Below are positions 1 through 64,000 of a DNA stretch of 64,000 nt, piece after piece. The position numbers were made by a program, and so were the translations under genes. The first letter of the stretch is position 1. Every line of letters starts with the position of its first letter. A model generated the notes under the pieces. The model was not told the DNA's origin. It saw only the letters and a list, made by a program, of their open reading frames with translations, and searched no databases. Source of the DNA: Rhodococcus spongiicola (lineage in GTDB: Bacteria; Actinomycetota; Actinomycetes; Mycobacteriales; Mycobacteriaceae). Where the stretch lies: NCBI RefSeq assembly GCF_004011835.1, contig NZ_RKLN01000002.1, positions 477,469-541,468 on the forward strand, written 5' to 3'.

Positions 1-809
1 CGGTTACGGTCGCGGACGGCTACGGGATGCTCGAGAACCTCGCGTTCGATGGCCAGGGCTCGATGCTGCTGTCGGAGTCGGGGTTCGTGGGCCCCGGCGC
101 GGTCCACACCCTCGACGCGTCCGGCGCCCGCGGCACCCTCGCCGAGAGTGTGAACGGACCGGGCGGCCTCGTCCTCACCGATGAGCACGCCTACTTCACC
201 ACAGGAAACTCTGCGCTCTCGGGCTTGCTCGGTATCGCCAACGGCACCGTCGACGCGGTGAACCTCGACACCGGCGACCGACGCACCCTCGCGTCCGATC
301 TGGTGATGCCCAACGGCCTGACCAGGCTCGGCAACGGTGATCTGCTCACCACCCGCAATCTCGGAGCACCGGGCCTCACTCGGATACCGGCCGAGCGCCC
401 TGGCTCACAGGAACTCGTGCGCGCCGATCTCGGCACCGTCAACGGCATCGCCACCGACGGCGACCGTGTGTTTCTGACCACCTCGTTCGATCCGCTGAGC
501 GAGTTGAAGATCCTCTCGGCGACCGACCTGCACGGTCCGGTCCGGACGATCCCGCTGCCAGGGATCGGGCCGCTCAACGTCGCCGACGACCTGACAGTCG
601 GTCCCGACGGCGCTGTCTACGTGGCCTACAACCTCCCCGGGAAGATACTGCGCGTGGACACCGTGACGGGCACCAGCTGTGAGATCGCGTCCGGTCTGAC
701 GCTGACCTCCGCAGTGAAGTTCGGGGCCGGTCCCGGGTGGGACGAAGCGTCGCTGTACGCAACGGGCTTCGACGGCACCGTCCGTCAGCTGACCCCGCCC
801 GTCCGATAA
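1..809 (+). CDS. SMP-30/gluconolactonase-like beta-propeller protein, 5' end missing
   Basis: The reading frame is open from base 3 to the stop at 807-809, and no start is needed at the ATG at 27, so the gene begins upstream of the window. The visible 268 residues show repeated propeller blades of the kind GxLVLTD, NGLTRLGNGDLL, NGIATDGDRVFLTT and DLTVGPDGAVYVAYN, as in SMP-30/gluconolactonase/LRE-like sugar-lactone hydrolases and related secreted six-bladed propellers. The substrate cannot be told. No signal peptide can be judged because the N-terminus is missing. The stop codon overlaps the start of the next gene by one base (TAATG), so the two may be translationally coupled. A strictosidine-synthase-like propeller is an alternative. 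Confidence 0.65.
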   Translation, partial: VTVADGYGMLENLAFDGQGSMLLSESGFVGPGAVHTLDASGARGTLAESVNGPGGLVLTDEHAYFTTGNSALSGLLGIANGTVDAVNLDTGDRRTLASDLVMPNGLTRLGNGDLLTTRNLGAPGLTRIPAERPGSQELVRADLGTVNGIATDGDRVFLTTSFDPLSELKILSATDLHGPVRTIPLPGIGPLNVADDLTVGPDGAVYVAYNLPGKILRVDTVTGTSCEIASGLTLTSAVKFGAGPGWDEASLYATGFDGTVRQLTPPVR

Positions 810-1120
810 TGGAAGCCATGCACGACGAAGCCATACACGACTCTGGCGCAACCGAACGGCTCACGGCCTGGGTCCACGGCTACGTCCAAGGCGTCGGCTT
901 CCGGTGGTGGACGCGCTCGCGCGCGCTCGAACTGGGACTGATCGGCCACGCGACCAACCACACCGACGGCCGGGTTCTCGTGATCGCGGAGGGCCCGCGC
1001 CATGCCCTCGAACGGCTTCTGGCTCTGCTGCGATCCGGGCGGACCCCCGGAAGTGTGACTCTCGTCGTCGAGCATTTCGACGCGGCGCGCGGGGGTCTCT
1101 CCGGGTTCGTCGAACGCTGA
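809..1120 (+). CDS. acyP: Acylphosphatase
   Basis: A 103-residue protein of the acylphosphatase family, which hydrolyses the carboxyl-phosphate bond of small acyl phosphates in the cytoplasm. The family signature is clear near the N-terminus: [15 protein letters not shown], containing the phosphate-binding loop and the catalytic arginine of GFR, followed by ATNHTDGRV, which supplies the catalytic asparagine. An open frame extends further upstream but lies inside the preceding gene; the ATG at 809 overlaps that gene's stop, and a second ATG at 818 is also possible. Position directly before smc is the same as in mycobacteria (Rv2922A), which supports the call. The length is slightly more than the usual 90-95 residues because of a short N-terminal extension. 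Confidence 0.92.
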
Positions 1121-1142
1121 ACCGCCGGTAGAGTCCACCGTC

Positions 1143-4100
1143 ATGCACCTGAAGAGTCTGACGTTGAAAGGCTTCAAGTCCTTTGCGTCCGCAACGACTC
1201 TGCGCTTCGAGCCCGGGATCACCTGTGTCGTCGGGCCGAACGGCTCCGGCAAGTCGAACGTCGTCGACGCGCTCACCTGGGTGATGGGGGAGCAGGGTGC
1301 AAAGGCGCTGCGCGGCGGCAAGATGCAGGACGTGATCTTCGCGGGCACCGCGGGTCGGGCTGCGCTGGGCCGCGCGGAGGTGACACTCACGATCGACAAC
1401 TCCGACGGCGCCCTGCCGATCGACTACTCGGAGGTCTCCATCACCCGGCGGATGTTCCGCGACGGCGCCGGCGAGTACGAGATCAACGGGAACTCCTGCC
1501 GGCTGATGGACGTGCAGGAACTGCTCAGCGACTCCGGTATCGGCCGCGAGATGCACGTGATCGTGGGGCAGGGCCAGCTGGCGGCGATTCTCGAATCGCG
1601 ACCCGAGGAGCGCCGCGCATTCATCGAGGAAGCCGCCGGGGTGCTCAAGCACCGCAGGCGCAAGGAAAAGGCGGTTCGCAAGCTCGACTCGATGCAGGCC
1701 AACCTTGCCCGGCTCACCGACCTCACCGCGGAACTGCGCCGGCAGCTCAAGCCCCTCGGCAGACAGGCCGAGGTCGCGCGCCGCGCCCAGACCGTGCAGG
1801 CCGACCTGCGCGACGCGCGGCTGCGGCTGGCCGCCGACGACCTCGTGACCCGGCGCGCCGAACTCGAGAACCAGACGCACGACGAGAAGCTCGCCCGCCA
1901 GCAGCAGGAGGCGGTCCAGACCGCTCTCGACGCCGCGACCGCCGAACTCGGCGGGCACGAGCAGGCCTTGACTCGGCTCGCCCCCCAGGCCGAGGCGGCG
2001 AGCCAGACGTGGTTTCAGCTGTCGGCGCTCGCCGAACGAGTGAGCGCGACCATCCGCATCGCCCAGGAACGTGCGCGGCACCTCGAGACCGAGCCGGAGA
2101 CCGGACGCGGGCAGGACCCGGACGAGATGGAGGCCCAGGCTGAGCGGATCGCGCAGGAGGAGGCCGAGCTGGTCGAGGCCGTCGAACTGGCCCGCGCGAC
2201 GCTCGAGGCCGCCCGGGAGCAGCTCGCCGATCGGGAGGAGGCCGCCGCAGAGGCCGAGCGTGCACACCTGGCGGCGGTGCGCGCGGTCGCGGACCGGCGC
2301 GAGGGACTGGCCCGCCTCGCCGGCCAGATCGACACCCTGCGGACCCGCGCCGAGTCGGTGGACGCCGAGGTCGCGCGCCTCGACGTCGCGATCGAGGAGG
2401 CCCGGCAGCGTGGCGACGCGGCGCAGGCGGAGTTCGAGGCCGTCGAGGCCACGGTCGACGATCTCGATGCGGGCGAGGTCGGGCTCGACGGGCAACACGA
2501 ACGAGCCGTTGCCACACTGAGTCTCGTCACGACGCGTGTCGAGGAACTGCAGCTCGCCGAGCGTGAGGCCGGCCAACAGGTCGCATCGCTGAAGGCCCGC
2601 ATCGACGCGTTGTCGATCGGGCTCGAACGCAGGGACGGCGGCGCCTGGCTGCTCGAACATCACGGCGGTCGTGGCCTTGCCGGGCCGGTAGCCGAACTGC
2701 TGCGTGTCCAGCCCGGTTTCGAAGCGGCGGTCTCGGCCGTGCTGGGGCCGGCCGCCGATGCGATCGCCGCCGAGTCCGCCGCGGCAGCCACGGCGGCCGT
2801 CCAGGCACTCAAGGACGCCGACGAGGGACGGGCCTCGATCCTGTTCGGGATCGAAAAGTCCATGCCGGCAACGCGATCGGATCTTCCGAGTGGCGCCCGG
2901 TGGCTCGTCGACTTCGTCGACTGCCCCGACGGCGTACGCGGCGGGACGATCGCACTGCTGGACGGGGTCGCGGTGGTCGACTCGCTCGCAGACGGTCTGG
3001 CGCTGGTCCGGCAGGTGCCCTCGGTTCGTGCTGTGACGCGCGACGGCGACCTCATCGGCCCCGGGTGGATCGTCGGTGGATCCGACCGCCAGCCGAGCAC
3101 GCTCGAGGTGCAGGCCGCGATCGACACGTCGGTAACGGGGCTCGAGGCAGCAGAACGCCATGCGGAGGAGCTGTCGGCAGCCCTTGCCGGAGCACTCGCC
3201 GAGCAGAAAGACCGGGCGGAGGTGGCCGAGCAGACCCTCGCCGCGCTCCACGAGTCCGATGCGAACATGTCCGCGGTCTACGAGCAGCTGGGCCGATTGG
3301 GTCACGTGGTGCGTATCGCACGGGAAGAATCCGAGCGTCTCCTCACTCAGCGCACGAAGGCCGAGACCGGACGGGCGGAGACCCTCGAATCGCTCGCGGA
3401 GCTCGAGGAGCGGCTGCGTCTGGCAGAGGACGAACAGTCCGGCGCCGACATGCCGGATTCAGTCGGCGCCGACGGCACCGACAACGACCGGGAACTCGCC
3501 GCCGCGGCTCTCGCGGAGGTGCGAGCCGTCGAGGTCGAGGCTCGGCTCGCGGTGCGGACGGCGGAAGAGCGTGCCGAATCAGTTCGCGGAAAGGCTGATT
3601 CGCTCCGGAGGGCGGCGCAGGCCGAACGAGAGGCGCGTGCGCGGGCGGAGCGAGCCCTGCGGGCCCGGCAGGCCGCCGCGGCCGTCGCTGCCGCTGTCGC
3701 CGAGGCCGGTGCGCGGGTAGCGGCGCGGCTCGACGGTGTGGTTGCGGCGGCCGTGGCGCATCGCGACGAGCTGACCCAGCTGCGTTCGGCGCACGCCGAG
3801 CAGGCCGAGGCCCTCAAGGAGCACGTCCGCGAGCTCACCGCTCAGATGTCGGTGCTCACCGACGCGGTCCACCGTGACGAGGTGGCGCGTGCCCAGGCCG
3901 CGCTGCGCATCGAACAGCTCGAGGAGATGATCCTCGACCAGTTCGCCATGGCACCCGACGATCTGATCGCCGAGTACGGCCCCGACGTCCCGCTGCCGCC
4001 GTCCGAGCTGGAGATCGCCGAGTACGAGCAGGCCCGAGACCGCGGTGAGCAGGTGGTGGCCCCCGCTCCGCAGCCGTACGACCGCGAAACGCAGGAGCGA

Positions 4101-4751
4101 CGGGCCAAGCGGGCCGAGAAGGACCTGGCGACGCTCGGCAAGGTCAACCCGCTCGCGCTGGAGGAATTCGCCGCGCTCGAGGAGCGCTACAACTTCCTTT
4201 CCACTCAACTCGAGGACGTAAAGAACGCCCGACAGGATCTGCTCGGCGTGGTGGCGGACGTCGACGCGCGGATCCTGCAGCTGTTCACCGAGGCCTACGC
4301 CGACGTCGAGCGCGAATTCGTCGAGGTGTTCGCGACGCTGTTCCCCGGCGGTGAGGGTCGGCTCGTCCTCACCGACCCGTCGGACATGCTCACCACCGGC
4401 ATCGACGTCGAGGCCCGACCACCCGGCAAGAAGGTCAAGCGCCTGTCGCTGCTGTCCGGTGGCGAGAAGTCGCTCACCGCGGTCGCGATGCTGGTCGCGA
4501 TCTTCCGGGCCCGGCCATCGCCGTTCTACGTCATGGACGAGGTCGAGGCCGCCCTCGACGACACCAACCTGCGGCGACTGATCGGCCTGTTCGAGCAGCT
4601 GCGGGAGAAGTCACAGCTCATCGTGATCACGCACCAGAAGCCGACGATGGAGGTCGCCGACGCGCTGTACGGCGTCAGCATGCGCGGCGACGGCATCACC
4701 ACCGTCATCTCGCAACGTTTGCGCGGTCAGGACCTGACGATGTCGGGCTGA
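1143..4751 (+). CDS. smc: Chromosome segregation ATPase SMC
   Basis: A full-length 1202-residue SMC, the ATPase core of the bacterial condensin SMC-ScpAB that compacts and segregates the chromosome. Domain order is complete: N-terminal ATPase head with Walker A GPNGSGKS near residues 31-38, a first long Ala/Glu/Arg-rich coiled coil, a hinge near residues 510-660 ([24 protein letters not shown]), a second coiled coil, and the C-terminal head with signature [10 protein letters not shown] near 1105 and Walker [14 protein letters not shown] near 1127. Start is the ATG 22 bases after acyP. The coiled coils make long open frames on the opposite strand, which are not genes. scpA and scpB are not in the window. 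Order acyP-smc-ftsY is conserved in mycobacteria. Confidence 0.97.
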
Positions 4752-4782
4752 CCGGGCTCCCGGAGCCTGACAGGATGTTGGG

Positions 4783-6336
4783 GTGAGTACCGGAGCCTGG
4801 ATAGCAATAGCGGCCGTGCTGGCCGTCCTGGTCGTTGCGCTCGTCGTCGGGATTACGTTGGCGCGGCGCCGACGGATCAGCCTCGCCGCTCCCGAGAAGC
4901 CCGAACTGACCGAGCCCAAGGACCGTTCGGGCGGTTATCAAGCCGGTGGAGGATTCAACTTCAGTCGGGGGCCGTCAGCCACCGCCCCGCCCGAGGTTCC
5001 CCCGGCCGCGCCCACGCCGCCCCCCACATCCCCTGCCGCGCCGCCGGTTCCGCCGGCTGCACCTACTGCTGAGCCTCCTACCGCGGAGCCGGAGCCGATC
5101 GCGCCCCCCGCCCCCGAGTCCGGGCCGACGGCGCCCCCCGCGGCCGAGCCGGGGCCGACGGCACCGCCCGCGCCTGAAGTGAAGCCGACCGCGCCGGTCA
5201 CTGAGCCGGTCGCCGAGCCGAAGCCTGCTGCAGAACCTGAGCCAGTCGCGGAGCCCGAGGCACCTGCGGCTCCCGAGCCCGTCGCTCCTGAGCCAGTTGT
5301 AGAGGCCGAGCCAGTTGTAGAGGCCGAGCCAGTTGTAGAGGCGGAGCCGGTCGTCGCGCCCGAGGCCGCTGCTCCCGCTGAACCGGAGGCGCCTGCTCCC
5401 GCAATCGAGGAGATCGCGCCCACCGCCGGCCGCCTCGACCGGCTGCGGGGCCGCCTGTCGCGCTCGCAGAACGCGGTCGGCAAGAGCCTGCTCGGTCTTC
5501 TCGGCGGCGGCGACCTCGACGAGGATTCGTGGGAAGAGGTCGAGGACACCCTGCTGATCGCGGACATCGGCGCCGCAACCACCACCAAGATCGTCGAGCG
5601 CCTGCGCGAGGAGATGGCAGCGCGCGGCGTGCGAACCGAGGCCGAGGCGCGTGCCTTGCTGCGTGAGGTCCTGATAGACGAGCTGCGTCCGGACATGGAT
5701 CGCTCGATCCACGCGCTACCGCATCCCGATCATCCTGCCGTGCTGCTGATCGTCGGGGTCAACGGCACCGGCAAGACCACCACCACCGGCAAGCTCGCCC
5801 GCGTCCTCGTCGCGGACGGGCGCCGTGTCCTGCTCGGCGCGGCCGACACGTTCCGCGCTGCCGCGGCCGACCAACTGCAAACGTGGGCCGAACGCGTCGG
5901 TGCCGAGGTGGTGCGCGGCAAGGAAGGCGGCGACCCCGCGGCAATCGCGTTCGACTCGGTCGCCAAGGGCATCGAGGACGGCATCGACGCGGTGGTCATC
6001 GACACCGCCGGCCGTCTGCACACCAAGACCGGCCTGATGGACGAGCTCGGCAAGGTCAAACGTGTGGTCGAGAAGAAGGCCGCCGTCGACGACGTGCTGC
6101 TGGTGCTCGACGCCACCGTTGGGCAGAACGGTCTCATGCAGGCCCGCGTGTTCGCGGAGGTCGTCGACATCACCGGCGTGGTGCTCACAAAGCTGGACGG
6201 CACCGCCAAGGGCGGGATCGTCTTCCAGGTCCAGCACGAACTCGGCGTGCCGGTCAAGCTCGTCGGTCTCGGTGAGGGCGCCGACGATCTCGCACCCTTC
6301 GAGCCGGAGGCGTTCGTGGACGCGTTGCTCGGCTGA
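4783..6336 (+). CDS. ftsY: Signal recognition particle receptor FtsY
   Basis: A 517-residue FtsY, the membrane-associated GTPase that receives ribosome-SRP complexes. It starts with GTG 31 bases after smc. Residues about 5-30 form a hydrophobic membrane helix followed by RRRR, typical of actinobacterial FtsY. Residues about 60-210 are a long acidic Pro/Ala/Glu linker with near-identical PVVEAE units. The NG domain follows: helical N part near 215-310, P-loop GVNGTGKT near 325, DTAGRLH near 406 and TKLDGTAKGG near 468. Its partner Ffh is encoded at 10996-12570. The linker is much longer than in Escherichia coli-independent minimal FtsY proteins and is encoded by repetitive DNA (three tandem copies of an 18-base unit near 5291-5345), so its length may vary between strains. 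Confidence 0.96.
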   Translation: MSTGAWIAIAAVLAVLVVALVVGITLARRRRISLAAPEKPELTEPKDRSGGYQAGGGFNFSRGPSATAPPEVPPAAPTPPPTSPAAPPVPPAAPTAEPPTAEPEPIAPPAPESGPTAPPAAEPGPTAPPAPEVKPTAPVTEPVAEPKPAAEPEPVAEPEAPAAPEPVAPEPVVEAEPVVEAEPVVEAEPVVAPEAAAPAEPEAPAPAIEEIAPTAGRLDRLRGRLSRSQNAVGKSLLGLLGGGDLDEDSWEEVEDTLLIADIGAATTTKIVERLREEMAARGVRTEAEARALLREVLIDELRPDMDRSIHALPHPDHPAVLLIVGVNGTGKTTTTGKLARVLVADGRRVLLGAADTFRAAAADQLQTWAERVGAEVVRGKEGGDPAAIAFDSVAKGIEDGIDAVVIDTAGRLHTKTGLMDELGKVKRVVEKKAAVDDVLLVLDATVGQNGLMQARVFAEVVDITGVVLTKLDGTAKGGIVFQVQHELGVPVKLVGLGEGADDLAPFEPEAFVDALLG

Positions 6337-6352
6337 GAGTTCTTCGCACGCT

Positions 6353-6385
6353 GCTGCCCGGTTCCGCGTTGCGGGGCCGGGCAGC
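6353..6385 (+). terminator. Hairpin terminator after ftsY
   Basis: A 15-pair stem (6353-6367 with 6371-6385; all Watson-Crick except two G-U pairs) closes a 3-base loop 17 bases after the ftsY stop. No clear U-tract follows, which is common in high-GC actinobacteria. It separates ftsY from the nitrogen operon. Confidence 0.7.
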
Positions 6386-6516
6386 GGTCGTGTTACGGCC
6401 AGGGCGCGGCAGTCTACTGAAAAGGGGCCGTGTCTACGTGTGATCGTGTCAGAAATCGTCGTTTGACGCCGAGTGGGAAACCGCGAAACCTGCGCGCAAC
6501 ACGATCGGCCCATCCG

Positions 6517-6554
6517 TTCACCTATCCGAAACTCGGCGAAACCACGGACGAAAC
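6517..6554 (+). promoter_or_regulatory. Candidate GlnR operator upstream of amtB
   Basis: Two 22-base half units are in register: TTCAC-n6-GAAAC at 6517-6532 and AAACC-n6-GAAAC at 6539-6554, separated by 6 bases. Actinobacterial GlnR boxes are described as gTnAC-n6-GaAAC repeated with n6 spacing. Three of the four boxes fit well; the second a-box is degenerate. The site lies 56-93 bases before the amtB start, and amtB-glnK-glnD is a classical GlnR regulon. Assignment is by pattern only. Confidence 0.5.
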
Positions 6555-6609
6555 ACCACCTGAGCACTCTTTGTCCCCAGACATTCAAACTCTGATGAGG
6601 AGGCTCACC

Positions 6610-10847
<4,238 letters not shown>

Positions 10848-10868
10848 CGCAGAGCCCAGGTGAAGGAG

Positions 10869-10899
10869 GCGGTGGGCCATGAACAACACGGCCCACCGC
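10869..10899 (+). terminator. Hairpin terminator after glnD
   Basis: A perfect 10-pair inverted repeat (10869-10878 with 10890-10899) with an 11-base loop lies 22 bases after the glnD stop and before ffh. No U-tract is present. Confidence 0.65.
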
Positions 10900-10995
10900 G
10901 CCGGCCCGGGTTGCCCCGCGGCCGCACCGAATCGAACGGTTACCCTGGTCGAAGAAATATCCACGGCCTTCGCATAGAGCTCAGGAGCGCATTCG

Positions 10996-12570
10996 GTGTT
11001 CGAATCCCTTTCCGACCGGTTGACCGGAGCCCTCAAGGATCTGCGTGGCAAGGGTCGACTCTCCGGAGCCGACATCGATGCCACCTGCCGCGAGATCCGT
11101 CTCGCGCTCCTCGAGGCCGACGTCGCGCTCCCCGTCGTTCGTACCTTCATCGCGAAGATCAAGGAACGCGCGAAGGGCGCGGAGGTCTCGGGGGCACTCA
11201 ACCCCGCGCAGCAGGTCGTCAAGATCGTCAACGAGGAGCTCATCGGCATCCTCGGTGGCGAGACGCGGCGCCTGCAGTTCGCGAAGACCCCGCCGACGGT
11301 GATCATGCTGGCCGGTCTGCAGGGTTCCGGTAAAACCACCCTCGCCGGCAAGCTCGCCAAGTGGCTCAAGGACCAGGGGCACACCCCGCTCCTCGTGGCG
11401 TGTGACCTCCAGCGTCCCGGCGCCGTCAACCAGCTGCAGATCGTCGGTGAGCGCGCGGGTGCGGCCGTGTTTGCGCCGCACCCCGGCACCTCGGTCGGTG
11501 GCGGCGAGAACCCGCTGGGCATCTCGGCCGCCGACCCCATCGAGGTGGCGCGTGCCGGCGTCGAGGAGGCGCGTGCCAAGCAGTACGACGTCGTCGTCGT
11601 CGATACCGCCGGCCGCCTCGGTATCGACGCCGACCTGATGGCCCAGGCCGCGGGCATCCGGGACGCCGTCCAGCCCGACGAGACGCTCTTCGTGCTCGAC
11701 GCGATGATCGGTCAGGATGCCGTCAGCACCGCGGAGGCGTTCCGCGCCGGCGTGGGTTTCACCGGCGTCGTGCTCACCAAGCTCGACGGCGATGCCCGCG
11801 GTGGCGCGGCGCTCAGCGTCCGCGAGGTCACCGGCGAGCCGATCCTGTTCGCGTCGACCGGTGAGAAGCTCGAGGACTTCGACGTCTTCCACCCGGACCG
11901 TATGTCCAGCCGCATCCTCGGCATGGGCGACGTGCTCACGCTCATCGAGCAGGCCGAGCAGGTGTTCGACGCCAAGCAGGCGGAAGCTACGGCGACGAAG
12001 ATCGGTTCGGGGGAGTTGACCCTCGAGGATTTCCTCGAGCAGATGATGGCTGTGCGCCGCATGGGTCCGATCGGCAACTTGCTCGGCATGCTTCCGGGCG
12101 CCGGTCAGATGAAGGACGCGCTCACGAACGTCGACGAGAAGCATCTCGACCGCATCCAGGCGATCATCCGCGGTATGACACCTGAGGAGCGCGCGAACCC
12201 GAAGATCATCAACGGCTCGCGCCGCCTGCGCATCGCGAACGGTTCGGGTGTCAAGGTCTCGGACGTCAACCAGCTCGTCGACCGCTTCTTCGAGGCCCGC
12301 AAGATGATGGCCGCGATGGCCGGGCGGATGGGGATGCCCGGCGCCCGCAAGCAGATGCGCGGCAAGAAGGGCAAGAAAGGCAAGAAGGGCGGCAAGGGGC
12401 CGACCCCGCCGAAGGTCAAGGGCGGATTCCCAGGCGGTCTGCCCGCGGGGATGCCCGGCGGGATGCCGGCCGGTTTCCCGGACCTCTCGAAGATGCCGAA
12501 GGGTCTCGACCAGCTGCCCCCGGGGCTCGAGGACTTCGACCTGTCGCAGCTCAAGCTCCCCAAGAAGTAA
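10996..12570 (+). CDS. ffh: Signal recognition particle protein Ffh (SRP54)
   Basis: A 524-residue SRP54 GTPase that binds SRP RNA and signal sequences and docks on FtsY. The GTG at 10996 gives the standard MFESLSDRL start. N and G domains show GLQGSGKT near 108, DTAGRLG near 203 and TKLDGDARGG near 258. The methionine-rich M domain begins near residue 310, and the C-terminus ends in a lysine-rich stretch followed by Gly/Met/Pro repeats (GMPAG, GGMPAGF), a tail common in actinobacteria. No SRP RNA gene (ffs) was recognised nearby. The following amidohydrolase starts 8 bases downstream, as in mycobacteria (Rv2916c-Rv2915c). Confidence 0.97.
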   Translation: MFESLSDRLTGALKDLRGKGRLSGADIDATCREIRLALLEADVALPVVRTFIAKIKERAKGAEVSGALNPAQQVVKIVNEELIGILGGETRRLQFAKTPPTVIMLAGLQGSGKTTLAGKLAKWLKDQGHTPLLVACDLQRPGAVNQLQIVGERAGAAVFAPHPGTSVGGGENPLGISAADPIEVARAGVEEARAKQYDVVVVDTAGRLGIDADLMAQAAGIRDAVQPDETLFVLDAMIGQDAVSTAEAFRAGVGFTGVVLTKLDGDARGGAALSVREVTGEPILFASTGEKLEDFDVFHPDRMSSRILGMGDVLTLIEQAEQVFDAKQAEATATKIGSGELTLEDFLEQMMAVRRMGPIGNLLGMLPGAGQMKDALTNVDEKHLDRIQAIIRGMTPEERANPKIINGSRRLRIANGSGVKVSDVNQLVDRFFEARKMMAAMAGRMGMPGARKQMRGKKGKKGKKGGKGPTPPKVKGGFPGGLPAGMPGGMPAGFPDLSKMPKGLDQLPPGLEDFDLSQLKLPKK

Positions 12571-12577
12571 CCCGCGC

Positions 12578-13672
12578 GTGAACTCGTTTCACCTGCGGGG
12601 TACTGGGCTGCCCGAAGAGCAGCCGGTCGAGTTGTGGATCCGGAACGGGAAGTTCTCCGACGAGCCGGTGCACGGGGTGCAGACATTGTGCACCGATGGC
12701 TGGATCCTGCCCGGCCTCGTCGACGCCCACTGCCACATCGGGATCCGTCACGGCGGTGGCGCCGAAGATCTCGAGGGCGCGCTCGCGCAGGCTCGCACCG
12801 AGCGGGACCGGGGTGTGCTCCTGGTGCGCGATGCCGGATCGCCCGTCGATACCCGCTCTCTCGACGACATCGAGGGCCTACCACGGATCATCCGGGCCGG
12901 ACGGCACATCTCCAGACCCAAGCGGTACGCCCGCGAACTTGCGGTCGACCTCGAGGACGAGTCGCAGTTGCCGGACGAGGTGGTACGTCAGGCGCGCGCC
13001 GGCGACGGCTGGGTAAAGTTGGTGGGGGACTGGATCGACCGCGAAGTCGGCGATCTCGCACCGTTGTGGAGCGACGGGATCCTCATCGAAGCGGTCGAGG
13101 CCGCGCGCCGTGAGGGTGCTCGCGTCACCGCGCACGTGTTCGGTGAGGATGCGCTGCCGGGCCTGATCAACGCCGGAATCGACTGCATCGAACACGGCAC
13201 TGGCCTGACCGACACCACGATCGCGATGATGGCTGAACGCGGCACGGCGCTTGTGCCGACGCTGATCAACATCGACAACTTCCCCGAGATCGCTGACAGC
13301 GCTATACGATTCCCGATCTACGCCGCGCACATGCGGGACCTGTACGCACGGCTGAACGACACCATCGGGGCCGCCCACGACGCGGGGATCCCGATCTATG
13401 CGGGCACCGATGCGGGCGGGCATGTTCGTCATGGCCGGATCGCCGACGAGGTCGCCGCACTCGGCAAGTTGGGCATGACGCCCACGGAAGCGCTCGGAGC
13501 GGCGTGCTGGAACGCGCAGGATTGGCTCGGCGGCGGCGGCCTCGAGGCTGGTTCGCCAGCGGATCTGATTGTCTACGAGCATGATCCGAGGACCGGTCCG
13601 ACAGTCCTCGAGGAGCCGTCGCTCGTGATGGTCGGCGGCGAGGTAGTCACGACGCGAGGGTCGTTCGCCTGA
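12578..13672 (+). CDS. Metal-dependent amidohydrolase family protein
   Basis: A 364-residue protein of the amidohydrolase superfamily (imidazolonepropionase/prolidase-like branch), which hydrolyses C-N bonds with one or two metal ions in a TIM barrel. Metal-binding motifs are in order: DAHCHIGIRHG near residue 49, a lysine-containing strand at GWVKLVGDW near 145 that may be carboxylated, TAHVFGED near 184, CIEHGTGL near 203 and GTDAGGHV near 276. The small N-terminal beta-sandwich and the closing GSPADLIVYEHDP strand are typical. The substrate is unknown; the mycobacterial neighbour of ffh (Rv2915c) is the likely orthologue and is also uncharacterised. Start GTG is 8 bases after ffh, suggesting co-transcription. 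Confidence 0.85.
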   Translation: MNSFHLRGTGLPEEQPVELWIRNGKFSDEPVHGVQTLCTDGWILPGLVDAHCHIGIRHGGGAEDLEGALAQARTERDRGVLLVRDAGSPVDTRSLDDIEGLPRIIRAGRHISRPKRYARELAVDLEDESQLPDEVVRQARAGDGWVKLVGDWIDREVGDLAPLWSDGILIEAVEAARREGARVTAHVFGEDALPGLINAGIDCIEHGTGLTDTTIAMMAERGTALVPTLINIDNFPEIADSAIRFPIYAAHMRDLYARLNDTIGAAHDAGIPIYAGTDAGGHVRHGRIADEVAALGKLGMTPTEALGAACWNAQDWLGGGGLEAGSPADLIVYEHDPRTGPTVLEEPSLVMVGGEVVTTRGSFA

Positions 13673-13692
13673 CACCGAGCCGCCCGGCGTCG

Positions 13693-13772
13693 ACAGCACA
13701 CACCTTCTGCCGGGTTCACACCTCCGTTCCACGCACATCACGTGTGTGACGCCCGCAGAAGCTGTGTGCTGT
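13693..13772 (+). terminator. Long imperfect inverted repeat between amidohydrolase and tRNA-Leu
   Basis: Bases 13693-13714 and 13752-13772 are inverted copies differing at only about two positions plus one missing base, enclosing a 37-base centre that itself contains weaker complementarity. The structure lies just after the amidohydrolase stop and 11 bases from the 3' end of the convergent tRNA-Leu, so it probably serves as a bidirectional terminator. Confidence 0.5.
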
Positions 13773-13782
13773 GAGGCTGTAA

Positions 13783-13867
<85 letters not shown>

Positions 13868-14286
13868 GAGCGCTCAACAGCCTACGCCACTGCTGGCCGG
13901 TCTTGATTGCCGGGACCGCGGGAGCGGCCGGTGGAGCGAAGGGGAGAGGCGGGCGAGTCCTACGGATCGACATCGTGTGACGGCTTCGGACAACCGCGGG
14001 GACTCGCACGCCCTCGATGGCAGCATCTTCGGTGAGAAACGTTTGTTCTCAACGGATTCCGGTTTGGCGTGGGGAATCACCTCGCGGATCCTCTGTCGCA
14101 GCGGCTAGCCCAGCGGCGAATTGCGGCTGGACACGATGCAAGGCAGCCATAGGTGATTCCACTAGTTTCGGAAAAGTACCTCTTGCGCTAGCTGGGATGT
14201 GGGTTCACAGTGGCAAACGACCGGATACGTCCTCGAGGTGCAGTGGCGCGCCGGCCGCCTGTCGCATTTGGTCCGAGGAGGTCCAT
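13868..14286. other. Non-coding stretch upstream of the phosphonoacetate hydrolase gene
   Basis: About 420 bases between the 5' end of tRNA-Leu and the next gene. It should hold the tRNA promoter on the minus strand and the promoter of the phosphonate genes on the plus strand. Open frames here have no recognisable protein features. No clear operator was recognised. Confidence 0.5.
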
Positions 14287-15636
14287 ATGTCCAGATCGTT
14301 CAGTGTCAACGGCCGCGAGTACGAGGTATCTGACCTGCCGGTGGTCGTCATATGCATCGACGGCAGTGAACCGGAGTACCACCAGGAAGCGATCGAGGCG
14401 GGGCGGATGCCGTGGCTCGAGGCGACGCTGGTGGATGGCGGTACGTACATACCCGCCCACTGCGCAATGCCCGCCCTTACCAATCCCAACAACGTCTCCA
14501 TCGCTACCGGACGGCCGCCCAAGTACCACGGGATCAGCGGCAACTACATCTTCGACACTGCGACCGGCGAGGAGGTGTTGATGAACGACAAGAAGTTTCT
14601 GCGAATCCCGAGCATATTCGCGGCCGCCAACGAGGCGGGTCTCGACGTCGCCGTCGTCACCGCCAAGGACAAACTCCGTCGCCTGCTCGGTGCCGGACTC
14701 GTCGAAGAGGGACCGAACCTCGACGGCACTCCCGGGATGACGGTTCCGTCTCGGCGCGGCATCTGCTTCTCTGCCGAGAAGGCCGATGAGGCGACGGTCG
14801 AGGCCAATGGCATCGGGGACGTCCTGGCCTGGGTAGATAGGCCACTACCTGCGGTGTACTCGGCCGATCTGAGCGAATTCGCACTCGCCGCCGGTGTCAA
14901 GATCCTCGAGACCCGCAAGCCGGACCTGATGTACTTGACCCTGACCGACTTCATCCAGCACAAGCACGCGCCCGGCACCGAGGTCGCGAACGCCTTCTAC
15001 GAGATGATCGACCGGTACGCGAGCGAACTCGATGCGCTCGGAGCCATCGTCGTGGTTACCGCAGATCACGGCATGAGCGCGAAGTCGCTGACGGATGGCA
15101 CTCCGCGGGTCATCTTCGTCGAAGACGAGGTCAAGCGCATTCTTGCCGGGCTCGGCGCATCACCCGACGGCGTCCGGGTCATCCTGCCGATTACCGATCC
15201 GTACACCGTCCATCACGGCGCGCTCGGCTCGTTCGCGAGTGTGTACCTGCCGGCGGGGGCCGACGTCGATGCCGTCTCCAGGGGACTGGCGGGCATCGAC
15301 GGCATCGAGGCCGTGCACGAGCGACAGGAGGCGGCCGACCGCTACGAGCTACCCGCAGATCGGATCGGCGACCTCGTCGTGTTGGCCGAGAAGAACACCG
15401 CAGTCGGAAGATTCGCAGAGTGGCACGATCTGACGCAGCTCGACGCGCCGCTGCGCTCTCACGGAGCACTCGGCGAACTGAAGATCCCGTTCGTGATCAA
15501 CCGGAAGCTCGAGCAGCCGGAACCGGTTGACACCCACCTCGGTGACGGAACGGCTCGCATCCACAACTACGACGCGTTCTGGGTCGCGACGACCGCGCTG
15601 AGCCGTCGGCAGAACACCCACACCACCCCTGTGTGA
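14287..15636 (+). CDS. phnA: Phosphonoacetate hydrolase
   Basis: A 449-residue member of the alkaline phosphatase superfamily, predicted to split phosphonoacetate into acetate and phosphate. Metal and nucleophile motifs match the PhnA type: VICIDGSEPEY near residue 22 (first metal aspartate), PALTNPNNVSIATGRPP with Thr65 as the nucleophile and the ATGxxPxxHG segment, LTDFIQHKHAPG near 219 (Asp and His ligands), VTADHGMSAKS near 256 and a late His in TVHHGALGS. The ATG at 14287 follows GAGGAGG by 6 bases; the frame is open further upstream but that extension is low-complexity and unsupported. Family members are about 410-420 residues, so this one is a little long. The next gene is a matching organophosphate-type permease, which supports a phosphonate role. 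A related nucleotide pyrophosphatase/phosphodiesterase is the main alternative. Confidence 0.85.
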   Translation: MSRSFSVNGREYEVSDLPVVVICIDGSEPEYHQEAIEAGRMPWLEATLVDGGTYIPAHCAMPALTNPNNVSIATGRPPKYHGISGNYIFDTATGEEVLMNDKKFLRIPSIFAAANEAGLDVAVVTAKDKLRRLLGAGLVEEGPNLDGTPGMTVPSRRGICFSAEKADEATVEANGIGDVLAWVDRPLPAVYSADLSEFALAAGVKILETRKPDLMYLTLTDFIQHKHAPGTEVANAFYEMIDRYASELDALGAIVVVTADHGMSAKSLTDGTPRVIFVEDEVKRILAGLGASPDGVRVILPITDPYTVHHGALGSFASVYLPAGADVDAVSRGLAGIDGIEAVHERQEAADRYELPADRIGDLVVLAEKNTAVGRFAEWHDLTQLDAPLRSHGALGELKIPFVINRKLEQPEPVDTHLGDGTARIHNYDAFWVATTALSRRQNTHTTPV

Positions 15637-15709
15637 ATTCCCGCTCGCGACAGTTCCCCTCGCGACACAGCATGCTGCTCGCACTGCTGACAGCGTCCGG
15701 TGACCGCAT

Positions 15710-17125
15710 ATGACCGTCAACGACTCCGGTATCGCCCACCCGGTAACCGACACCAAGTTCCGTGGCCTGCAGTGGCGCATGTTGCTCGCGACCATGTTCT
15801 GCTACGCCTTCTTCTACACCGGTCGACAAACCTTCGGGTTCGCCATTCCCGGAATCGAGGCAGAGCTGGGACTGAGCAAGGAAGTGCTGGGGGCTATCAG
15901 CGGACTGTTGCTGTGGACTTACGCGATCGGTCAGATGATCAACGGAAACATCGTCGACAAGATCGGTGGCCGGCGGGTGATGACCGCGGGATCGGTGCTG
16001 TCCACGATCTTGAACTGGGCGACCAGTTTCGCAGTCGGTCCGTTCACCCTGGGCGCGGCATGGGCCGCCAACGGATATGCCCAGGCGATGGGGTGGACTG
16101 CAGGCGGACGGGTCATCTCGAACTGGTGGCCGCCGAGCGAGCGTGGCCGAAGCTTCGGTTTCTATACGTTCGCCGGCGGCGTGGCCTCGGTGGTGGCCTA
16201 CCTCACGTCCACAGTCGTCGTCGACGTACTCCATTTGGACTGGGAGTGGATCTTCCGCGTTCCCGTTCTGCTCATGTTCGTCGGCGGAATCGTCTTCTTC
16301 CTGGTGGCCCGGGAATCTCCAGCGAGTGCGAAGATCGTCCCGCCCGAGCACTTCGTCGAGGAGTTGGCCGTCGAGCACGACGCGGTGACGAGAGGCAGGG
16401 TCACGAGAAGCAGGAGCGCGACAGGCAGGGTCACGAGAGACACAGCCACGGAAGGCAAGACCGATAGACCCGAGGGCGAACCCCCCGAGCAGTCGTCGCT
16501 GTCGGAGTCGTCGCTGTCCCGGTACATCCGCGTCCTGTCCAACCCCCGGATCTGGTCGACGGGGATTGCCATCGGATTCCTGAATGCTGCCCGCTACGGC
16601 CTGCTGACCTGGGTGCCCGTGTACTTCCTCACGACAACCGTTGGAGGCCGAGGCGGCGGCTCGGTCAACCCGATCTGGACCTCCGTTGCGCTGCCCACAG
16701 GCATGGCGGTGGGAGCCCTGGTCAACGGCGAAATATCGGACCGATTGTTCGGTTCTCGTCGTGACCTGCCCATCGTCGTGTTCACCGGCATAGGGGCCAT
16801 CGCGGCGATCACTATGTACGCCGCTCCGCTCGGTCTCACGGCGGGGATGATGGTGCTCTTCCTGACCGGTTTCTTCGTGTACGGCCCTCAGTCCTCCTTC
16901 TGGGCCCTCACTGTCGACATCTCCGGCATGGAGATCGCCGGTACGGCGATCGGAGTAGTGAACTTCTTCGCGTATCTCTTCGCCGGCGCGGTCTCACCGA
17001 TCATCGGGTACGTCATGGACGTGACCGGCCAGACGGCTTACATCTTCCCCATCGTCGCCGGGTGCTGTGTCCTGAGCGCGGCGGTAACGCTGACGATCCG
17101 CCATCGTCCGCAATCCGGCGTCTGA
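15710..17125 (+). CDS. MFS permease of the organophosphate:phosphate antiporter (GlpT/UhpT-like) family
   Basis: A 471-residue major facilitator with about twelve membrane segments. The N-terminal YAFFYTGRQTFGFAIPGIE and GRRVMTAGSVLS segments and the NWWPPSERGRSFG loop are typical of the GlpT/UhpT branch, which exchanges phosphorylated organic acids for inorganic phosphate. It lies 73 bases after the phosphonoacetate hydrolase gene in the same direction, so it is inferred to import phosphonoacetate or a related phosphonate. The central cytoplasmic loop near residues 215-265 is an unusually polar insertion with repeated RGRVTR/TGRVTR units, made by a 16-base direct repeat. The stop is followed by about 135 bases before the methyltransferase gene. 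Confidence 0.8.
   Translation: MTVNDSGIAHPVTDTKFRGLQWRMLLATMFCYAFFYTGRQTFGFAIPGIEAELGLSKEVLGAISGLLLWTYAIGQMINGNIVDKIGGRRVMTAGSVLSTILNWATSFAVGPFTLGAAWAANGYAQAMGWTAGGRVISNWWPPSERGRSFGFYTFAGGVASVVAYLTSTVVVDVLHLDWEWIFRVPVLLMFVGGIVFFLVARESPASAKIVPPEHFVEELAVEHDAVTRGRVTRSRSATGRVTRDTATEGKTDRPEGEPPEQSSLSESSLSRYIRVLSNPRIWSTGIAIGFLNAARYGLLTWVPVYFLTTTVGGRGGGSVNPIWTSVALPTGMAVGALVNGEISDRLFGSRRDLPIVVFTGIGAIAAITMYAAPLGLTAGMMVLFLTGFFVYGPQSSFWALTVDISGMEIAGTAIGVVNFFAYLFAGAVSPIIGYVMDVTGQTAYIFPIVAGCCVLSAAVTLTIRHRPQSGV
16393..16438 (+). repeat. 16-base direct repeat inside the permease gene
   Basis: The 16 bases at 16393-16408 recur exactly at 16423-16438, 30 bases apart, so the reading frame is kept. They encode the repeated GRVTR units of the central loop of the permease. 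Confidence 0.85.
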
Positions 17126-17260
17126 GGAACGAGTCCACATTTCCCTACTCTCGTCGAATCGGCATCACTGCCGGGGTTGCTCGTGAAACGGCGGGGTGCC
17201 GCCCCTGTGAAGTGTGGGATGCTGGACGTGAGACCAAGACCACTGTGGGGGGAATTTGTG

Positions 17261-17884
17261 ATGGGGTTCTACGACGATCGGATCGTCCCGCGCCTAGTGA
17301 ACATGGCGTGTGGGATGTCCCTGACCAAACCGTTCCGTAGACGAGTGTGCGCCGACCTGCGCGGCCGCGTTGTCGAAATCGGCTTCGGGTCGGGTCTGAA
17401 CGTCCCGTTCTACCCATCCACCATCGAGTCGATCAGTGCCGTCGAACCAGCCGACCTCGGCTGGAAACTGGCGGCCAAGCGCCTAGCAGCCTCCACGGTT
17501 CCCGTCGAACGAGCCGGACTCGACGGGGAGTCACTTCCCTTCGAGGACAACACCTTCGACACAGCGCTGTCCACGTGGACGATGTGCACCATTCCCGACG
17601 TCGACGCCGCGCTGCGCGAGGTACGGCGCGTCCTCAAACCCGGCGGCACCCTCCACTTCGTCGAGCACGGGCTCGCCCCGCACGAGAAGGTCCGGCGCTG
17701 GCAGTACCGGCTCGAGCCGATCCAGAAGGCCGTAGCCGGCGGCTGCCACCTCACCCGCGAGATCCCCGCCCTCGTGCGGAATGCGGGCTTCGAGATCCAA
17801 GACCTCGACACCTTCTACGAGGAGGGCACCCCGAAGTTCCTGGGCGCCCTATCTCTTGGGGTCACCGCACCGGTCGAGAAGTGA
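17261..17884 (+). CDS. Class I SAM-dependent methyltransferase
   Basis: A 207-residue methyltransferase of the Methyltransf_11/UbiE-like type. Motif I for S-adenosylmethionine binding is VVEIGFGSGLNVPFYP near residue 43; the post-motif acidic residue is in ISAVEPAD; ESLPFEDNTFDTALSTWTM and LKPGGTLHFVEHGLA follow in the usual order. The ATG at 17261 is preferred, since GGGGG lies about 10 bases before it; GTG at 17258 is equally placed. The substrate is unknown: these proteins methylate small molecules, quinones or lipids. The 3' end overlaps the convergent arsC by 23 bases, which makes an arsenic role tempting, but the cysteines expected for ArsM arsenite methyltransferases are not in the right arrangement. 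Confidence 0.8.
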   Translation: MGFYDDRIVPRLVNMACGMSLTKPFRRRVCADLRGRVVEIGFGSGLNVPFYPSTIESISAVEPADLGWKLAAKRLAASTVPVERAGLDGESLPFEDNTFDTALSTWTMCTIPDVDAALREVRRVLKPGGTLHFVEHGLAPHEKVRRWQYRLEPIQKAVAGGCHLTREIPALVRNAGFEIQDLDTFYEEGTPKFLGALSLGVTAPVEK

Positions 17885-18326
17885 TCGACGAGCGCGACTG
17901 TGTCGAGGCATTGCGTGTAGAGAGCTGTGAGGTCAGTTCGGTGATGAGAGCTTCGACCCTGGCTTTGATCTCATCGCGGATCGGCCGGACGGCTTCGATG
18001 CCCTGGCCGGCGGGGTCCTCGAGTACCCACTCGAGGTAGGACTTTCCGGGTAGAACAGGGCAGGTGTCGCCACAGCCCATCGTGATGACTACGTCCGACG
18101 CGCGCACAGCGTCGACGGTGATGATCTTCGGGGTCTGATCGGAGATGTCGATGCCCAACTCGGCCATCGCCTCGACCGCGGCCGGGTTGACCTGGCCGAC
18201 CGGTGCACTGCCGGCCGAGTGGACCCTGATTCGATCACCGGCCAGGTGAGTCAGGAACCCGGCTGCCATCTGGGAGCGGCCGGCGTTGTGGACGCAGACG
18301 AACATCACGCTCGGTGGTGTAGACAT
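17862..18326 (-). CDS. arsC: Arsenate reductase, low-molecular-weight phosphatase type (probably mycothiol-dependent)
   Basis: A 154-residue member of the low-molecular-weight protein tyrosine phosphatase fold that reduces arsenate to arsenite. The catalytic P-loop CVHNAGRSQMA starts at Cys11, followed by HSAGSAPVG, a CGDTCP segment and the late acidic DPAGQG loop, in the order seen in corynebacterial ArsC1/ArsC2, which use mycothiol and mycoredoxin. AAGGAG lies 9-14 bases before the ATG at 18326; a GTG six codons upstream is less likely because it would include that site. No arsR, acr3 or arsB is present in the window, so this is an orphan reductase. It overlaps the convergent methyltransferase gene by 23 bases. 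Confidence 0.88.
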   Translation of the reverse strand: MSTPPSVMFVCVHNAGRSQMAAGFLTHLAGDRIRVHSAGSAPVGQVNPAAVEAMAELGIDISDQTPKIITVDAVRASDVVITMGCGDTCPVLPGKSYLEWVLEDPAGQGIEAVRPIRDEIKARVEALITELTSQLSTRNASTQSRSSITSRPVR

Positions 18327-18950
18327 CGGTTCGGACTCCTTCACGAGCGAAGACGTCTGTGAGTGCCTGACCGGAGGCTACACCGGAACCAGCCGCCGCC
18401 CCGTGTTCGCGAGTAGCCCGACAGATGACCACCATTGCGCGGCAGCGACACGAAGCCCCGAGACACGAAGCCCCGATGATCAGGCTGGCTCGATGGCCCA
18501 GAGCGACGTCGGTCGAGTGCGTGCCGGCGTCTTCGTTCGTGGTGACGCACGCCGGGGTCCGGTAGTCAAGATGATCACGAAGTTATAACAATCAACATGA
18601 GGATTTCCTCAGGTTTGTGGACGTCCAAGCATGCACGCTGACCCGCGGAGACCCGGTCTACTGACGGGTCACTTTCGGACGAATGTGTGTCCAATGTCAC
18701 TCGATACTCGCTGGTAGGAAGGGGGCCACGGCAAAAACGTGAGGAACCCCTCATGATTCTGTGCCAACCTCGGGGTGCCCGGGTTCGCTGCTTTGAGGCG
18801 TGCTCGAGAGGTGCCGCGGGCGTCCCGAGATGTCCCGGATGTCGTCCGGAGATGTCTCCGGGAATCGCGGAATCTCTCGTCTGACTCAGCCCCGGGGCGA
18901 CCGACCATGACCCATCCAGCGTTCGGAAACCAGGAGAGGACACAACTTCG
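18327..18950 (+). promoter_or_regulatory. Long non-coding leader region upstream of fas
   Basis: About 620 bases with no convincing gene. Near 18574-18600 the sequence turns AT-rich (a TTATAACAAT stretch), followed by the perfect inverted repeat TGAGGATTTCCTCA at about 18599-18612 and by GACCCG (18650-18655) facing CGGGTC (18665-18670). These are candidate promoter/operator elements for fas or arsC. Mycobacterial fas is activated by FasR binding inverted repeats in this position, but I cannot match that motif with confidence. Confidence 0.4.
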
Positions 18951-21900
18951 GTGACGATCGACGACACTGCAGGAAACGGACGAACCTCGAAGGATCACAG
19001 CCGGATCGGCGCGGAACGTTCCGCGGTGCGGCCGGCCGCGCAGCGGCCGCTCGTAGACCGGTTGCGCGCGGGCGAGCCGTACGCGCTCGCATTCGGTGGG
19101 CAGGGTGCTCCCTGGCTCAGTGCGCTCGCGGAACTCACCCGGGACAGCGGTCTCGAGCCTGCGCTGACCGAACTCGTCAACGAGGCTGCCGCCATCCTCG
19201 AACCGGTTGCGCAAGATCTGCTCGTCGTGCGTCCCGTCGGCTTCGACCCGATCGCGTGGATCCTCGAGCAGGAGCTTGCCGAGGACGATGCCGCGCTCGC
19301 AGGCCCGTCCGCGGCCGCGCTCACCTCCGCGGCGGTGTCGCTGCCGGGCGTGTTCCTCACCCAACTCGCCGCGCTGCGTGCACTGCAGCAGCAGGGGCTC
19401 TCGCCGGCCGCCACCGAGCCTGTGGCCACTATCGGTCACTCGCAGGGGCTCATCGCCGCGGCGGCCGTTCACGGCGGTGGTGCCGCGGACGGTGCACTGC
19501 TCGCGGCCGCTCAGCTCATCGGTGCCGCCGCCAGTCTCGTCGGTCGCCGCCGTGGGGTCATCGCGGCCGCCGACCGTTCACCGATGCTCGCCGTTTCCAA
19601 CGTCGACCCGGAACGTCTCGGTGCGATCGTCGCCGAGTTGGCCGAAGGCGTCGGTGAGGAACGTGCCGTCGTCATGGCAATCCGCAACGGGCGTCGTCGC
19701 GTCGTGCTGTCCGGTCCGCCCGCGCAGCTCGCTCGCGTGCAGAAGGGCTGTGAGCAGATCGCCGAGGAGGAGACCCACGCGCGGGAGGCCAAGTCCCGTG
19801 GTGGCTCTGCGTTCTCACCGGTCTTCGAGCCGCTGTCGGTCGAGGTCGGATTCCACCATCCGGCGCTGCGAGAGGCCGTCGACATCGTCGGTGGCTGGGC
19901 ATCCCGCTGTGGCCTGGATGCCGATCAGGTACGTGCGCTCGCACAGGGCGCCCTCGTCGATCCCATCGACTGGGTCGACGCCGTGGAGGGCGCGATCGAG
20001 TCCGGCGCCGCGTGGATCCTGGATCTCGGCCCTGGTGACCTGCTCACCCGAATGACCTCCGCGACGCTGCGTGGTCAGGGCGTGGGTATCGTCGCCGCCG
20101 CCACCCGTGGCGGCCACCGCAATCTGCTCACCCCGGGCGCCGCTCCCGAGGTGTCGCGTGCCTGGGCCGAGTTCGCGCCCAAGGCCATCGAGCTGCCCGA
20201 CGGCCGCGTTGCGGTAGAAACCGCCTTCACCCGCCTGACCGGCCGCTCGCCGATCCTGCTCGCCGGCATGACCCCCACGACCGTTGACCCCGCCATCGTC
20301 GCGGCCGCTGCCAACGCCGGCCACTGGGCCGAACTCGCCGGCGGCGGCCAGGTCACCGAGCAGATCTTCGCCTCCCACGTCCAAGAGCTGAAGGGTCTGC
20401 TCGAGCCGGGTCGTGCCGTCCAGTTCAATTCGCTGTTCCTGGACCCCTACTTGTGGAAGCTGCAGGTCGGTGGCAAGCGCCTGGTTCCCCGCGCCCGCGC
20501 GGCTGGTGCACCGTTCGACGGCGTCGTCGTCTCCGCGGGTATCCCGGAACTCGAGGACGCGGTCTCGCTCATCGACGAGCTGACCGAGGCAGGCTTCAGC
20601 TACGTCGCGTTCAAGCCGGGCACCGTCGCGCAGATCCGCTCGGTGATCCGCATCGCCAACGAGGTGCCGGACTTCGCGATCATCGTCCACATCGAAGGCG
20701 GTCGCGCCGGCGGGCACCACTCGTGGGAAGACCTCGACGACCTGCTGCTCGACACCTACGCCGAGCTGCGCAGTCGCGACAACCTCGTGCTGTGCGTCGG
20801 CGGCGGTATCGGCACTCCGGAGCGGGCCGCCGACTACCTGACCGGACGCTGGTCCAACGCATACGGCTTCCCCGAGATGCCGCTCGACGGCATCCTCGTC
20901 GGCACCGCCGCGATGGCGACACTCGAGGCCACCACCTCGCCCGAGGTCAAGCAGATGCTGATGGACACCCCCGGCACCCCGGACTGGGTCGGTGCGGGAA
21001 CTGCTCAGGGCGGCATGGCGTCCAGCCGCAGCCAGCTCGGCGCCGACATTCACGAGATCGACAACACGGCGTCGCGCACAGGTCGTCTGCTCGACGAGGT
21101 CGCCGGTGACGCCGAGGCCGTCGCTGCCCGCCGCGACGAGATCATCGCCGCGCTCGACGTGACCGCCAAGCCGTATTTCGGCGATGTCACGTCCATGACC
21201 TATCAGCAGTGGTTGCGCCGCTATCTCGAACTTGCAGTCGGCGTCGATTCCCCGCAGGCGTTCGACTGCGGCGGCGACGTCCAGGACGCGATCGCCGACG
21301 CGACCCGGTCGGTGTGGCTGGACGTCTCGTGGCGGGACCGCTTCGGTGAGATGCTCCAGCGTGCCGAGGCGCGCCTGCACCGCAACGACCGCGGTCCGAT
21401 CCGGACGTTGTTCGCGGACTCGGCCACTCTCGAGCGGCCGTTCGCGGCGCTGTGCGCGCTCGAGGCCGCGTACCCCGACTACGCCACCACCCTCCTGCAC
21501 CCGGCCGACGTGCCGTTCTTCGTCTCGCTGTGCAAGACTCCCGGCAAGCCGGTCAACTTCGTGCCCGTCATCGACGGTGACGTACGCCGTTGGTGGCGTT
21601 CGGATTCGCTGTGGCAGGCACACGATCCGCGTTACAGCGCCGACCAGGTCTGCATCATCCCCGGCACCGTCTCGGTCGCCGGTATCAGCCGGGTCGACGA
21701 GCCTGTCGGTGAACTGCTCGACCGCTTCGAGAACGCCACGGCCGACGAACTGGTCGCCGTCGGCGCCACCCCGACCCCGGTCGCCGGGCGTCGCCACGGC
21801 GGCTTCGGCACCGGCCTTCTCGACGCCGTCCTGACCGCGCCCGACGTGCTGTGGGCGGATCGTCTGACGCGGAACCCGGTCCGCCGTCTCGGTGAGGTTG

Positions 21901-24900
21901 CCGAGTGGACCATCGAGTCCGACAGCGTCGCGAGCCACGACAAGACCGGAGCCCGCCTCGTCGTCACCGACGACGAGCACGTCGACCTGACTGTGCCGCT
22001 CGCGCTGGACAAGACCGTCGAGATCCGGATCACCGTGCCCGCCACCGTCCTCGACGGCGGCGCGCCCGTGATCACCGCCGCCGATGCCGAGGAGTCGATG
22101 GCCGCTCTGCTCGGTGTGGCCGCCGGCCAGGAGCTGCCCCAGGTCAAGAACGGTGTCGCGCACATCAACCTGGCGTGGACCCCGGACCTGACCGCCGACC
22201 ATGCCGGTGTCACCGGCGTCGGCCTGCCCCAGACCCTGAGCACCAGCGGCGAGGCCGTACCCGACGTCGTCGTCGGCGCATGTTGGCCGGCGGTGTTCGC
22301 GGTGCTCGGCGCCGCGACCACCGAGTCGGGCGTGCACGTCATCGAGGGCATGCTCGATCTGGTCCACCTCGACCATGCAGTGCAGCTGGTCGGCGAACTG
22401 CCCACGGAGACCAGCATTCTCGTGGTCCGGGCCGAAGCGGGTGACGTCGTCGATACGGACATCGGCCGTGTCGTCGAGGTCCGCGTCGAGGTCGGCGCAA
22501 TGCTCGGGGAGGGGCTCGAGGCCCCGGCCGTTGCAAAGCTGGTGGAGCGCTTCGCGATCCGCGGCCGCACCGGCAAGGGTGAGCTGGCCGACCCGGCTCG
22601 CGCCGGTGGATCGCTCAGCGCGGACGTCGCGGAGACCCCGCGTCGCCGGCGCCGCGACCTCAGCATGGTCGCGCCGCGCAACATGGCCGCGTTCGCGCGT
22701 GTCTCCGGTGACCACAACCCGATCCACACCTCCGACGCTGCGGCACTGCTCGCCGGCCTCGACGGCCCGATCGTCCACGGCATGTGGCTCTCGGCCGCGG
22801 CCCAGCAAGCCGTCGCCGCCACCGACCCCGACGCGGGGGTGCCGGCCCGCCGCCTGACCGCGTGGACCGCGCGCTTCCTCGGCATGGTCCGCCCCGGCGC
22901 CGAGATCGACGTTCGCGTCGATCGTGTCGCCACCGATCGCGGTGACGAGATCGTCGAGGTCGGCTGCCGTGTCGACGGCGACCTGGTGATGGTCGCGACC
23001 GGCCGTGTCGCCGCCCCGAAGACCGTGTACGCCTTTCCGGGCCAGGGGATTCAGCGTTCGGGCATGGGCCTCGACGCCCGCGCCCGCAGCAAGGCCGCCC
23101 GCGAGGTCTGGGAGCGGGCCGACAAGCACACCCGTGCGGCCCTCGGCTTCTCGATCCTCACCGTCGTCCGCGACAACCCGACGGCGGTCAAGGCGCGTGG
23201 CGTCGAGCATCGTCACCCGGACGGCGTGCTCCACCTGACGCAGTTCACCCAGGTCGCGATGGCGACCCTCGGTGTCGCGCAGGTTGCCGAGCTCCGCGAA
23301 GCCGGCGCCTACGTCGAGGATTCCTACCTGGCCGGTCACTCGGTCGGCGAGTACAACGCGCTCGCCGCCGTCGCCGGAGTGCTACCGCTCGAGGCGTTGC
23401 TCGAGGTGGTGTTCCAGCGTGGCTCGGCAATGCACGAGCTGGTACCCCGGGACGCCTCTGGTCGTAGCGACTACCGCATGGCCGCGATTCGCCCGTCGCA
23501 GATCGGTGTCACCGACGACCAGCTGCAGGCGTTCATGAGTGAGGTCGGGGCTCGTGCCGGCGAGTTTTTGCAGATCGTGAACTTGAACCTCAAAGGTTCG
23601 CAGTACGCGATCGCCGGAACGGTCAAGGGCCTCGAAGCGCTCGAGCGCGAGATCGAGGTCCGCCGTGAAGCTTTCGGTGGCAAGCGCGCGTTCGTCATGG
23701 TGCCCGGCATCGACGTGCCGTTCCACTCGACGGTGCTGCGCGACGGCGTCGACGACTTCCGAGCCAAGCTTGCCGAACTGCTGCCGCACGAGATCGAGCC
23801 GTCGCTGCTGATCGGCCGCTACATCCCGAACCTGGTGCCGAAGCTGTTCAACCTGGGCCGCGACTTCGTCGAGGAGATCGTCGACCTGGTGCCGTCGGAG
23901 CCGCTGCGAGCGGTGCTCGCCGACTTCGATAGCTGGGCCGAGCGCCCGGTCCAGCTGACCCGCGTGCTGCTCATCGAGCTCCTCGCGTGGCAGTTCGCGA
24001 GCCCGGTCCGCTGGATCGAGACGCAGGACCTGCTGTTCACCGACCTGGCCGACGGTGGTTTGGGCGTCGAGCGTTTCGTCGAGATCGGCCTGGGTGCGAC
24101 CCCGACGGTGGCGAACCTGGCATCGCAGACGATCAAGCTGCCCGAGCACACGAACGCCAAGGTCGAGGTGCTCAACATCGAGCGCGAGGCGTCGATCGTC
24201 TACAGCACCGATGTCGATCCGGCTCCGGCAGAGGACGAGCCGGCCGACGAACCCGAAGTCCCGGCCGCGGCCGCTCCTGCGACGCCCGCTCCCGCGGCGG
24301 CCCCGGCCACGCCGGCCGGCGGACCGCGCCCGGACGACATCGCGTTCAAGGCCGCTGACGCGACCAAGGTGCTCATCGCGCTGTGGACCAAGCTGCGTCC
24401 GGACCAGATCGGTCCCGCCGACACCATCGAGGCCCTCTGCGACGGCGTGTCCTCGCGCCGCAACCAGTTGCTCGTCGACCTCGGTTCCGAGCTGTCACTC
24501 GGCGCCATCGACGGTGCCGCCGACGCCGACATGGGCTCGCTCTCCGTCACCGTCGACCGTCTGGCCCGCACCTACAAGCCGTTCGGCCCGGTTCTGACCG
24601 ACTCGATAGGAGACCATCTGCGCAGGGTGCTCGGGCCGTCGGGCCGGCGGCCCGCGGCGATCGCGGATCGGGTCAAGAAGGTGTGGGAACTCGGTGACGG
24701 CTGGGTCCACCACGTAACCGCGGAGGTCGTGCTCGGAACGCGTGACGGCTCCAGCGTCCGAGGCGGCGAGATGGGCGGTCTGCACGAGGGCGCGCTCGCG
24801 GACGGTGCCGCCGTCGACGCGCTCGTCGACGCCGCCGTCCAGTCCGTCGCGAATCGTCGCGGTGTCGTGGTTTCCATGCCGGCTGCCTCCGGCGGCGGGG

Positions 24901-27900
24901 GAGGAACCGTCGACGCGGCGGCACTCGGAGAATTCACCGAGCACATCACCGGACGGAATGGCGTGCTGGCCTCGGCCGCGCGTCTGGTCCTCGAGCAGCT
25001 CGGTTTCAGCGAGCCCGCGGCCGCCGTCGCGGCAGAAGACACCGCGCTCGTCGACCTGGTGTCGGCGGAGCTCGGCTCCGACTGGCCACGTCTCGTCGCG
25101 CCGGTGTTCGACGCGGCGAAGGCGGTTCTGATAGACGACCGCTGGGCCACCGCCCGAGAGGACCTGGCGCGTGCCTGGACCGGCGAGATCGACCTGACCG
25201 TTGAGCATTTCGACGCCGCCGGCGCCGCGGTGGCTGCGCACGCCAAGTGTTGGCAGCAGCGTGCCCGCAAGTCCGGACGCACGACGCTGGGTGAGGTCTA
25301 CGGCCGCATCGCACAGGTCGCGATCGCTCCGGTCGAGGAGACCGGGCAGTACAGCGCTGAGATCGCCGTCGTCACGGGCGCCAGCAAGGGTTCGATCGCC
25401 GCGTCCGTCGCCGCCAAGCTGCTCGGCGGCGGCGCGACGGTGGTCGTGACCACCTCACATCTCGACAGCGAACGCCTCGGTTTCTACCGCACGCTGTACA
25501 GCCGTAGCGCCCGGGCCGGTGCGGCCCTGTGGGTGGTGCCCGCGAACATGGCGTCCTACACCGACGTCGACGCGCTGGTCGAGTGGATCGGCGGTGCCCA
25601 GACCGAGACCGCGGGCGGCGCCAGCAAGCTCGTCAAGGAGCCGATGACCCCGACGATGCTGCTCCCGTTCGCCGCACCGAGGGTGGTCGGCGATCTATCC
25701 GACGCGGGTTCACGCGCCGAGATGGAGATGCGGGTGCTGCTGTGGTCGGTGGAGCGCCTGATCGGCGGCCTGTCGCAGATCGGCCACGACCGGGACGTCG
25801 ACACCCACCTCCACGTCGTGCTGCCCGGTTCCCCGAACAGGGGTCTGTTCGGCGGTGACGGTGCGTACGGCGAGTCCAAGGCCGCGCTCGACGCGATCGT
25901 CGGCCGGTGGTCGGCCGAGCGCACGTGGGCCGAGCGGGTCACGTTGGTGCACGCGCTGATCGGTTGGGTGCGGGGCACCGGACTGATGGGCGGGAACGAC
26001 CCGATGGTCGAGACCGTCGAGGCCAAGGGCGTACGCACGTGGTCGACCGACGAGATGGCCACCGAGCTGCTGCGCTCGTGTACGTCCGACGTCAGGCGTG
26101 CCGCCGCGAACGCACCCCGACTAGTCGATCTCACCGGTGGGCTCGCCGACGCCGACCTGGACCTGGCGGCCCTGGCGAAGGAGGTCGCGGAGGCGGCCGA
26201 GAACGACAGTGAGGCGAAGGACCGTGCCGGCGTGGACGCGAAATCCATTGCCGCCCTTCCTGCTCCGCCGCGGATCCTCGACGAGCCGGCCACGCCCTCG
26301 TGGCGCGAGCTCGACGTCGATCCGGCTGACCTGGTCGTCATCGTCGGCGCCGGTGAACTCGGGCCGTACGGCTCGGCGCGGACGCGATTCGAGATGGAGG
26401 TCGACGAGGAGCTGTCAGCCGCCGGGGTGCTCGAGCTCGCGTGGGCCACGGGACTGGTGGCGTGGGAGAACGATCCCGAGCCCGGCTGGTACGACGTCAC
26501 CTCCGGCGAGTTGGTACCGGAGGAGGAGATCGCCGACCGCTACCACGATGTCGTCGTCGACCGCTGCGGCATCCGCACCTACGGCGACGACGGTGCGATG
26601 GTCGACAACGCTGCGCCGCTGCTGACGTCGGTGTTCATCGACAAGGACCTGTCGTTCGTCGCCGGCTCCGAGGCCGAGGCGCGCGCCTTCGTCGACGCCG
26701 ACCCGGAGAATACGGCCGCCGCGGCCGACCCGGACAGCGGCGACTGGACCGTCACCCGTAAGGCCGGCACCGAGATCCGCGTGCCCCGCAAGCTGAAGCT
26801 CACCCGCACTGTCGGCGGGCAGATCCCGACCGGGTTCGACGTCACCAAGTGGGGCATCCCCGCCGACATGGCGGGATCCGTGGACCGGGTTGGCCTGTGG
26901 AACATCGTCACCACGGTCGATGCGTTCCTCTCCGGTGGTTTCACCCCGTCCGAACTGCTGCGTTGGGTGCACCCGGCCTTCGTCGCGAACACACAGGGCA
27001 CCGGCATGGGCGGCATGAGCTCGATGCGGTCGCTGTACATCAACACGCTGCTCGGCGAGTCCCGCGCGAACGACATCCTGCAGGAGGCACTGCCGAACGT
27101 CATCGCGGCGCACGTCGTCCAGTCGTACGTCGGAGGCTACGGCGCGATGGTGCACCCGGTCGCGGCGTGTGCCACGGCCGCTGTCTCGGTCGAGGAGGCT
27201 GTCGACAAGATCAAGCTCGGCAAGGCCAAGCTGGTCGTCTCAGGTGGTTTCGACGACCTGGGCATCGAGGGCATCGTCGGCTTCGGTGACATGTCGGCGA
27301 CTGCCAACTCGGACGAGATGGCAGCCCGCGGAATCGATCCGAAGCGCTTCTCCCGGGCCAACGACCGTCGCCGTGGTGGCTTCGTCGAGTCGGCCGGTGG
27401 TGGCACGGTCCTGTTGGCGCGCGGTGACCTGGCTCTCGAGATGGGCCTGCCGGTGCTCGGTGTGGTCGCGTGGGCGGGCTCGTTCGCCGACGGCGTGCAC
27501 ACCTCGATCCCGGCCCCCGGCATCGGCGCCCTCGGCGCCGGTCGCGGAGGCCAGAGTTCGCAACTCGCGTCGTCGCTAGGCGCGCTCGGAGTCACCGCTG
27601 ACGACATCTCGGTGATCTCCAAGCACGACACTTCGACCGCGGCGAACGATCCGAACGAGGCCGAACTGCACGAGCGGCTGGCAGCGGCCCTGGGCCGCAG
27701 CGAAGGCGCCCCGCTGTTCGTGATCTCCCAGAAGACGCTCACAGGTCACGCCAAGGGCGGCGCCGCGGCATTCCAGCTGATCGGCCTGTGCCAGGTCCTG
27801 GGTCAGGGCGTCGTCCCGCCGAACCGCAGCCTCGACTGCGTCGACGACAAGATGGCCGAGTACCAGCATCTCGTGTGGCCGCGTACCCCGCTGCGACTCG

Positions 27901-28250
27901 GGGACCGGTTCCCGCTCAAGGCCGGCGTGCTGACCAGCCTCGGCTTCGGTCACGTATCGGGCCTGATCGCGGTGGTGCACCCGCAGGCCTTCGTCGAGTC
28001 GATCCCGACGGATCAGCGCGACGAGTACCGGGCGCGGGCGCGGCAACGCACGATCGACGGGCAGCGGCGCCTCGCCGCGGCGATGTGCGGCGGAGACAGC
28101 CTGTACGAGCGTCCTGCGGACCGCCGCTTCGGCGGTGACGCCGTGCCGAGCGAGGCGGCTCGCGAACTCGAAGCCGGCGTGCTCCTCTCCGAGGAGGCTC
28201 GTCTGGGCGCCGATCACGTGTACAGCACCGGTAAGCCGGGGTGCCGGTAG
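18951..28250 (+). CDS. fas: Type I fatty acid synthase (FAS-I)
   Basis: A 3099-residue single-chain synthase, the size of mycobacterial FAS-I, making C16-C26 acyl-CoAs that feed phospholipid and mycolic acid synthesis. Domains in order: acetyltransferase with GHSQG near 162-166, FMN enoyl reductase with AGMTPTTVDP near 438 and GGRAGGHHSWED near 583, hot-dog dehydratase with VSGDHNPIHTSD near 1251, malonyl/palmitoyl transferase with FPGQGIQRSGMG near 1362 and AGHSVGEYNAL near 1461, acyl carrier domain near 1800-1880 with the phosphopantetheine serine in GVSSRRNQ, ketoreductase with VTGASKGSIAAS near 2140, and ketosynthase with VAACATAA (catalytic Cys) near 2740, SKHDTSTAANDPNE near 2886 and LTGHAKGG near 2930. 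All catalytic motifs look intact. GTG start is preceded by AGGAGAGG. acpS begins on the next base. Confidence 0.98.
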   Translation: MTIDDTAGNGRTSKDHSRIGAERSAVRPAAQRPLVDRLRAGEPYALAFGGQGAPWLSALAELTRDSGLEPALTELVNEAAAILEPVAQDLLVVRPVGFDPIAWILEQELAEDDAALAGPSAAALTSAAVSLPGVFLTQLAALRALQQQGLSPAATEPVATIGHSQGLIAAAAVHGGGAADGALLAAAQLIGAAASLVGRRRGVIAAADRSPMLAVSNVDPERLGAIVAELAEGVGEERAVVMAIRNGRRRVVLSGPPAQLARVQKGCEQIAEEETHAREAKSRGGSAFSPVFEPLSVEVGFHHPALREAVDIVGGWASRCGLDADQVRALAQGALVDPIDWVDAVEGAIESGAAWILDLGPGDLLTRMTSATLRGQGVGIVAAATRGGHRNLLTPGAAPEVSRAWAEFAPKAIELPDGRVAVETAFTRLTGRSPILLAGMTPTTVDPAIVAAAANAGHWAELAGGGQVTEQIFASHVQELKGLLEPGRAVQFNSLFLDPYLWKLQVGGKRLVPRARAAGAPFDGVVVSAGIPELEDAVSLIDELTEAGFSYVAFKPGTVAQIRSVIRIANEVPDFAIIVHIEGGRAGGHHSWEDLDDLLLDTYAELRSRDNLVLCVGGGIGTPERAADYLTGRWSNAYGFPEMPLDGILVGTAAMATLEATTSPEVKQMLMDTPGTPDWVGAGTAQGGMASSRSQLGADIHEIDNTASRTGRLLDEVAGDAEAVAARRDEIIAALDVTAKPYFGDVTSMTYQQWLRRYLELAVGVDSPQAFDCGGDVQDAIADATRSVWLDVSWRDRFGEMLQRAEARLHRNDRGPIRTLFADSATLERPFAALCALEAAYPDYATTLLHPADVPFFVSLCKTPGKPVNFVPVIDGDVRRWWRSDSLWQAHDPRYSADQVCIIPGTVSVAGISRVDEPVGELLDRFENATADELVAVGATPTPVAGRRHGGFGTGLLDAVLTAPDVLWADRLTRNPVRRLGEVAEWTIESDSVASHDKTGARLVVTDDEHVDLTVPLALDKTVEIRITVPATVLDGGAPVITAADAEESMAALLGVAAGQELPQVKNGVAHINLAWTPDLTADHAGVTGVGLPQTLSTSGEAVPDVVVGACWPAVFAVLGAATTESGVHVIEGMLDLVHLDHAVQLVGELPTETSILVVRAEAGDVVDTDIGRVVEVRVEVGAMLGEGLEAPAVAKLVERFAIRGRTGKGELADPARAGGSLSADVAETPRRRRRDLSMVAPRNMAAFARVSGDHNPIHTSDAAALLAGLDGPIVHGMWLSAAAQQAVAATDPDAGVPARRLTAWTARFLGMVRPGAEIDVRVDRVATDRGDEIVEVGCRVDGDLVMVATGRVAAPKTVYAFPGQGIQRSGMGLDARARSKAAREVWERADKHTRAALGFSILTVVRDNPTAVKARGVEHRHPDGVLHLTQFTQVAMATLGVAQVAELREAGAYVEDSYLAGHSVGEYNALAAVAGVLPLEALLEVVFQRGSAMHELVPRDASGRSDYRMAAIRPSQIGVTDDQLQAFMSEVGARAGEFLQIVNLNLKGSQYAIAGTVKGLEALEREIEVRREAFGGKRAFVMVPGIDVPFHSTVLRDGVDDFRAKLAELLPHEIEPSLLIGRYIPNLVPKLFNLGRDFVEEIVDLVPSEPLRAVLADFDSWAERPVQLTRVLLIELLAWQFASPVRWIETQDLLFTDLADGGLGVERFVEIGLGATPTVANLASQTIKLPEHTNAKVEVLNIEREASIVYSTDVDPAPAEDEPADEPEVPAAAAPATPAPAAAPATPAGGPRPDDIAFKAADATKVLIALWTKLRPDQIGPADTIEALCDGVSSRRNQLLVDLGSELSLGAIDGAADADMGSLSVTVDRLARTYKPFGPVLTDSIGDHLRRVLGPSGRRPAAIADRVKKVWELGDGWVHHVTAEVVLGTRDGSSVRGGEMGGLHEGALADGAAVDALVDAAVQSVANRRGVVVSMPAASGGGGGTVDAAALGEFTEHITGRNGVLASAARLVLEQLGFSEPAAAVAAEDTALVDLVSAELGSDWPRLVAPVFDAAKAVLIDDRWATAREDLARAWTGEIDLTVEHFDAAGAAVAAHAKCWQQRARKSGRTTLGEVYGRIAQVAIAPVEETGQYSAEIAVVTGASKGSIAASVAAKLLGGGATVVVTTSHLDSERLGFYRTLYSRSARAGAALWVVPANMASYTDVDALVEWIGGAQTETAGGASKLVKEPMTPTMLLPFAAPRVVGDLSDAGSRAEMEMRVLLWSVERLIGGLSQIGHDRDVDTHLHVVLPGSPNRGLFGGDGAYGESKAALDAIVGRWSAERTWAERVTLVHALIGWVRGTGLMGGNDPMVETVEAKGVRTWSTDEMATELLRSCTSDVRRAAANAPRLVDLTGGLADADLDLAALAKEVAEAAENDSEAKDRAGVDAKSIAALPAPPRILDEPATPSWRELDVDPADLVVIVGAGELGPYGSARTRFEMEVDEELSAAGVLELAWATGLVAWENDPEPGWYDVTSGELVPEEEIADRYHDVVVDRCGIRTYGDDGAMVDNAAPLLTSVFIDKDLSFVAGSEAEARAFVDADPENTAAAADPDSGDWTVTRKAGTEIRVPRKLKLTRTVGGQIPTGFDVTKWGIPADMAGSVDRVGLWNIVTTVDAFLSGGFTPSELLRWVHPAFVANTQGTGMGGMSSMRSLYINTLLGESRANDILQEALPNVIAAHVVQSYVGGYGAMVHPVAACATAAVSVEEAVDKIKLGKAKLVVSGGFDDLGIEGIVGFGDMSATANSDEMAARGIDPKRFSRANDRRRGGFVESAGGGTVLLARGDLALEMGLPVLGVVAWAGSFADGVHTSIPAPGIGALGAGRGGQSSQLASSLGALGVTADDISVISKHDTSTAANDPNEAELHERLAAALGRSEGAPLFVISQKTLTGHAKGGAAAFQLIGLCQVLGQGVVPPNRSLDCVDDKMAEYQHLVWPRTPLRLGDRFPLKAGVLTSLGFGHVSGLIAVVHPQAFVESIPTDQRDEYRARARQRTIDGQRRLAAAMCGGDSLYERPADRRFGGDAVPSEAARELEAGVLLSEEARLGADHVYSTGKPGCR

Positions 28251-28664
28251 ATGGCGATCCTGGGTATCGGGTTCGACGTCGTCACGATCTCGGAGTTCGG
28301 TGAGCAGCTGAAGCGTCCGGGTACCGCGATGAAGTCGAGCTTCCGTCCGGCCGAGCGTCGGTACTGCGAGTCCCGCAGTACCGATCCGGCCCGGCACTAT
28401 GCGGTCCGGTGGGCCGCGAAGGAGGCGGTGATCAAGGCGTGGGCTGCGTCGCGATTCGCCCGCCCGCCCGCGGTCGGGGACAACGCCTATGTGCTGGTCG
28501 AGGTCGTCAACGATGCCTGGGGCCGGCCCAGCATCAAGCTGCACGGTGAGGCCGCCGAGTTCCTCCCCGGGGCGAAGATCCACCTGTCCCTGACCCACGA
28601 CGGGGATGTGGCGGGCGCGATGGTCGTCGTCGAAGAACCTGGCCCGATCGAGCCCATCGGCTGA
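28251..28664 (+). CDS. acpS: Holo-acyl carrier protein synthase for FAS-I
   Basis: A 137-residue phosphopantetheinyl transferase of the AcpS type. It transfers 4'-phosphopantetheine from CoA to the serine of the FAS-I acyl carrier domain. Family motifs are GIGFDVVTISEF near residue 4 (magnesium-binding Asp), RYCESRSTDPARHYAVRWAAKEAVIKA with the WAxKEA signature near residues 60-70, and HLSLTHDGDVAGAMVV near the C-terminus. The ATG follows the fas stop with no gap, so the two are translationally coupled, as in mycobacteria (Rv2524c-Rv2523c). A strong hairpin terminator follows. Confidence 0.95.
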   Translation: MAILGIGFDVVTISEFGEQLKRPGTAMKSSFRPAERRYCESRSTDPARHYAVRWAAKEAVIKAWAASRFARPPAVGDNAYVLVEVVNDAWGRPSIKLHGEAAEFLPGAKIHLSLTHDGDVAGAMVVVEEPGPIEPIG

Positions 28665-28680
28665 TCGGGTACCCAAGGAC

Positions 28681-28721
28681 GCGAGGCCGGTCGATGGACA
28701 CAATCCTTCGACCGGCCTCGC
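28681..28721 (+). terminator. Hairpin terminator after acpS
   Basis: A perfect 14-pair stem (28681-28694 with 28708-28721) with a 13-base loop lies 16 bases after the acpS stop. It also sits just past the 3' end of the convergent TetR gene and can serve both directions. Confidence 0.8.
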
Positions 28722-28758
28722 CGCATGTCCGAATCGTGTGACGGCGACGGGCTCCGTG

Positions 28759-29448
28759 CTAGCTGGAGCGAGATTCCTTCTCCGCGACCAGCAGATACGC
28801 GGCCATGAGTCGTTTGAGTTCGGCAACCGCGTCGGCGTGGCTCTGGCCGTCCTGTACCGAGAAGTTGAGCATCGAGTACACAACGTGGACGAGCACTTCG
28901 GCCATCATCGTGCGGCGCTCACGCGCCGTGTGCGGGGTAAGGGGCGCGAGCATGCGGGCGACCTGCTCGGCGAACTCCTTCTCGTGGATCACGCCGGTGG
29001 CGCGTGTCGACGGAGTCGACTGCATCGCCAGCCACACCTCGCGGCGGGACGGGTCCGACGTCCACAGGCCGGCCATGTGGTCGACGAACTTGTTGAGGAA
29101 ACGTAGCCAGTCGATCGAGGGCACCTCGCCCTTGAACGCTTCGAGTTCCTGCTGTACGCCGACCAGATCCTGTCGGTTCAGCTCGCAGACGATGACGTAC
29201 TTGTTGGCGAAGAACTGGTACAGGGTGCCGATCGGGACATCGGCGCGTGCGGCCACCTCTTCGCACGTGAACGACTCGAAGCCGACGTCGACCAGCAGGT
29301 CACGGGATGCAGTCAGAAGGGCGTCGAACTTGCGGCGGCTCCGTTCCTGCGTCGGACGTCGCCGGGGCATCAGCTCCTGGGGGTCGCTCTCGACCTCCAG
29401 CGCGGGGTCCACCCTGCGGCGTGGACGGCGGCTGGCTGTGGGCTCCAC
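28759..29448 (-). CDS. TetR/AcrR family transcriptional regulator
   Basis: A 229-residue repressor-type protein with a TetR DNA-binding domain near residues 35-85: KFDALLTASRDLL, then the helix-turn-helix EEVAARADVPIGTLYQFFANKYV. The remaining helical ligand domain has no recognisable ligand signature. The start is uncertain: GTG at 29448 gives a basic and acidic N-terminal extension; ATG at 29370 lies right after AGGAG but with only 3 bases of spacing. It is convergent with fas-acpS and divergent from the M20 peptidase gene, so the 135-base divergent gap is its most likely binding site. It does not resemble mycobacterial FasR, which is encoded elsewhere in M. tuberculosis (Rv3208), so control of fas is possible but unproven. 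Confidence 0.85.
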   Translation of the reverse strand: MEPTASRRPRRRVDPALEVESDPQELMPRRRPTQERSRRKFDALLTASRDLLVDVGFESFTCEEVAARADVPIGTLYQFFANKYVIVCELNRQDLVGVQQELEAFKGEVPSIDWLRFLNKFVDHMAGLWTSDPSRREVWLAMQSTPSTRATGVIHEKEFAEQVARMLAPLTPHTARERRTMMAEVLVHVVYSMLNFSVQDGQSHADAVAELKRLMAAYLLVAEKESRSS

Positions 29449-29583
29449 GAGAACAGGTTATCGGTCTCGTGGGCCGGATTCGACGAGGCCCGCGTTCGTG
29501 TGTCCCGCGGTATCGCTCACATCTGCACCGCCGCCGACTCGTAGGCTCGGACGAGACCAGTCGTGGCGATTGTGGAGGTGGCC

Positions 29584-30951
29584 GTGGTGGAACAGTCGGA
29601 TCGGATTCGCTCCCGGATCGAGCAGCTCATGCCGACCGCGCGGGACGAGCTTGCGACGCTGGTCGCCTTCCGGTCCATCGCCGATCCCCGACAGTCCCCA
29701 CCCGAGCAGTGCACGGGAGCCGCGAACTGGGTTGCCGACGCGTTCCGGGCCGTCGGCATCGCCGATGTCGATCTGGTCGAGACATCCGACGGATCGACGG
29801 CCGTTGTCGGGCATCAGCCCGGCCCCGACGGTGCGCCGACCGTGCTGCTCTACAGCCACTACGACGTGCAACCCGCGGGCGACGAGGCATTGTGGGATTC
29901 GCCGCCGTTCGAGTTGACCGAGCGGGACGGACGCTGGTACGGGCGTGGCGCCGCCGACTGCAAGGGCAATCTCGTGATGCACCTGCTGGCATTGCGTGCT
30001 CTCACGGCGGCAGACGAGCCGTTGCCGGTCGGTGTGCGGATCGTGTCGGAGGGTTCCGAGGAGATGGGGACCGGCGGACTCGAGCAGTTGGTCCGCGAAC
30101 GCCCCGAACTGTTCGCGGCCGACGTGGTGGTGATCGCGGACACCGGCAACGTCGCGGTGGGCGCACCGACGCTCACGACCAGTTTGCGGGGCATCGTGAA
30201 CGTCGTGGTCAACGTGGAAACCTTAGCGGGCGAGCTACATTCGGGCATGTATGGGGGTTCGGCGCCGGATGCACTCGCGGCGCTCGTGCAGATGCTCTCG
30301 ACGCTACGGGATCACGGCGGCAATACCGTCGTCGGCGGCCTCGACACCGCCCAGGTCTGGGACGGGGCCGAGTACCCGGAGGAGCAATTCCGTAGGGATG
30401 CCGGGGTGCTCGACGGTGTCCGGCTCACTGGATCGGGTTCTGTCGCCGACGCGGTGTGGGCTCGCCCGGCATTGACGATCCTCGGCATCGATGCGCCGCC
30501 GGTCGTGGGTTCCGCTGCCGCGATCCAGCCGCGGGCGTCGGCCCGACTCAACCTGCGGGTCCCGCCGGGGATGGATCCGGTGCGGGCGCAGGACGCGCTG
30601 GTGACACACCTCGAGAAGGCGGCGCCGTGGGGCGCTCACGTGACGGTCGAGCGGGAGGCCTTCGGTGAGCCGTTCCAGGCCCGGACGTCGGGAATCGGGT
30701 ACGCCGCGCTGACGGTGGCGTTGACGGCTGCGTTCGGTACCGATGTCGTGGTTGCGGGCCAGGGCGGAACCATCCCGTTGTGCAACGTGCTGGCCGAGCA
30801 GTTTCCCGACGCCGAGATCGTGCTCATGGGGGTCGAGGAGCCACGGGCGCTGATCCACGCCCCGAACGAGAGCGTCGACCCGTCGGAGATCGAGAATCTG
30901 GCCGTGGCCGAGGCCCTGTTTCTACAGGAGCTCGGTGATCGAGTCGGGTGA
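29584..30951 (+). CDS. M20 family metallopeptidase (dipeptidase/deacylase type)
   Basis: A 455-residue zinc hydrolase of the M20 family, probably cleaving dipeptides or N-acyl amino acids in the cytoplasm. Metal and catalytic motifs are in order: LLYSHYDVQPAGD near residue 89 (zinc His and Asp), GRGAADCKGN near 120 (bridging Asp), VSEGSEEMGTGGL near 157 (catalytic and zinc Glu), ADTGNVAVG near 185 and a late His in ALIHAPNESVDP near 423. The dimerisation lid domain lies between. GTG at 29584 follows GGAGG by 5 bases; in-frame GTGs at 29563 and 29587 are alternatives. It corresponds in position to Rv2522c between acpS and bcp. The stop is 10 bases from the convergent bcp stop. Confidence 0.88.
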   Translation: MVEQSDRIRSRIEQLMPTARDELATLVAFRSIADPRQSPPEQCTGAANWVADAFRAVGIADVDLVETSDGSTAVVGHQPGPDGAPTVLLYSHYDVQPAGDEALWDSPPFELTERDGRWYGRGAADCKGNLVMHLLALRALTAADEPLPVGVRIVSEGSEEMGTGGLEQLVRERPELFAADVVVIADTGNVAVGAPTLTTSLRGIVNVVVNVETLAGELHSGMYGGSAPDALAALVQMLSTLRDHGGNTVVGGLDTAQVWDGAEYPEEQFRRDAGVLDGVRLTGSGSVADAVWARPALTILGIDAPPVVGSAAAIQPRASARLNLRVPPGMDPVRAQDALVTHLEKAAPWGAHVTVEREAFGEPFQARTSGIGYAALTVALTAAFGTDVVVAGQGGTIPLCNVLAEQFPDAEIVLMGVEEPRALIHAPNESVDPSEIENLAVAEALFLQELGDRVG

Positions 30952-30961
30952 TCGAACAGGG

Positions 30962-31432
30962 TCAGACCGACAGATCGCGGCGCAACTTCGCGACGTGCCC
31001 GGTGGCACGCACGTTGTACTGCGCTACCTCGATCTTGCCGTCCTCGCCGACGAGGAAGGTCGACCGGATCACGCCCTGGACGACTTTGCCGTACATCTTC
31101 TTCTCGCCGAATGCGCCCCACGCGGTGAGCGTTGCCTTCTCCGGATCCGACAGCAGAGGAAAGTTCAGGCCCTCGCTGTCGCGGAACTTTTCAAGCTTGG
31201 CGGGCTTGTCAGGGGAGATGCCGACGACGTCGAGACCGGCCTCGTTCAGTTCGGAGAGGCTGTCGCGGAAGTCGCACGCCTGCTTGGTACACCCGGGCGT
31301 GCTCGCGGCGGGGTAGAAGTACACGATCACTTTGCGGCCCCGGTAGTCGGCGAGCGACACGTCGTTGCCGTCGGCGTCGGGCAACGTGAAGGCGGGGGCG
31401 AGGTCTCCGGGTGCAAGCCTGTTGTCGGTCAC
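30962..31432 (-). CDS. bcp: Thioredoxin-dependent peroxiredoxin (BCP/PrxQ type)
   Basis: A 156-residue peroxiredoxin that reduces hydrogen peroxide and organic hydroperoxides with electrons from thioredoxin. APAFTLPDADG opens the thioredoxin fold; the active site STPGCTKQACDFRD gives the peroxidatic Cys48 and resolving Cys53, five residues apart as in the atypical two-cysteine PrxQ type; GISPD and the FPLLSD segment follow. I chose the GTG at 31432, which gives the standard N-terminus; the frame is open far upstream but without family similarity. It is the positional equivalent of Rv2521. It is divergent from the DUF3618 gene, so the 160 bases between them hold both promoters. Confidence 0.94.
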   Translation of the reverse strand: MTDNRLAPGDLAPAFTLPDADGNDVSLADYRGRKVIVYFYPAASTPGCTKQACDFRDSLSELNEAGLDVVGISPDKPAKLEKFRDSEGLNFPLLSDPEKATLTAWGAFGEKKMYGKVVQGVIRSTFLVGEDGKIEVAQYNVRATGHVAKLRRDLSV

Positions 31433-31593
31433 AGCGAATGAGGCTACCCAAGACGTCCGACGGCTCGTACACCATCTTGATGGACACAATCCGCCGCGCT
31501 CGCCCCACTGTTTTACGGTTGTGACGGCCGGTGCCGGTAGCGTGACCGGCACAGCAGCATCACAGCGCACCGATTTCGACAGTTGGAGGACAC

Positions 31594-31815
31594 GTGCCCA
31601 GGGACACCGAGGCCATCGAGCGGGACATCGAGAACGCCCGCAATCAGCTCGCGGAAACACTCGACGTGCTCGCTGTCCGGACCAACCCCAAGCGGCTGGT
31701 CGAGACGACCAAGCACAACCTGCTCGCGAAGCTGAACGAGCCTGCAGTCAAAGCGGCTCTCATCGGTGCCGGTACCGTCGTCGGACTCCTGGTGCTACGC
31801 AAGATCTTCCGCTGA
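31594..31815 (+). CDS. DUF3618 small membrane protein
   Basis: A 73-residue protein of the actinobacterial DUF3618 family. The N-terminal IERDIENARNQLAETLDVLA is an amphipathic, probably coiled-coil helix; NPKRLVETTKHNLLAKL follows; a single membrane helix (ALIGAGTVVGLLVLRKIF) closes the chain. The function of the family is unknown. GTG start is preceded by GGAGGA at 7 bases. It matches Rv2520c by position and architecture. A hairpin terminator begins 16 bases after the stop. Confidence 0.85.
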   Translation: MPRDTEAIERDIENARNQLAETLDVLAVRTNPKRLVETTKHNLLAKLNEPAVKAALIGAGTVVGLLVLRKIFR

Positions 31816-31830
31816 ACGGCCGTTCGGAGC

Positions 31831-31866
31831 GTGGCGGGATGCCGACGTACGTTGCCATCCCGCCGC
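31831..31866 (+). terminator. Hairpin terminator after the DUF3618 gene
   Basis: An 11-pair stem (31831-31841 with 31856-31866, one G-U pair) with a 14-base loop lies just after the stop codon. Confidence 0.65.
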
Positions 31867-32542
31867 ACCGGCCGGCATCCGTCGTTCGAGGAGCGTGAAG
31901 AGACCGCGCTCAAAGCGCACCGCGGTAGGTGCGCGAGACACCAGTGAGCCTCTGCGGCAACAATTCCCGAAGGGGAAGATCCCGTCTTCCCGAAGAGGTC
32001 GCCGTCGTCGCCAACACCCTCAATAGGGGACCCCGCAAGACACTCGGATGTAGGACATTCGCCGAAGATCTCGGTAAGCAGCCTCGGTCGATGCAACACC
32101 CCGGTGTTGCATCGACCGGTTGAATCCGCCCAGTTCAGAGGTCGTGGGATCGTGTCTTCGTCAACAAACGGTTGACTGCTCGGGCGTCGTTCCGGGTGTT
32201 TCGGCGCGTCGCATACGCCACTGATGCGTGATTCGTCCGCCTCTGGGGACCTGCAGCAAACCCCGGTAGCAGAAGATCGCCATGAGGCCGGAACCGTCAA
32301 CCGCACACCGCCCGGTCCGGGCCATGTGTCATTTGTCCAGCTAACCGTCCTCGACGCGCTTCCTCCAACTGGTTGCTGACGATACGGGCGGGTAACCAAA
32401 TCGCCGACTGGCAAATCATTAGCAACAACGCGACCGTTTGTTTCGCAAAACCGATACATCGCCGTGATGAAGTCGTTATGGTGTTCGCGATCCGCGCGGA
32501 TCATCTCTCCATCCATCAGCAAAATCTGAAGAGGAGTGACGC
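31867..32542. other. Non-coding region upstream of the exported protein gene
   Basis: About 675 bases with no credible gene, and lower in GC than its surroundings in the last 200 bases (stretches such as GCAAATCATTAGCAACAAC). It contains a 7-pair hairpin (31973-31979 with 31985-31991) and the large palindrome listed separately. Long open frames on the minus strand here cross the DUF3618 gene and show no protein-like composition. The 3' end should contain the promoter of the exported protein gene at 32543. Confidence 0.5.
32085..32118. repeat. Near-perfect 34-base palindrome
   Basis: Sixteen bases at 32085-32100 are exactly inverted at 32103-32118, with only 2 bases between. It could be a bidirectional terminator, a small-RNA 3' end or an operator. 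It is more than 250 bases from the nearest upstream stop codon, so it is not explained by the annotated genes. Confidence 0.8.
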
Positions 32543-33379
32543 ATGAGAAGTTCCTTGTTCAGGCACTGTGCCGCCCCCATCACAGGCGCAGCGCTCATGG
32601 CTGGGACATTCCTGATCGCCGCACCGGCGTCCGCAGCAGACGACCCGGTCACCACGGTGACGAACTACAAAGCGGCGTGCCAGGCGAACAGCATCCTGGA
32701 CGTGACGAAGATCCAGGACACGTCGGTGAGTGTCACCGCCCCGACCCAGGTCGAACCCGGCGAGACCTTCACCTTCCGTATCCAGCCGGGTCCGTCCTCG
32801 TACCCGAACACCAATTCCGGTGCGACGACGCGAAACGTCTCCCGACTCAAGTTCGACTTCATGATCCCGGAGAACTCGACCTTCGTCGAGGCCGCCGTGG
32901 TCGGTTCGGGCATCAACCTCGATAACGTGCCTCCGAGCGTCATCCGCGTCGACGAGACCGGAAACCCGTCCGACACCGGCCAGATCCTGCGTCTGTCCGG
33001 CAACAACGAGGTGATCGGGAACGGGCCGGCGGACAGCGTCGGCACCAGGTCCGAGGGCGGCATCCGCGCGCCGAAACTGCAGCTGAACCTCGACGGTACG
33101 CCGAACGACAACGGTGACAGCTGGTTCCAGTTGCCTGCCGTCGACGTCACGGTCACCGCCGGGGACGCCGGAACATCGATCGAGCCCAAGCTCCGCACGG
33201 AAGGCAACGCAGGCAACTTCAATGCCTACGAGAACTTCAACACCTTCCTCCCGAAGGCGTCGTTCTTCGGAACCCAATGGGCCAACACTCGCTGCGTTCC
33301 CCGCGATTCGGAGACCGACCCGCTCAACGCCGGCGCCGGTCCGCTGGCGACGGTGAATGTCGTTGCTCCGCCCGCGTAG
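32543..33379 (+). CDS. Exported protein of unknown function
   Basis: A 278-residue protein with a classical signal peptide: basic start MRSSLFRHC, hydrophobic core, and cleavage after APASA near residue 31. The mature part is rich in Thr, Ser, Asn and Pro, with beta-strand patterns (VSVTAPTQVEPGETFTFRI, VDVTVTAGDAGTSIEPKL) suggesting an immunoglobulin-like or beta-sandwich fold. Two cysteines, in AACQA near the N-terminus and TRCVP near the C-terminus, could form a disulfide. No enzyme motif is visible. GAGGAG lies 8 bases before the ATG. It is a single gene flanked by a long non-coding region and a strong terminator. I do not recognise the family. Confidence 0.75.
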   Translation: MRSSLFRHCAAPITGAALMAGTFLIAAPASAADDPVTTVTNYKAACQANSILDVTKIQDTSVSVTAPTQVEPGETFTFRIQPGPSSYPNTNSGATTRNVSRLKFDFMIPENSTFVEAAVVGSGINLDNVPPSVIRVDETGNPSDTGQILRLSGNNEVIGNGPADSVGTRSEGGIRAPKLQLNLDGTPNDNGDSWFQLPAVDVTVTAGDAGTSIEPKLRTEGNAGNFNAYENFNTFLPKASFFGTQWANTRCVPRDSETDPLNAGAGPLATVNVVAPPA

Positions 33380-33397
33380 AGGGTAGGGAGGTCATGC

Positions 33398-33431
33398 AGA
33401 CGCTCGGCTGGGGTATCCCAGCCGAGCGTCT
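33398..33431 (+). terminator. Strong hairpin terminator after the exported protein gene
   Basis: A perfect 15-pair stem (33398-33412 with 33417-33431) with a 4-base GTAT loop starts 19 bases after the stop and is followed by TGCG rather than a U-tract. Confidence 0.85.
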
Positions 33432-33564
33432 TGCGTGGACGGCGCCCAGTTGCTGTGTGATGTGTTCGAGGTCTTTTCCGTTCGAAGCGCTTGCTGAACT
33501 TCACGTTTGAGACGTCGCGGTCCGGAAGGAACAGCACCTGGTGGTCGCTTCTTGGCTCGGCCTC

Positions 33565-33645
33565 CGAAGACGACACGCTCGCGAAGGCGACACGCTCCGA
33601 AGGCGACACGCTCCGAAGGCGACACGGTCCGAAGACGACACGGTC
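33565..33645. repeat. Five tandem copies of a 16-base unit
   Basis: Units at 33565-33581 (17 bases), 33582-33597, 33598-33613, 33614-33629 and 33630-33645 all follow the pattern CGAAGRCGACACGSTC. There are no spacers, so this is not a CRISPR array. The unit contains a GACAC core and the array lies in the 330-base non-coding stretch between the terminator and the tRNA-Lys genes. A minisatellite that may vary between strains is the simplest reading. Confidence 0.9.
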
Positions 33646-33715
33646 GCCGCAACCTCTCACATCGAGAGTGTTGCGACGACCGTTTGAATCCGCCTCGCGT
33701 GCGAGGCCTTCTCGG

Positions 33716-33788
33716 TGCGCCCACAGGGACTCGAACCCCGAACCCAGTGATTAAGAGTCACTTGCTCTACCAATTGAGCTATAGGCGC
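33716..33788 (-). tRNA. tRNA-Lys (anticodon CUU), copy 1
   Basis: On the minus strand the acceptor GCGCCTA (33788-33782) pairs with TGGGCGC (33723-33717, one G-U pair), the anticodon loop is CUCUUAA giving CUU, and the T-arm has GTTCGAGTC. The discriminator is A and CCA is not encoded. Length 73. Confidence 0.93.
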
Positions 33789-33814
33789 TCGTTGCGCCGG
33801 CGAGCCAGCCAGCG

Positions 33815-33887
33815 TGCGCCGCCAGGGACTCGAACCCCGAACCCAGTGATTAAGAGTCACTTGCTCTGCCAGTTGAGCTAGCGGCGC
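33815..33887 (-). tRNA. tRNA-Lys (anticodon CUU), copy 2
   Basis: On the minus strand the acceptor GCGCCGC (33887-33881) pairs perfectly with GCGGCGC (33822-33816). The anticodon arm is identical to copy 1, with loop CUCUUAA and anticodon CUU. The discriminator is A and CCA is not encoded. The two copies differ mainly in the acceptor stem and lie 26 bases apart, so they are probably co-transcribed, this one first. Confidence 0.93.
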
Positions 33888-34146
33888 ATTACCTCGCGAG
33901 GTGACCCCGCTCAGTGCGAGGAGAACACTAACGGACCGCCTCGAGCTAACGCAAATCAGTCACGCGACCACCCTCGAGCCGCAGGTGACGATTGGTATTC
34001 GACCGTTCCTTCTGTTTTCGGCACGTGGAACGTGGGTGCTCGTCGACACTGGCATCATGCGGTCGTCGGGATGGTCAGCGATCAGCGGGTGGGGCTTGCC
34101 CTAGAGGTATGGCTCTTTGGTTTGCGCATTGCGGGGTGGGGGGCAG

Positions 34147-35388
34147 ATGGGGATCAGGGGCACTGGGCGTTGGCGTGGGGGCGGCGCAACGGGAAAGCGA
34201 CTGGACGTCCTCGTCGCGGTCGGCGCGGCGGCACTGGGCATGGTGATGCTCGTCACCGCATGCACGATCCCGACGGGCGCGGTAGGTGCCTCCACCGCCG
34301 ACTCCGAGTCCGTTAATGCCAATCCGCTCGTCGCGCTGATCAAGCCCAAGTTCACGACATCGGTCACCGATGGTGCGGTGGGTGTGTCACCGGTGGATCC
34401 GGTCCTCGTCCACGTCGCGGACGGCAGGCTGGCGAACGTGACCCTTCGCAACCTCGAGGGGCGAATTGTGGCGGGCAAGGTCGCCCCGGATGCAGTGACG
34501 TGGAAGAACACGGAGCCACTCGGATACAACCACACGTACACGCTGCATGCCGACGCCTACGGTCTCGGTGGCGCGACATCGACGACCATGTCGTTCACGA
34601 CCAGTGCGCCGGGGAACCTCACCATGCCGTATGTGATGCCCGGCGACGGCAGCGTCGTCGGTATCGGACAGCCTGTCGCGGTCCGGTTCGATGAGAACAT
34701 CCCCGACCGCAACGCTGCCGAGTCCGCTATCGACATCACCACCACCCCGCCCGTCGAAGGAGCCTTCTATTGGCTGAACAACCGTGAGGTGCGTTGGCGT
34801 CCGCAGAACTACTGGGCACCGGGAACCGCGGTGACCGTCGACGTCCGGGTGTCCGGAAGCGATCTCGGTAACGGTCTGTTCGGCCAGGAGGACGTGCACT
34901 CGTCGTTCACGATCGGCGCCCCTGTCGTCATCACCGTCGACGACCACACCAAACAGGTCACAGTCAACGAGTCGGGGCGCGACGTGAAGACGATGGCGAC
35001 GTCGATGGGCAAGGACAGCACGCCGACCGACAACGGTATCTACATCATCGGCGACCGCTTCAGCCACCTCGTCATGGATTCGTCCACATACGGCGTGCCG
35101 GTGAACTCGCCCGACGGTTACCGCACACCGGTCGACTGGGCCACGCGAATGTCCTACAGCGGCATCTTCTTCCACTCCGCGCCGTGGTCGGTGGCGGAGC
35201 AGGGGTACACCAACGTCAGCCATGGGTGCCTAAACCTGAGCCCGTCGAACGCGAAGTGGATCTACGACAACACCAAGCGCGGCGACATCGTAATCGTCGA
35301 GAACACGGTCGGTGCGACGTTGTCCGGCACCGACGGGCTCGGCGACTGGGACATCCCGTGGGAGACCTGGAGCGCAGGGAATGCGTAG
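34147..35388 (+). CDS. L,D-transpeptidase lipoprotein (Ldt, YkuD domain)
   Basis: A 413-residue enzyme that forms 3-3 cross-links in peptidoglycan outside the membrane. The N-terminus is a lipoprotein signal with lipobox LVTAC and lipidated Cys39. Two immunoglobulin-like domains follow (about residues 60-260), then the YkuD catalytic domain with the [12 protein letters not shown] motif, where Cys361 is the nucleophile and His359 assists, and a C-terminal WDIPWETW segment. This is the layout of mycobacterial Ldt proteins; the position next to orn and DUF3618 points to the Rv2518c (LppS/LdtB-group) orthologue. ATG at 34147 follows a purine-rich GGGGTGGGG; an in-frame start ten codons upstream is less likely. 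Carbapenems are known inhibitors of the family. Confidence 0.94.
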
Positions 35389-35440
35389 ATGCCGACTATT
35401 CTGGGTATGACCGAATCATCCGAAGAAACGGGAGCTGAGC

Positions 35441-35668
35441 GTGGAAACGGTGGGAGTCGGAGATCTGGTTCAGGCAGCGGGGCACGCGGGCCCGTGGACC
35501 GTCCTCGAGGTCAGACACGGTATGGCGTTGCTCGAGCACGCGGACGGACGTCGGCTCTCGCGCCGAACGACGACGTTGACCGTGGTCCGGAAGGCTGAAC
35601 CCGGGGCTCGCCCTGCCCCCGTCGCGGGCGACACCAGTACCGGGGACGTGCCCACGTTGTTCGACTAG
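35441..35668 (+). CDS. Small hypothetical protein, 75 residues
   Basis: A short protein with GTG start 52 bases after the L,D-transpeptidase gene and GGGAG about 7 bases upstream. The sequence reads like a small SH3-like barrel (VGDLVQAAGHAGPWTVLEVRHGMALLEHADGRR is split across several strands) with a flexible Pro/Ala-rich end closing in VPTLFD. No family recognised. It probably shares the transcript with the transpeptidase, since the first terminator lies after it. A second overlapping frame starting at 35389 is arginine/serine-rich and less plausible. Confidence 0.5.
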   Translation: METVGVGDLVQAAGHAGPWTVLEVRHGMALLEHADGRRLSRRTTTLTVVRKAEPGARPAPVAGDTSTGDVPTLFD

Positions 35669-35746
35669 ACGTCCCGCGGGTCTGTCTCGTCCGTTGGTGT
35701 GGGGTTACGCGGCCCCAGGAGCCTAGTGCCGGGAACGAGGGCAACG

Positions 35747-35779
35747 AGAACGCCCCCCAGCATCGCCGGAGGGCGTTCT
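35747..35779 (+). terminator. Intrinsic terminator after the small gene
   Basis: Nine-pair stem (35747-35755 with 35771-35779) followed by TTTC, the most classical terminator in the window. It also lies 6 bases from the 3' end of the convergent tRNA-His. Confidence 0.8.
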
Positions 35780-35784
35780 TTCGG

Positions 35785-35858
35785 GGTGAGTGACGGGACT
35801 CGAACCCGCGACATCCAGGATCACAACCTGGTGCTCTACCAACTGAACTACACTCACC
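35785..35858 (-). tRNA. tRNA-His (anticodon GUG)
   Basis: On the minus strand the acceptor GTGAGTG (35857-35851) pairs perfectly with CACTCAC (35792-35786). The extra G at position -1 (35858) and the discriminator C (35785) are the identity marks of bacterial tRNA-His. Anticodon loop TTGTGAT gives GUG. CCA is not encoded. Confidence 0.95.
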
Positions 35859-35940
35859 ATCGCATCGCTGCCGGTCGGGACCGGCGGCTTCAGCGAGACA
35901 AATATTAGCCTGACGATCGCCGAAAGGGCCAATCGCCAGG

Positions 35941-36540
35941 TCAGGCGTGTCCCAATTCCTTCGCGACGGCCGCGATCTCGACGCTGGAAGGTCCCGGATC
36001 GGGAACGAATGCGGTCCGTCGGTAGTACCGCAGTTCGCGGATCGACTCCCTGATGTCGACGAGAGCGCGGTGCGCGAGGCCTTTCTCCGGCTGACCGAAG
36101 TAGATGCGCGGGTACCAGCGTCGGCAGAGTTCCTTGATCGAGCTGACGTCGATCATGCGGTAGTGCAGGTGCGCATCCAGTTCGGGCATGTCCCGGGCGA
36201 TGAACCCACGGTCGGTTGCGATCGAGTTGCCTGCGAGCGGCACGGTGCCGGCGACGGGTACGTGGTCGCGGATGTAGTCCAGCACCATGCGCTCTGCCTC
36301 GGCCACGGTCACGGTCGACGCGCGTACCTCATCGGTGAGCCCTGAGCGCATGTGCATCTCGGCCACGACGTCGGGCATTGCCGCCAGTGCGTCGTCGTCG
36401 GCGTGGATCACGATATCCACTCCGTCGCCGAGGATGTTCAGGTCGCTGTCGGTCACCAGTGCGGCAATCTCGATGAGCTTGTCCGAACCGAGCCGAAGGC
36501 CCGTCATTTCACAATCGATCCATACCAGTTTGTCCTGCAC
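35941..36540 (-). CDS. orn: Oligoribonuclease
   Basis: A 199-residue DEDDh 3'-5' exonuclease that degrades 2-5 nucleotide RNAs and the c-di-GMP/c-di-AMP breakdown dinucleotides in the cytoplasm. [10 protein letters not shown] supplies the first Asp and Glu, [22 protein letters not shown] the second Asp region, and [22 protein letters not shown] the His and last Asp. I chose the GTG at 36540, which starts the protein a few residues before VWIDCEMTG as in M. tuberculosis Orn; the frame is open further upstream without similarity, and another GTG lies at 36549. The tRNA-His next to it is also found beside orn in mycobacteria. Confidence 0.95.
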
Positions 36541-36765
36541 GACAGACACAGTAGTCAGGACTGATCGGGGAAATGTCAGCAGTGCACAACTTCGCAACGA
36601 ACGCGACAAATCCGGCTGTGCGCGTGCGAATTCCGCCCGCGGTCGTGGACCGGCACCGTCTGCTCGCGAAGCGACCGGGACGAGCACCGAACGACCGCTG
36701 AGATCAGCGGGTTTCGGCGCCCGGTCCCGGTCCTCGCTGTACATCTGGACCCGGGGTGGTCCGGG

Positions 36766-37569
36766 TCAGCCGCCCAGCTTCTTGTAGAACGTCCCGACGA
36801 TGGGTGCGAGGACGGCACGAGGGCTGTACTGCCCGGCAACCGACATGCCCTTGCTGAGGATGCCGGGGACGATCCGCATCTTGTTCTCGGCCAGGGCGTC
36901 GAGCGAGACCTTCGCCACGTGCTCGCTCGAGATCCACAGGAAGTCGGGAACGAGCTTGTCGACGATGGACGCGTCGGCCGGGTCCGGGGTCTCGGTGCGG
37001 ACTGGCCCCGGGGCGAGCAACGTGACATTGACGCCGCTGTCCTTCAGTTCGCCGCGCAGCGACTCGGAGAAGGTGTTCACGAACGCCTTGGTTGCTGCGT
37101 AGGTCGCATTGTTCGGGATGGGCATGTTGCCCGCGGCGGAGCCGACCATGAGGATCGCGCCGGACTTGCGGGCCACCATCCTGGGCAGGACAGCCAACGT
37201 CAGATCGTGCACGGCGACAGCATTGAGCTCGACCTGGTCGCGCTCGTAGCTCGGATCCAGCTCGGTGAGCGGACCGAACGTCGCGATGCCCGCGTTGTTG
37301 CACAGGATCGAGATCTCCCGCTCCGCCAGTTCGGCGACGAGCGGGCCGCGGGCATCGCGGTCGGATAGGTCCGCGGCGCGGACCTCGACCTCCACGCCGT
37401 GCTTCTCACGTAGCTCTGCAGCGAGTTTTTCCATCACCTCACCGCGGCGAGCTACGAGGATCAGCGAGTGTCCGCGCGCGGCCAGTTCGGCGGCAAGCGC
37501 CTCGCCTATACCGGAGGAAGCGCCGGTCACGACCGCGCGGGCGTCAGGGTTGGGATTCGGCAGACTCAC
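36766..37569 (-). CDS. cmrA: Mycolate beta-ketoester reductase CmrA-like short-chain dehydrogenase
   Basis: A 267-residue short-chain dehydrogenase with the NAD(P) motif VVTGASSGIGEALA near residue 11, NNAG in ILCNNAGIATFG near 90, the active Ser in MVGSAAGNMP and the YAATKAF catalytic Tyr/Lys near 157. It is the positional and architectural match to Rv2509/NCgl2385, which reduce the beta-keto group of freshly condensed mycolates to the mature beta-hydroxy form. The GTG at 37569 gives the expected length; the upstream open frame lies over the neighbouring flavoenzyme gene. The assignment as mycolate reductase rests on the conserved place next to orn plus the family; a general short-chain dehydrogenase is the fallback. 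Confidence 0.8.
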   Translation of the reverse strand: MSLPNPNPDARAVVTGASSGIGEALAAELAARGHSLILVARRGEVMEKLAAELREKHGVEVEVRAADLSDRDARGPLVAELAEREISILCNNAGIATFGPLTELDPSYERDQVELNAVAVHDLTLAVLPRMVARKSGAILMVGSAAGNMPIPNNATYAATKAFVNTFSESLRGELKDSGVNVTLLAPGPVRTETPDPADASIVDKLVPDFLWISSEHVAKVSLDALAENKMRIVPGILSKGMSVAGQYSPRAVLAPIVGTFYKKLGG

Positions 37570-37613
37570 GACTGTGAAGCGTAGCGGGTCATGGGAAACG
37601 TGGTGGTCATGCG

Positions 37614-39671
<2,058 letters not shown>

Positions 39672-39688
39672 TTACCGTGGGAACGTCG

Positions 39689-40228
39689 TCAGTGCTGTTT
39701 GCCGAGGGTGGCCAGCACTTCGTTGCACCAGTCGACGAATCCTCCCTCGACGAGGATGCCGCCACGAAGGACGAGGTACTGGTGCAGGGTCCGGCCGGTA
39801 CGGTGCCGGGGCTCGGGGAAGTCATGCCGTTCGATGCGGCGGTACAGGTCGAGGCGCGCGGCATGTTCGTCGCGGTGCCGACGCACCTCGGCGAGCAGTG
39901 AGGCCACGTCCCCGTTCGCGACGCCGCGGATCTTCACGGCGAGTTCGTTGCGCAGCGGCCCGGGTTGGGTGGGCTCAGCGATCCAGCGGGCCAGTTCGGC
40001 CCGTCCCGCGCTCGAGACGCGGTACACCTTCTTGTCCGGGCGACCGTCCTGTGCGATCGATTCGCCCGTGACCCAGCCCGCATCGTCCATCCGCTTGAGT
40101 ACGCGGTAGATCTGCTGGTGGGTGGCGCTCCAGAAGAAGCCGATCGACCTGTCGAACCGGCGCGCGAGTTCGTACCCTGAGCCCGACTGTTCGCTGAGGG
40201 ACACGAGGATCGCGTGTTCGAGTGCCAC
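39689..40228 (-). CDS. PadR family transcriptional regulator
   Basis: A 179-residue PadR repressor. The winged helix-turn-helix is at the N-terminus: HAILVSLSEQSGSGYELARRFDRSIGFF is split over helices 1-3, followed by QIYRVLKRMDDAGWVTG and the wing KKVYRVSSAGRAELARW. A C-terminal Vir_act_alpha_C-type helical domain (residues about 95-170) makes the dimer. GTG start. It lies upstream of fadH in the same direction (45 bases apart) and is divergent from an MFS permease gene; the tandem TTGCATAC elements just upstream of its start are likely its operator, so it may control itself, the permease and the flavoenzyme. Confidence 0.9.
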   Translation of the reverse strand: MALEHAILVSLSEQSGSGYELARRFDRSIGFFWSATHQQIYRVLKRMDDAGWVTGESIAQDGRPDKKVYRVSSAGRAELARWIAEPTQPGPLRNELAVKIRGVANGDVASLLAEVRRHRDEHAARLDLYRRIERHDFPEPRHRTGRTLHQYLVLRGGILVEGGFVDWCNEVLATLGKQH

Positions 40229-40240
40229 GACTCATATCTT

Positions 40241-40265
40241 GTATGCAACAGGGTGAGTATGCAAC
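40241..40265. promoter_or_regulatory. Candidate PadR operator: tandem GTATGCAAC
   Basis: GTATGCAAC occurs exactly at 40241-40249 and again at 40257-40265, 16 bases apart, beginning 12 bases upstream of the PadR start and about 70 bases before the divergent permease gene. The first copy lies in the near-palindrome TTGTATGCAA. Placement and repetition suggest autoregulation. Confidence 0.5.
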
Positions 40266-40333
40266 CCGGTGCTTAATGAAGTCGGTGTGTTGTGGCCGCA
40301 GGTCGACGGCGCGCGCGATTAGGCTCGGGAGCC

Positions 40334-41680
40334 ATGAGCGCCGGCGTGGCGGGGGAGGCGGGCATCGGTCAGGCGGCGACACGACGCCAGATCGTGGCAT
40401 GGGGCCTGTGGGACTGGGGTGGGGCGGCGTTCAACGCCGTCATCCTCACGTTCGTGTTCTCCGTTTACCTCACCGACGCGGTCGGGGACGACCTGCCCGG
40501 TTCGGTGTCGGCGAGCACGTGGCTGGGATGGTCTCTCGGCATCGCCGGGTTCTTCATCGCGGTACTCGCGCCGGTGAGCGGACAGCGTTTCGATGCGACG
40601 GGTCGGCGCAAACGCTCGCTCGCCGTCCTGACGTTCCTGACGGTCGCCGCGATGGCGGGCATGTTCTTCGTCGTCGACGACTACCACTACCTCTGGCTCG
40701 GCCTGGTCCTGTTGGGCTTCGCGTCGGTGATCTTCGAACTTGCCCAAGTGCCGTACAACGCCATGCTGCGCCAGGTCTCGACGCCGGAGACGGTCGGCCG
40801 GGTGTCGGGGTTCGGCTGGGCGATGGGCTATTTCGGTGGCATCGTGCTGCTGCTCGTGTGCTACTTCGGGTTCATCTCCGGAGACGGCGACACCCGTGGC
40901 TTCCTCGGGTTGACCACCGAGGGCGGTCTCAACGTCCGGATGGTCGCCCTACTCGCGGCCGTGTGGCTCGCGGTGTTCGCAATTCCTGTGCTGCTGATGG
41001 TGCCCGAAGTGCCACGCACCTCGGCCGATCCGGGTGCGGACACAGGGGGCTTCCTCGAGTCCTACCGGGTGTTGTGGCGGGACCTGCGTGAGTTGTGGGC
41101 CGTCGATCGCCGCATTGTGCGGTTCCTCATCGCGAGTGCCTTGTTCCGCGACGGGTTGGCCGGTGTCTTCACCTTCGGAGCGGTGCTCGCCGTCAACGTG
41201 TACGGGCTCGCGTCCGACAGCGTCCTGCTCTTCGGTGTCGCGGCGAACGTCGTCGCCGCGCTGGGGGCAATGGTCGGCGGACGCGTCGACGACCGGACTG
41301 GTCCGAAGCCCGTGATTGTCGGGTCGCTGGTCGCGATGATCGTCGTCGGCATCGTGCTGCTGGCGATCTCCGGTCCAGCGTTGTTCTGGATCTTCGGGCT
41401 GCTGCTGTCGCTGTTCGTCGGGCCGGTGCAGTCCTCGGCCCGCAGTTTCCTCACCCGAATCACCCCGCCCGGGCGTGAAGGCCAAATGTTCGGTCTCTAC
41501 GCCACCACGGGCCGTGCGGTGTCCTTTCTTGCTCCGACGCTGTTCGGCTTCTTCGCGTGGTGGCTCGGCGCCGACCGGGCGGGGATCGTGGGGCTGCTCG
41601 TGGTCCTGGGTGTCGGGCTCGCGGCACTGCTGTCGGTACAGGCGCCGACGCGCAGTGCGGCCGGCTCCCTCCCGAGCTGA
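40334..41680 (+). CDS. MFS permease, UMF1/Atg22-like family
   Basis: A 448-residue integral membrane protein with about twelve segments. The opening IVAWGLWDWGGAAFNAVILTFVFSVYL, split over the first helix, and VPYNAMLRQVSTPETVGRVSGFGWAMGYFGG, again split over two helices, are typical of the UMF1/Atg22-like branch of the major facilitators. The substrate is unknown. ATG at 40334 is chosen because the short upstream extension is arginine-rich and unlike the family. It is divergent from the PadR gene and probably controlled by it. The stop lies 8 bases from the convergent hydrolase gene. Confidence 0.82.
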   Translation: MSAGVAGEAGIGQAATRRQIVAWGLWDWGGAAFNAVILTFVFSVYLTDAVGDDLPGSVSASTWLGWSLGIAGFFIAVLAPVSGQRFDATGRRKRSLAVLTFLTVAAMAGMFFVVDDYHYLWLGLVLLGFASVIFELAQVPYNAMLRQVSTPETVGRVSGFGWAMGYFGGIVLLLVCYFGFISGDGDTRGFLGLTTEGGLNVRMVALLAAVWLAVFAIPVLLMVPEVPRTSADPGADTGGFLESYRVLWRDLRELWAVDRRIVRFLIASALFRDGLAGVFTFGAVLAVNVYGLASDSVLLFGVAANVVAALGAMVGGRVDDRTGPKPVIVGSLVAMIVVGIVLLAISGPALFWIFGLLLSLFVGPVQSSARSFLTRITPPGREGQMFGLYATTGRAVSFLAPTLFGFFAWWLGADRAGIVGLLVVLGVGLAALLSVQAPTRSAAGSLPS

Positions 41681-41688
41681 CCGATGCG

Positions 41689-42534
41689 TCAGGCGACCGT
41701 TGCGTGCGCGAGGATCGCGTCGGTCAGTGCGTCCGGGTTCTCCTCTGGAATCCAGTGGCTAGCACCGTCGAGGACGACGAAACGGTATGGTGCATCGACG
41801 AACTCGCCGCACCGCTTGGCAGCGGCCGGGCCGAGTGCCGGATCCGAAGTGCTCCACACGTACGTCGTCGGCACCCGTACGGGCGGCAGGTTCTCGGACT
41901 CCTGGACCATGGCGCGGTACCAATGCAACGCAGCTGTCAGCGCCCCGGGCTCGGACAGGAGTCGCACGTGCTCGTCGACAAGCTCGGGGTCGACCCCTTT
42001 GCCGAACATCGCTCGCAGTCGCCGCGAGTCGTCCTCCAGCAAGACAGCTTCTGCCTTGCCCTCCTGTCGGAGCAGGCCGATGTAGCTGGAGCGGCGCTGT
42101 TGGTCTTCGTCCTCGCGTAGGGCCCATCCGAACGCCGCCGGATGCGGGACCGACACAGCGGTCAGGCTGCGGAGTCGGTCCGGATGACGTCCGGCGACCT
42201 CCCAGGCGACGGCTGCGCCCCAGTCGTGGCCCACCAGGTGCGCCGTGTCCAGGTCGTAGGCGTCGAGTAGTCCGATGACATCTTCGACGAGGCGATCAGC
42301 TCGGTAGTCCTCGATGGCCGGCGGCCGCGCGCCGGGCGAATAGCCGCGCTGATTCGGGGCGATGACCCGCATCCGGGCGTCGACCAGCCGCGGCGTGACC
42401 AGCCGCCACGCCGCCGAACTCTCGGGAAACCCGTGCAGGAGTACGACCGGGGTTCCGTCGGCCGGTCCTGAAGTCGCGACGTCGAAGGTCAGTTCGCCCA
42501 GGTGAACTCGGTCGATCCGTGCATCCGTAGTCAT
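41689..42534 (-). CDS. Alpha/beta hydrolase, epoxide hydrolase-like
   Basis: A 281-residue alpha/beta-hydrolase. The oxyanion motif HGFPESSAAW near residue 33 and the nucleophile elbow VGHDWGAAVAWE near 100, with Asp as nucleophile, are those of soluble epoxide hydrolases and haloalkane dehalogenases. A cap domain follows (about 135-210), then YVWSTSDPALG with the acidic residue and GASHWIPEE with the catalytic His. Asp-type elbow plus HGFPES favours epoxide hydrolase; the cap tyrosines cannot be confirmed by eye. It is the last ordinary gene before the accessory island on its right. Confidence 0.85.
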   Translation of the reverse strand: MTTDARIDRVHLGELTFDVATSGPADGTPVVLLHGFPESSAAWRLVTPRLVDARMRVIAPNQRGYSPGARPPAIEDYRADRLVEDVIGLLDAYDLDTAHLVGHDWGAAVAWEVAGRHPDRLRSLTAVSVPHPAAFGWALREDEDQQRRSSYIGLLRQEGKAEAVLLEDDSRRLRAMFGKGVDPELVDEHVRLLSEPGALTAALHWYRAMVQESENLPPVRVPTTYVWSTSDPALGPAAAKRCGEFVDAPYRFVVLDGASHWIPEENPDALTDAILAHATVA

Positions 42535-42610
42535 GCGGTCACCGTAGCGGAATCAACCCGGTGAGAACAGGAAGAGATCTTTGGCGCGACTAGCGGAGAC
42601 ATCTTTGACG

Positions 42611-42650
42611 TTCCATGGTTTGCTCATTGGTCGGCGTACACCTCGGGGAG
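42611..42650 (+). promoter_or_regulatory. Conserved upstream element 1 of the DUF4185 genes
   Basis: A block of about 35-40 bases (TTCCATGGTTTGCTCATTGG followed by TCGGCG and ACCTCGGGGA) that recurs, nearly unchanged, upstream of all three paralogues at 42611, 44503 and 46352. It lies 50-90 bases before the chosen start. It may be part of a shared 5' leader or promoter, or the remains of an older longer N-terminus, since the frame is open through it. Confidence 0.6.
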
Positions 42651-42698
42651 GAACACGTGCACTCGCCTCCTCCACGAGTGATGGGAAGGGCACAGTTT

Positions 42699-44183
42699 GT
42701 GAGGGCAGTGGATTGTAGTTGGACCGCCGTGCTGTCGGCCGCCGTAGTCACCGTGGGCCTGTCGGTGGCGACGGTGACTCCGGTGGGAGCGGAAGAGAGG
42801 CTGGTCGGCGGACCGTGCGGGCAGAGCGACGAGGGCAACGACGAGGGGAACGGCGCGGGTGACACAGCCAGCCCCGGTCGCTCAGGTGGTTTCGGTAGCT
42901 TGGCCGGTGTCGGTAGCTTGGCCGGTTTCGGTAGCGCGGGTAGTTCGGGTGGTTCCGGTAGCGGGGGTAGTTCGGGTGGTTCCGGTAGCGGGGGTAGCTC
43001 GGGTGGTTCCGGTAGCGGGGGTAGCTCGGGTGGTTCCGGCAGCGCCGGCGGTTCCGGCAGCACGGGAAGCTTGATCGGCGGCATCGGCAGTGCGGCGGGT
43101 TTGCTCGCGAATTCGCTTCCCTGGATTCGGGATTCGCCCGACGGCGTGTTGCCGGAGCTGAGAGGTAGCACCGAGGCGATCGAGATGGTCACCGGTCCGG
43201 GTAGTCCGAACGGGAGCATCGAGAAGTACGGTGTCGCGGGCACCGACCTCGGAATCATGTGGGACAACGGCCAAGGGCAGGTGCTGATGGCCTTCGGGGA
43301 CACCGTTGGCGATTGCGACGTACCTGGCACCCAGTGGCGCAGCAACGTCCTGTTCCGCAGCAACGACACCACGTTGAGCGATGGCATGCGAATCGACAGC
43401 TCGCCGCTCGCAGAGGCGCCCCCGAACTATTCCAAGCAGGTAATAGACGGCTTGCTCGAGGCTCAGCCGGGCAGCTACCCCGAGTACACCGTCATCCCGA
43501 CGTCTGGCGTGGCGGTGGACGGAGTCCAGTACGTTCGTTTCATGTCTGTGCGTTCGTGGGACGAACCCGGCGAATGGACGACCAACTACTCCGCGATCGC
43601 TCGTTCATACGACAACGGCGAGACGTGGGACGTAGTGCGGTCGACGGTCCGGCTCACCCTCGACTCAGCGATTTCGACGGGCAATGTGGATTGGCAGATG
43701 AGTGCGTTCGTGCCAGACCGCGGAGACGGGTTCGTCTACGAATTCGGTACCGCCTCAGGGCGTTCCGGGCCTGCGCGGCTGGCCCGTGTGCCGGCAACCT
43801 CAGCGGACTTGGAAGACCCGAACAAGTACGAGTACTGGACGGAAACTGGCTGGTCACCAGACATGGAGGACGCGGAACCGGTGATCAAGGCCCCGGTCAG
43901 CGAGCTGTCGGTGCAGTGGAACGACTACCTCGGCAAGTACATAGCGATGTACACGGACGGGAGCGACCTCGAGATCCGTCAGGCCACGAATCCGTGGGGC
44001 CCGTGGAGCAGTAGTCAGACGCTCATCAGTGCGGCCACGCTGCCGTCGCTGTATGGCGGGTTCATGCACCCATGGGCGACGGGTTCGGACCTGTACTTCG
44101 TACTGACGACGTGGGATCGGTACAACGTGATCTATGCGCGGACCGATCTGAGCGTGCTCGACAAGACGTGGCCGACTGGCTAG
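42699..44183 (+). CDS. Exported DUF4185 (GH183-like) protein, paralogue A
   Basis: A 494-residue exported protein. Signal peptide: MRAVDCSW, hydrophobic core LSAAVVTVGLSVATV, cleavage near PVGAEE. A Gly/Ser linker follows (residues about 60-130), with GSLAG units and four copies of a nine-residue GSxGSSGGS repeat. The C-terminal domain (about 140-494) is DUF4185: GTDLGIMWDNGQGQVLMAFGDT, VQYVRFMSVRSW, NYSAIARSYDNGETWDVV, VQWNDYLGKYIAMYTD and LYGGFMHPWATG, a repeated-blade propeller pattern. DUF4185 proteins have been identified as endo-D-arabinanases (GH183) acting on mycobacterial arabinan; activity here is inferred. I prefer GTG at 42699 because GGGAAGGG precedes it and it gives a normal signal peptide; ATG at 42681 is the alternative. 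First of three tandem copies. Confidence 0.85.
   Translation: MRAVDCSWTAVLSAAVVTVGLSVATVTPVGAEERLVGGPCGQSDEGNDEGNGAGDTASPGRSGGFGSLAGVGSLAGFGSAGSSGGSGSGGSSGGSGSGGSSGGSGSGGSSGGSGSAGGSGSTGSLIGGIGSAAGLLANSLPWIRDSPDGVLPELRGSTEAIEMVTGPGSPNGSIEKYGVAGTDLGIMWDNGQGQVLMAFGDTVGDCDVPGTQWRSNVLFRSNDTTLSDGMRIDSSPLAEAPPNYSKQVIDGLLEAQPGSYPEYTVIPTSGVAVDGVQYVRFMSVRSWDEPGEWTTNYSAIARSYDNGETWDVVRSTVRLTLDSAISTGNVDWQMSAFVPDRGDGFVYEFGTASGRSGPARLARVPATSADLEDPNKYEYWTETGWSPDMEDAEPVIKAPVSELSVQWNDYLGKYIAMYTDGSDLEIRQATNPWGPWSSSQTLISAATLPSLYGGFMHPWATGSDLYFVLTTWDRYNVIYARTDLSVLDKTWPTG
42930..43037 (+). repeat. Four tandem copies of a 27-base unit in DUF4185 paralogue A
   Basis: Units at 42930, 42957, 42984 and 43011 are nearly identical (GGTAGCG-GGGTAG-TCGGGTGGTTCC pattern) and encode GSxGSSGGS. 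They expand the linker of this paralogue alone; copies B and C have shorter, different linkers. Two 18-base GSLAG-coding units precede it. Confidence 0.9.
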
Positions 44184-44271
44184 TTCGACCGTCCCGACCC
44201 AGCGTAGACCGGTGAGCGGGAGCTCCTGCGTTTCGACAAGCCCAAAGAGTAATGGTTCGCACCTGCCCGTT

Positions 44272-44307
44272 GACCCGTGGCCCGCCCCCGACCGGGGGCC
44301 ACAGGTC
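44272..44307 (+). terminator. Hairpin after DUF4185 paralogue A
   Basis: GACC and GTGGCCC (44272-44283) face GGGCCAC and GGTC (44296-44307) with one mismatch. The position matches the longer perfect hairpins after paralogues B and C, but this copy has decayed. Confidence 0.6.
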
Positions 44308-44327
44308 GGGGAGAGTCCTCTGTTCCG

Positions 44328-44358
44328 TGCCCCTGTAGGAGTCGAACCCGCGACGTTG
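44328..44358 (-). other. tRNA 3'-end remnant 1 (T-arm and acceptor)
   Basis: On the minus strand this reads as a T-arm (loop TTCGA) running into an acceptor-like 3' end, similar to the 3' part of the tRNA-Arg at 52199-52272 with one base deleted. There is no anticodon or D arm, so it is not a functional tRNA. Equivalent pieces follow paralogues B and C. The rest of the 44184-44590 gap holds the hairpin and the conserved upstream block and no gene. Confidence 0.55.
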
Positions 44359-44502
44359 TCGGCATTGCGGGCGCAGGCGGTGAGCTCGACCGCATATAGC
44401 GAGGATCCTGATTACGACCGAGCTGGAGCGTCCTCCCGACAAGCAGGAAGAGAACGCGGCTCGACGGGAATCGCACTCTTAGCTTCACCGACATCGTCGG
44501 TC

Positions 44503-44542
44503 TTCCATGGTTTGCTCATTGATCGGCGCACACCTCGGGGAA
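44503..44542 (+). promoter_or_regulatory. Conserved upstream element 2 of the DUF4185 genes
   Basis: Second copy of the block described at 42611: the same 20 bases TTCCATGGTTTGCTCATTGR, then TCGGCG and ACCTCGGGGA. It lies 49-88 bases before the GTG of paralogue B. Confidence 0.6.
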
Positions 44543-44590
44543 GTTCCGTGCGAGTCGCCTCCCCCTCGAGCGATGGGAAGGACGCAGTCC

Positions 44591-46051
44591 GTGAGAGCAG
44601 TGAATCGTAGCTGGACCGCGGCACTGTCGGCTGCTGCGGTCACCGTGGGCTTGTCGGTGGCGATGGCGACTTCGGTCGAAGCGGATGGGCACGGGGGACC
44701 GTGTGGGCAGAGCGCTGGCGGTGGCTCGGGCAGCCCTGGCAGCTTGGGCAGCTTGGGCAGCACTGCCAACTCCGGCAGCACGGGAAGCCTGATCGGGAGC
44801 CTGGGCTCGGGCAGCTTGGGCAGCGCGACGGGTTCGCTCGCGAATTCGCTTCCGTGGATCATTGGTTCGCCCGACGGCGCGCTGCCGGTGCTGACCGGCC
44901 GCACCAAGGCGATCGAGATGGTGACCGGTCCGGGTAGTCCGAACAAGAGCATCGAGAAATACGGTGTCTCGGGTACCGACCTCGGCATCATGTGGGACAA
45001 CGGCCAAGGGCAGGTGCTGATGGCCTTCGGGGACACCTTCGGCGACTGCGACGACCCCCCCACCCAGTGGCGCAGCAACGTCTTGTTCCGGAGCAGCGAT
45101 GAGACACTGCGCGATGGCATGCGGATCGACAGTTCTCCGCTCGCACCTCCTCCACCCGAGAACTACTCCAAGCAGATCATCGACGGGCTGCTTGATCTTC
45201 CGCTAGGCAGCTTCGAGTTCACCGTCCTCCCGACGGCCGGCGTGGCGGTTTACGAAGAAGACCGGGACCGCTGGGTTCAGTACGTTCGTTTCATGTCGGT
45301 GCGCGAGTGGGGTGCCCCTGGCGAGTGGACGACTAACTACTCCGCGGTCGCCCGCTCGGACGACAACGGCGAAACGTGGGATGTGGTGGTGCCAACTGTC
45401 CGGGTCAATCTCGACCCGATGGATCCGGCGTTCCCAGACGGGATCGTCCCGCCGGCGTTTTCGTCGAACAACGGGAATTGGCAGATGAGTGCGTTCGTGC
45501 CAGGCGGCGACGGGTACGTCTACGAATTCGGAACTACCTCAGGGCGGAACGGGGCCGCGCGGTTGGCCCGCGTGCCGGCGAACCCGGCAGACCTGGAAGA
45601 CCTGAACGAATACCAGTATTGGACCGGAACCGTCTGGTCGCCGAACATCGCGGACGCGGAACCGGTGATCGAGGAACCGGTCAGCGAGCTGTCTGTGCAG
45701 TGGAACGACTACCTCGGCAAGTACATAGCGATGTACACGGACGTGGGTGGTCTGAAGATCCGTTTGGCCGACCATCCAGAGGGCCCGTGGAGCGGTACCC
45801 AGACGCTCATCAGTCCGGACACGTTGCCGTCGCTGTACGGCGGATTCATGCACCCGTGGGCTACTGGGCAGTACCTGTATTTCGTACTGACGACATGGGA
45901 TCGCTACAACGTGATCTACATGCGGACCGACCTGAGCAAGCTCGACAAGATGTCGCCCGCCGACCAGGTCGACCGTCCCGACCCCGCAAAGACCGGCGAG
46001 CAGAAGCTCCTCCGTTTCGACATTCCCGAGGACTTGCCGGAAGAGAAATGA
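44591..46051 (+). CDS. Exported DUF4185 (GH183-like) protein, paralogue B
   Basis: A 486-residue exported protein, the second tandem copy. Signal peptide MRAVNRSW then LSAAAVTVGLSVAMA, cleavage near VEADG. The linker (about residues 45-90) is made of GSLGSLGS, TGSLIGSLGS and GSLGSATGSLANSLPW units rather than the longer SSGGS repeats of paralogue A. The DUF4185 domain keeps GTDLGIMWDNGQGQVLMAFGD, NYSAVARSDDNGETWDVV, VQWNDYLGKYIAMYTD and LYGGFMHPWATG. Relative to A it has a loop insertion near NLDPMDPAFPDGIVPPAFSS, shared with C, so B and C are closer to each other. The C-terminus is a short acidic tail (DIPEDLPEEK). GTG start at 44591 with GGGAAGG upstream; ATG at 44573 is the alternative. 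Confidence 0.85.
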   Translation: MRAVNRSWTAALSAAAVTVGLSVAMATSVEADGHGGPCGQSAGGGSGSPGSLGSLGSTANSGSTGSLIGSLGSGSLGSATGSLANSLPWIIGSPDGALPVLTGRTKAIEMVTGPGSPNKSIEKYGVSGTDLGIMWDNGQGQVLMAFGDTFGDCDDPPTQWRSNVLFRSSDETLRDGMRIDSSPLAPPPPENYSKQIIDGLLDLPLGSFEFTVLPTAGVAVYEEDRDRWVQYVRFMSVREWGAPGEWTTNYSAVARSDDNGETWDVVVPTVRVNLDPMDPAFPDGIVPPAFSSNNGNWQMSAFVPGGDGYVYEFGTTSGRNGAARLARVPANPADLEDLNEYQYWTGTVWSPNIADAEPVIEEPVSELSVQWNDYLGKYIAMYTDVGGLKIRLADHPEGPWSGTQTLISPDTLPSLYGGFMHPWATGQYLYFVLTTWDRYNVIYMRTDLSKLDKMSPADQVDRPDPAKTGEQKLLRFDIPEDLPEEK

Positions 46052-46069
46052 TCCGCACGACCGGGTGAG

Positions 46070-46103
46070 CTGTGGCCCGTCCCTGTACGGGGACGGGCCA
46101 CAG
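46070..46103 (+). terminator. Hairpin terminator after DUF4185 paralogue B
   Basis: Perfect 14-pair stem (46070-46083 with 46090-46103) with a 6-base loop, 18 bases after the stop. The same stem sequence follows paralogue C. Confidence 0.85.
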
Positions 46104-46127
46104 TCGTCGAAGAGCCTCCTTGCTCGG

Positions 46128-46158
46128 TGTCCCCGACAGGACTGGAACCTGCGACCTT
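46128..46158 (-). other. tRNA 3'-end remnant 2 (T-arm and acceptor)
   Basis: Aligned without gaps, 27 of 31 bases match the 3' end of the tRNA-Arg at 52199-52229. It comprises the acceptor 3' strand and T-arm only. The remaining sequence up to 46351 has no gene or further tRNA similarity. Confidence 0.6.
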
Positions 46159-46351
46159 GTCGGCATTGCCGGCGCGTCAACGCTTCCTCCCGCGCTGGAT
46201 CGCATCAACCGCCGCGAGATCTCCTGGGCTCGATCAGCAACTTCGCCTTACCGGTTCGTCGTTGGCCGAGCCCGAGCAGCCTCCCGGTGAGAACGGGGGG
46301 AGAGCTCGGCCGGACGGAAATCACACCCGCGCAGCGGCAGCTGCTTTGACT

Positions 46352-46386
46352 TTCTGTGGTTTCCTCATTGGTCGGCGCATACCTCG
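46352..46386 (+). promoter_or_regulatory. Conserved upstream element 3 of the DUF4185 genes
   Basis: Third copy of the block at 42611, slightly diverged (TTCTGTGGTTTCCTCATTGG, then TCGGCG and ACCTCG). About 30 bases present in copies 1 and 2 between ACCTCG and the start region are deleted here. Confidence 0.6.
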
Positions 46387-46408
46387 AGCGATGGGAAGGA
46401 CGCAGTCT

Positions 46409-47902
46409 GTGAGGGCAGTGAAGCGTAGTTGGACCGCCGTACTGTCGGCTTCCGCGGTCACCGTGGGCCTGTCGGTGGCGATGGCGACTCCGGCCGGTGC
46501 GGTCGGGGGACCGTGCGGGCAGAGCGGTGGCGGTAGCCTGGGCAGCTCTGGCAGTAGCGGTAGCTCCGGCAGCACGGGAACCCTGATCGGGAGCCTGGGC
46601 TCGGGCAGCCTGGGCAGTGCGACGGGTTCGCTCGCGAATTCGCTTCCGTGGATCATCGGTTCTCCCGACGGCGCGCTGCCGGTGCTGACCGGCCGCACCA
46701 AGGCGATCGAGATGGTCACCGGTCCGGGTAGTCCGAACGAGAGCATCGAGAAGTACAGTGTCTCGGGCACCGATCTCGGCATCATGTGGGACAACGGCCA
46801 AGGACAGGTGCTGATGGCCTTCGGGGACACCGTCGGCGACTGCGATGAACCCGGCACCCAGTGGCGCAGCAACGCCCTGTTCCGGAGCAGCGACACTACG
46901 CTGAGCGATGGCATGCGGATCGACAGCTCGCCGCTCGCCCCGCCGCCCGCTGTGAACTTCTCCAAGCAGGTCATCGACGGCCTGCTCAACCTTCCGCTGG
47001 GCAGCCTCGAATTCACCGTCATCCCGACGGCCGGAGTCGAGGTGGACGGGGTCCAGTACGTTCGCTTCATGTCGGTACGCTCGTGGGGCGCCCCCGGCGA
47101 GTGGATGACGAACTACTCCGCGATCGCCCGCTCGGACGACAATGGCGATACGTGGGATGTGGTGGTGCCGACCGTCCGGGTCAATCTGGATCCGATGGAT
47201 CCGGAGTTCCCGGACGGAATTGTCCCGCCAGCGTTCTCGTCACACAACGAGAATTGGCAGATGAGTGCGTTCGTGCCGGACCGCGGCGACGGGTTCGTCT
47301 ACGAATTCGGCACCCCCTCAGGGCGTTCCGGCTCCGCGCGGTTGGCCCGGGTGCCGGCGACCTTGGACGCCATGGAAGACCCGACCAAATACGAGTACTG
47401 GACTGGAACCGACTGGTCCTCGACCATCGCGGACGCTGAACCTGTGATCAAGGCGCCAGTCAGCGAGCTGTCGGTGCAATGGAACGACTACCTCGGCAAG
47501 TACATTGCGATGTACACGGACGTGGGTGGTCTGAAGATCCGTCAGGCCGACCATCCGTGGGGCCCGTGGAGCGGTACCGAGACGCTCATCAGTGCGATCA
47601 CACTACCGTCGCTGTACGGCGGATTCATGCACCCGTGGGCTACTGGACAGTACCTGTATTTCGTACTGACGACATGGGATCGGTACAACGTGATCTACAT
47701 GCGGACTGATCTGAGCCGGGTCGACAGGATGAAGTCAGCGGAGCAGGTCGACCGCCCCGACCCCGCGCAGACCGGCGAGCAGAAGCTCCTCCGTTTCGAC
47801 ATGCCCGAGGACTTGCCGGAAACCGAGGACTCGCCGGAAACCGAGGACCTGCCGGAAACAGAGGACTTGCCGGAAACCGAGGACTTGCCGGAAGAGGAAT
47901 GA
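46409..47902 (+). CDS. Exported DUF4185 (GH183-like) protein, paralogue C
   Basis: A 497-residue exported protein, the third tandem copy. Signal peptide MRAVKRSW then LSASAVTVGLSVAMA, cleavage near PAGAVG. The short linker has GGSLGSSGSSGSSGS, TLIGSLGS and GSLGSATGSLANSLPW units. The DUF4185 domain keeps GTDLGIMWDNGQGQVLMAFGDT, NYSAIARSDDNGDTWDVV, VQWNDYLGKYIAMYTD and LYGGFMHPWATG. It differs from A and B by a strongly acidic C-terminal tail of four PETED(L/S) repeats ending in EEE. The frame is open to 46127, but GTG at 46409 has GGGAAGG upstream and gives the same signal peptide as its sisters; ATG at 46391 is the alternative. Catalysis on D-arabinan is inferred from family. Confidence 0.85.
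   Translation: MRAVKRSWTAVLSASAVTVGLSVAMATPAGAVGGPCGQSGGGSLGSSGSSGSSGSTGTLIGSLGSGSLGSATGSLANSLPWIIGSPDGALPVLTGRTKAIEMVTGPGSPNESIEKYSVSGTDLGIMWDNGQGQVLMAFGDTVGDCDEPGTQWRSNALFRSSDTTLSDGMRIDSSPLAPPPAVNFSKQVIDGLLNLPLGSLEFTVIPTAGVEVDGVQYVRFMSVRSWGAPGEWMTNYSAIARSDDNGDTWDVVVPTVRVNLDPMDPEFPDGIVPPAFSSHNENWQMSAFVPDRGDGFVYEFGTPSGRSGSARLARVPATLDAMEDPTKYEYWTGTDWSSTIADAEPVIKAPVSELSVQWNDYLGKYIAMYTDVGGLKIRQADHPWGPWSGTETLISAITLPSLYGGFMHPWATGQYLYFVLTTWDRYNVIYMRTDLSRVDRMKSAEQVDRPDPAQTGEQKLLRFDMPEDLPETEDSPETEDLPETEDLPETEDLPEEE
47813..47884 (+). repeat. Four tandem copies of an 18-base unit in DUF4185 paralogue C
   Basis: Units at 47813, 47831, 47849 and 47867 follow TTGCCGGAAACCGAGGAC with one or two changes, and a partial fifth copy runs to the stop. 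They encode the acidic tail. Confidence 0.9.
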
Positions 47903-47920
47903 TTCGCGCGACCGGGTGAC

Positions 47921-47954
47921 CTGTGGCCCGTCCCTGCACAGGGACGGGCCACAG
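47921..47954 (+). terminator. Hairpin terminator after DUF4185 paralogue C
   Basis: Perfect 15-pair stem (47921-47935 with 47940-47954) with a 4-base loop, 18 bases after the stop, nearly the same sequence as that after paralogue B. Confidence 0.85.
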
Positions 47955-47978
47955 TCGTCGAAGTGTCTCCCTACTCGG

Positions 47979-48009
47979 TGTCCTCCACAGGACTCGAACC
48001 TGCGATCTT
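47979..48009 (-). other. tRNA 3'-end remnant 3 (T-arm and acceptor)
   Basis: Aligned without gaps, 25 of 31 bases match the 3' end of the tRNA-Arg at 52199-52229, including an unbroken 16-base core GCAGGTTCGAGTCCTG on the minus strand. No anticodon arm. The rest of 47903-48173 has no gene. Confidence 0.6.
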
Positions 48010-48173
48010 GCCGGCGCAGGCGGTGGGCTCGGCGGCGCACACAGGATCCCGACTGTGTCAGTGCTGCGCCTTCCAGCACCTGCGTGGTGATCCCGGCGGA
48101 AGCGTCCTCGAAACCGCCGGGTCAGAGTCCACTCTTGGGTGGAGTGCCGCGTTCTTCCGGTGGAGCGCGTTGG

Positions 48174-49289
48174 TCAGGACGACGGTGCCAAAGAGCCTAG
48201 GCTACCGAGTGATCCGGCCGACGGTGCCAAAGAGCCTAGGCTGCCGAGCGATCCGGTCGACGGCGTTGGCTCGATCTCGATCACCGACACCGAGTCGCCG
48301 AAGCGGTTGGTGACGTAGGCGCGGCTGCCGTCGGGTGTGATTGCTATCCCGGTTGGCCCTGCGCCGACGTTGATGGGGGCTCCGGTGGCGAGGTTGGTGG
48401 CGGTGTCGATCGCCCATACCGCGTCGAAATCGTTGTTGGTGACGTAGGCGCGGCTGCCGTCGGGCGTGAATGCCACTCCGACCGGATACCCGCCGACGTT
48501 GATCGGAAATGCGGTGACGAGTTTGGTGGCGGTGTCGATCACGGAAACCGTGTCGTATTCGATGTTGGTGACGTAGGCGCGGCTGCCGTCAGGAGTGATC
48601 GCTACCGCTGCCGGCCCGTCGCCAATGTTGACTGTGTCGGTGACGGTGTTGGTGGCGGTGTCGATCACCACCACTCTTTCATCGTTGGCGACATAGGCGT
48701 CACCGTCGGGGGTGATCGCAATCCCGTAAGGCCCGTCGCCGACGTCGATCGGGTCTCCGGTGGCGAGGTTGGTCTTGGTGTCGATCACCGACACCGTGCC
48801 GCCGTCGTCGTTGGTGACGTAGACGTGTTCACCGTCAGGAGTGATCGCCACACCCCACGGTCCGCCGTCGGCGTCGATCGGGAGTCCGGAGACTTGGTTG
48901 GTGCGGGTGTCGATCACCGACACCGTGTTGTCCCATTTGTTGGCGACGTAGGCGTAGTTGCCGTTGGGGGTGATCGCCACACCGTACGGCCCGTCACCGA
49001 CGTCGACGGTGCTGACGATGGTGTTGTCTGCGGTATCGATTACCGACACAGTGTCGTCGTCCATGTTGGTGACGTACGCGTGGGTGCCGTCGGGGGTGAT
49101 CGCCACCCCGCGCGGTCCCTCGCCGACGGGGACGGAGCTGGTGACAGTGTCGGCGTGCGCGGCCGGTCCGGTAGTGAGCATCAGGCCAGCCGTCAGGGCT
49201 ACCGCCAGCCCGGCCGTACGTCGTCGGGCACGTGATCCGGCAAAGGGGGTATTGCCACGATCAGGAGGGGCAACATCGGTGTGTGGCAT
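48174..49289 (-). CDS. Exported seven-bladed YVTN beta-propeller protein with GSLGS tail
   Basis: A 371-residue exported protein. The signal peptide has SRARRR, a hydrophobic core and cleavage near AAHADT. Seven propeller blades follow, each with VAITPDGxxAYVTN and VSVIDTxTN elements, as in the YVTN/surface-layer-protein family; such propellers bind proteins or small ligands and a few are lactonases, but no catalytic residues can be assigned. The last 30 residues are two copies of GSLGSLGSLAPS, coded by a 39-base direct repeat. ATG at 49289 is preferred; a start 22 codons upstream adds an unlikely proline/arginine-rich stretch. It is convergent with the DUF4185 genes. The tail resembles their linkers. 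Confidence 0.85.
   Translation of the reverse strand: MPHTDVAPPDRGNTPFAGSRARRRTAGLAVALTAGLMLTTGPAAHADTVTSSVPVGEGPRGVAITPDGTHAYVTNMDDDTVSVIDTADNTIVSTVDVGDGPYGVAITPNGNYAYVANKWDNTVSVIDTRTNQVSGLPIDADGGPWGVAITPDGEHVYVTNDDGGTVSVIDTKTNLATGDPIDVGDGPYGIAITPDGDAYVANDERVVVIDTATNTVTDTVNIGDGPAAVAITPDGSRAYVTNIEYDTVSVIDTATKLVTAFPINVGGYPVGVAFTPDGSRAYVTNNDFDAVWAIDTATNLATGAPINVGAGPTGIAITPDGSRAYVTNRFGDSVSVIEIEPTPSTGSLGSLGSLAPSAGSLGSLGSLAPSS
48181..48258 (-). repeat. Two 39-base direct repeats coding the GSLGSLGSLAPS tail
   Basis: Bases 48181-48219 and 48220-48258 differ at only a few positions. They form the 3' end of the propeller gene. Confidence 0.9.
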
Positions 49290-49571
49290 CGTGGCCGGAC
49301 TCCTCGGGCTAACGGGCCTACGGGGCAGTGAGTGGTGTTGCCGGGGGTAGTGCACACGGGACCAAGGAGATTGGGCCGCGTGGTCTCGTCATGCAGTCGG
49401 ACTATACGGGACACATTCCGGCAATGCGGATATTTGTCCGGAATCGAAGTTGCGATGGAGAACGCTTCGGTGGGTCGTCCCGTTGATCTGCAGAAAGGCG
49501 TCGCAGCCAAGGCTCACCTGGAGCCGCGTTGCGCCGCATGCCAACACGAACGAACCGCGGCCCGAACATGC
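49290..49571. other. Non-coding gap upstream of the propeller gene
   Basis: About 280 bases containing the promoter side of the propeller gene. Short open frames on both strands have no recognisable protein features. Confidence 0.4.
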
Positions 49572-49606
49572 TTCTGGCCCGACACCCTGATGGTGCCGGG
49601 CCAGAA
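49572..49606 (-). terminator. Hairpin terminator 1 of the small exported protein genes
   Basis: TTCTGGCCCG (49572-49581) is inverted at 49597-49606; a second CACC/GGTG stem lies inside. It begins 8 bases past the stop of the gene at 49615 on the minus strand. Very similar hairpins follow the two sister genes. Confidence 0.8.
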
Positions 49607-49614
49607 AGGGGTGG

Positions 49615-50124
49615 TCAGGAAATGCCGAAGCTGCCGTATTCGAGGCTGCCGAGGCTGCCGTACTCGAGGCTCGCGATGCCGCCGTACATGAGGCTGCCGA
49701 CACTTCCAGAGGCGGTGCTGCCGAGGCTACCTAGGCTGCCGGAGGTGCTGTCAGCGGTGAACGCCAATGGTTCGTCCGTTTCCCCTGTCCCCCAAGTCTC
49801 GTCAGTCGATTGGCCGACACATGACCAGCTGAGGTGATAGTCGCCATCGATGAATACCGTCGTGATGACCCAGTTGCGGTTGGGATTGATGGACCAATGC
49901 GGGGACGCGTTCGTGATGTCGGGGTCTGCGTCGTTCGTTGCCACCCAGTTGCAGGTGATCATCTCCGGGCTGTTATTGGCGATGGAGACTTCAACGAAGT
50001 TTCCTCTGGCGTCGACAGACAGGGTGACGTCTTCGGGCTCGGCGTTGGCCGGCGCGGCGAACGCGACGGCCAGGAGCGGGGCGGCCAAGGCTGCGGCGGC
50101 AGCGGCACGTACTGACTTGATCAA
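49615..50124 (-). CDS. Small exported two-cysteine protein, paralogue 1, with GSLGS tail
   Basis: A 169-residue exported protein. The signal peptide MIKSVRAAAAAALAAPLLAV is cleaved near APANAEP. The mature domain (about 85 residues) is beta-rich, with DVTLSVDARGNFVEVSIANNS, ITCNWVA and LSWSCVG; the two Cys/Trp motifs and a closing WGTxxxxEPLxFTA are shared by all three paralogues and suggest a disulfide-linked beta-sandwich. After it comes a GSLGSLGS, GSVGSL, YGSLGSLEYGS tail. The start is TTG at 50124: it is the only start giving a signal peptide, and the same TTG is conserved in both paralogues. GAGAAAGAG lies upstream. Function unknown. Confidence 0.75.
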   Translation of the reverse strand: MIKSVRAAAAAALAAPLLAVAFAAPANAEPEDVTLSVDARGNFVEVSIANNSPEMITCNWVATNDADPDITNASPHWSINPNRNWVITTVFIDGDYHLSWSCVGQSTDETWGTGETDEPLAFTADSTSGSLGSLGSTASGSVGSLMYGGIASLEYGSLGSLEYGSFGIS

Positions 50125-50190
50125 CGGGTTCTCTTTCTCTTGTTCTCCGTATGCGGACCCGCTTACGGGGTGTGGTGCACCGGTGGTACC

Positions 50191-50243
50191 TCGAAGGAAC
50201 GCGAGTGAATCCCCCCCGGCGTGAAGGAATCTAACAGTGCCCC
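50191..50243 (-). promoter_or_regulatory. Conserved promoter-region block 1 of the small exported protein genes
   Basis: About 50 bases, starting 67 bases upstream of the TTG start, recur at 51191-51243 and 51993-52036. On the minus strand the block reads GGGCACTGTTAGATTCCTTC, then a G-rich run and CTCGCGTTC. TTAGAT could be a -10 element, giving a leader of about 100 bases. Conservation outside coding sequence across the three paralogues indicates shared regulation or recent duplication. Confidence 0.5.
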
Positions 50244-50618
50244 ACCAGACGAGGTCGAGGAATCCTCATGCGTAGTGTCTTGATCGAAGCCCGTGGGTCT
50301 GGATGTCGCCGCTCGGCCTGCTGGGCGCCCTGCGGAGCCACGCGGCAGCTCGAGAAGGGTCCATCTCCTTCGGTCTCAGCAATCCGTACGACTACGAAAA
50401 ATGTTGTTCCAGTGACTGATTCGCTATCCATTCCCATGTGCTAGCCCGTGCTGCCGACGCGAGAGTGGACACCGGTTCCTCCTTCATGGTGATGTCCGGA
50501 CTCAGTTCCTCCGGGGATACTCGAGCCGCTGCAGCCTCTGAGTGTGCGTGGCACGCCGCGTTGGCCGTACGTCGCTACGCCCGTGCGAGTAGCACGCCGG
50601 CGCCTGGCCTGAACATGC
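50244..50618. other. Non-coding gap between small exported protein genes 1 and 2
   Basis: About 375 bases with no gene that I can support. Open frames on both strands are arginine-rich shadows. It lies between the promoter block of paralogue 1 and the terminator of paralogue 2. Confidence 0.4.
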
Positions 50619-50655
50619 TTCATGGCCCGACACGCTGATGGTGCCGGGCCATGAA
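50619..50655 (-). terminator. Hairpin terminator 2 of the small exported protein genes
   Basis: An 11-pair perfect stem (50619-50629 with 50645-50655), starting 7 bases past the stop at 50663 on the minus strand. The sequence is a variant of the hairpin at 49572. Confidence 0.8.
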
Positions 50656-50662
50656 GGGACGA

Positions 50663-51124
50663 TCAGGAACTGCCGAAGCTGCCGGACGTGCTGCCGAGGC
50701 TGCCGAAACCCGTGCTGTCGTCGTCGGTGCTGCCCGGGGCGGTGAACACGAGGGGCTCGGCTGTCTTTCGCCCGGTCTCCCACGTCGTCCCCCACGTCTC
50801 GCCGGCGAGTGGGGTAGTGCAGTTCCAGTTGACGGTATAGGTGCCGTCGGCGACGGTCACCGGGTAGCGATACTCCTCGTCGGATTCGACGTACTGAAAG
50901 AAGGCCGCGTAGGTCTCGCCGAAGATCCGGTCACTCTCTGCCATCCATTTGCAGGTGATCGTCCTCTGGCTGTCGTTGATGATGATGACTTCTACGTCGT
51001 TGCCGTGGACCTCGACGGATAGGGTGACGTCTTTGACTCCGGCGTTGGCCGGCGCGGCGAACATGGTGGCCAGGAGTGGGGTGGCCAAGGCTGCGGTGGC
51101 AACGGCACGTACTGACTTGATCAA
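50663..51124 (-). CDS. Small exported two-cysteine protein, paralogue 2, with GSLGS tail
   Basis: A 153-residue exported protein, sister of those at 49615 and 51462. Signal peptide MIKSVRAVATAALATPLLAT, cleavage near APANAGV. The mature domain keeps DVTLSVEVHGNDVEVIIINDS, ITCKWMAE, VNWNCTT and WGTTWETG-EPLVFTA. The tail is short: FGSLGSTSGSFGSS. The start is TTG at 51124; the frame is open for 66 more codons upstream, but those run through the conserved promoter block and show no signal sequence. GAGAAAGAG lies upstream of the TTG. Function unknown. Confidence 0.75.
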   Translation of the reverse strand: MIKSVRAVATAALATPLLATMFAAPANAGVKDVTLSVEVHGNDVEVIIINDSQRTITCKWMAESDRIFGETYAAFFQYVESDEEYRYPVTVADGTYTVNWNCTTPLAGETWGTTWETGRKTAEPLVFTAPGSTDDDSTGFGSLGSTSGSFGSS

Positions 51125-51190
51125 GGAGTTCTCTTTCTCTCGTTCTCCGTATGAAGGCCCGCGTGCGGGAAGTGGTGTACCGGCGGCACC

Positions 51191-51243
51191 CCGAAAGAAC
51201 GCGAGTGAGTCCCTCCCGGCGGGAAGGAATCTAACAGTGCCCA
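51191..51243 (-). promoter_or_regulatory. Conserved promoter-region block 2 of the small exported protein genes
   Basis: Second copy of the block at 50191, again about 67 bases upstream of the TTG start. The TTAGATTCCTTC element and the CTCGCGTTC element are both kept. The following 51244-51419 shows nothing recognisable. Confidence 0.5.
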
Positions 51244-51419
51244 CTGAAAAAGTTCGGGGAATCGTCGTCCGAAACGTCTTGATCGAACCCCACATCGCAT
51301 TCAACGGCTGAGGGCGGCACACGCCGGGGCGCCGAACTGCATGGCGAACGACTGCACGAGTGTGCCATGTGCTGGGCGGACCGAAACCGAGACGAACGAA
51401 CGGGGGCCTGAAGATGCTT

Positions 51420-51450
51420 CTGGCCCGACACCATGATGGTGCCGGGCCAG
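51420..51450 (-). terminator. Hairpin terminator 3 of the small exported protein genes
   Basis: CTGGCCCG (51420-51427) is inverted at 51443-51450, with an inner CACC/GGTG stem. It begins 11 bases past the stop at 51462 on the minus strand and matches terminators 1 and 2. Confidence 0.8.
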
Positions 51451-51461
51451 GGAAGCGGTGG

Positions 51462-51944
51462 TTAGGAGAAGCCTAGGCCGCCTTCGAGGCTGCCGGGGTG
51501 GAAGATCCCAAGGAAGCCGTCGCCTTCAAGGTCGATGCTCCCGAATGGGCCAACCGGGGTGGTGAACCGGATTGGCTCTGCAGTCTTGTCGTCGTGAAGG
51601 AAGTCCTCCGTCCCCCAAACCTCGGGACGGTCCCAGGACATGCACCCCCAACTGGTTTCGTAGCTGCCGCCGCCGAGGTACCGCTGGGTGCGATACTCGT
51701 CGCCCGGGAGTATGTAACCAGTGATGATTGAACCGGGCGTGCGGCCGTCGTCAGTCACGACCTGCCACTCGCAGCTGATCAGGTCCCGAGAGTTGTTGGT
51801 GACGGCAACTTCAACGAAGTTACCCCTGACGTAGACCGAGAGGGTGACGTCTTCGGGTGCGGCGTTGGCCGGCGCAGCGAATGCGACGGCGACGAGCGGG
51901 GCGGCCAAGGCTGCTGCTGCTGCGGCGCGTACACACTTGATCAA
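51462..51944 (-). CDS. Small exported two-cysteine protein, paralogue 3
   Basis: A 160-residue exported protein. Signal peptide MIKCVRAAAAAALAAPLVAV, cleavage near APANAAP. The mature domain keeps DVTLSVYVRGNFVEVAVTNNS, ISCEWQV, TSWGCMS and VWGTEDF-EPIRFTT. Its tail (FGSIDLEGDGFLGI, PGSLEGGLGFS) is glycine-rich but lacks the regular GSLGS repeats of its sisters, so it is either the ancestral or a degraded form. Start TTG at 51944 with GAGGGAAGGG about 6 bases upstream, the best ribosome site of the three. Function unknown. Confidence 0.75.
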   Translation of the reverse strand: MIKCVRAAAAAALAAPLVAVAFAAPANAAPEDVTLSVYVRGNFVEVAVTNNSRDLISCEWQVVTDDGRTPGSIITGYILPGDEYRTQRYLGGGSYETSWGCMSWDRPEVWGTEDFLHDDKTAEPIRFTTPVGPFGSIDLEGDGFLGIFHPGSLEGGLGFS

Positions 51945-51992
51945 CTAGTTCCCTTCCCTCGTTCTCCGTATGCGGTCGTGCACCGGCGGCAT

Positions 51993-52036
51993 CTCGAAAG
52001 AACGCGAGCAATCCCCCCGGCGTGAAGGAAGTTACA
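51993..52036 (-). promoter_or_regulatory. Conserved promoter-region block 3 of the small exported protein genes
   Basis: Third copy of the block at 50191. The CTCGCGTTCTTTCGAG part is kept; the -10-like part is changed to TGTAACTTCCTTC. It is 49-92 bases upstream of the TTG. Confidence 0.45.
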
Positions 52037-52049
52037 CCAAGGAGGTGCC

Positions 52050-52190
52050 GTGAACCCGATCGACGCGATCACGGCGGGCGTCCTGCCGCATATCGCCGAC
52101 AGCATCGACGCCCCACTGCTCGCTGTATCAAGGTGCCGCCGTATCTGGATTCTTGCTGCTCGGACGGCTCTTTGGCATATGGGCCGATAG
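52050..52190 (+). pseudogene. Possible 5' gene fragment, 46 codons
   Basis: A GTG at 52050 follows AAGGAGGTGCC, one of the best ribosome sites in the window. The first 26 codons (MNPIDAITAGVLPHIADSID, then APLLAV) look like real protein; the next 20 codons are cysteine/arginine/tryptophan-rich and end at a stop 9 bases before the tRNA-Arg 3' end. This suggests a gene whose 3' part was lost by recombination at the tRNA. A genuine small protein is the alternative. Confidence 0.35.
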
Positions 52191-52198
52191 GGGATAAG

Positions 52199-52272
52199 TG
52201 CCCCCGGCAGGACTCGAACCTGCGACCTAGAGATTAGAAGGCTCTTGCTCTATCCAGCTGAGCTACGGAGGC
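52199..52272 (-). tRNA. tRNA-Arg (anticodon UCU)
   Basis: On the minus strand the acceptor GCCTCCG (52272-52266) pairs with CGGGGGC (52206-52200, one G-U pair). The anticodon loop CTTCTAA gives UCU, reading AGA/AGG. T-arm GTTCGAGTC. The discriminator is A and CCA is not encoded. Length 74. It marks the right border of the accessory region. The 165 bases between it and the next gene hold nothing recognisable beyond promoters. Confidence 0.95.
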
Positions 52273-52438
52273 GCGGCCAGAAGCATACCCGCCCGTCCGG
52301 GGTGCCCCGCGCACATAGATCGATGAGTACCAAATTCACACGCCACCACCAGAACCGATCCTAGCCGCATCATCGCGGAATAGGCTCGCAGTTGAGCGAC
52401 CCAACGAGAGGCGACGGCCGGAACTGGGGGCTGACGCG

Positions 52439-53590
52439 ATGCGCGACGTCTTGTCCGATCTCTTCACAATCTGGCGTGCCGGCGATACAGCTGGACTGGG
52501 CACGGTTGTCGCGACATTCCGGTCTGCGCCTCGGGATCCGGGCGCCGCGATGCTGGTGGCGCCGGACGGGACAGTCACCGGATCCGTCTCGGGCGGCTGT
52601 GTGGAGGGCGCGGTGTACGAACTCGCGTCGGAGGTAGTCGGCACCGGTCTGCCGGTTCTCGAGCGATACGGCGTGAGCGACGAGGACGCCTTCGCGGTGG
52701 GGCTCACCTGCGGCGGCGTTCTCGACGTATTCGTCGAGCCGATCTCGCGCGACACCTTTCCGGACCTCGAGGCTGTCGTCGTTGACATCGGTGAGAACCG
52801 GCCGGTCGCAGTCGCCACCGTCATCGAGGACACTGACAATGAGGACACTGACAATCCCGGGGGTGCGCGGGTGGGCCGCCACCTCGTCATCCGGCCGGAT
52901 AGCGCGAGCGGATCCCTCGGCTCCGCTCGTCTGGACCAGGCCGTCACCGACGACGGGCGCGGACTGCTCGCCGCGGGCCGGTCCGCGGTCCTCGAGTACG
53001 GACCCGACGGACAGCGCCGGGGGGAGGGCCTGCGGGTCTTCGTCTCGAGCTTTGCGCCGCCACCACGGATGCTGGTGTTCGGTGCAATCGACTTCGCGGC
53101 CGCGGTCGCTCGGCAGGGCGCGTTCCTCGGCTATCGGGTCACTGTGTGTGATGCGCGCGAGGTGTTCGCGACCGCGAGCCGGTTCCCGACCGCCGACGAG
53201 GTAGTGGTGGACTGGCCGCACCGATACCTCGCCGCGCAGGCCCAGGCAGGCGCGATCGACGGGCGCACCGTGATCTGCGTACTGACCCACGACCCCAAGT
53301 TCGACGTTCCGCTCCTCGAGGTTGCGCTGCGCCTCCCCGACGTGGGTTTCGTCGGCGCGATGGGCTCCGAGCGCACCCATCTGGACCGTCTCACTCGGCT
53401 GCGCGAGGCCGGTCTGACGGACGAGGAACTGTCGAGGCTGTCGAGTCCGATCGGGCTCGACCTCGGAGCGCGCACACCCGAGGAGACAGCGGTATCGATC
53501 GCCGCCGAGATCATCGCTCGGCGGTGGGGCGGTGGGGGTCGACCGCTCCGTGACCTGCATGGACGTATCCACCACGACCAACCCGAATGA
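52439..53590 (+). CDS. XdhC/CoxI family molybdenum-enzyme maturation protein
   Basis: A 383-residue protein with the N-terminal XdhC-CoxI domain (VVATFRSAPRDPGAAMLVAPDG, split, then GSVSGGCVEGAV near residue 48) and the C-terminal Rossmann XdhC_C domain (MLVFGAIDFAAAVARQG near 205, VTVCDAREVFA, THDPKFDVPLL, YVGAMGS-like FVGAMGSERTH). XdhC proteins bind molybdenum cofactor, take part in its sulfuration and insert it into xanthine dehydrogenase-family enzymes. It lies about 100 bases before coxM and most likely matures the CO dehydrogenase. A short duplication encodes EDTDNEDTDN near residue 130. The start ATG follows GGGGG by about 7 bases. Confidence 0.88.
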   Translation: MRDVLSDLFTIWRAGDTAGLGTVVATFRSAPRDPGAAMLVAPDGTVTGSVSGGCVEGAVYELASEVVGTGLPVLERYGVSDEDAFAVGLTCGGVLDVFVEPISRDTFPDLEAVVVDIGENRPVAVATVIEDTDNEDTDNPGGARVGRHLVIRPDSASGSLGSARLDQAVTDDGRGLLAAGRSAVLEYGPDGQRRGEGLRVFVSSFAPPPRMLVFGAIDFAAAVARQGAFLGYRVTVCDAREVFATASRFPTADEVVVDWPHRYLAAQAQAGAIDGRTVICVLTHDPKFDVPLLEVALRLPDVGFVGAMGSERTHLDRLTRLREAGLTDEELSRLSSPIGLDLGARTPEETAVSIAAEIIARRWGGGGRPLRDLHGRIHHDQPE

Positions 53591-53687
53591 TTACGGCACC
53601 GAGATCAAGTGATCGCTGAATAGGCCTTGACGGTGGCCTTGAACCTGGAACAGGCTGGAAACAATCCGGCTCTGTGAGGAGTGACAC

Positions 53688-54581
53688 ATGCAGGTTCCGG
53701 GACTATTCGAATACGAGCGTGCCGCCGATGTAGCGGATGCGATTGCACTGCTGGATCGCCTGGGCGACGAGGCAAGGGTGGTTGCGGGCGGTCACAGTCT
53801 GTTACCGATGATGAAGCTGCGGCTGGCCAACCCCGAATACCTCGTCGACATCAACGACCTCGTCGACGAACTCGGCTATATCTTGGTCGCGTCGGACGCT
53901 GTGCGGATCGGTGCGATGGTCCGACACCGCCAGATGCTCGAGTCCGACGACCTGGCCAAGGTGTTCCCGATCTTCCGGGACGCCGAGCGCGTGATCGCCG
54001 ACCCGGTGGTCCGCAATCGCGGCACGATCGGCGGTTCGCTCTGCCAGGCCGACCCGGCCGAGGATCTGACGACGGTGTGCTCTGTGGTCGGCGCAGTCTG
54101 TGTGATTCGTGGCCCCACCGGCGTGCGCGAGGTATCGATGAGCGAGTTTCTCGTCGGCCCATACGAAACCGCCGTGCGTAGCAACGAGATCCTCATCGAA
54201 GTCCGCGTCCCTCGAACTCCCCCGGATTATCCCGGATCCAGTGCCTACTCGAAAGTGGAACGGCGCGTGGGGGACTGGGCGATCGCGGCCGCCGGGGCCG
54301 CCCTGTGGATCGACGGCGACCACATCGGTGGGGCATCGGTCGGACTCACCGCGGTGGAACCGGACGCCGATCGGGTCGCGGCGATCGGTGATTTCCTACG
54401 GGGGCAACCGATTAGCGAGGAGACGTTCCGCAGTGCCGGCGAACTCGCCGGGCAGGCATGTGAACCGGTGACGGATCCTCGTGGCACCGCCGCTTACAAG
54501 CGGCACCTGGCCGACGAACTGACCGTCCGCTCGCTGCGCACCGCTGCCGAACGGGCCGTCGTCCCACGAACGGAGGCATGA
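53688..54581 (+). CDS. coxM: Aerobic CO dehydrogenase, FAD subunit CoxM
   Basis: A 297-residue flavoprotein subunit of the molybdenum hydroxylase type. The two FAD-binding motifs are [13 protein letters not shown] near residue 33 and [15 protein letters not shown] near 111; the C-terminal CO-dehydrogenase flavoprotein domain follows. It passes electrons from the iron-sulfur subunit to the respiratory chain or quinone. GAGGAG lies 6 bases before the ATG. The order M-S-L is that of true (form I) CO dehydrogenase operons. coxS starts 1 base after the stop. Confidence 0.94.
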
Positions 54582-54582
54582 G

Positions 54583-55098
54583 ATGCGAGTGACGATGACG
54601 GTCAACGGTACCGAGGTCAACGACGACATCGAACCGCGCACGCTGCTGGTGCACTTTCTGCGGGATCGATTGGGACTCACCGGAACACACTGGGGCTGCG
54701 ACACGAGCAACTGCGGTACCTGCGTGGTGTCGGTGGACGGCGAACCGGTGAAGTCGTGCACGATGCTCGCGGTCATGGCGGGCGGGCGCGACGTGCGCAC
54801 AGTCGAGGGACTCTCGCAGAACGGGGTGCTGGACCCCGTGCAGGAAGGGTTCATGCAATGCCACGGACTGCAGTGCGGATTCTGTACGCCCGGCATGATG
54901 ATTACCGCCCGCGCACTGCTCGATCGCGATCCGGACCCTGACGAACAGACCATCCGCGAGGCGATTTCGGGCCAGATATGCCGTTGCACCGGGTATACCA
55001 CGATCGTCCGCTCCATCCGGTGGGCAGCGGAGCACGGCGGTGCGACCACCGACGCAGTGACCTCGGGAGACTCAGTGACGACGGGAGGTGCGTCGTGA
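54583..55098 (+). CDS. coxS: Aerobic CO dehydrogenase, iron-sulfur subunit CoxS
   Basis: A 171-residue subunit with two 2Fe-2S clusters. The N-terminal ferredoxin-like domain has [10 protein letters not shown] and a fourth Cys in VKSC (about residues 42-63). The C-terminal helical domain has [12 protein letters not shown] near 102 and ICRCTGY near 138, eight cysteines in all. It relays electrons from the Mo-Cu site of CoxL to the FAD of CoxM. The stop overlaps the GTG of coxL (GTGA), so translation is coupled. A short Thr/Ser/Gly tail follows the last motif. Confidence 0.95.
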
Positions 55099-57512
55099 CC
55101 ACGCTCGACAAGGCGCCCGAAACGGTCGATCCCGACAGCGTTTCGAACGATGGAAAGCCGTGTGGGCACGGTCGGATGCTCCGCAAGGAGGACCCGCGGT
55201 TCGTTCGCGGAAAGGGCCACTACGTCGACGATGTCCAACTGCCCGGAATGCTGCACCTGGCGATCCTTCGTTCGCCGGTCGCACATGCGCGGGTCGTGCG
55301 TGTGGACACGACAGCGGCGCAGGAGCATCCCAAGGTTGTGGCGGTCGTCACCGGCGCCGATCTGGCGGAGAAGGGCCTGGCATGGATGCCGACCCTGTCG
55401 AACGACGTGCAGGCCGTACTGGCGACCGACAAGGTGCGGTTCCAGGGACAGGAGGTGGCGTTCGTCGTCGCCGAGGACCGCTATTCCGCGCGCGACGCGC
55501 TGGAGCTGATCGATGTCGAGTACGAACCACTCGAGCCTGTCGTCGATGCGCGCACCGCACTCTCGCCGGATGCACCGGTCATCCGCACCGATCTGGACGG
55601 CAAGACCGACAACCACTGCTTCGAGTGGGAGACAGGAGATTCAGCGGCCACCGATGCGGCCTTCGCGAAGGCCGATGTGGTGGTGCGGCAGGAGGTCGTG
55701 TACCCGCGCGTGCATCCGGCGCCCATGGAGACGTGTGGCGCCGTCGCCGACTATGACGCGGTGAACGGCAAGCTCACACTGTGGTCCACGAGTCAGGCCC
55801 CGCACGCCCACCGCACCCTGTATGCGCTGGTCGCGGGGTTGCCGGAGCACAAGATCCGGGTGATCTCGCCGGACATCGGCGGTGGGTTCGGCAACAAGGT
55901 GCCGATCTACCCGGGCTACGTGTGTGCGATCGTCGGATCACTGGTCACTGGCAAGCCCGTCAAGTGGATGGAGGACCGCAGCGAGAACCTCACCAGCACC
56001 GGCTTCGCGCGTGACTACATCATGGTCGGCGAGATCGCTGCGACGAGCGAGGGCAAGATCCTCGCGATCCGCACCGACGTCCTCGCCGACCACGGCGCGT
56101 TCAACGGCACAGCGGCCCCGATCAAGTACCCGGCGGGCTTCTTCGGTGTATTCACCGGCAGCTACGACCTCGAGGCCGCGTACTGCCATATGACGGCCGT
56201 GTACACGAACAAGGCCCCCGGCGGTGTGGCGTACGCGTGTTCGTTCCGCATCACCGAGGCGGTGTACCTCGTCGAGCGAATGGTCGACTGCCTCGCGTTC
56301 GACCTCGACATGGACCCGGCGCAACTGAGGTTGAAGAACCTGCTGCGTCCCGACCAGTTCCCGTACACGACCAAGACCGGGTGGAAGTACGACTCGGGCG
56401 ACTACGCCACCACGATGCGCAAAGCGATGGACATGGTCGGCTACGACGAGCTGCGCCGCGAGCAGGCCGAGCGCCGCGCGCGCGGCGAGCTGATGGGTAT
56501 CGGGATGTCGTTCTTCACCGAGGCCGTCGGCGCCGGACCGCGCAAGGACATGGACATCCTCGGGCTCGGCATGGCCGACGGATGTGAGCTCACCGTCCAC
56601 CCGACCGGCAAGGCGGTCGTCCGGATCTCGGTGCAGACGCAGGGGCAGGGACACGAGACGACGTTCGCGCAGATCGTCGGCGAAGAACTCGGCATCCCGC
56701 CCGAGGACATCGACGTGGTCCACGGCGACACCGACAACACCCCCTTCGGTCTCGGGACCTACGGAAGCCGTTCGACACCAGTGTCGGGGGCCGCGGCTGC
56801 CCTAGTCGCACGCAAGGTGCGCGACAAGGCGCGGATCATCGCGTCGGGCATGCTCGAGGTGTCCGTCGCCGACCTCGAATGGGTCAAGGACGACGAGCGT
56901 GGCGGTGCGTTCCAGGTCAAGGGCGACCCCTCGGCGGCGGTGACCATCCAGGACATCGCGATGCGCTCGTACGGGGCCGGAGACCTACCCGACGGCATCG
57001 AGGGCGGTCTCGAGGCCCAGATCTGTTACAACCCCGAGAATCTCACCTACCCGTACGGCGCGTACTTCTGCGTCGTCGATGTCGATCCCGGCACCTGTGA
57101 GGTGAAGGTGCGCCGGTTCCTCGCGGTCGACGACTGCGGCACCCGCATCAACCCGATGATCATCGAAGGGCAGGTACACGGCGGCATCACCGACGGAATC
57201 GGTATGGCGCTCATGGAGATCGTCGCGTTCGACGAAGACGGCAACTGCCTCGGCGGCTCGTTCATGGACTACCTGATCCCTACGGCAGTCGAGGTGCCCC
57301 ACTTCGAGACCGGGTTCACGGTCACCCCGTCGCCACATCATCCCATCGGGGCCAAGGGCGTTGGCGAAAGCGCGACCGTGGGGTCGCCGCCGGCCGTGGT
57401 GAATGCCGTCGTGGATGCGTTGAAGCCGTACGGGGTGCGTCACGCGGACATGCCGCTGACGCCGTCACGCGTGTGGGAGGCGATGCAGGGTCGGGCGACC
57501 CCGCCGATCTGA
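55095..57512 (+). CDS. coxL: Aerobic CO dehydrogenase, molybdenum-copper subunit CoxL, form I
   Basis: An 805-residue catalytic subunit that oxidises CO to CO2 at a Mo-S-Cu centre bound to molybdopterin cytosine dinucleotide. The active-site loop reads AYACSFR at residues 379-385, fitting the form I signature AYxCSFR, with Cys382 as the copper ligand; form II enzymes have AYRGAGR. Other motifs: [13 protein letters not shown] near 262, [14 protein letters not shown] near 517 and the catalytic Glu in [17 protein letters not shown] near 755. GTG at 55095 is chosen because it overlaps the coxS stop and gives the usual length; the frame is open further upstream inside coxS. The organism is therefore predicted to oxidise CO, possibly at trace levels. 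Confidence 0.95.
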
Positions 57513-57524
57513 CGGGAGATGCGA

Positions 57525-58418
57525 ATGGATCTCGGTGCACGCGCCGCACAGTTGGCTAGCGAGCGGCGAGCCTTCGTCCGCGCGACGGTGGTCCGCGCCC
57601 AACAACCGACCTCGTCGGCACCAGGCGATGACGCGATCGTGTTGGCGGACGGAACGATTGAGGGCTTCGTCGGTGGCCACTGCGTGCAGAACTCGGTGCG
57701 GCAGGCCGCGGTGGACGTGCTCGAGACGGGCGAGAGCCTGCTGCTGCGGGTCCTGCCCGACGAAGGGCCCGATTACCCGGACGTGGCCGGGGCTCGTGTC
57801 GTCCTGAACCCGTGCCTGTCCGGCGGCGCGATCGAGATCTTCCTGCAGCCCTGCCTGCCCCCGCTCATGGTGAGGGTTGTCGGCGAGACTCCGGTCGCGG
57901 ACGCGGTCGCCGCATTCGCCGAGTCACTCGACCTCGACGTCCGACGGGGCCCCACACCGGACGCGGGAGAATCGGCGGTGGTCGTCGCAAGCCTCGGCGG
58001 CGACGAGCCGAGCGCGATCCGGGAGGCGCTCGACGCAGGAGCCGGCTACGTCGGACTCGTCGCGAGCCGGTCCCGCGGCGCCGCGATCCTCGACGAGCTC
58101 GACCTCGACCCGGGGGCGCGCGCCGCCGTCCACACCCCGGCGGGACTGCCTATAGGAGCGCGAACGCCGAGCGAGATCGCGGTGTCGATCCTTGCCGAGT
58201 TGGTCCGTGAGATTCGCGGCGGGCAGCTACCGGATCGAGCATCCACCAGAGCAACTGGATCGGCCGCCGACCGGCTGACCGTGGTCGACCCAGTGTGCGG
58301 CATGACTGTCATCGTCGACGACGAGACTCCGCACCTGGAGATCGACGGTGAGGACTACTGGTTCTGCGCGCCTGGGTGCCAGCGAGCTTACGAGAAGGAG
58401 CGTGCCCGATGTTCGTGA
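57525..58418 (+). CDS. coxF: XdhC/CoxF-like maturation protein with C-terminal YHS domain
   Basis: A 297-residue protein. Residues about 1-85 are the XdhC-CoxI domain (FVRATVVRAQQPTS, EGFVGGHCVQNSVRQAA), about 105-215 a shortened XdhC Rossmann domain (MVRVVGETPVADAVAAF, YVGLVASRSRGAAI, PIGARTPSEIAVSILAE), and about 245-297 a YHS domain with VDPVCGM, DYWFCAPGCQ and two to three metal-type cysteines. CoxF-like proteins serve maturation of CO dehydrogenase. The YHS domain is known in heavy-metal ATPases and could handle copper for the Mo-Cu centre; that is inference. ATG at 57525 is chosen because GGGAG lies 7 bases before it. The 3' end overlaps the next gene by 10 bases. Confidence 0.82.
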   Translation: MDLGARAAQLASERRAFVRATVVRAQQPTSSAPGDDAIVLADGTIEGFVGGHCVQNSVRQAAVDVLETGESLLLRVLPDEGPDYPDVAGARVVLNPCLSGGAIEIFLQPCLPPLMVRVVGETPVADAVAAFAESLDLDVRRGPTPDAGESAVVVASLGGDEPSAIREALDAGAGYVGLVASRSRGAAILDELDLDPGARAAVHTPAGLPIGARTPSEIAVSILAELVREIRGGQLPDRASTRATGSAADRLTVVDPVCGMTVIVDDETPHLEIDGEDYWFCAPGCQRAYEKERARCS

Positions 58419-58999
58419 CCGGACTGGTGCTGGCCGCCGGTAGGTCCCGGCGACTGGGGCGGCCCAAGCAACTGCTGCCGTACCGCGGCGCGACCCTGCT
58501 CGACGCGACGCTGCGAACGGCGAGGGCCTGCCGCTTCCACCAGCTGCTGGTGACCGTGCCCGGCGCCGCGGAAGCGATCGAGGACATCGTCGACCTTCGC
58601 GGCTGCACCGTCGTCCACACTCCCGACTCGGGTAGCGGCTGCTCGGCGTCGGTGAAAGCGGCCCTGCCCGAGGTCGATCCGCTCGCGGCCGGGATCGTGC
58701 TGCTGCTGGGAGACCAGCCTGGTGTGCGACCGTGGACGGTGCGGGACCTCGTCGCTCGCGGAGCCATGGAGAACATCGGGGTGTGTCGTTACGCGGATGG
58801 GCTCGGTCATCCACTGTGGCTGGGACGCAGCGTGTTCGACGATCTCGCTGTGCTACGCGGTGACAAGGCCGTGTGGGGTTTGCTCGACCGTCACCCCGAT
58901 TCCGTGTTCGAGGTCCCGGTTGACGATCGGATCCCGCTCGACGTCGACACGTGGGATGAATACCGGGCGCTGCTCGACCAGGATCGGGACGCGTCGTGA
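58409..58999 (+). CDS. MocA-like molybdenum cofactor cytidylyltransferase
   Basis: A 196-residue nucleotidyltransferase of the MobA/MocA fold. The N-terminal LVLAAGRSRRLGRPKQLLPY has the LAAGxSxRxGxxK signature; GSGCSASVKAAL and LLLGDQPGVRP (metal-binding DQP) follow, with GHPLWLGRSVF near residue 130. In CO dehydrogenase clusters such an enzyme makes molybdopterin cytosine dinucleotide, the cofactor form used by CoxL. It overlaps the YHS-fusion gene by 10 bases and coxD by 4 (GTGA). Confidence 0.88.
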   Translation: MFVTGLVLAAGRSRRLGRPKQLLPYRGATLLDATLRTARACRFHQLLVTVPGAAEAIEDIVDLRGCTVVHTPDSGSGCSASVKAALPEVDPLAAGIVLLLGDQPGVRPWTVRDLVARGAMENIGVCRYADGLGHPLWLGRSVFDDLAVLRGDKAVWGLLDRHPDSVFEVPVDDRIPLDVDTWDEYRALLDQDRDAS

Positions 59000-59898
59000 G
59001 CGCGGCGGCCCCCGATGTCGACTTCATTGACGTCGAAGACCTGATTCGACGTTTCGACGCACAGGACTACCTGCTCGACGAGGGCACGGCGACCGCTCTG
59101 TTCCTGGCGCTGCGCTTGGGGCGCCCGTTGCTGCTCGAGGGTGAGCCCGGCGTAGGGAAGACGACGGCGGTGAAGGCGCTCGCCGCGGCGCTGGGCGCGC
59201 CGTTGGAGCGGTTGCAGTGCTACGAGGGGTTGGCCGCAGACGAGGCCCTCTACGACTGGAACTACCAGCGGCAACTGTTGGCCGTGCGGTTGTCCGAGGC
59301 GCGTGGTGAGCGACTCGAGGAGGCAGATCTGTTCACCGAGCGCTTCCTGTTGGAACGTCCGATCCTGCGATGCGTGCGCCACAAGGGCGGCCTGTCACCG
59401 GTGCTGCTGATCGACGAGATCGACAGGGCCGACGACGAATTCGAGGCCCTGCTACTCGAGTTCCTCGGTGAGGCCTCTGTGACGGTGCCCGAACTCGGCA
59501 CGTTCCACGCGGAGCGGGCCCCGATCGTCGTACTCACGTCCAATCGCAGCCGCGACTTGCACGACGCACTCCGGCGACGGTGCCTCTACCACTGGATCGA
59601 CTATCCGACGCCCGAACGGGCCGCAGCGATCCTGCGCCGGACGGTGCCTGGCGCCACCGCTGCGCTGATCGCGAGCGTCACCGAGTTCGTGGCGTCGGCG
59701 CGCGCGCTGGACTTGGACAAGCCACCGGGTGTCGCGGAGAGCATCGACTGGTTGGCGGCGCTCGCCGCACTAGGGGCTGCCGACCTGGTGCCGGCCGACG
59801 CGCTAGCGAGCCTCGGCGCCCTCGCGAAGACCCCTGACGATCGAACCGTGCTGGCAGAGGCGGTCGGCAACTACCCGGCGAGCGGGGCAACCGGATGA
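58996..59898 (+). CDS. coxD: MoxR-type AAA+ ATPase CoxD
   Basis: A 300-residue AAA+ ATPase. Walker A is LLEGEPGVGKTTAVKAL near residue 48, Walker B VLLIDEIDRADDEFEALLLEFL near 134 (split across strand and helix), sensor 1 VLTSNRSRDL near 179 and an arginine-finger region DALRRRCLYHW. In Oligotropha carboxidovorans CoxD is needed to build the copper-sulfur part of the active site. It works with the VWA protein CoxE, encoded downstream. The GTG start overlaps the preceding stop. Confidence 0.92.
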   Translation: MSAAAPDVDFIDVEDLIRRFDAQDYLLDEGTATALFLALRLGRPLLLEGEPGVGKTTAVKALAAALGAPLERLQCYEGLAADEALYDWNYQRQLLAVRLSEARGERLEEADLFTERFLLERPILRCVRHKGGLSPVLLIDEIDRADDEFEALLLEFLGEASVTVPELGTFHAERAPIVVLTSNRSRDLHDALRRRCLYHWIDYPTPERAAAILRRTVPGATAALIASVTEFVASARALDLDKPPGVAESIDWLAALAALGAADLVPADALASLGALAKTPDDRTVLAEAVGNYPASGATG

Positions 59899-59908
59899 GA
59901 GGACCATC

Positions 59909-60571
59909 ATGAAGATCGCAGACGAGTTCACGGTCGAGGCACCCATCGACCGCGCGTGGGAGGTGCTGACCGACCTCGAGGGCATCGCGCCGCTGCTACC
60001 GGGCGCGCAGATGACCGGGCGCGAGGGCGACGACTATCTGGGCACAGTGAAGATCAAGGTGGGGCCCGTCACGAGCGAGTTCGCGGGTCGGGCGTCGTTC
60101 GTCGAGAAGGACGAGAAGTCTCATACTGCCGTGATCGACGCTCGCGGGCGGGAGAAGCGGGGCAGCGGCAACGCGTCGGCGACCATCACCGCTCACCTGG
60201 ACGAGTCCGGTAGCGCGACCCGGGTCACCGTCGACACCGACATGAAGATCGTCGGCAAGCTGGCGCAGTTCGGCAGCGGGATGATCCAGCAGGTCTCCAC
60301 GAAACTGATGGGACAGTTCGCGGCGTCGCTCGAGGACAAGCTCGCGGCCGACGCCGGGGTCGGGGGAACTGGCCGAGCCGAGGCCGCGGCCGAACCGTCC
60401 GCCGAGGCCGTCCCCGAACCGGAGGCGGTTCGTGCGGTGGGGCCGGAACCGGAGCCGCTCGACCTGCTCGAATTGGCAGGCGGTTCAATCGCACGGCGCG
60501 CGGCACCGTGGATCGCGGCTGTCGTCGCGGCCATCGTCGTCTTCGTCGTCGTGAGGTCCAGGCGCCGGTGA
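59909..60571 (+). CDS. coxG: CoxG, SRPBCC-fold membrane-associated protein
   Basis: A 220-residue protein with the CO dehydrogenase subunit G (SRPBCC/START-like) domain in residues 1-145: FTVEAPIDRAWEVLTDLEGIAPLLPGA, split over the first strand and helix, and VDTDMKIVGKLAQFGSGMIQ. An Ala/Glu/Pro linker follows (about 150-185), then one C-terminal membrane helix (WIAAVVAAIVVFVVV) with an RSRRR anchor. CoxG is thought to recruit CO dehydrogenase to the membrane; related proteins bind menaquinone for electron delivery, shown for mycobacterial CoxG. AGAGG lies 7 bases before the ATG. Its stop overlaps the coxE start. Confidence 0.92.
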   Translation: MKIADEFTVEAPIDRAWEVLTDLEGIAPLLPGAQMTGREGDDYLGTVKIKVGPVTSEFAGRASFVEKDEKSHTAVIDARGREKRGSGNASATITAHLDESGSATRVTVDTDMKIVGKLAQFGSGMIQQVSTKLMGQFAASLEDKLAADAGVGGTGRAEAAAEPSAEAVPEPEAVRAVGPEPEPLDLLELAGGSIARRAAPWIAAVVAAIVVFVVVRSRRR

Positions 60572-61860
60572 CCGGTTCGTCCCCGGTCTTGCTGCGCGGC
60601 GTCGATCGGGCTGCGTTCGCGGTCGCACTGGTTGCGCGGGCGCGCGAGTCCGGGGTACGGGTGTCGGCAAGCGGGGCCGCCCGCTTCGCGGAGGCGCTGC
60701 GCGTGCTACCGCCGACAGGTCGTAGCCGACTGTATTGGACGGCGCGGGTCACCCTGGTCGGGCGACGCAGCGATCTCGCCCGGTTCGACGCAGTGTTCGC
60801 TTCCGTGTTCGACCAGGCGTTGCTGGGGCTCGATCCGGCCGCGAGGGCCGCGGGTCGCGGCCGAGGACGCGTCGACCGGCACGAACCCGGTGACGCTGCG
60901 TCGGCGCCGACGTCCCGCGGGCCGCGATCGGCGCCACCGTGGGTGACTCGGGACTGGGTGAGCCCTGACGAGGCGACGATCGAGCCCGCGGACGACGTCG
61001 ACGCCGAGACGATCGGCCTCACGTTGCGGCTGCCGAGCCCGCTCGAGGCGATCGCGGACCAGCCGTTCGGTCAATTCCGGGACGAGGACCTGAGACTACT
61101 CGGGCGCTGGCTCGAACAGGCGCGGGTGCACTGGCCCACCCGCCGTAGTCGGCGTCGCGAACCACACCGTCACGGTCGGGTCGATCTGCGGGCGACGATG
61201 CGGCGTGCGCGCGAAACGGGGTTCGAACCGATCCGGCCGGTCGGGTGCCGCCCACGTGTGCGGCGCCGCCGGATCGTCCTGCTGTGCGACGTGAGCCGGT
61301 CGATGCACGGTTACGCCGACGTCTATCTGCACCTGATGCGTGCCGCCGTGGTGCGCGGTACCGGCCGCGACGCGGAGGTGTTTGCGTTCGCGACCCGGCT
61401 CACCCGGCTGACCGCCGTCCTTGCGCACCGCGACGCCGATGTCGCGGTGGCGCTGGCCAACGAGCGGGTCGTGGACCGGTTCGGCGGCACCCACATCGCG
61501 GGAAGCCTCGCCACGCTGTTGTCCTCGCCACACGGCAACGTGCTCCGAGGGGCCGTCGTGATCATCGCGTCCGACGGTTGGGACAGCGACCCACCCGCCG
61601 ATCTCGCGCGCGCGGTCGCCCGCGTCCGGCGGCGCGCCCACCGCCTCGTGTGGCTCAATCCCCGTGCCGGCGCACCGGATTTCGAGCCCGTCGCCGGATC
61701 CATGTCGGCTGCCTTGCCGTACTGCGATCACTTTCTATCGGCGCACACCGTCACCGCGCTCGGTGAGATGTTGGACGTCGTCGCGCGTGCCGCCGCAGGC
61801 GTGCCCACACCGGACGGGCGGAGGGCTGTGCCCGGCAGGATGTCCGACGCTATGTCGTAG
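60568..61860 (+). CDS. coxE: CoxE, von Willebrand factor A domain protein
   Basis: A 430-residue VWA-domain protein. Residues about 1-230 are the N-terminal CoxE-type helical part with a basic, Arg-rich stretch. The VWA domain begins near 233 with VLLCDVSRSMHGYADVYL (metal-site DxSxS), then FGGTHIAGSLATLL (metal-site Thr) near 307 and IIASDGWDSDPPADL near 331. CoxE is the partner of the MoxR-type ATPase CoxD in maturing the active site of CO dehydrogenase. GTG at 60568 overlaps the coxG stop (GTGA); the frame is open upstream inside coxG. Confidence 0.92.
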   Translation: MTGSSPVLLRGVDRAAFAVALVARARESGVRVSASGAARFAEALRVLPPTGRSRLYWTARVTLVGRRSDLARFDAVFASVFDQALLGLDPAARAAGRGRGRVDRHEPGDAASAPTSRGPRSAPPWVTRDWVSPDEATIEPADDVDAETIGLTLRLPSPLEAIADQPFGQFRDEDLRLLGRWLEQARVHWPTRRSRRREPHRHGRVDLRATMRRARETGFEPIRPVGCRPRVRRRRIVLLCDVSRSMHGYADVYLHLMRAAVVRGTGRDAEVFAFATRLTRLTAVLAHRDADVAVALANERVVDRFGGTHIAGSLATLLSSPHGNVLRGAVVIIASDGWDSDPPADLARAVARVRRRAHRLVWLNPRAGAPDFEPVAGSMSAALPYCDHFLSAHTVTALGEMLDVVARAAAGVPTPDGRRAVPGRMSDAMS

Positions 61861-61877
61861 GTCCTACGCTGGTGGCT

Positions 61878-63908
61878 ATGGCAACACCCCTGCGAGAGCA
61901 GTCCGACCTCGCTCCCGGCTCTGCACCCAGTACCGGATCCGGCGTCATCTATACGGTCAGTGCCGTCCTTGCGGGGGTCGTGGCCGTGCTGGTCGTGGCG
62001 ATGTCAGCTGCTCAGGCCCTGGTACTCCTCGGCATCCCCGACCCGGGGCCCTTCACGACATACGGACTGCCGGCGATCAGTGCGGTCAGCGAGGTGGCCG
62101 CGGTCATCGCGATCGGTTCGCTGCTGTTCGCGGCATTCATGGTGCCGCCGCAGAAGACCGGTGTCCTCGACGTCGATGGCTACCGCGCCGTCCGTGCGGC
62201 ATCGCACGCCGCTTTCGCCTGGGCGCTGTGCGCGGTGCTCCTCGTGCCGCTGACGCTGTCGGACACCTCCGGTCAGCCGTTCACGGAGGCGATCAAGCCT
62301 GAGAACCTGTGGTCGGCGATCGGTCAAGTCGAGAACGCGGTTGCGTGGGCATGGACGGCGGGCCTCGCGCTCGTGCTCGCGGTAGCGGCTCGGCTGGCAC
62401 TGCGCTGGTCATGGACGCCATTCCTGCTGCTACTGAGCGTGATTACGATGATGCCGCTCGCGTTCACCGGGCACTCGTCGGCCGGCGGGTCACACGACGT
62501 CGCCACGAACAGCCTCATCTGGCACCTGGTCGGGGCCGCGTTCTGGGCCGGCGGCCTGTTCGCGCTCCTCGCGCACGCCCGCAGGCGCGGGGCACACTCC
62601 GACGTCGCGGCCCGCCGCTTCTCGTTCGTCGCGACGATCTGCTTCGTCGCAATGGCGGTGAGCGGTGTTGTGAACGCCTTCGTCCGGGTGCCGCTGGACG
62701 AGGTTCTCACCACGACTTACGGCAGGCTCGTCCTGGCAAAGGTCGCTGCCCTCGTCGTACTCGGTGTATTCGGCTGGTTCCACCGGCGCAGGTCGCTGCC
62801 GGCGCTGGAGGCGGATCCCGAGTCTCGTGGCGCTCTGCTTCGCTTCGCCGGGGCCGAGGCGCTGGTCTTCGCCGCGACCATCGGTCTGGCGGTTGGACTG
62901 GGGCGTACACCGCCTCCGCCACCGGAATCGATCCCGACCCTCACCGAGGTCGAGCTCGGCTACAACCTCCACGGGCCGCCGAGTTTCGCCCGACTGGCCC
63001 TCGATTGGCGCTTCGACCTGATCTTCGGCACCGCTGCGATCGTGCTGGCCGTGCTCTACGCCGTCGGGCTGCGCCGGTTGCGCAGCCGCGGTGATTCGTG
63101 GCCGCTCGGACGCTCGATCGCCTGGTTCGCCGGTTGTCTGGTGCTGCTCGTCGCGACGTCTTCCGGCGTGGGCAGATACGCGCCGGCGGTCTTCAGCGTG
63201 CACATGGGGGCCCACATGGCACTGTCCATGCTGGCGCCGGTGCTGCTGGCGCTCGGCGGGCCGTTCACCTTGGCGCTGCGGGCGTTGCGCCCCGCCGGGA
63301 AGGACGGGGTGCCAGGTCCCCGCGAGTGGCTGCTGAGTTTCCTGCACAGCCCGATCTCGCGGTTCCTCACCCATCCGCTGGTGGCCGCCGTGCTGTTCGT
63401 CGGTGGCTTCTACGCGCTTTACCTCGGCGGCATCTTCAGTGCCGCGGTCGACAGTCACGCCGCTCACCTGCTGATGAATCTGCACTTCATCCTCAGCGGC
63501 TACCTGTTCTACTGGGTCGTCATCGGTGTCGATCCGTCACCGCGGACCCTGCAGCCCATCACGAAACTGGCGGTTGTGTTCGGGTCGTTGCCGTTCCACG
63601 CATTCTTCGGCATCGCGCTGATGAGCATGGGTGAGGTCATGGGCGCGACGTTCTACCGGTCACTGGGACTGGGGTGGAACGAGGACCTGTTGCGGGATCA
63701 GCAACTCGGTGGGTCGATCGCGTGGGCCACGGGCGAGATGCCGCTAGTGATAATCATGCTCGCCCTGCTGGTCCAGTGGTCGCGTAGCGATGACAGGACC
63801 GCGCGCCGGGTCGATCGTGCCGCCGAGCGAGACGACGACGCGGAACTGGCCGCGCACAACGCGATGTTCGCCGAGCTCGCGCGCCGCGATCGGGAGGCCG
63901 GCCTCTAG
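61878..63908 (+). CDS. CopD-CtaG fusion: copper-handling and cytochrome c oxidase assembly membrane protein
   Basis: A 676-residue membrane protein with about fourteen to sixteen hydrophobic segments. The N-terminal half ends in a CopD domain (about residues 180-310, with TGHSSAGGSHDVATNSLIWHL and its histidines). The C-terminal half is a CtaG/caa3 assembly domain (about 390-640, with FSVHMGAHMALSMLAPVLLALG, HLLMNLHFILSGYLFYW and LPFHAFFGIALMS), which delivers copper to cytochrome oxidase. A short hydrophilic charged tail closes it. The fusion is common in actinobacteria. ATG at 61878 is preferred over GTG at 61872. It starts 17 bases after coxE, so copper delivery may serve the CO-oxidising chain too. 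Confidence 0.87.
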   Translation: MATPLREQSDLAPGSAPSTGSGVIYTVSAVLAGVVAVLVVAMSAAQALVLLGIPDPGPFTTYGLPAISAVSEVAAVIAIGSLLFAAFMVPPQKTGVLDVDGYRAVRAASHAAFAWALCAVLLVPLTLSDTSGQPFTEAIKPENLWSAIGQVENAVAWAWTAGLALVLAVAARLALRWSWTPFLLLLSVITMMPLAFTGHSSAGGSHDVATNSLIWHLVGAAFWAGGLFALLAHARRRGAHSDVAARRFSFVATICFVAMAVSGVVNAFVRVPLDEVLTTTYGRLVLAKVAALVVLGVFGWFHRRRSLPALEADPESRGALLRFAGAEALVFAATIGLAVGLGRTPPPPPESIPTLTEVELGYNLHGPPSFARLALDWRFDLIFGTAAIVLAVLYAVGLRRLRSRGDSWPLGRSIAWFAGCLVLLVATSSGVGRYAPAVFSVHMGAHMALSMLAPVLLALGGPFTLALRALRPAGKDGVPGPREWLLSFLHSPISRFLTHPLVAAVLFVGGFYALYLGGIFSAAVDSHAAHLLMNLHFILSGYLFYWVVIGVDPSPRTLQPITKLAVVFGSLPFHAFFGIALMSMGEVMGATFYRSLGLGWNEDLLRDQQLGGSIAWATGEMPLVIIMLALLVQWSRSDDRTARRVDRAAERDDDAELAAHNAMFAELARRDREAGL

Positions 63909-63917
63909 CACGTGGCA

Positions 63918-63959
63918 CCGACAGCCCCGCTGCCGATCAGCCGATCCGCGGGCTGTTGG
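63918..63959 (+). terminator. Hairpin terminator after the CopD-CtaG gene
   Basis: An approximately 12-pair stem (63918-63930 with 63948-63959, one bulged C and one G-U pair) encloses a 17-base loop, starting 9 bases after the stop. It closes the run of genes that begins at 52439. The last 40 bases of the window show nothing recognisable. Confidence 0.65.
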
Positions 63960-64000
63960 GGATGCGGCCTCGATCCGTCCACATCCGTGTCCGGACCCCA

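Follow-up and report, generated by a model that had tools for sequence, protein, structure and literature searches.

Neighboring genes for exported proteins of different domain families that share one short Gly-Ser-Leu (GSL) segment raise the question of how this segment came to be attached to them and what it does there. In the window, the 64-kb stretch of DNA analyzed here and to which all positions refer, the forward strand encodes three exported DUF4185 (GH183-type) proteins (copy 1, 42681..44183; copy 2, 44573..46051; copy 3, 46391..47902), each covering the PF13810 profile almost end to end in a Pfam search (5e-111, 9e-108, and 2e-109, respectively). Their stalks differ in detail: that of copy 1 (42885-43100) has FGSLAGVGSLAGFGS and, after it, a GSSGGSGSG array without Leu, encoded by a 27-bp tandem repeat (4.9 copies, 92% matches); that of copy 2 (44729-44839) reads GSPGSLGSLGSTANSGSTGSLIGSLGSGSLGSATGSL, containing GSLGSLGS and TGSLIGSLGS; and that of copy 3 (46526-46633) reads GGGSLGSSGS...TGTLIGSLGS. 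Copy 3 additionally carries an 18-bp tandem array (PETEDL) at the C terminus. A structure predicted for copy 2 from a three-row alignment was of too low confidence to be informative (mean pLDDT of 39).

The reverse strand encodes an exported YVTN/lactonase-type β-propeller (48174..49355; PF10282 and PF21783), whose C-terminal tail (48177-48257) reads TGSLGSLGSLAPSAGSLGSLGSLAPSS with two terminal GSLGSLGSLAPS units, and three small exported two-Cys proteins, for which a Pfam search at an E value of 0.01 retrieved no family. Protein A (49615..50124) has a tail (49618-49746) carrying GSLGSLGS and ending in GSFGIS, and protein B (50663..51124) has one (50666-50713) carrying FGSLGSTSGSFGSS and ending in SGSFGSS. 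Protein C (51462..51944) lacks GSLGSLGS; its divergent tail (51465-51554) has only PFGSIDLEG...GSLEGGLGFS, with GLGFS as the last residues. All GSL-type segments quoted for the island in the preliminary description were recovered at their loci. In the R. xishaensis cluster, the tail of a two-Cys protein is expanded to (GSLEGILGTLDA)n and terminates in LGFS.

The segment proved to be genome-wide and genus-wide rather than a special property of the island, as had first been supposed, and its carriers across the genome and its relatives rule out an island-specific acquisition. In the host genome, a relative of Rhodococcus xishaensis/Prescottella, 17 open frames contain the exact tandem GSLGSLG. 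Thirteen of these encode intact exported proteins and the other 4 are fragments belonging to those families; none of the 17 looks cytoplasmic, which bears out the proposed association with export. Likewise, the sharing of the segment by different domain families was borne out, with at least 12 Pfam families represented in the host genome and nine named relatives. The usual sites are directly after the Sec or Tat signal or at the extreme C terminus: 51 of 59 GSL rows, which include duplicates and fragments, place the segment within 45 residues of the predicted signal end or of the C terminus. Our signal peptide heuristic was positive in 40 of these 59 rows and missed clear Tat signals, which were judged by eye. 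In a 400-kb sample of the host genome (20 segments of 20 kb, 339 called genes), GSLGS was present in 1 of 64 predicted exported proteins, 0 of 36 membrane proteins, and 0 of 239 others. Titles and abstract openings in the open-licence literature contained no description of such a Gly-Ser-Leu tag.

Analysis of the sequence patterns revealed that the segment exceeds chance and is a composition rather than a strict motif, with its length, its register, and even its Leu varying. Order is nonetheless maintained: (GSL)n gave 142 matches versus 46 for its backwards control in 11 genomes of the host genus, and the permuted (GLS)n was matched just 6 times across 14 genomes of the genus, never in the host. 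The emphasis placed earlier on Leu conservation stands in part. When the third position was allowed to be L, V, I, M, or F, 21 of 26 host genome matches read GSLGSLG, but three propellers at locus L124 have Phe/Ala-rich tails without a GSLGS unit (the final residue still being Ser), and orthologues of a cholesterol oxidase-type enzyme have GSSGSAG in R. erythropolis and GSSGA in R. phenolicus. That enzyme was present in 9 of 30 genomes, with 7 of 16 loci giving no upstream stretch with the anchor motif and the stretch of one further locus (L223) being unusable. A comparison of M23 proteins was uninformative on conservation because the best matches beyond the Prescottella clade look like different paralogues. 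At the DNA level, 17 of 21 neighboring GSL units are unlike each other and their Ser codons are drawn from both boxes (22 AGY and 20 TCN), which places selection at the protein level and, as anticipated, rules out slippage as a general cause, even though slippage did shape the Leu-free array of DUF4185 copy 1.

The ends of the C-terminal tails show a further regularity. A final Ser is found in 26 of 37 tails versus 35 of 338 background genes, and a final Gly-Ser in 20 of 37 versus 2 of 338; both exceed the expectation from the composition of the tails themselves (binomial 5e-10 for Ser and 6e-8 for Gly-Ser, uncorrected for paralogy). In the alignment of two-Cys proteins, the last Ser is invariant in all seven sequences despite the variable tail length. 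Two proteins outside the list of 37 tails (at L178 and L195) have a C-terminal helix with basic residues.

The DUF4185 stalks allow the segment to be followed across genera. Close orthologues keep it, as the preliminary description had expected: GSLG[ST] is present in all eight Prescottella clade stalks. GSL is found in 52 of 67 stalk loci outside Mycobacterium and Hoyosella/Lolliginicoccus, in 0 of 8 in Mycobacterium, and in 0 of 4 in Hoyosella/Lolliginicoccus. The three window proteins share the PF13810 domain with the GH183 endo-d-arabinanases but place a GSL stalk before it, where eight mycobacterial homologues are Pro/Ala rich. Members of this family are reported to cleave mycobacterial arabinogalactan or lipoarabinomannan, with two named catalytic Asp residues (PMC10115798).

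A precedent for attaching exported proteins to a mycolate envelope is corynebacterial O-mycoloylation (PorA, PorH, ProtX, and PorB/C, modified by MytC/Cmt1), which likewise involves unrelated exported or envelope families of mycolate bacteria and Ser residues, often several, in flexible Gly/Ala/Ser stretches. The mapped sites are described as Ser, sometimes Thr, among small residues in a flexible context with no strict consensus, and about half of the modified proteins have several sites (PMC11066868). ProtX Ser37 and PorH Ser56 are penultimate residues, which recalls the Ser-ended GSL tails, and PorB and PorH share an NFSS end (PMC5310785). The cited studies map such sites only in Corynebacterium glutamicum. 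The composition of the GSL segments agrees with the published tendency, there being no strict consensus to match; the sites of Cmt1 itself (S281, S284, and S296, counted on its chain) fall in EWESVDSPRFEGLNQQVQS, lack a GSL context, and are thus unlike the segments described here. A further difference is that the modification is proven in Corynebacterium and hypothetical for the GSL proteins. The host has a MytC/Cmt1 homologue (G000:C1:169877-170686) that scores 303 bits with the Cmt1 chains 8qhf/4h18, 161 bits with PS1, and 110 bits with Ag85A, along with two further close paralogues (61% and 58% identity). It keeps the residues aligned with S189, E310, and H341, the catalytic triad (PMC11927696).

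The distribution, export link, end position, protein-level selection, and presence of MytC homologues given above were computed directly. We tentatively propose, with rather less than even confidence, that the serines of the GSL segments are O-mycoloylation acceptors that would tether exported proteins to the mycomembrane. The segments would then be short, flexible, composition-defined tags that this clade has placed on many families of exported envelope proteins, behind the signal peptide and ahead of the first domain in some and as a C-terminal tail in others. Once Sec or Tat had exported the carrier, its exposed stretch of Gly, Ser, and Leu would enter the active site of MytC, and at least one Ser would be esterified with mycolic acid from trehalose monomycolate by this MytC/Cmt1-type mycoloyltransferase. 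The modified protein would be held at the mycomembrane and a DUF4185 enzyme thereby kept beside the arabinan that it acts on beneath the mycolate layer. Modification of Ser, the involvement of this enzyme, and tethering of the protein are what we infer to be most likely. Anchoring is thus the best of the three roles first suggested for the segment, although its likely route is a modification already described.

The co-occurrence with mycolate genes that the preliminary description proposed to check is seen in one direction: a strong MytC-like gene is present in all 14 named genomes with exact GSLGSLG, but the tandem is absent from 11 of 25 named non-mycobacterial genomes with MytC-like matches (4 Corynebacterium and 7 others). 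The presence of MytC is hence not sufficient for the tandem. The seven comprise the Hoyosella and Lolliginicoccus genomes, with MytC-like scores of 456 and 435 bits, and five more MytC-positive genomes. Hoyosella and Lolliginicoccus count against the mycoloylation reading, since MytC is present there and the tandem is not. Loss of mycolates in Hoyosella offers no natural experiment, since an earlier report of their absence is called mistaken and Hoyosella is now reported to have mycolic acids (PMC5936774). Exact GSLGSLG is found in none of the four named Corynebacterium genomes, which have the weakest MytC-like matches among the 25 (E values of 1e-58 to 5e-79), and in none of the four named Mycobacterium genomes, which are without a close MytC (best E values of 8e-52 to 6e-29). 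Nor is this contrast a clean one, because the scores are graded, one Corynebacterium genome being at 1e-58 versus one Mycobacterium genome at 8e-52. Mycoloylation in Mycobacterium has been doubted, though it is untested there (PMC5310785), and since the species are related, the Mycobacterium contrast perhaps reflects one evolutionary event. Among the matches listed, single exact GSLGSLG occurrences also turn up in weak-MytC genomes such as G181 and in genera whose excess is small or nil, including g50 and g20; the GSL excess per genome is 8.7 for g1 and 4.0 for g13.

A serious rival, which we regard as possible if doubtful, is that the segments are plain flexible spacers or tails that only hold domains away from the wall, or else low-complexity ends under weak selection whose length drifts. 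Orthologues do vary in the length, register, and composition of the segment; some arrays expand by DNA repeats, as in DUF4185 copy 1; Ala, Thr, Ser, and Phe serve as filler elsewhere in the same genome; mycobacterial DUF4185 proteins have their Pro/Ala-rich stalks; GS-rich stretches are ordinary spacers too; and Leu would be tolerated because GC-rich codon usage favors it. Such a spacer sits less well with C-terminal tails that connect nothing, with the maintenance of GSL order and near absence of GLS, with the scarcity of V, I, or F in place of L in tandem units, and with Ser stops commoner than tail composition predicts. It is unlikely that the segment instead mediates self-association, by polyglycine II- or collagen-like chain pairing, or binds a wall polymer and so gathers the tagged proteins: Gly-Ser-Leu triplets do place Gly at each third position, and one tag is common to many different proteins of one envelope, but most segments offer only two to four triplets, without Pro, which is short for a stable helix bundle. 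Use of the stretch as an O-glycosylation (mannosylation) acceptor is more improbable still; in actinobacteria, exposed Ser-rich linkers of exported proteins frequently carry O-mannose, but the regularly spaced Leu and Gly set the segment apart from the known Pro/Ala/Thr-rich glycosylated linkers. Least probable is a secretion or sortase-type sorting tag, a role suggested by the C-terminal position in many proteins and, for secretion, in the first description, but unsupported because most carriers already bear a Sec or Tat signal, the segment is N terminal in some proteins as well, and a membrane helix with a basic end was seen by eye in none of the 37 tails (last 30 residues).

Returning to O-mycoloylation, candidate GSL frames of 51, 45, and 36 aa in P. 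subtropica and Speluncibacter lack a signal peptide and have Shine-Dalgarno-like leaders, recalling the leaderless mycoloylated small peptides PorA, PorH, and ProtX. These are putative genes likened to the latter by size and leaderlessness, with no homology claimed; the 36-aa frame sits inside long opposite-strand open frames, and full-length relatives of the P. subtropica peptide, itself included, are confined to 2 of the 14 genomes of the genus.

The GSL segment bears on the targeting of proteins to the mycolate outer membrane and on their retention there. In the boldest form of the proposal, which is possible but doubtful, Prescottella and related mycolate genera would use the segment as a portable mycomembrane address. 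Any fold exported by Sec or Tat would become an O-mycoloylated outer membrane lipoprotein by acquiring this composition-defined Ser acceptor tail, which often ends in Gly-Ser-COOH. Being recurrent and movable, it allows candidates to be predicted from sequence in rhodococci, dietzias, and tomitellas and offers a substrate with which MytC homologues can readily be tested. Even as a plain spacer, it would show that exported proteins across the clade follow a compositional rule at their ends; if the portable address is real, O-mycoloylation would serve beyond Corynebacterium as a general means of anchoring and would have a recognizable sequence signature.

A scan of the R. spongiicola genome (3.97 Mb) for the Gly-Ser-Leu repeat, in the form (GSL)2G, returned 24 matches (23 exact GSLGSLG and, after decoding, one GSLGTLG) in 17 open frames; 13 are intact, and the other four come from propeller-like genes, as fragments or as ends with a broken frame. 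The carriers comprise propellers and proteins of the two-Cys type, together with DUF4185 copy 2, one M23 peptidase, and a flavoprotein of the cholesterol oxidase type exported by Tat; no cytoplasmic-looking protein was found among the 17 frames. The GSL-type segments quoted in the preliminary description were all recovered in the window where it had placed them, and its view that exported proteins of unrelated families carry the segment held up; its restriction of the trait to a single island did not, given these 17 frames across the genome. In a 400-kb sample of the same genome (339 genes by a simple gene caller), GSLGS was seen once among 64 exported proteins and in none of the 36 membrane or 239 other proteins; the X of GSXGS is also Thr, Ala, or Ser in the exported set, and Leu is therefore not the sole filler. 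Propeller-like ends with GSL tails in four stretches of this genome (L003, L014, L022, and L023) have broken or truncated frames and are decayed copies or assembly errors.

Across this genome and nine named genomes, the segment is carried by DUF4185 proteins, YVTN propellers, FAD/cholesterol oxidases, M23 peptidases, tyrosine phosphatases, Big_3_5/Big_6 Ig repeats, neocarzinostatin-like proteins, NlpC/P60, GH25, arylsulfotransferases, beta-lactamase-fold proteins, and alpha/beta hydrolases; for 12 of the 30 proteins scanned, Pfam gave nothing at 0.001. The nine were drawn from the 20 named genomes in which the pattern matched at all, and two of their matches (one of two in Skermania and an inexact one in P. 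subtropica) were left out. In 51 of 59 position rows, which include the host genome and some duplicates and fragments, the segment lies within 45 residues of the predicted signal end or the C terminus. Five of the other eight are N terminal behind signals missed by the heuristic (one gene twice) and one is a duplicate; of the remaining two, the segment of L209 belongs to a DUF4185 stalk, 105 residues past the predicted signal, and that of L195 precedes a C-terminal helix.

Several observations show that selection acts at the protein level and on composition. When the third position was relaxed to L, V, I, M, or F, GSLGSLG still made up 21 of 26 host matches; the two units are encoded by differing 9-mers in 17 of these 21, and their Ser codons are split between AGY (22) and TCN (20). 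The (GSL)n order gives 142 matches against 46 for the backwards control in 11 genomes of the genus, and the permuted (GLS)n gives six in 14 genus genomes and none in the host. Oxidase orthologues vary in segment length and register, and three host propellers have Phe/Ala-rich tails. The segment is thus no fixed motif, the steadier features being Gly, Ser, and scattered Leu, plus a terminal Ser. The last residue is Ser in 26 of 37 C-terminal tails versus 35 of 338 background genes, and the end is Gly-Ser in 20 versus 2, counts that are inflated by paralogy. A further set of small exported proteins ends in Ser, Ala, or Thr. The final Ser is invariant across seven aligned two-Cys sequences, and the three Phe/Ala-rich tails also end in it. 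In host stretch L124, three consecutive propeller frames (13312-16098) have near-identical Phe/Ala-rich, Ser-ended tails containing GSLCFGAGS[FL], and the neighboring propeller (10858-12006) has a Leu-type tail. A two-Cys protein of the Rhodococcus xishaensis cluster (L025, 4723-5427) has a long expanded (GSLEGILGTLDA)n tail ending LGFS.

The cluster in the window comprises three DUF4185 genes (42681..44183, 44573..46051, and 46391..47902, plus strand), a YVTN-type propeller (48174..49355, minus strand), and three small two-Cys proteins (49615..50124, 50663..51124, and 51462..51944, minus strand), bounded by an alpha/beta-hydrolase-like frame and by a tRNA-Arg(tct) (52198-52272). In the closest named genome, that of R. 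xishaensis (DUF4185 77% and MytC-like protein 97% identical), the hydrolase-like frame, two DUF4185 frames, three two-Cys frames, and tRNA-Arg follow in matching order, with no propeller found in the stretch seen. This common order indicates that the cluster predates R. spongiicola as a species, and the propeller and third DUF4185 gene are likely later additions. Decayed copies of part of the tRNA-Arg 3' half (84 to 90% identical over 25 to 31 bases) lie one behind each DUF4185 copy (44330-44354, 46127-46157, and 47978-48008), and DUF4185 of P. subtropica (L026) is directly followed by an intact tRNA-Arg. This arrangement points to a tandemly duplicated DUF4185-tRNA-Arg unit. An 18-bp tandem repeat coding for PETEDL units closes copy 3 (47805-47893); copy 1 lacks such units, and copy 2 has a single short one.

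Among 151 genomes of the family, the pattern excess over control per genome is 8.7 in the host genus, 4.0 in genus g13 (four genomes), 2.0 in g24 (three genomes) and g47 (one genome), and at most 1.0 in the other 26 genera. Among the matches listed, exact GSLGSLG accounts for 2 of 7 in g24, 1 of 4 in both g20 and g50, and 2 of 5 in g3. In 24 genomes from other families of the order, a shorter pattern matched 65 times and its control 145 times, with the pattern ahead in four genomes. Of 29 named genomes, exact GSLGSLG is present in 14 of 19 from Rhodococcus, Prescottella, Dietzia, Tomitella, Speluncibacter, Antrihabitans, and Skermania and in none of four Mycobacterium, four Corynebacterium, and two Hoyosella/Lolliginicoccus genomes. 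In DUF4185 stalks (79 of 80 loci had an anchor), GSL is absent from all eight Mycobacterium and all four Hoyosella/Lolliginicoccus loci and present at 52 of the 67 others.

Short leaderless GSL frames constitute a further set. P. subtropica has one of 51 aa, with AAAGGAAA ahead and an inverted repeat behind, and Speluncibacter has two (45 and 36 aa) with similar leaders; ribosome-binding-site-like leaders precede such frames at L191/L259, L260, L205, and L206. Because the 36-aa frame is nested in long open frames of the opposite strand, these are candidate rather than proven genes. A 90%-identical copy of the 51-aa frame is present in another member of the genus. Several weaker matches in other species fall in the tails of small proteins with ends of the type SFGSSYGSxxDSP, and a clear signal peptide is present in at least two of these proteins. 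The likeness of the leaderless frames to PorA, PorH, and ProtX is limited to size and the absent signal. These frames possibly encode new small mycomembrane proteins.

A plain spacer, which we rank a fairly close second, is compatible with all of these observations bar three: C-terminal tails link nothing, and the preference for the GSL order and the terminal Ser are left unexplained. Ahead of it, as a tentative first choice, we place service as an acceptor for O-mycoloylation. This ester forms on Ser, or in some cases Thr, within flexible stretches rich in Gly, Ala, and Ser; about half of the modified proteins have several sites, and the sites follow no strict consensus (PMC11066868). Penultimate residues are modified in PorH (Ser56) and ProtX (Ser37), and loss of the enzyme MytC lowers PorB and PorC, both of which are released to the medium (PMC5310785). 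The same report describes orthologues in Nocardia, Gordonia, and Rhodococcus, some inactive in C. glutamicum; where it treats the characteristic loop, it shows it in no identified mycobacterial enzyme, and its authors leave the point for testing (PMC5310785). The host has a close Cmt1/MytC homologue that retains S189, E310, and H341, the catalytic triad named for Cmt1/MytC (PMC11927696), and two near paralogues besides. A MytC-like match of at least 310 bits is present in each of the 14 named genomes that carry exact GSLGSLG; the best in the four named mycobacteria reach only E values of 8e-52 to 6e-29. Several points speak against an acceptor role. The known sites in Cmt1 do not resemble GSL, and Leu can be replaced. 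The tandem is missing from MytC-positive genomes, namely the named Hoyosella and Lolliginicoccus, five rhodococcal or Antrihabitans genomes, and, with weaker MytC matches, the four Corynebacterium. In addition, the contrast with Mycobacterium may represent a single evolutionary event. DUF4185 enzymes cleave the D-arabinan of arabinogalactan or lipoarabinomannan (PMC10115798), and a mycolate tether would therefore keep them at the correct layer.
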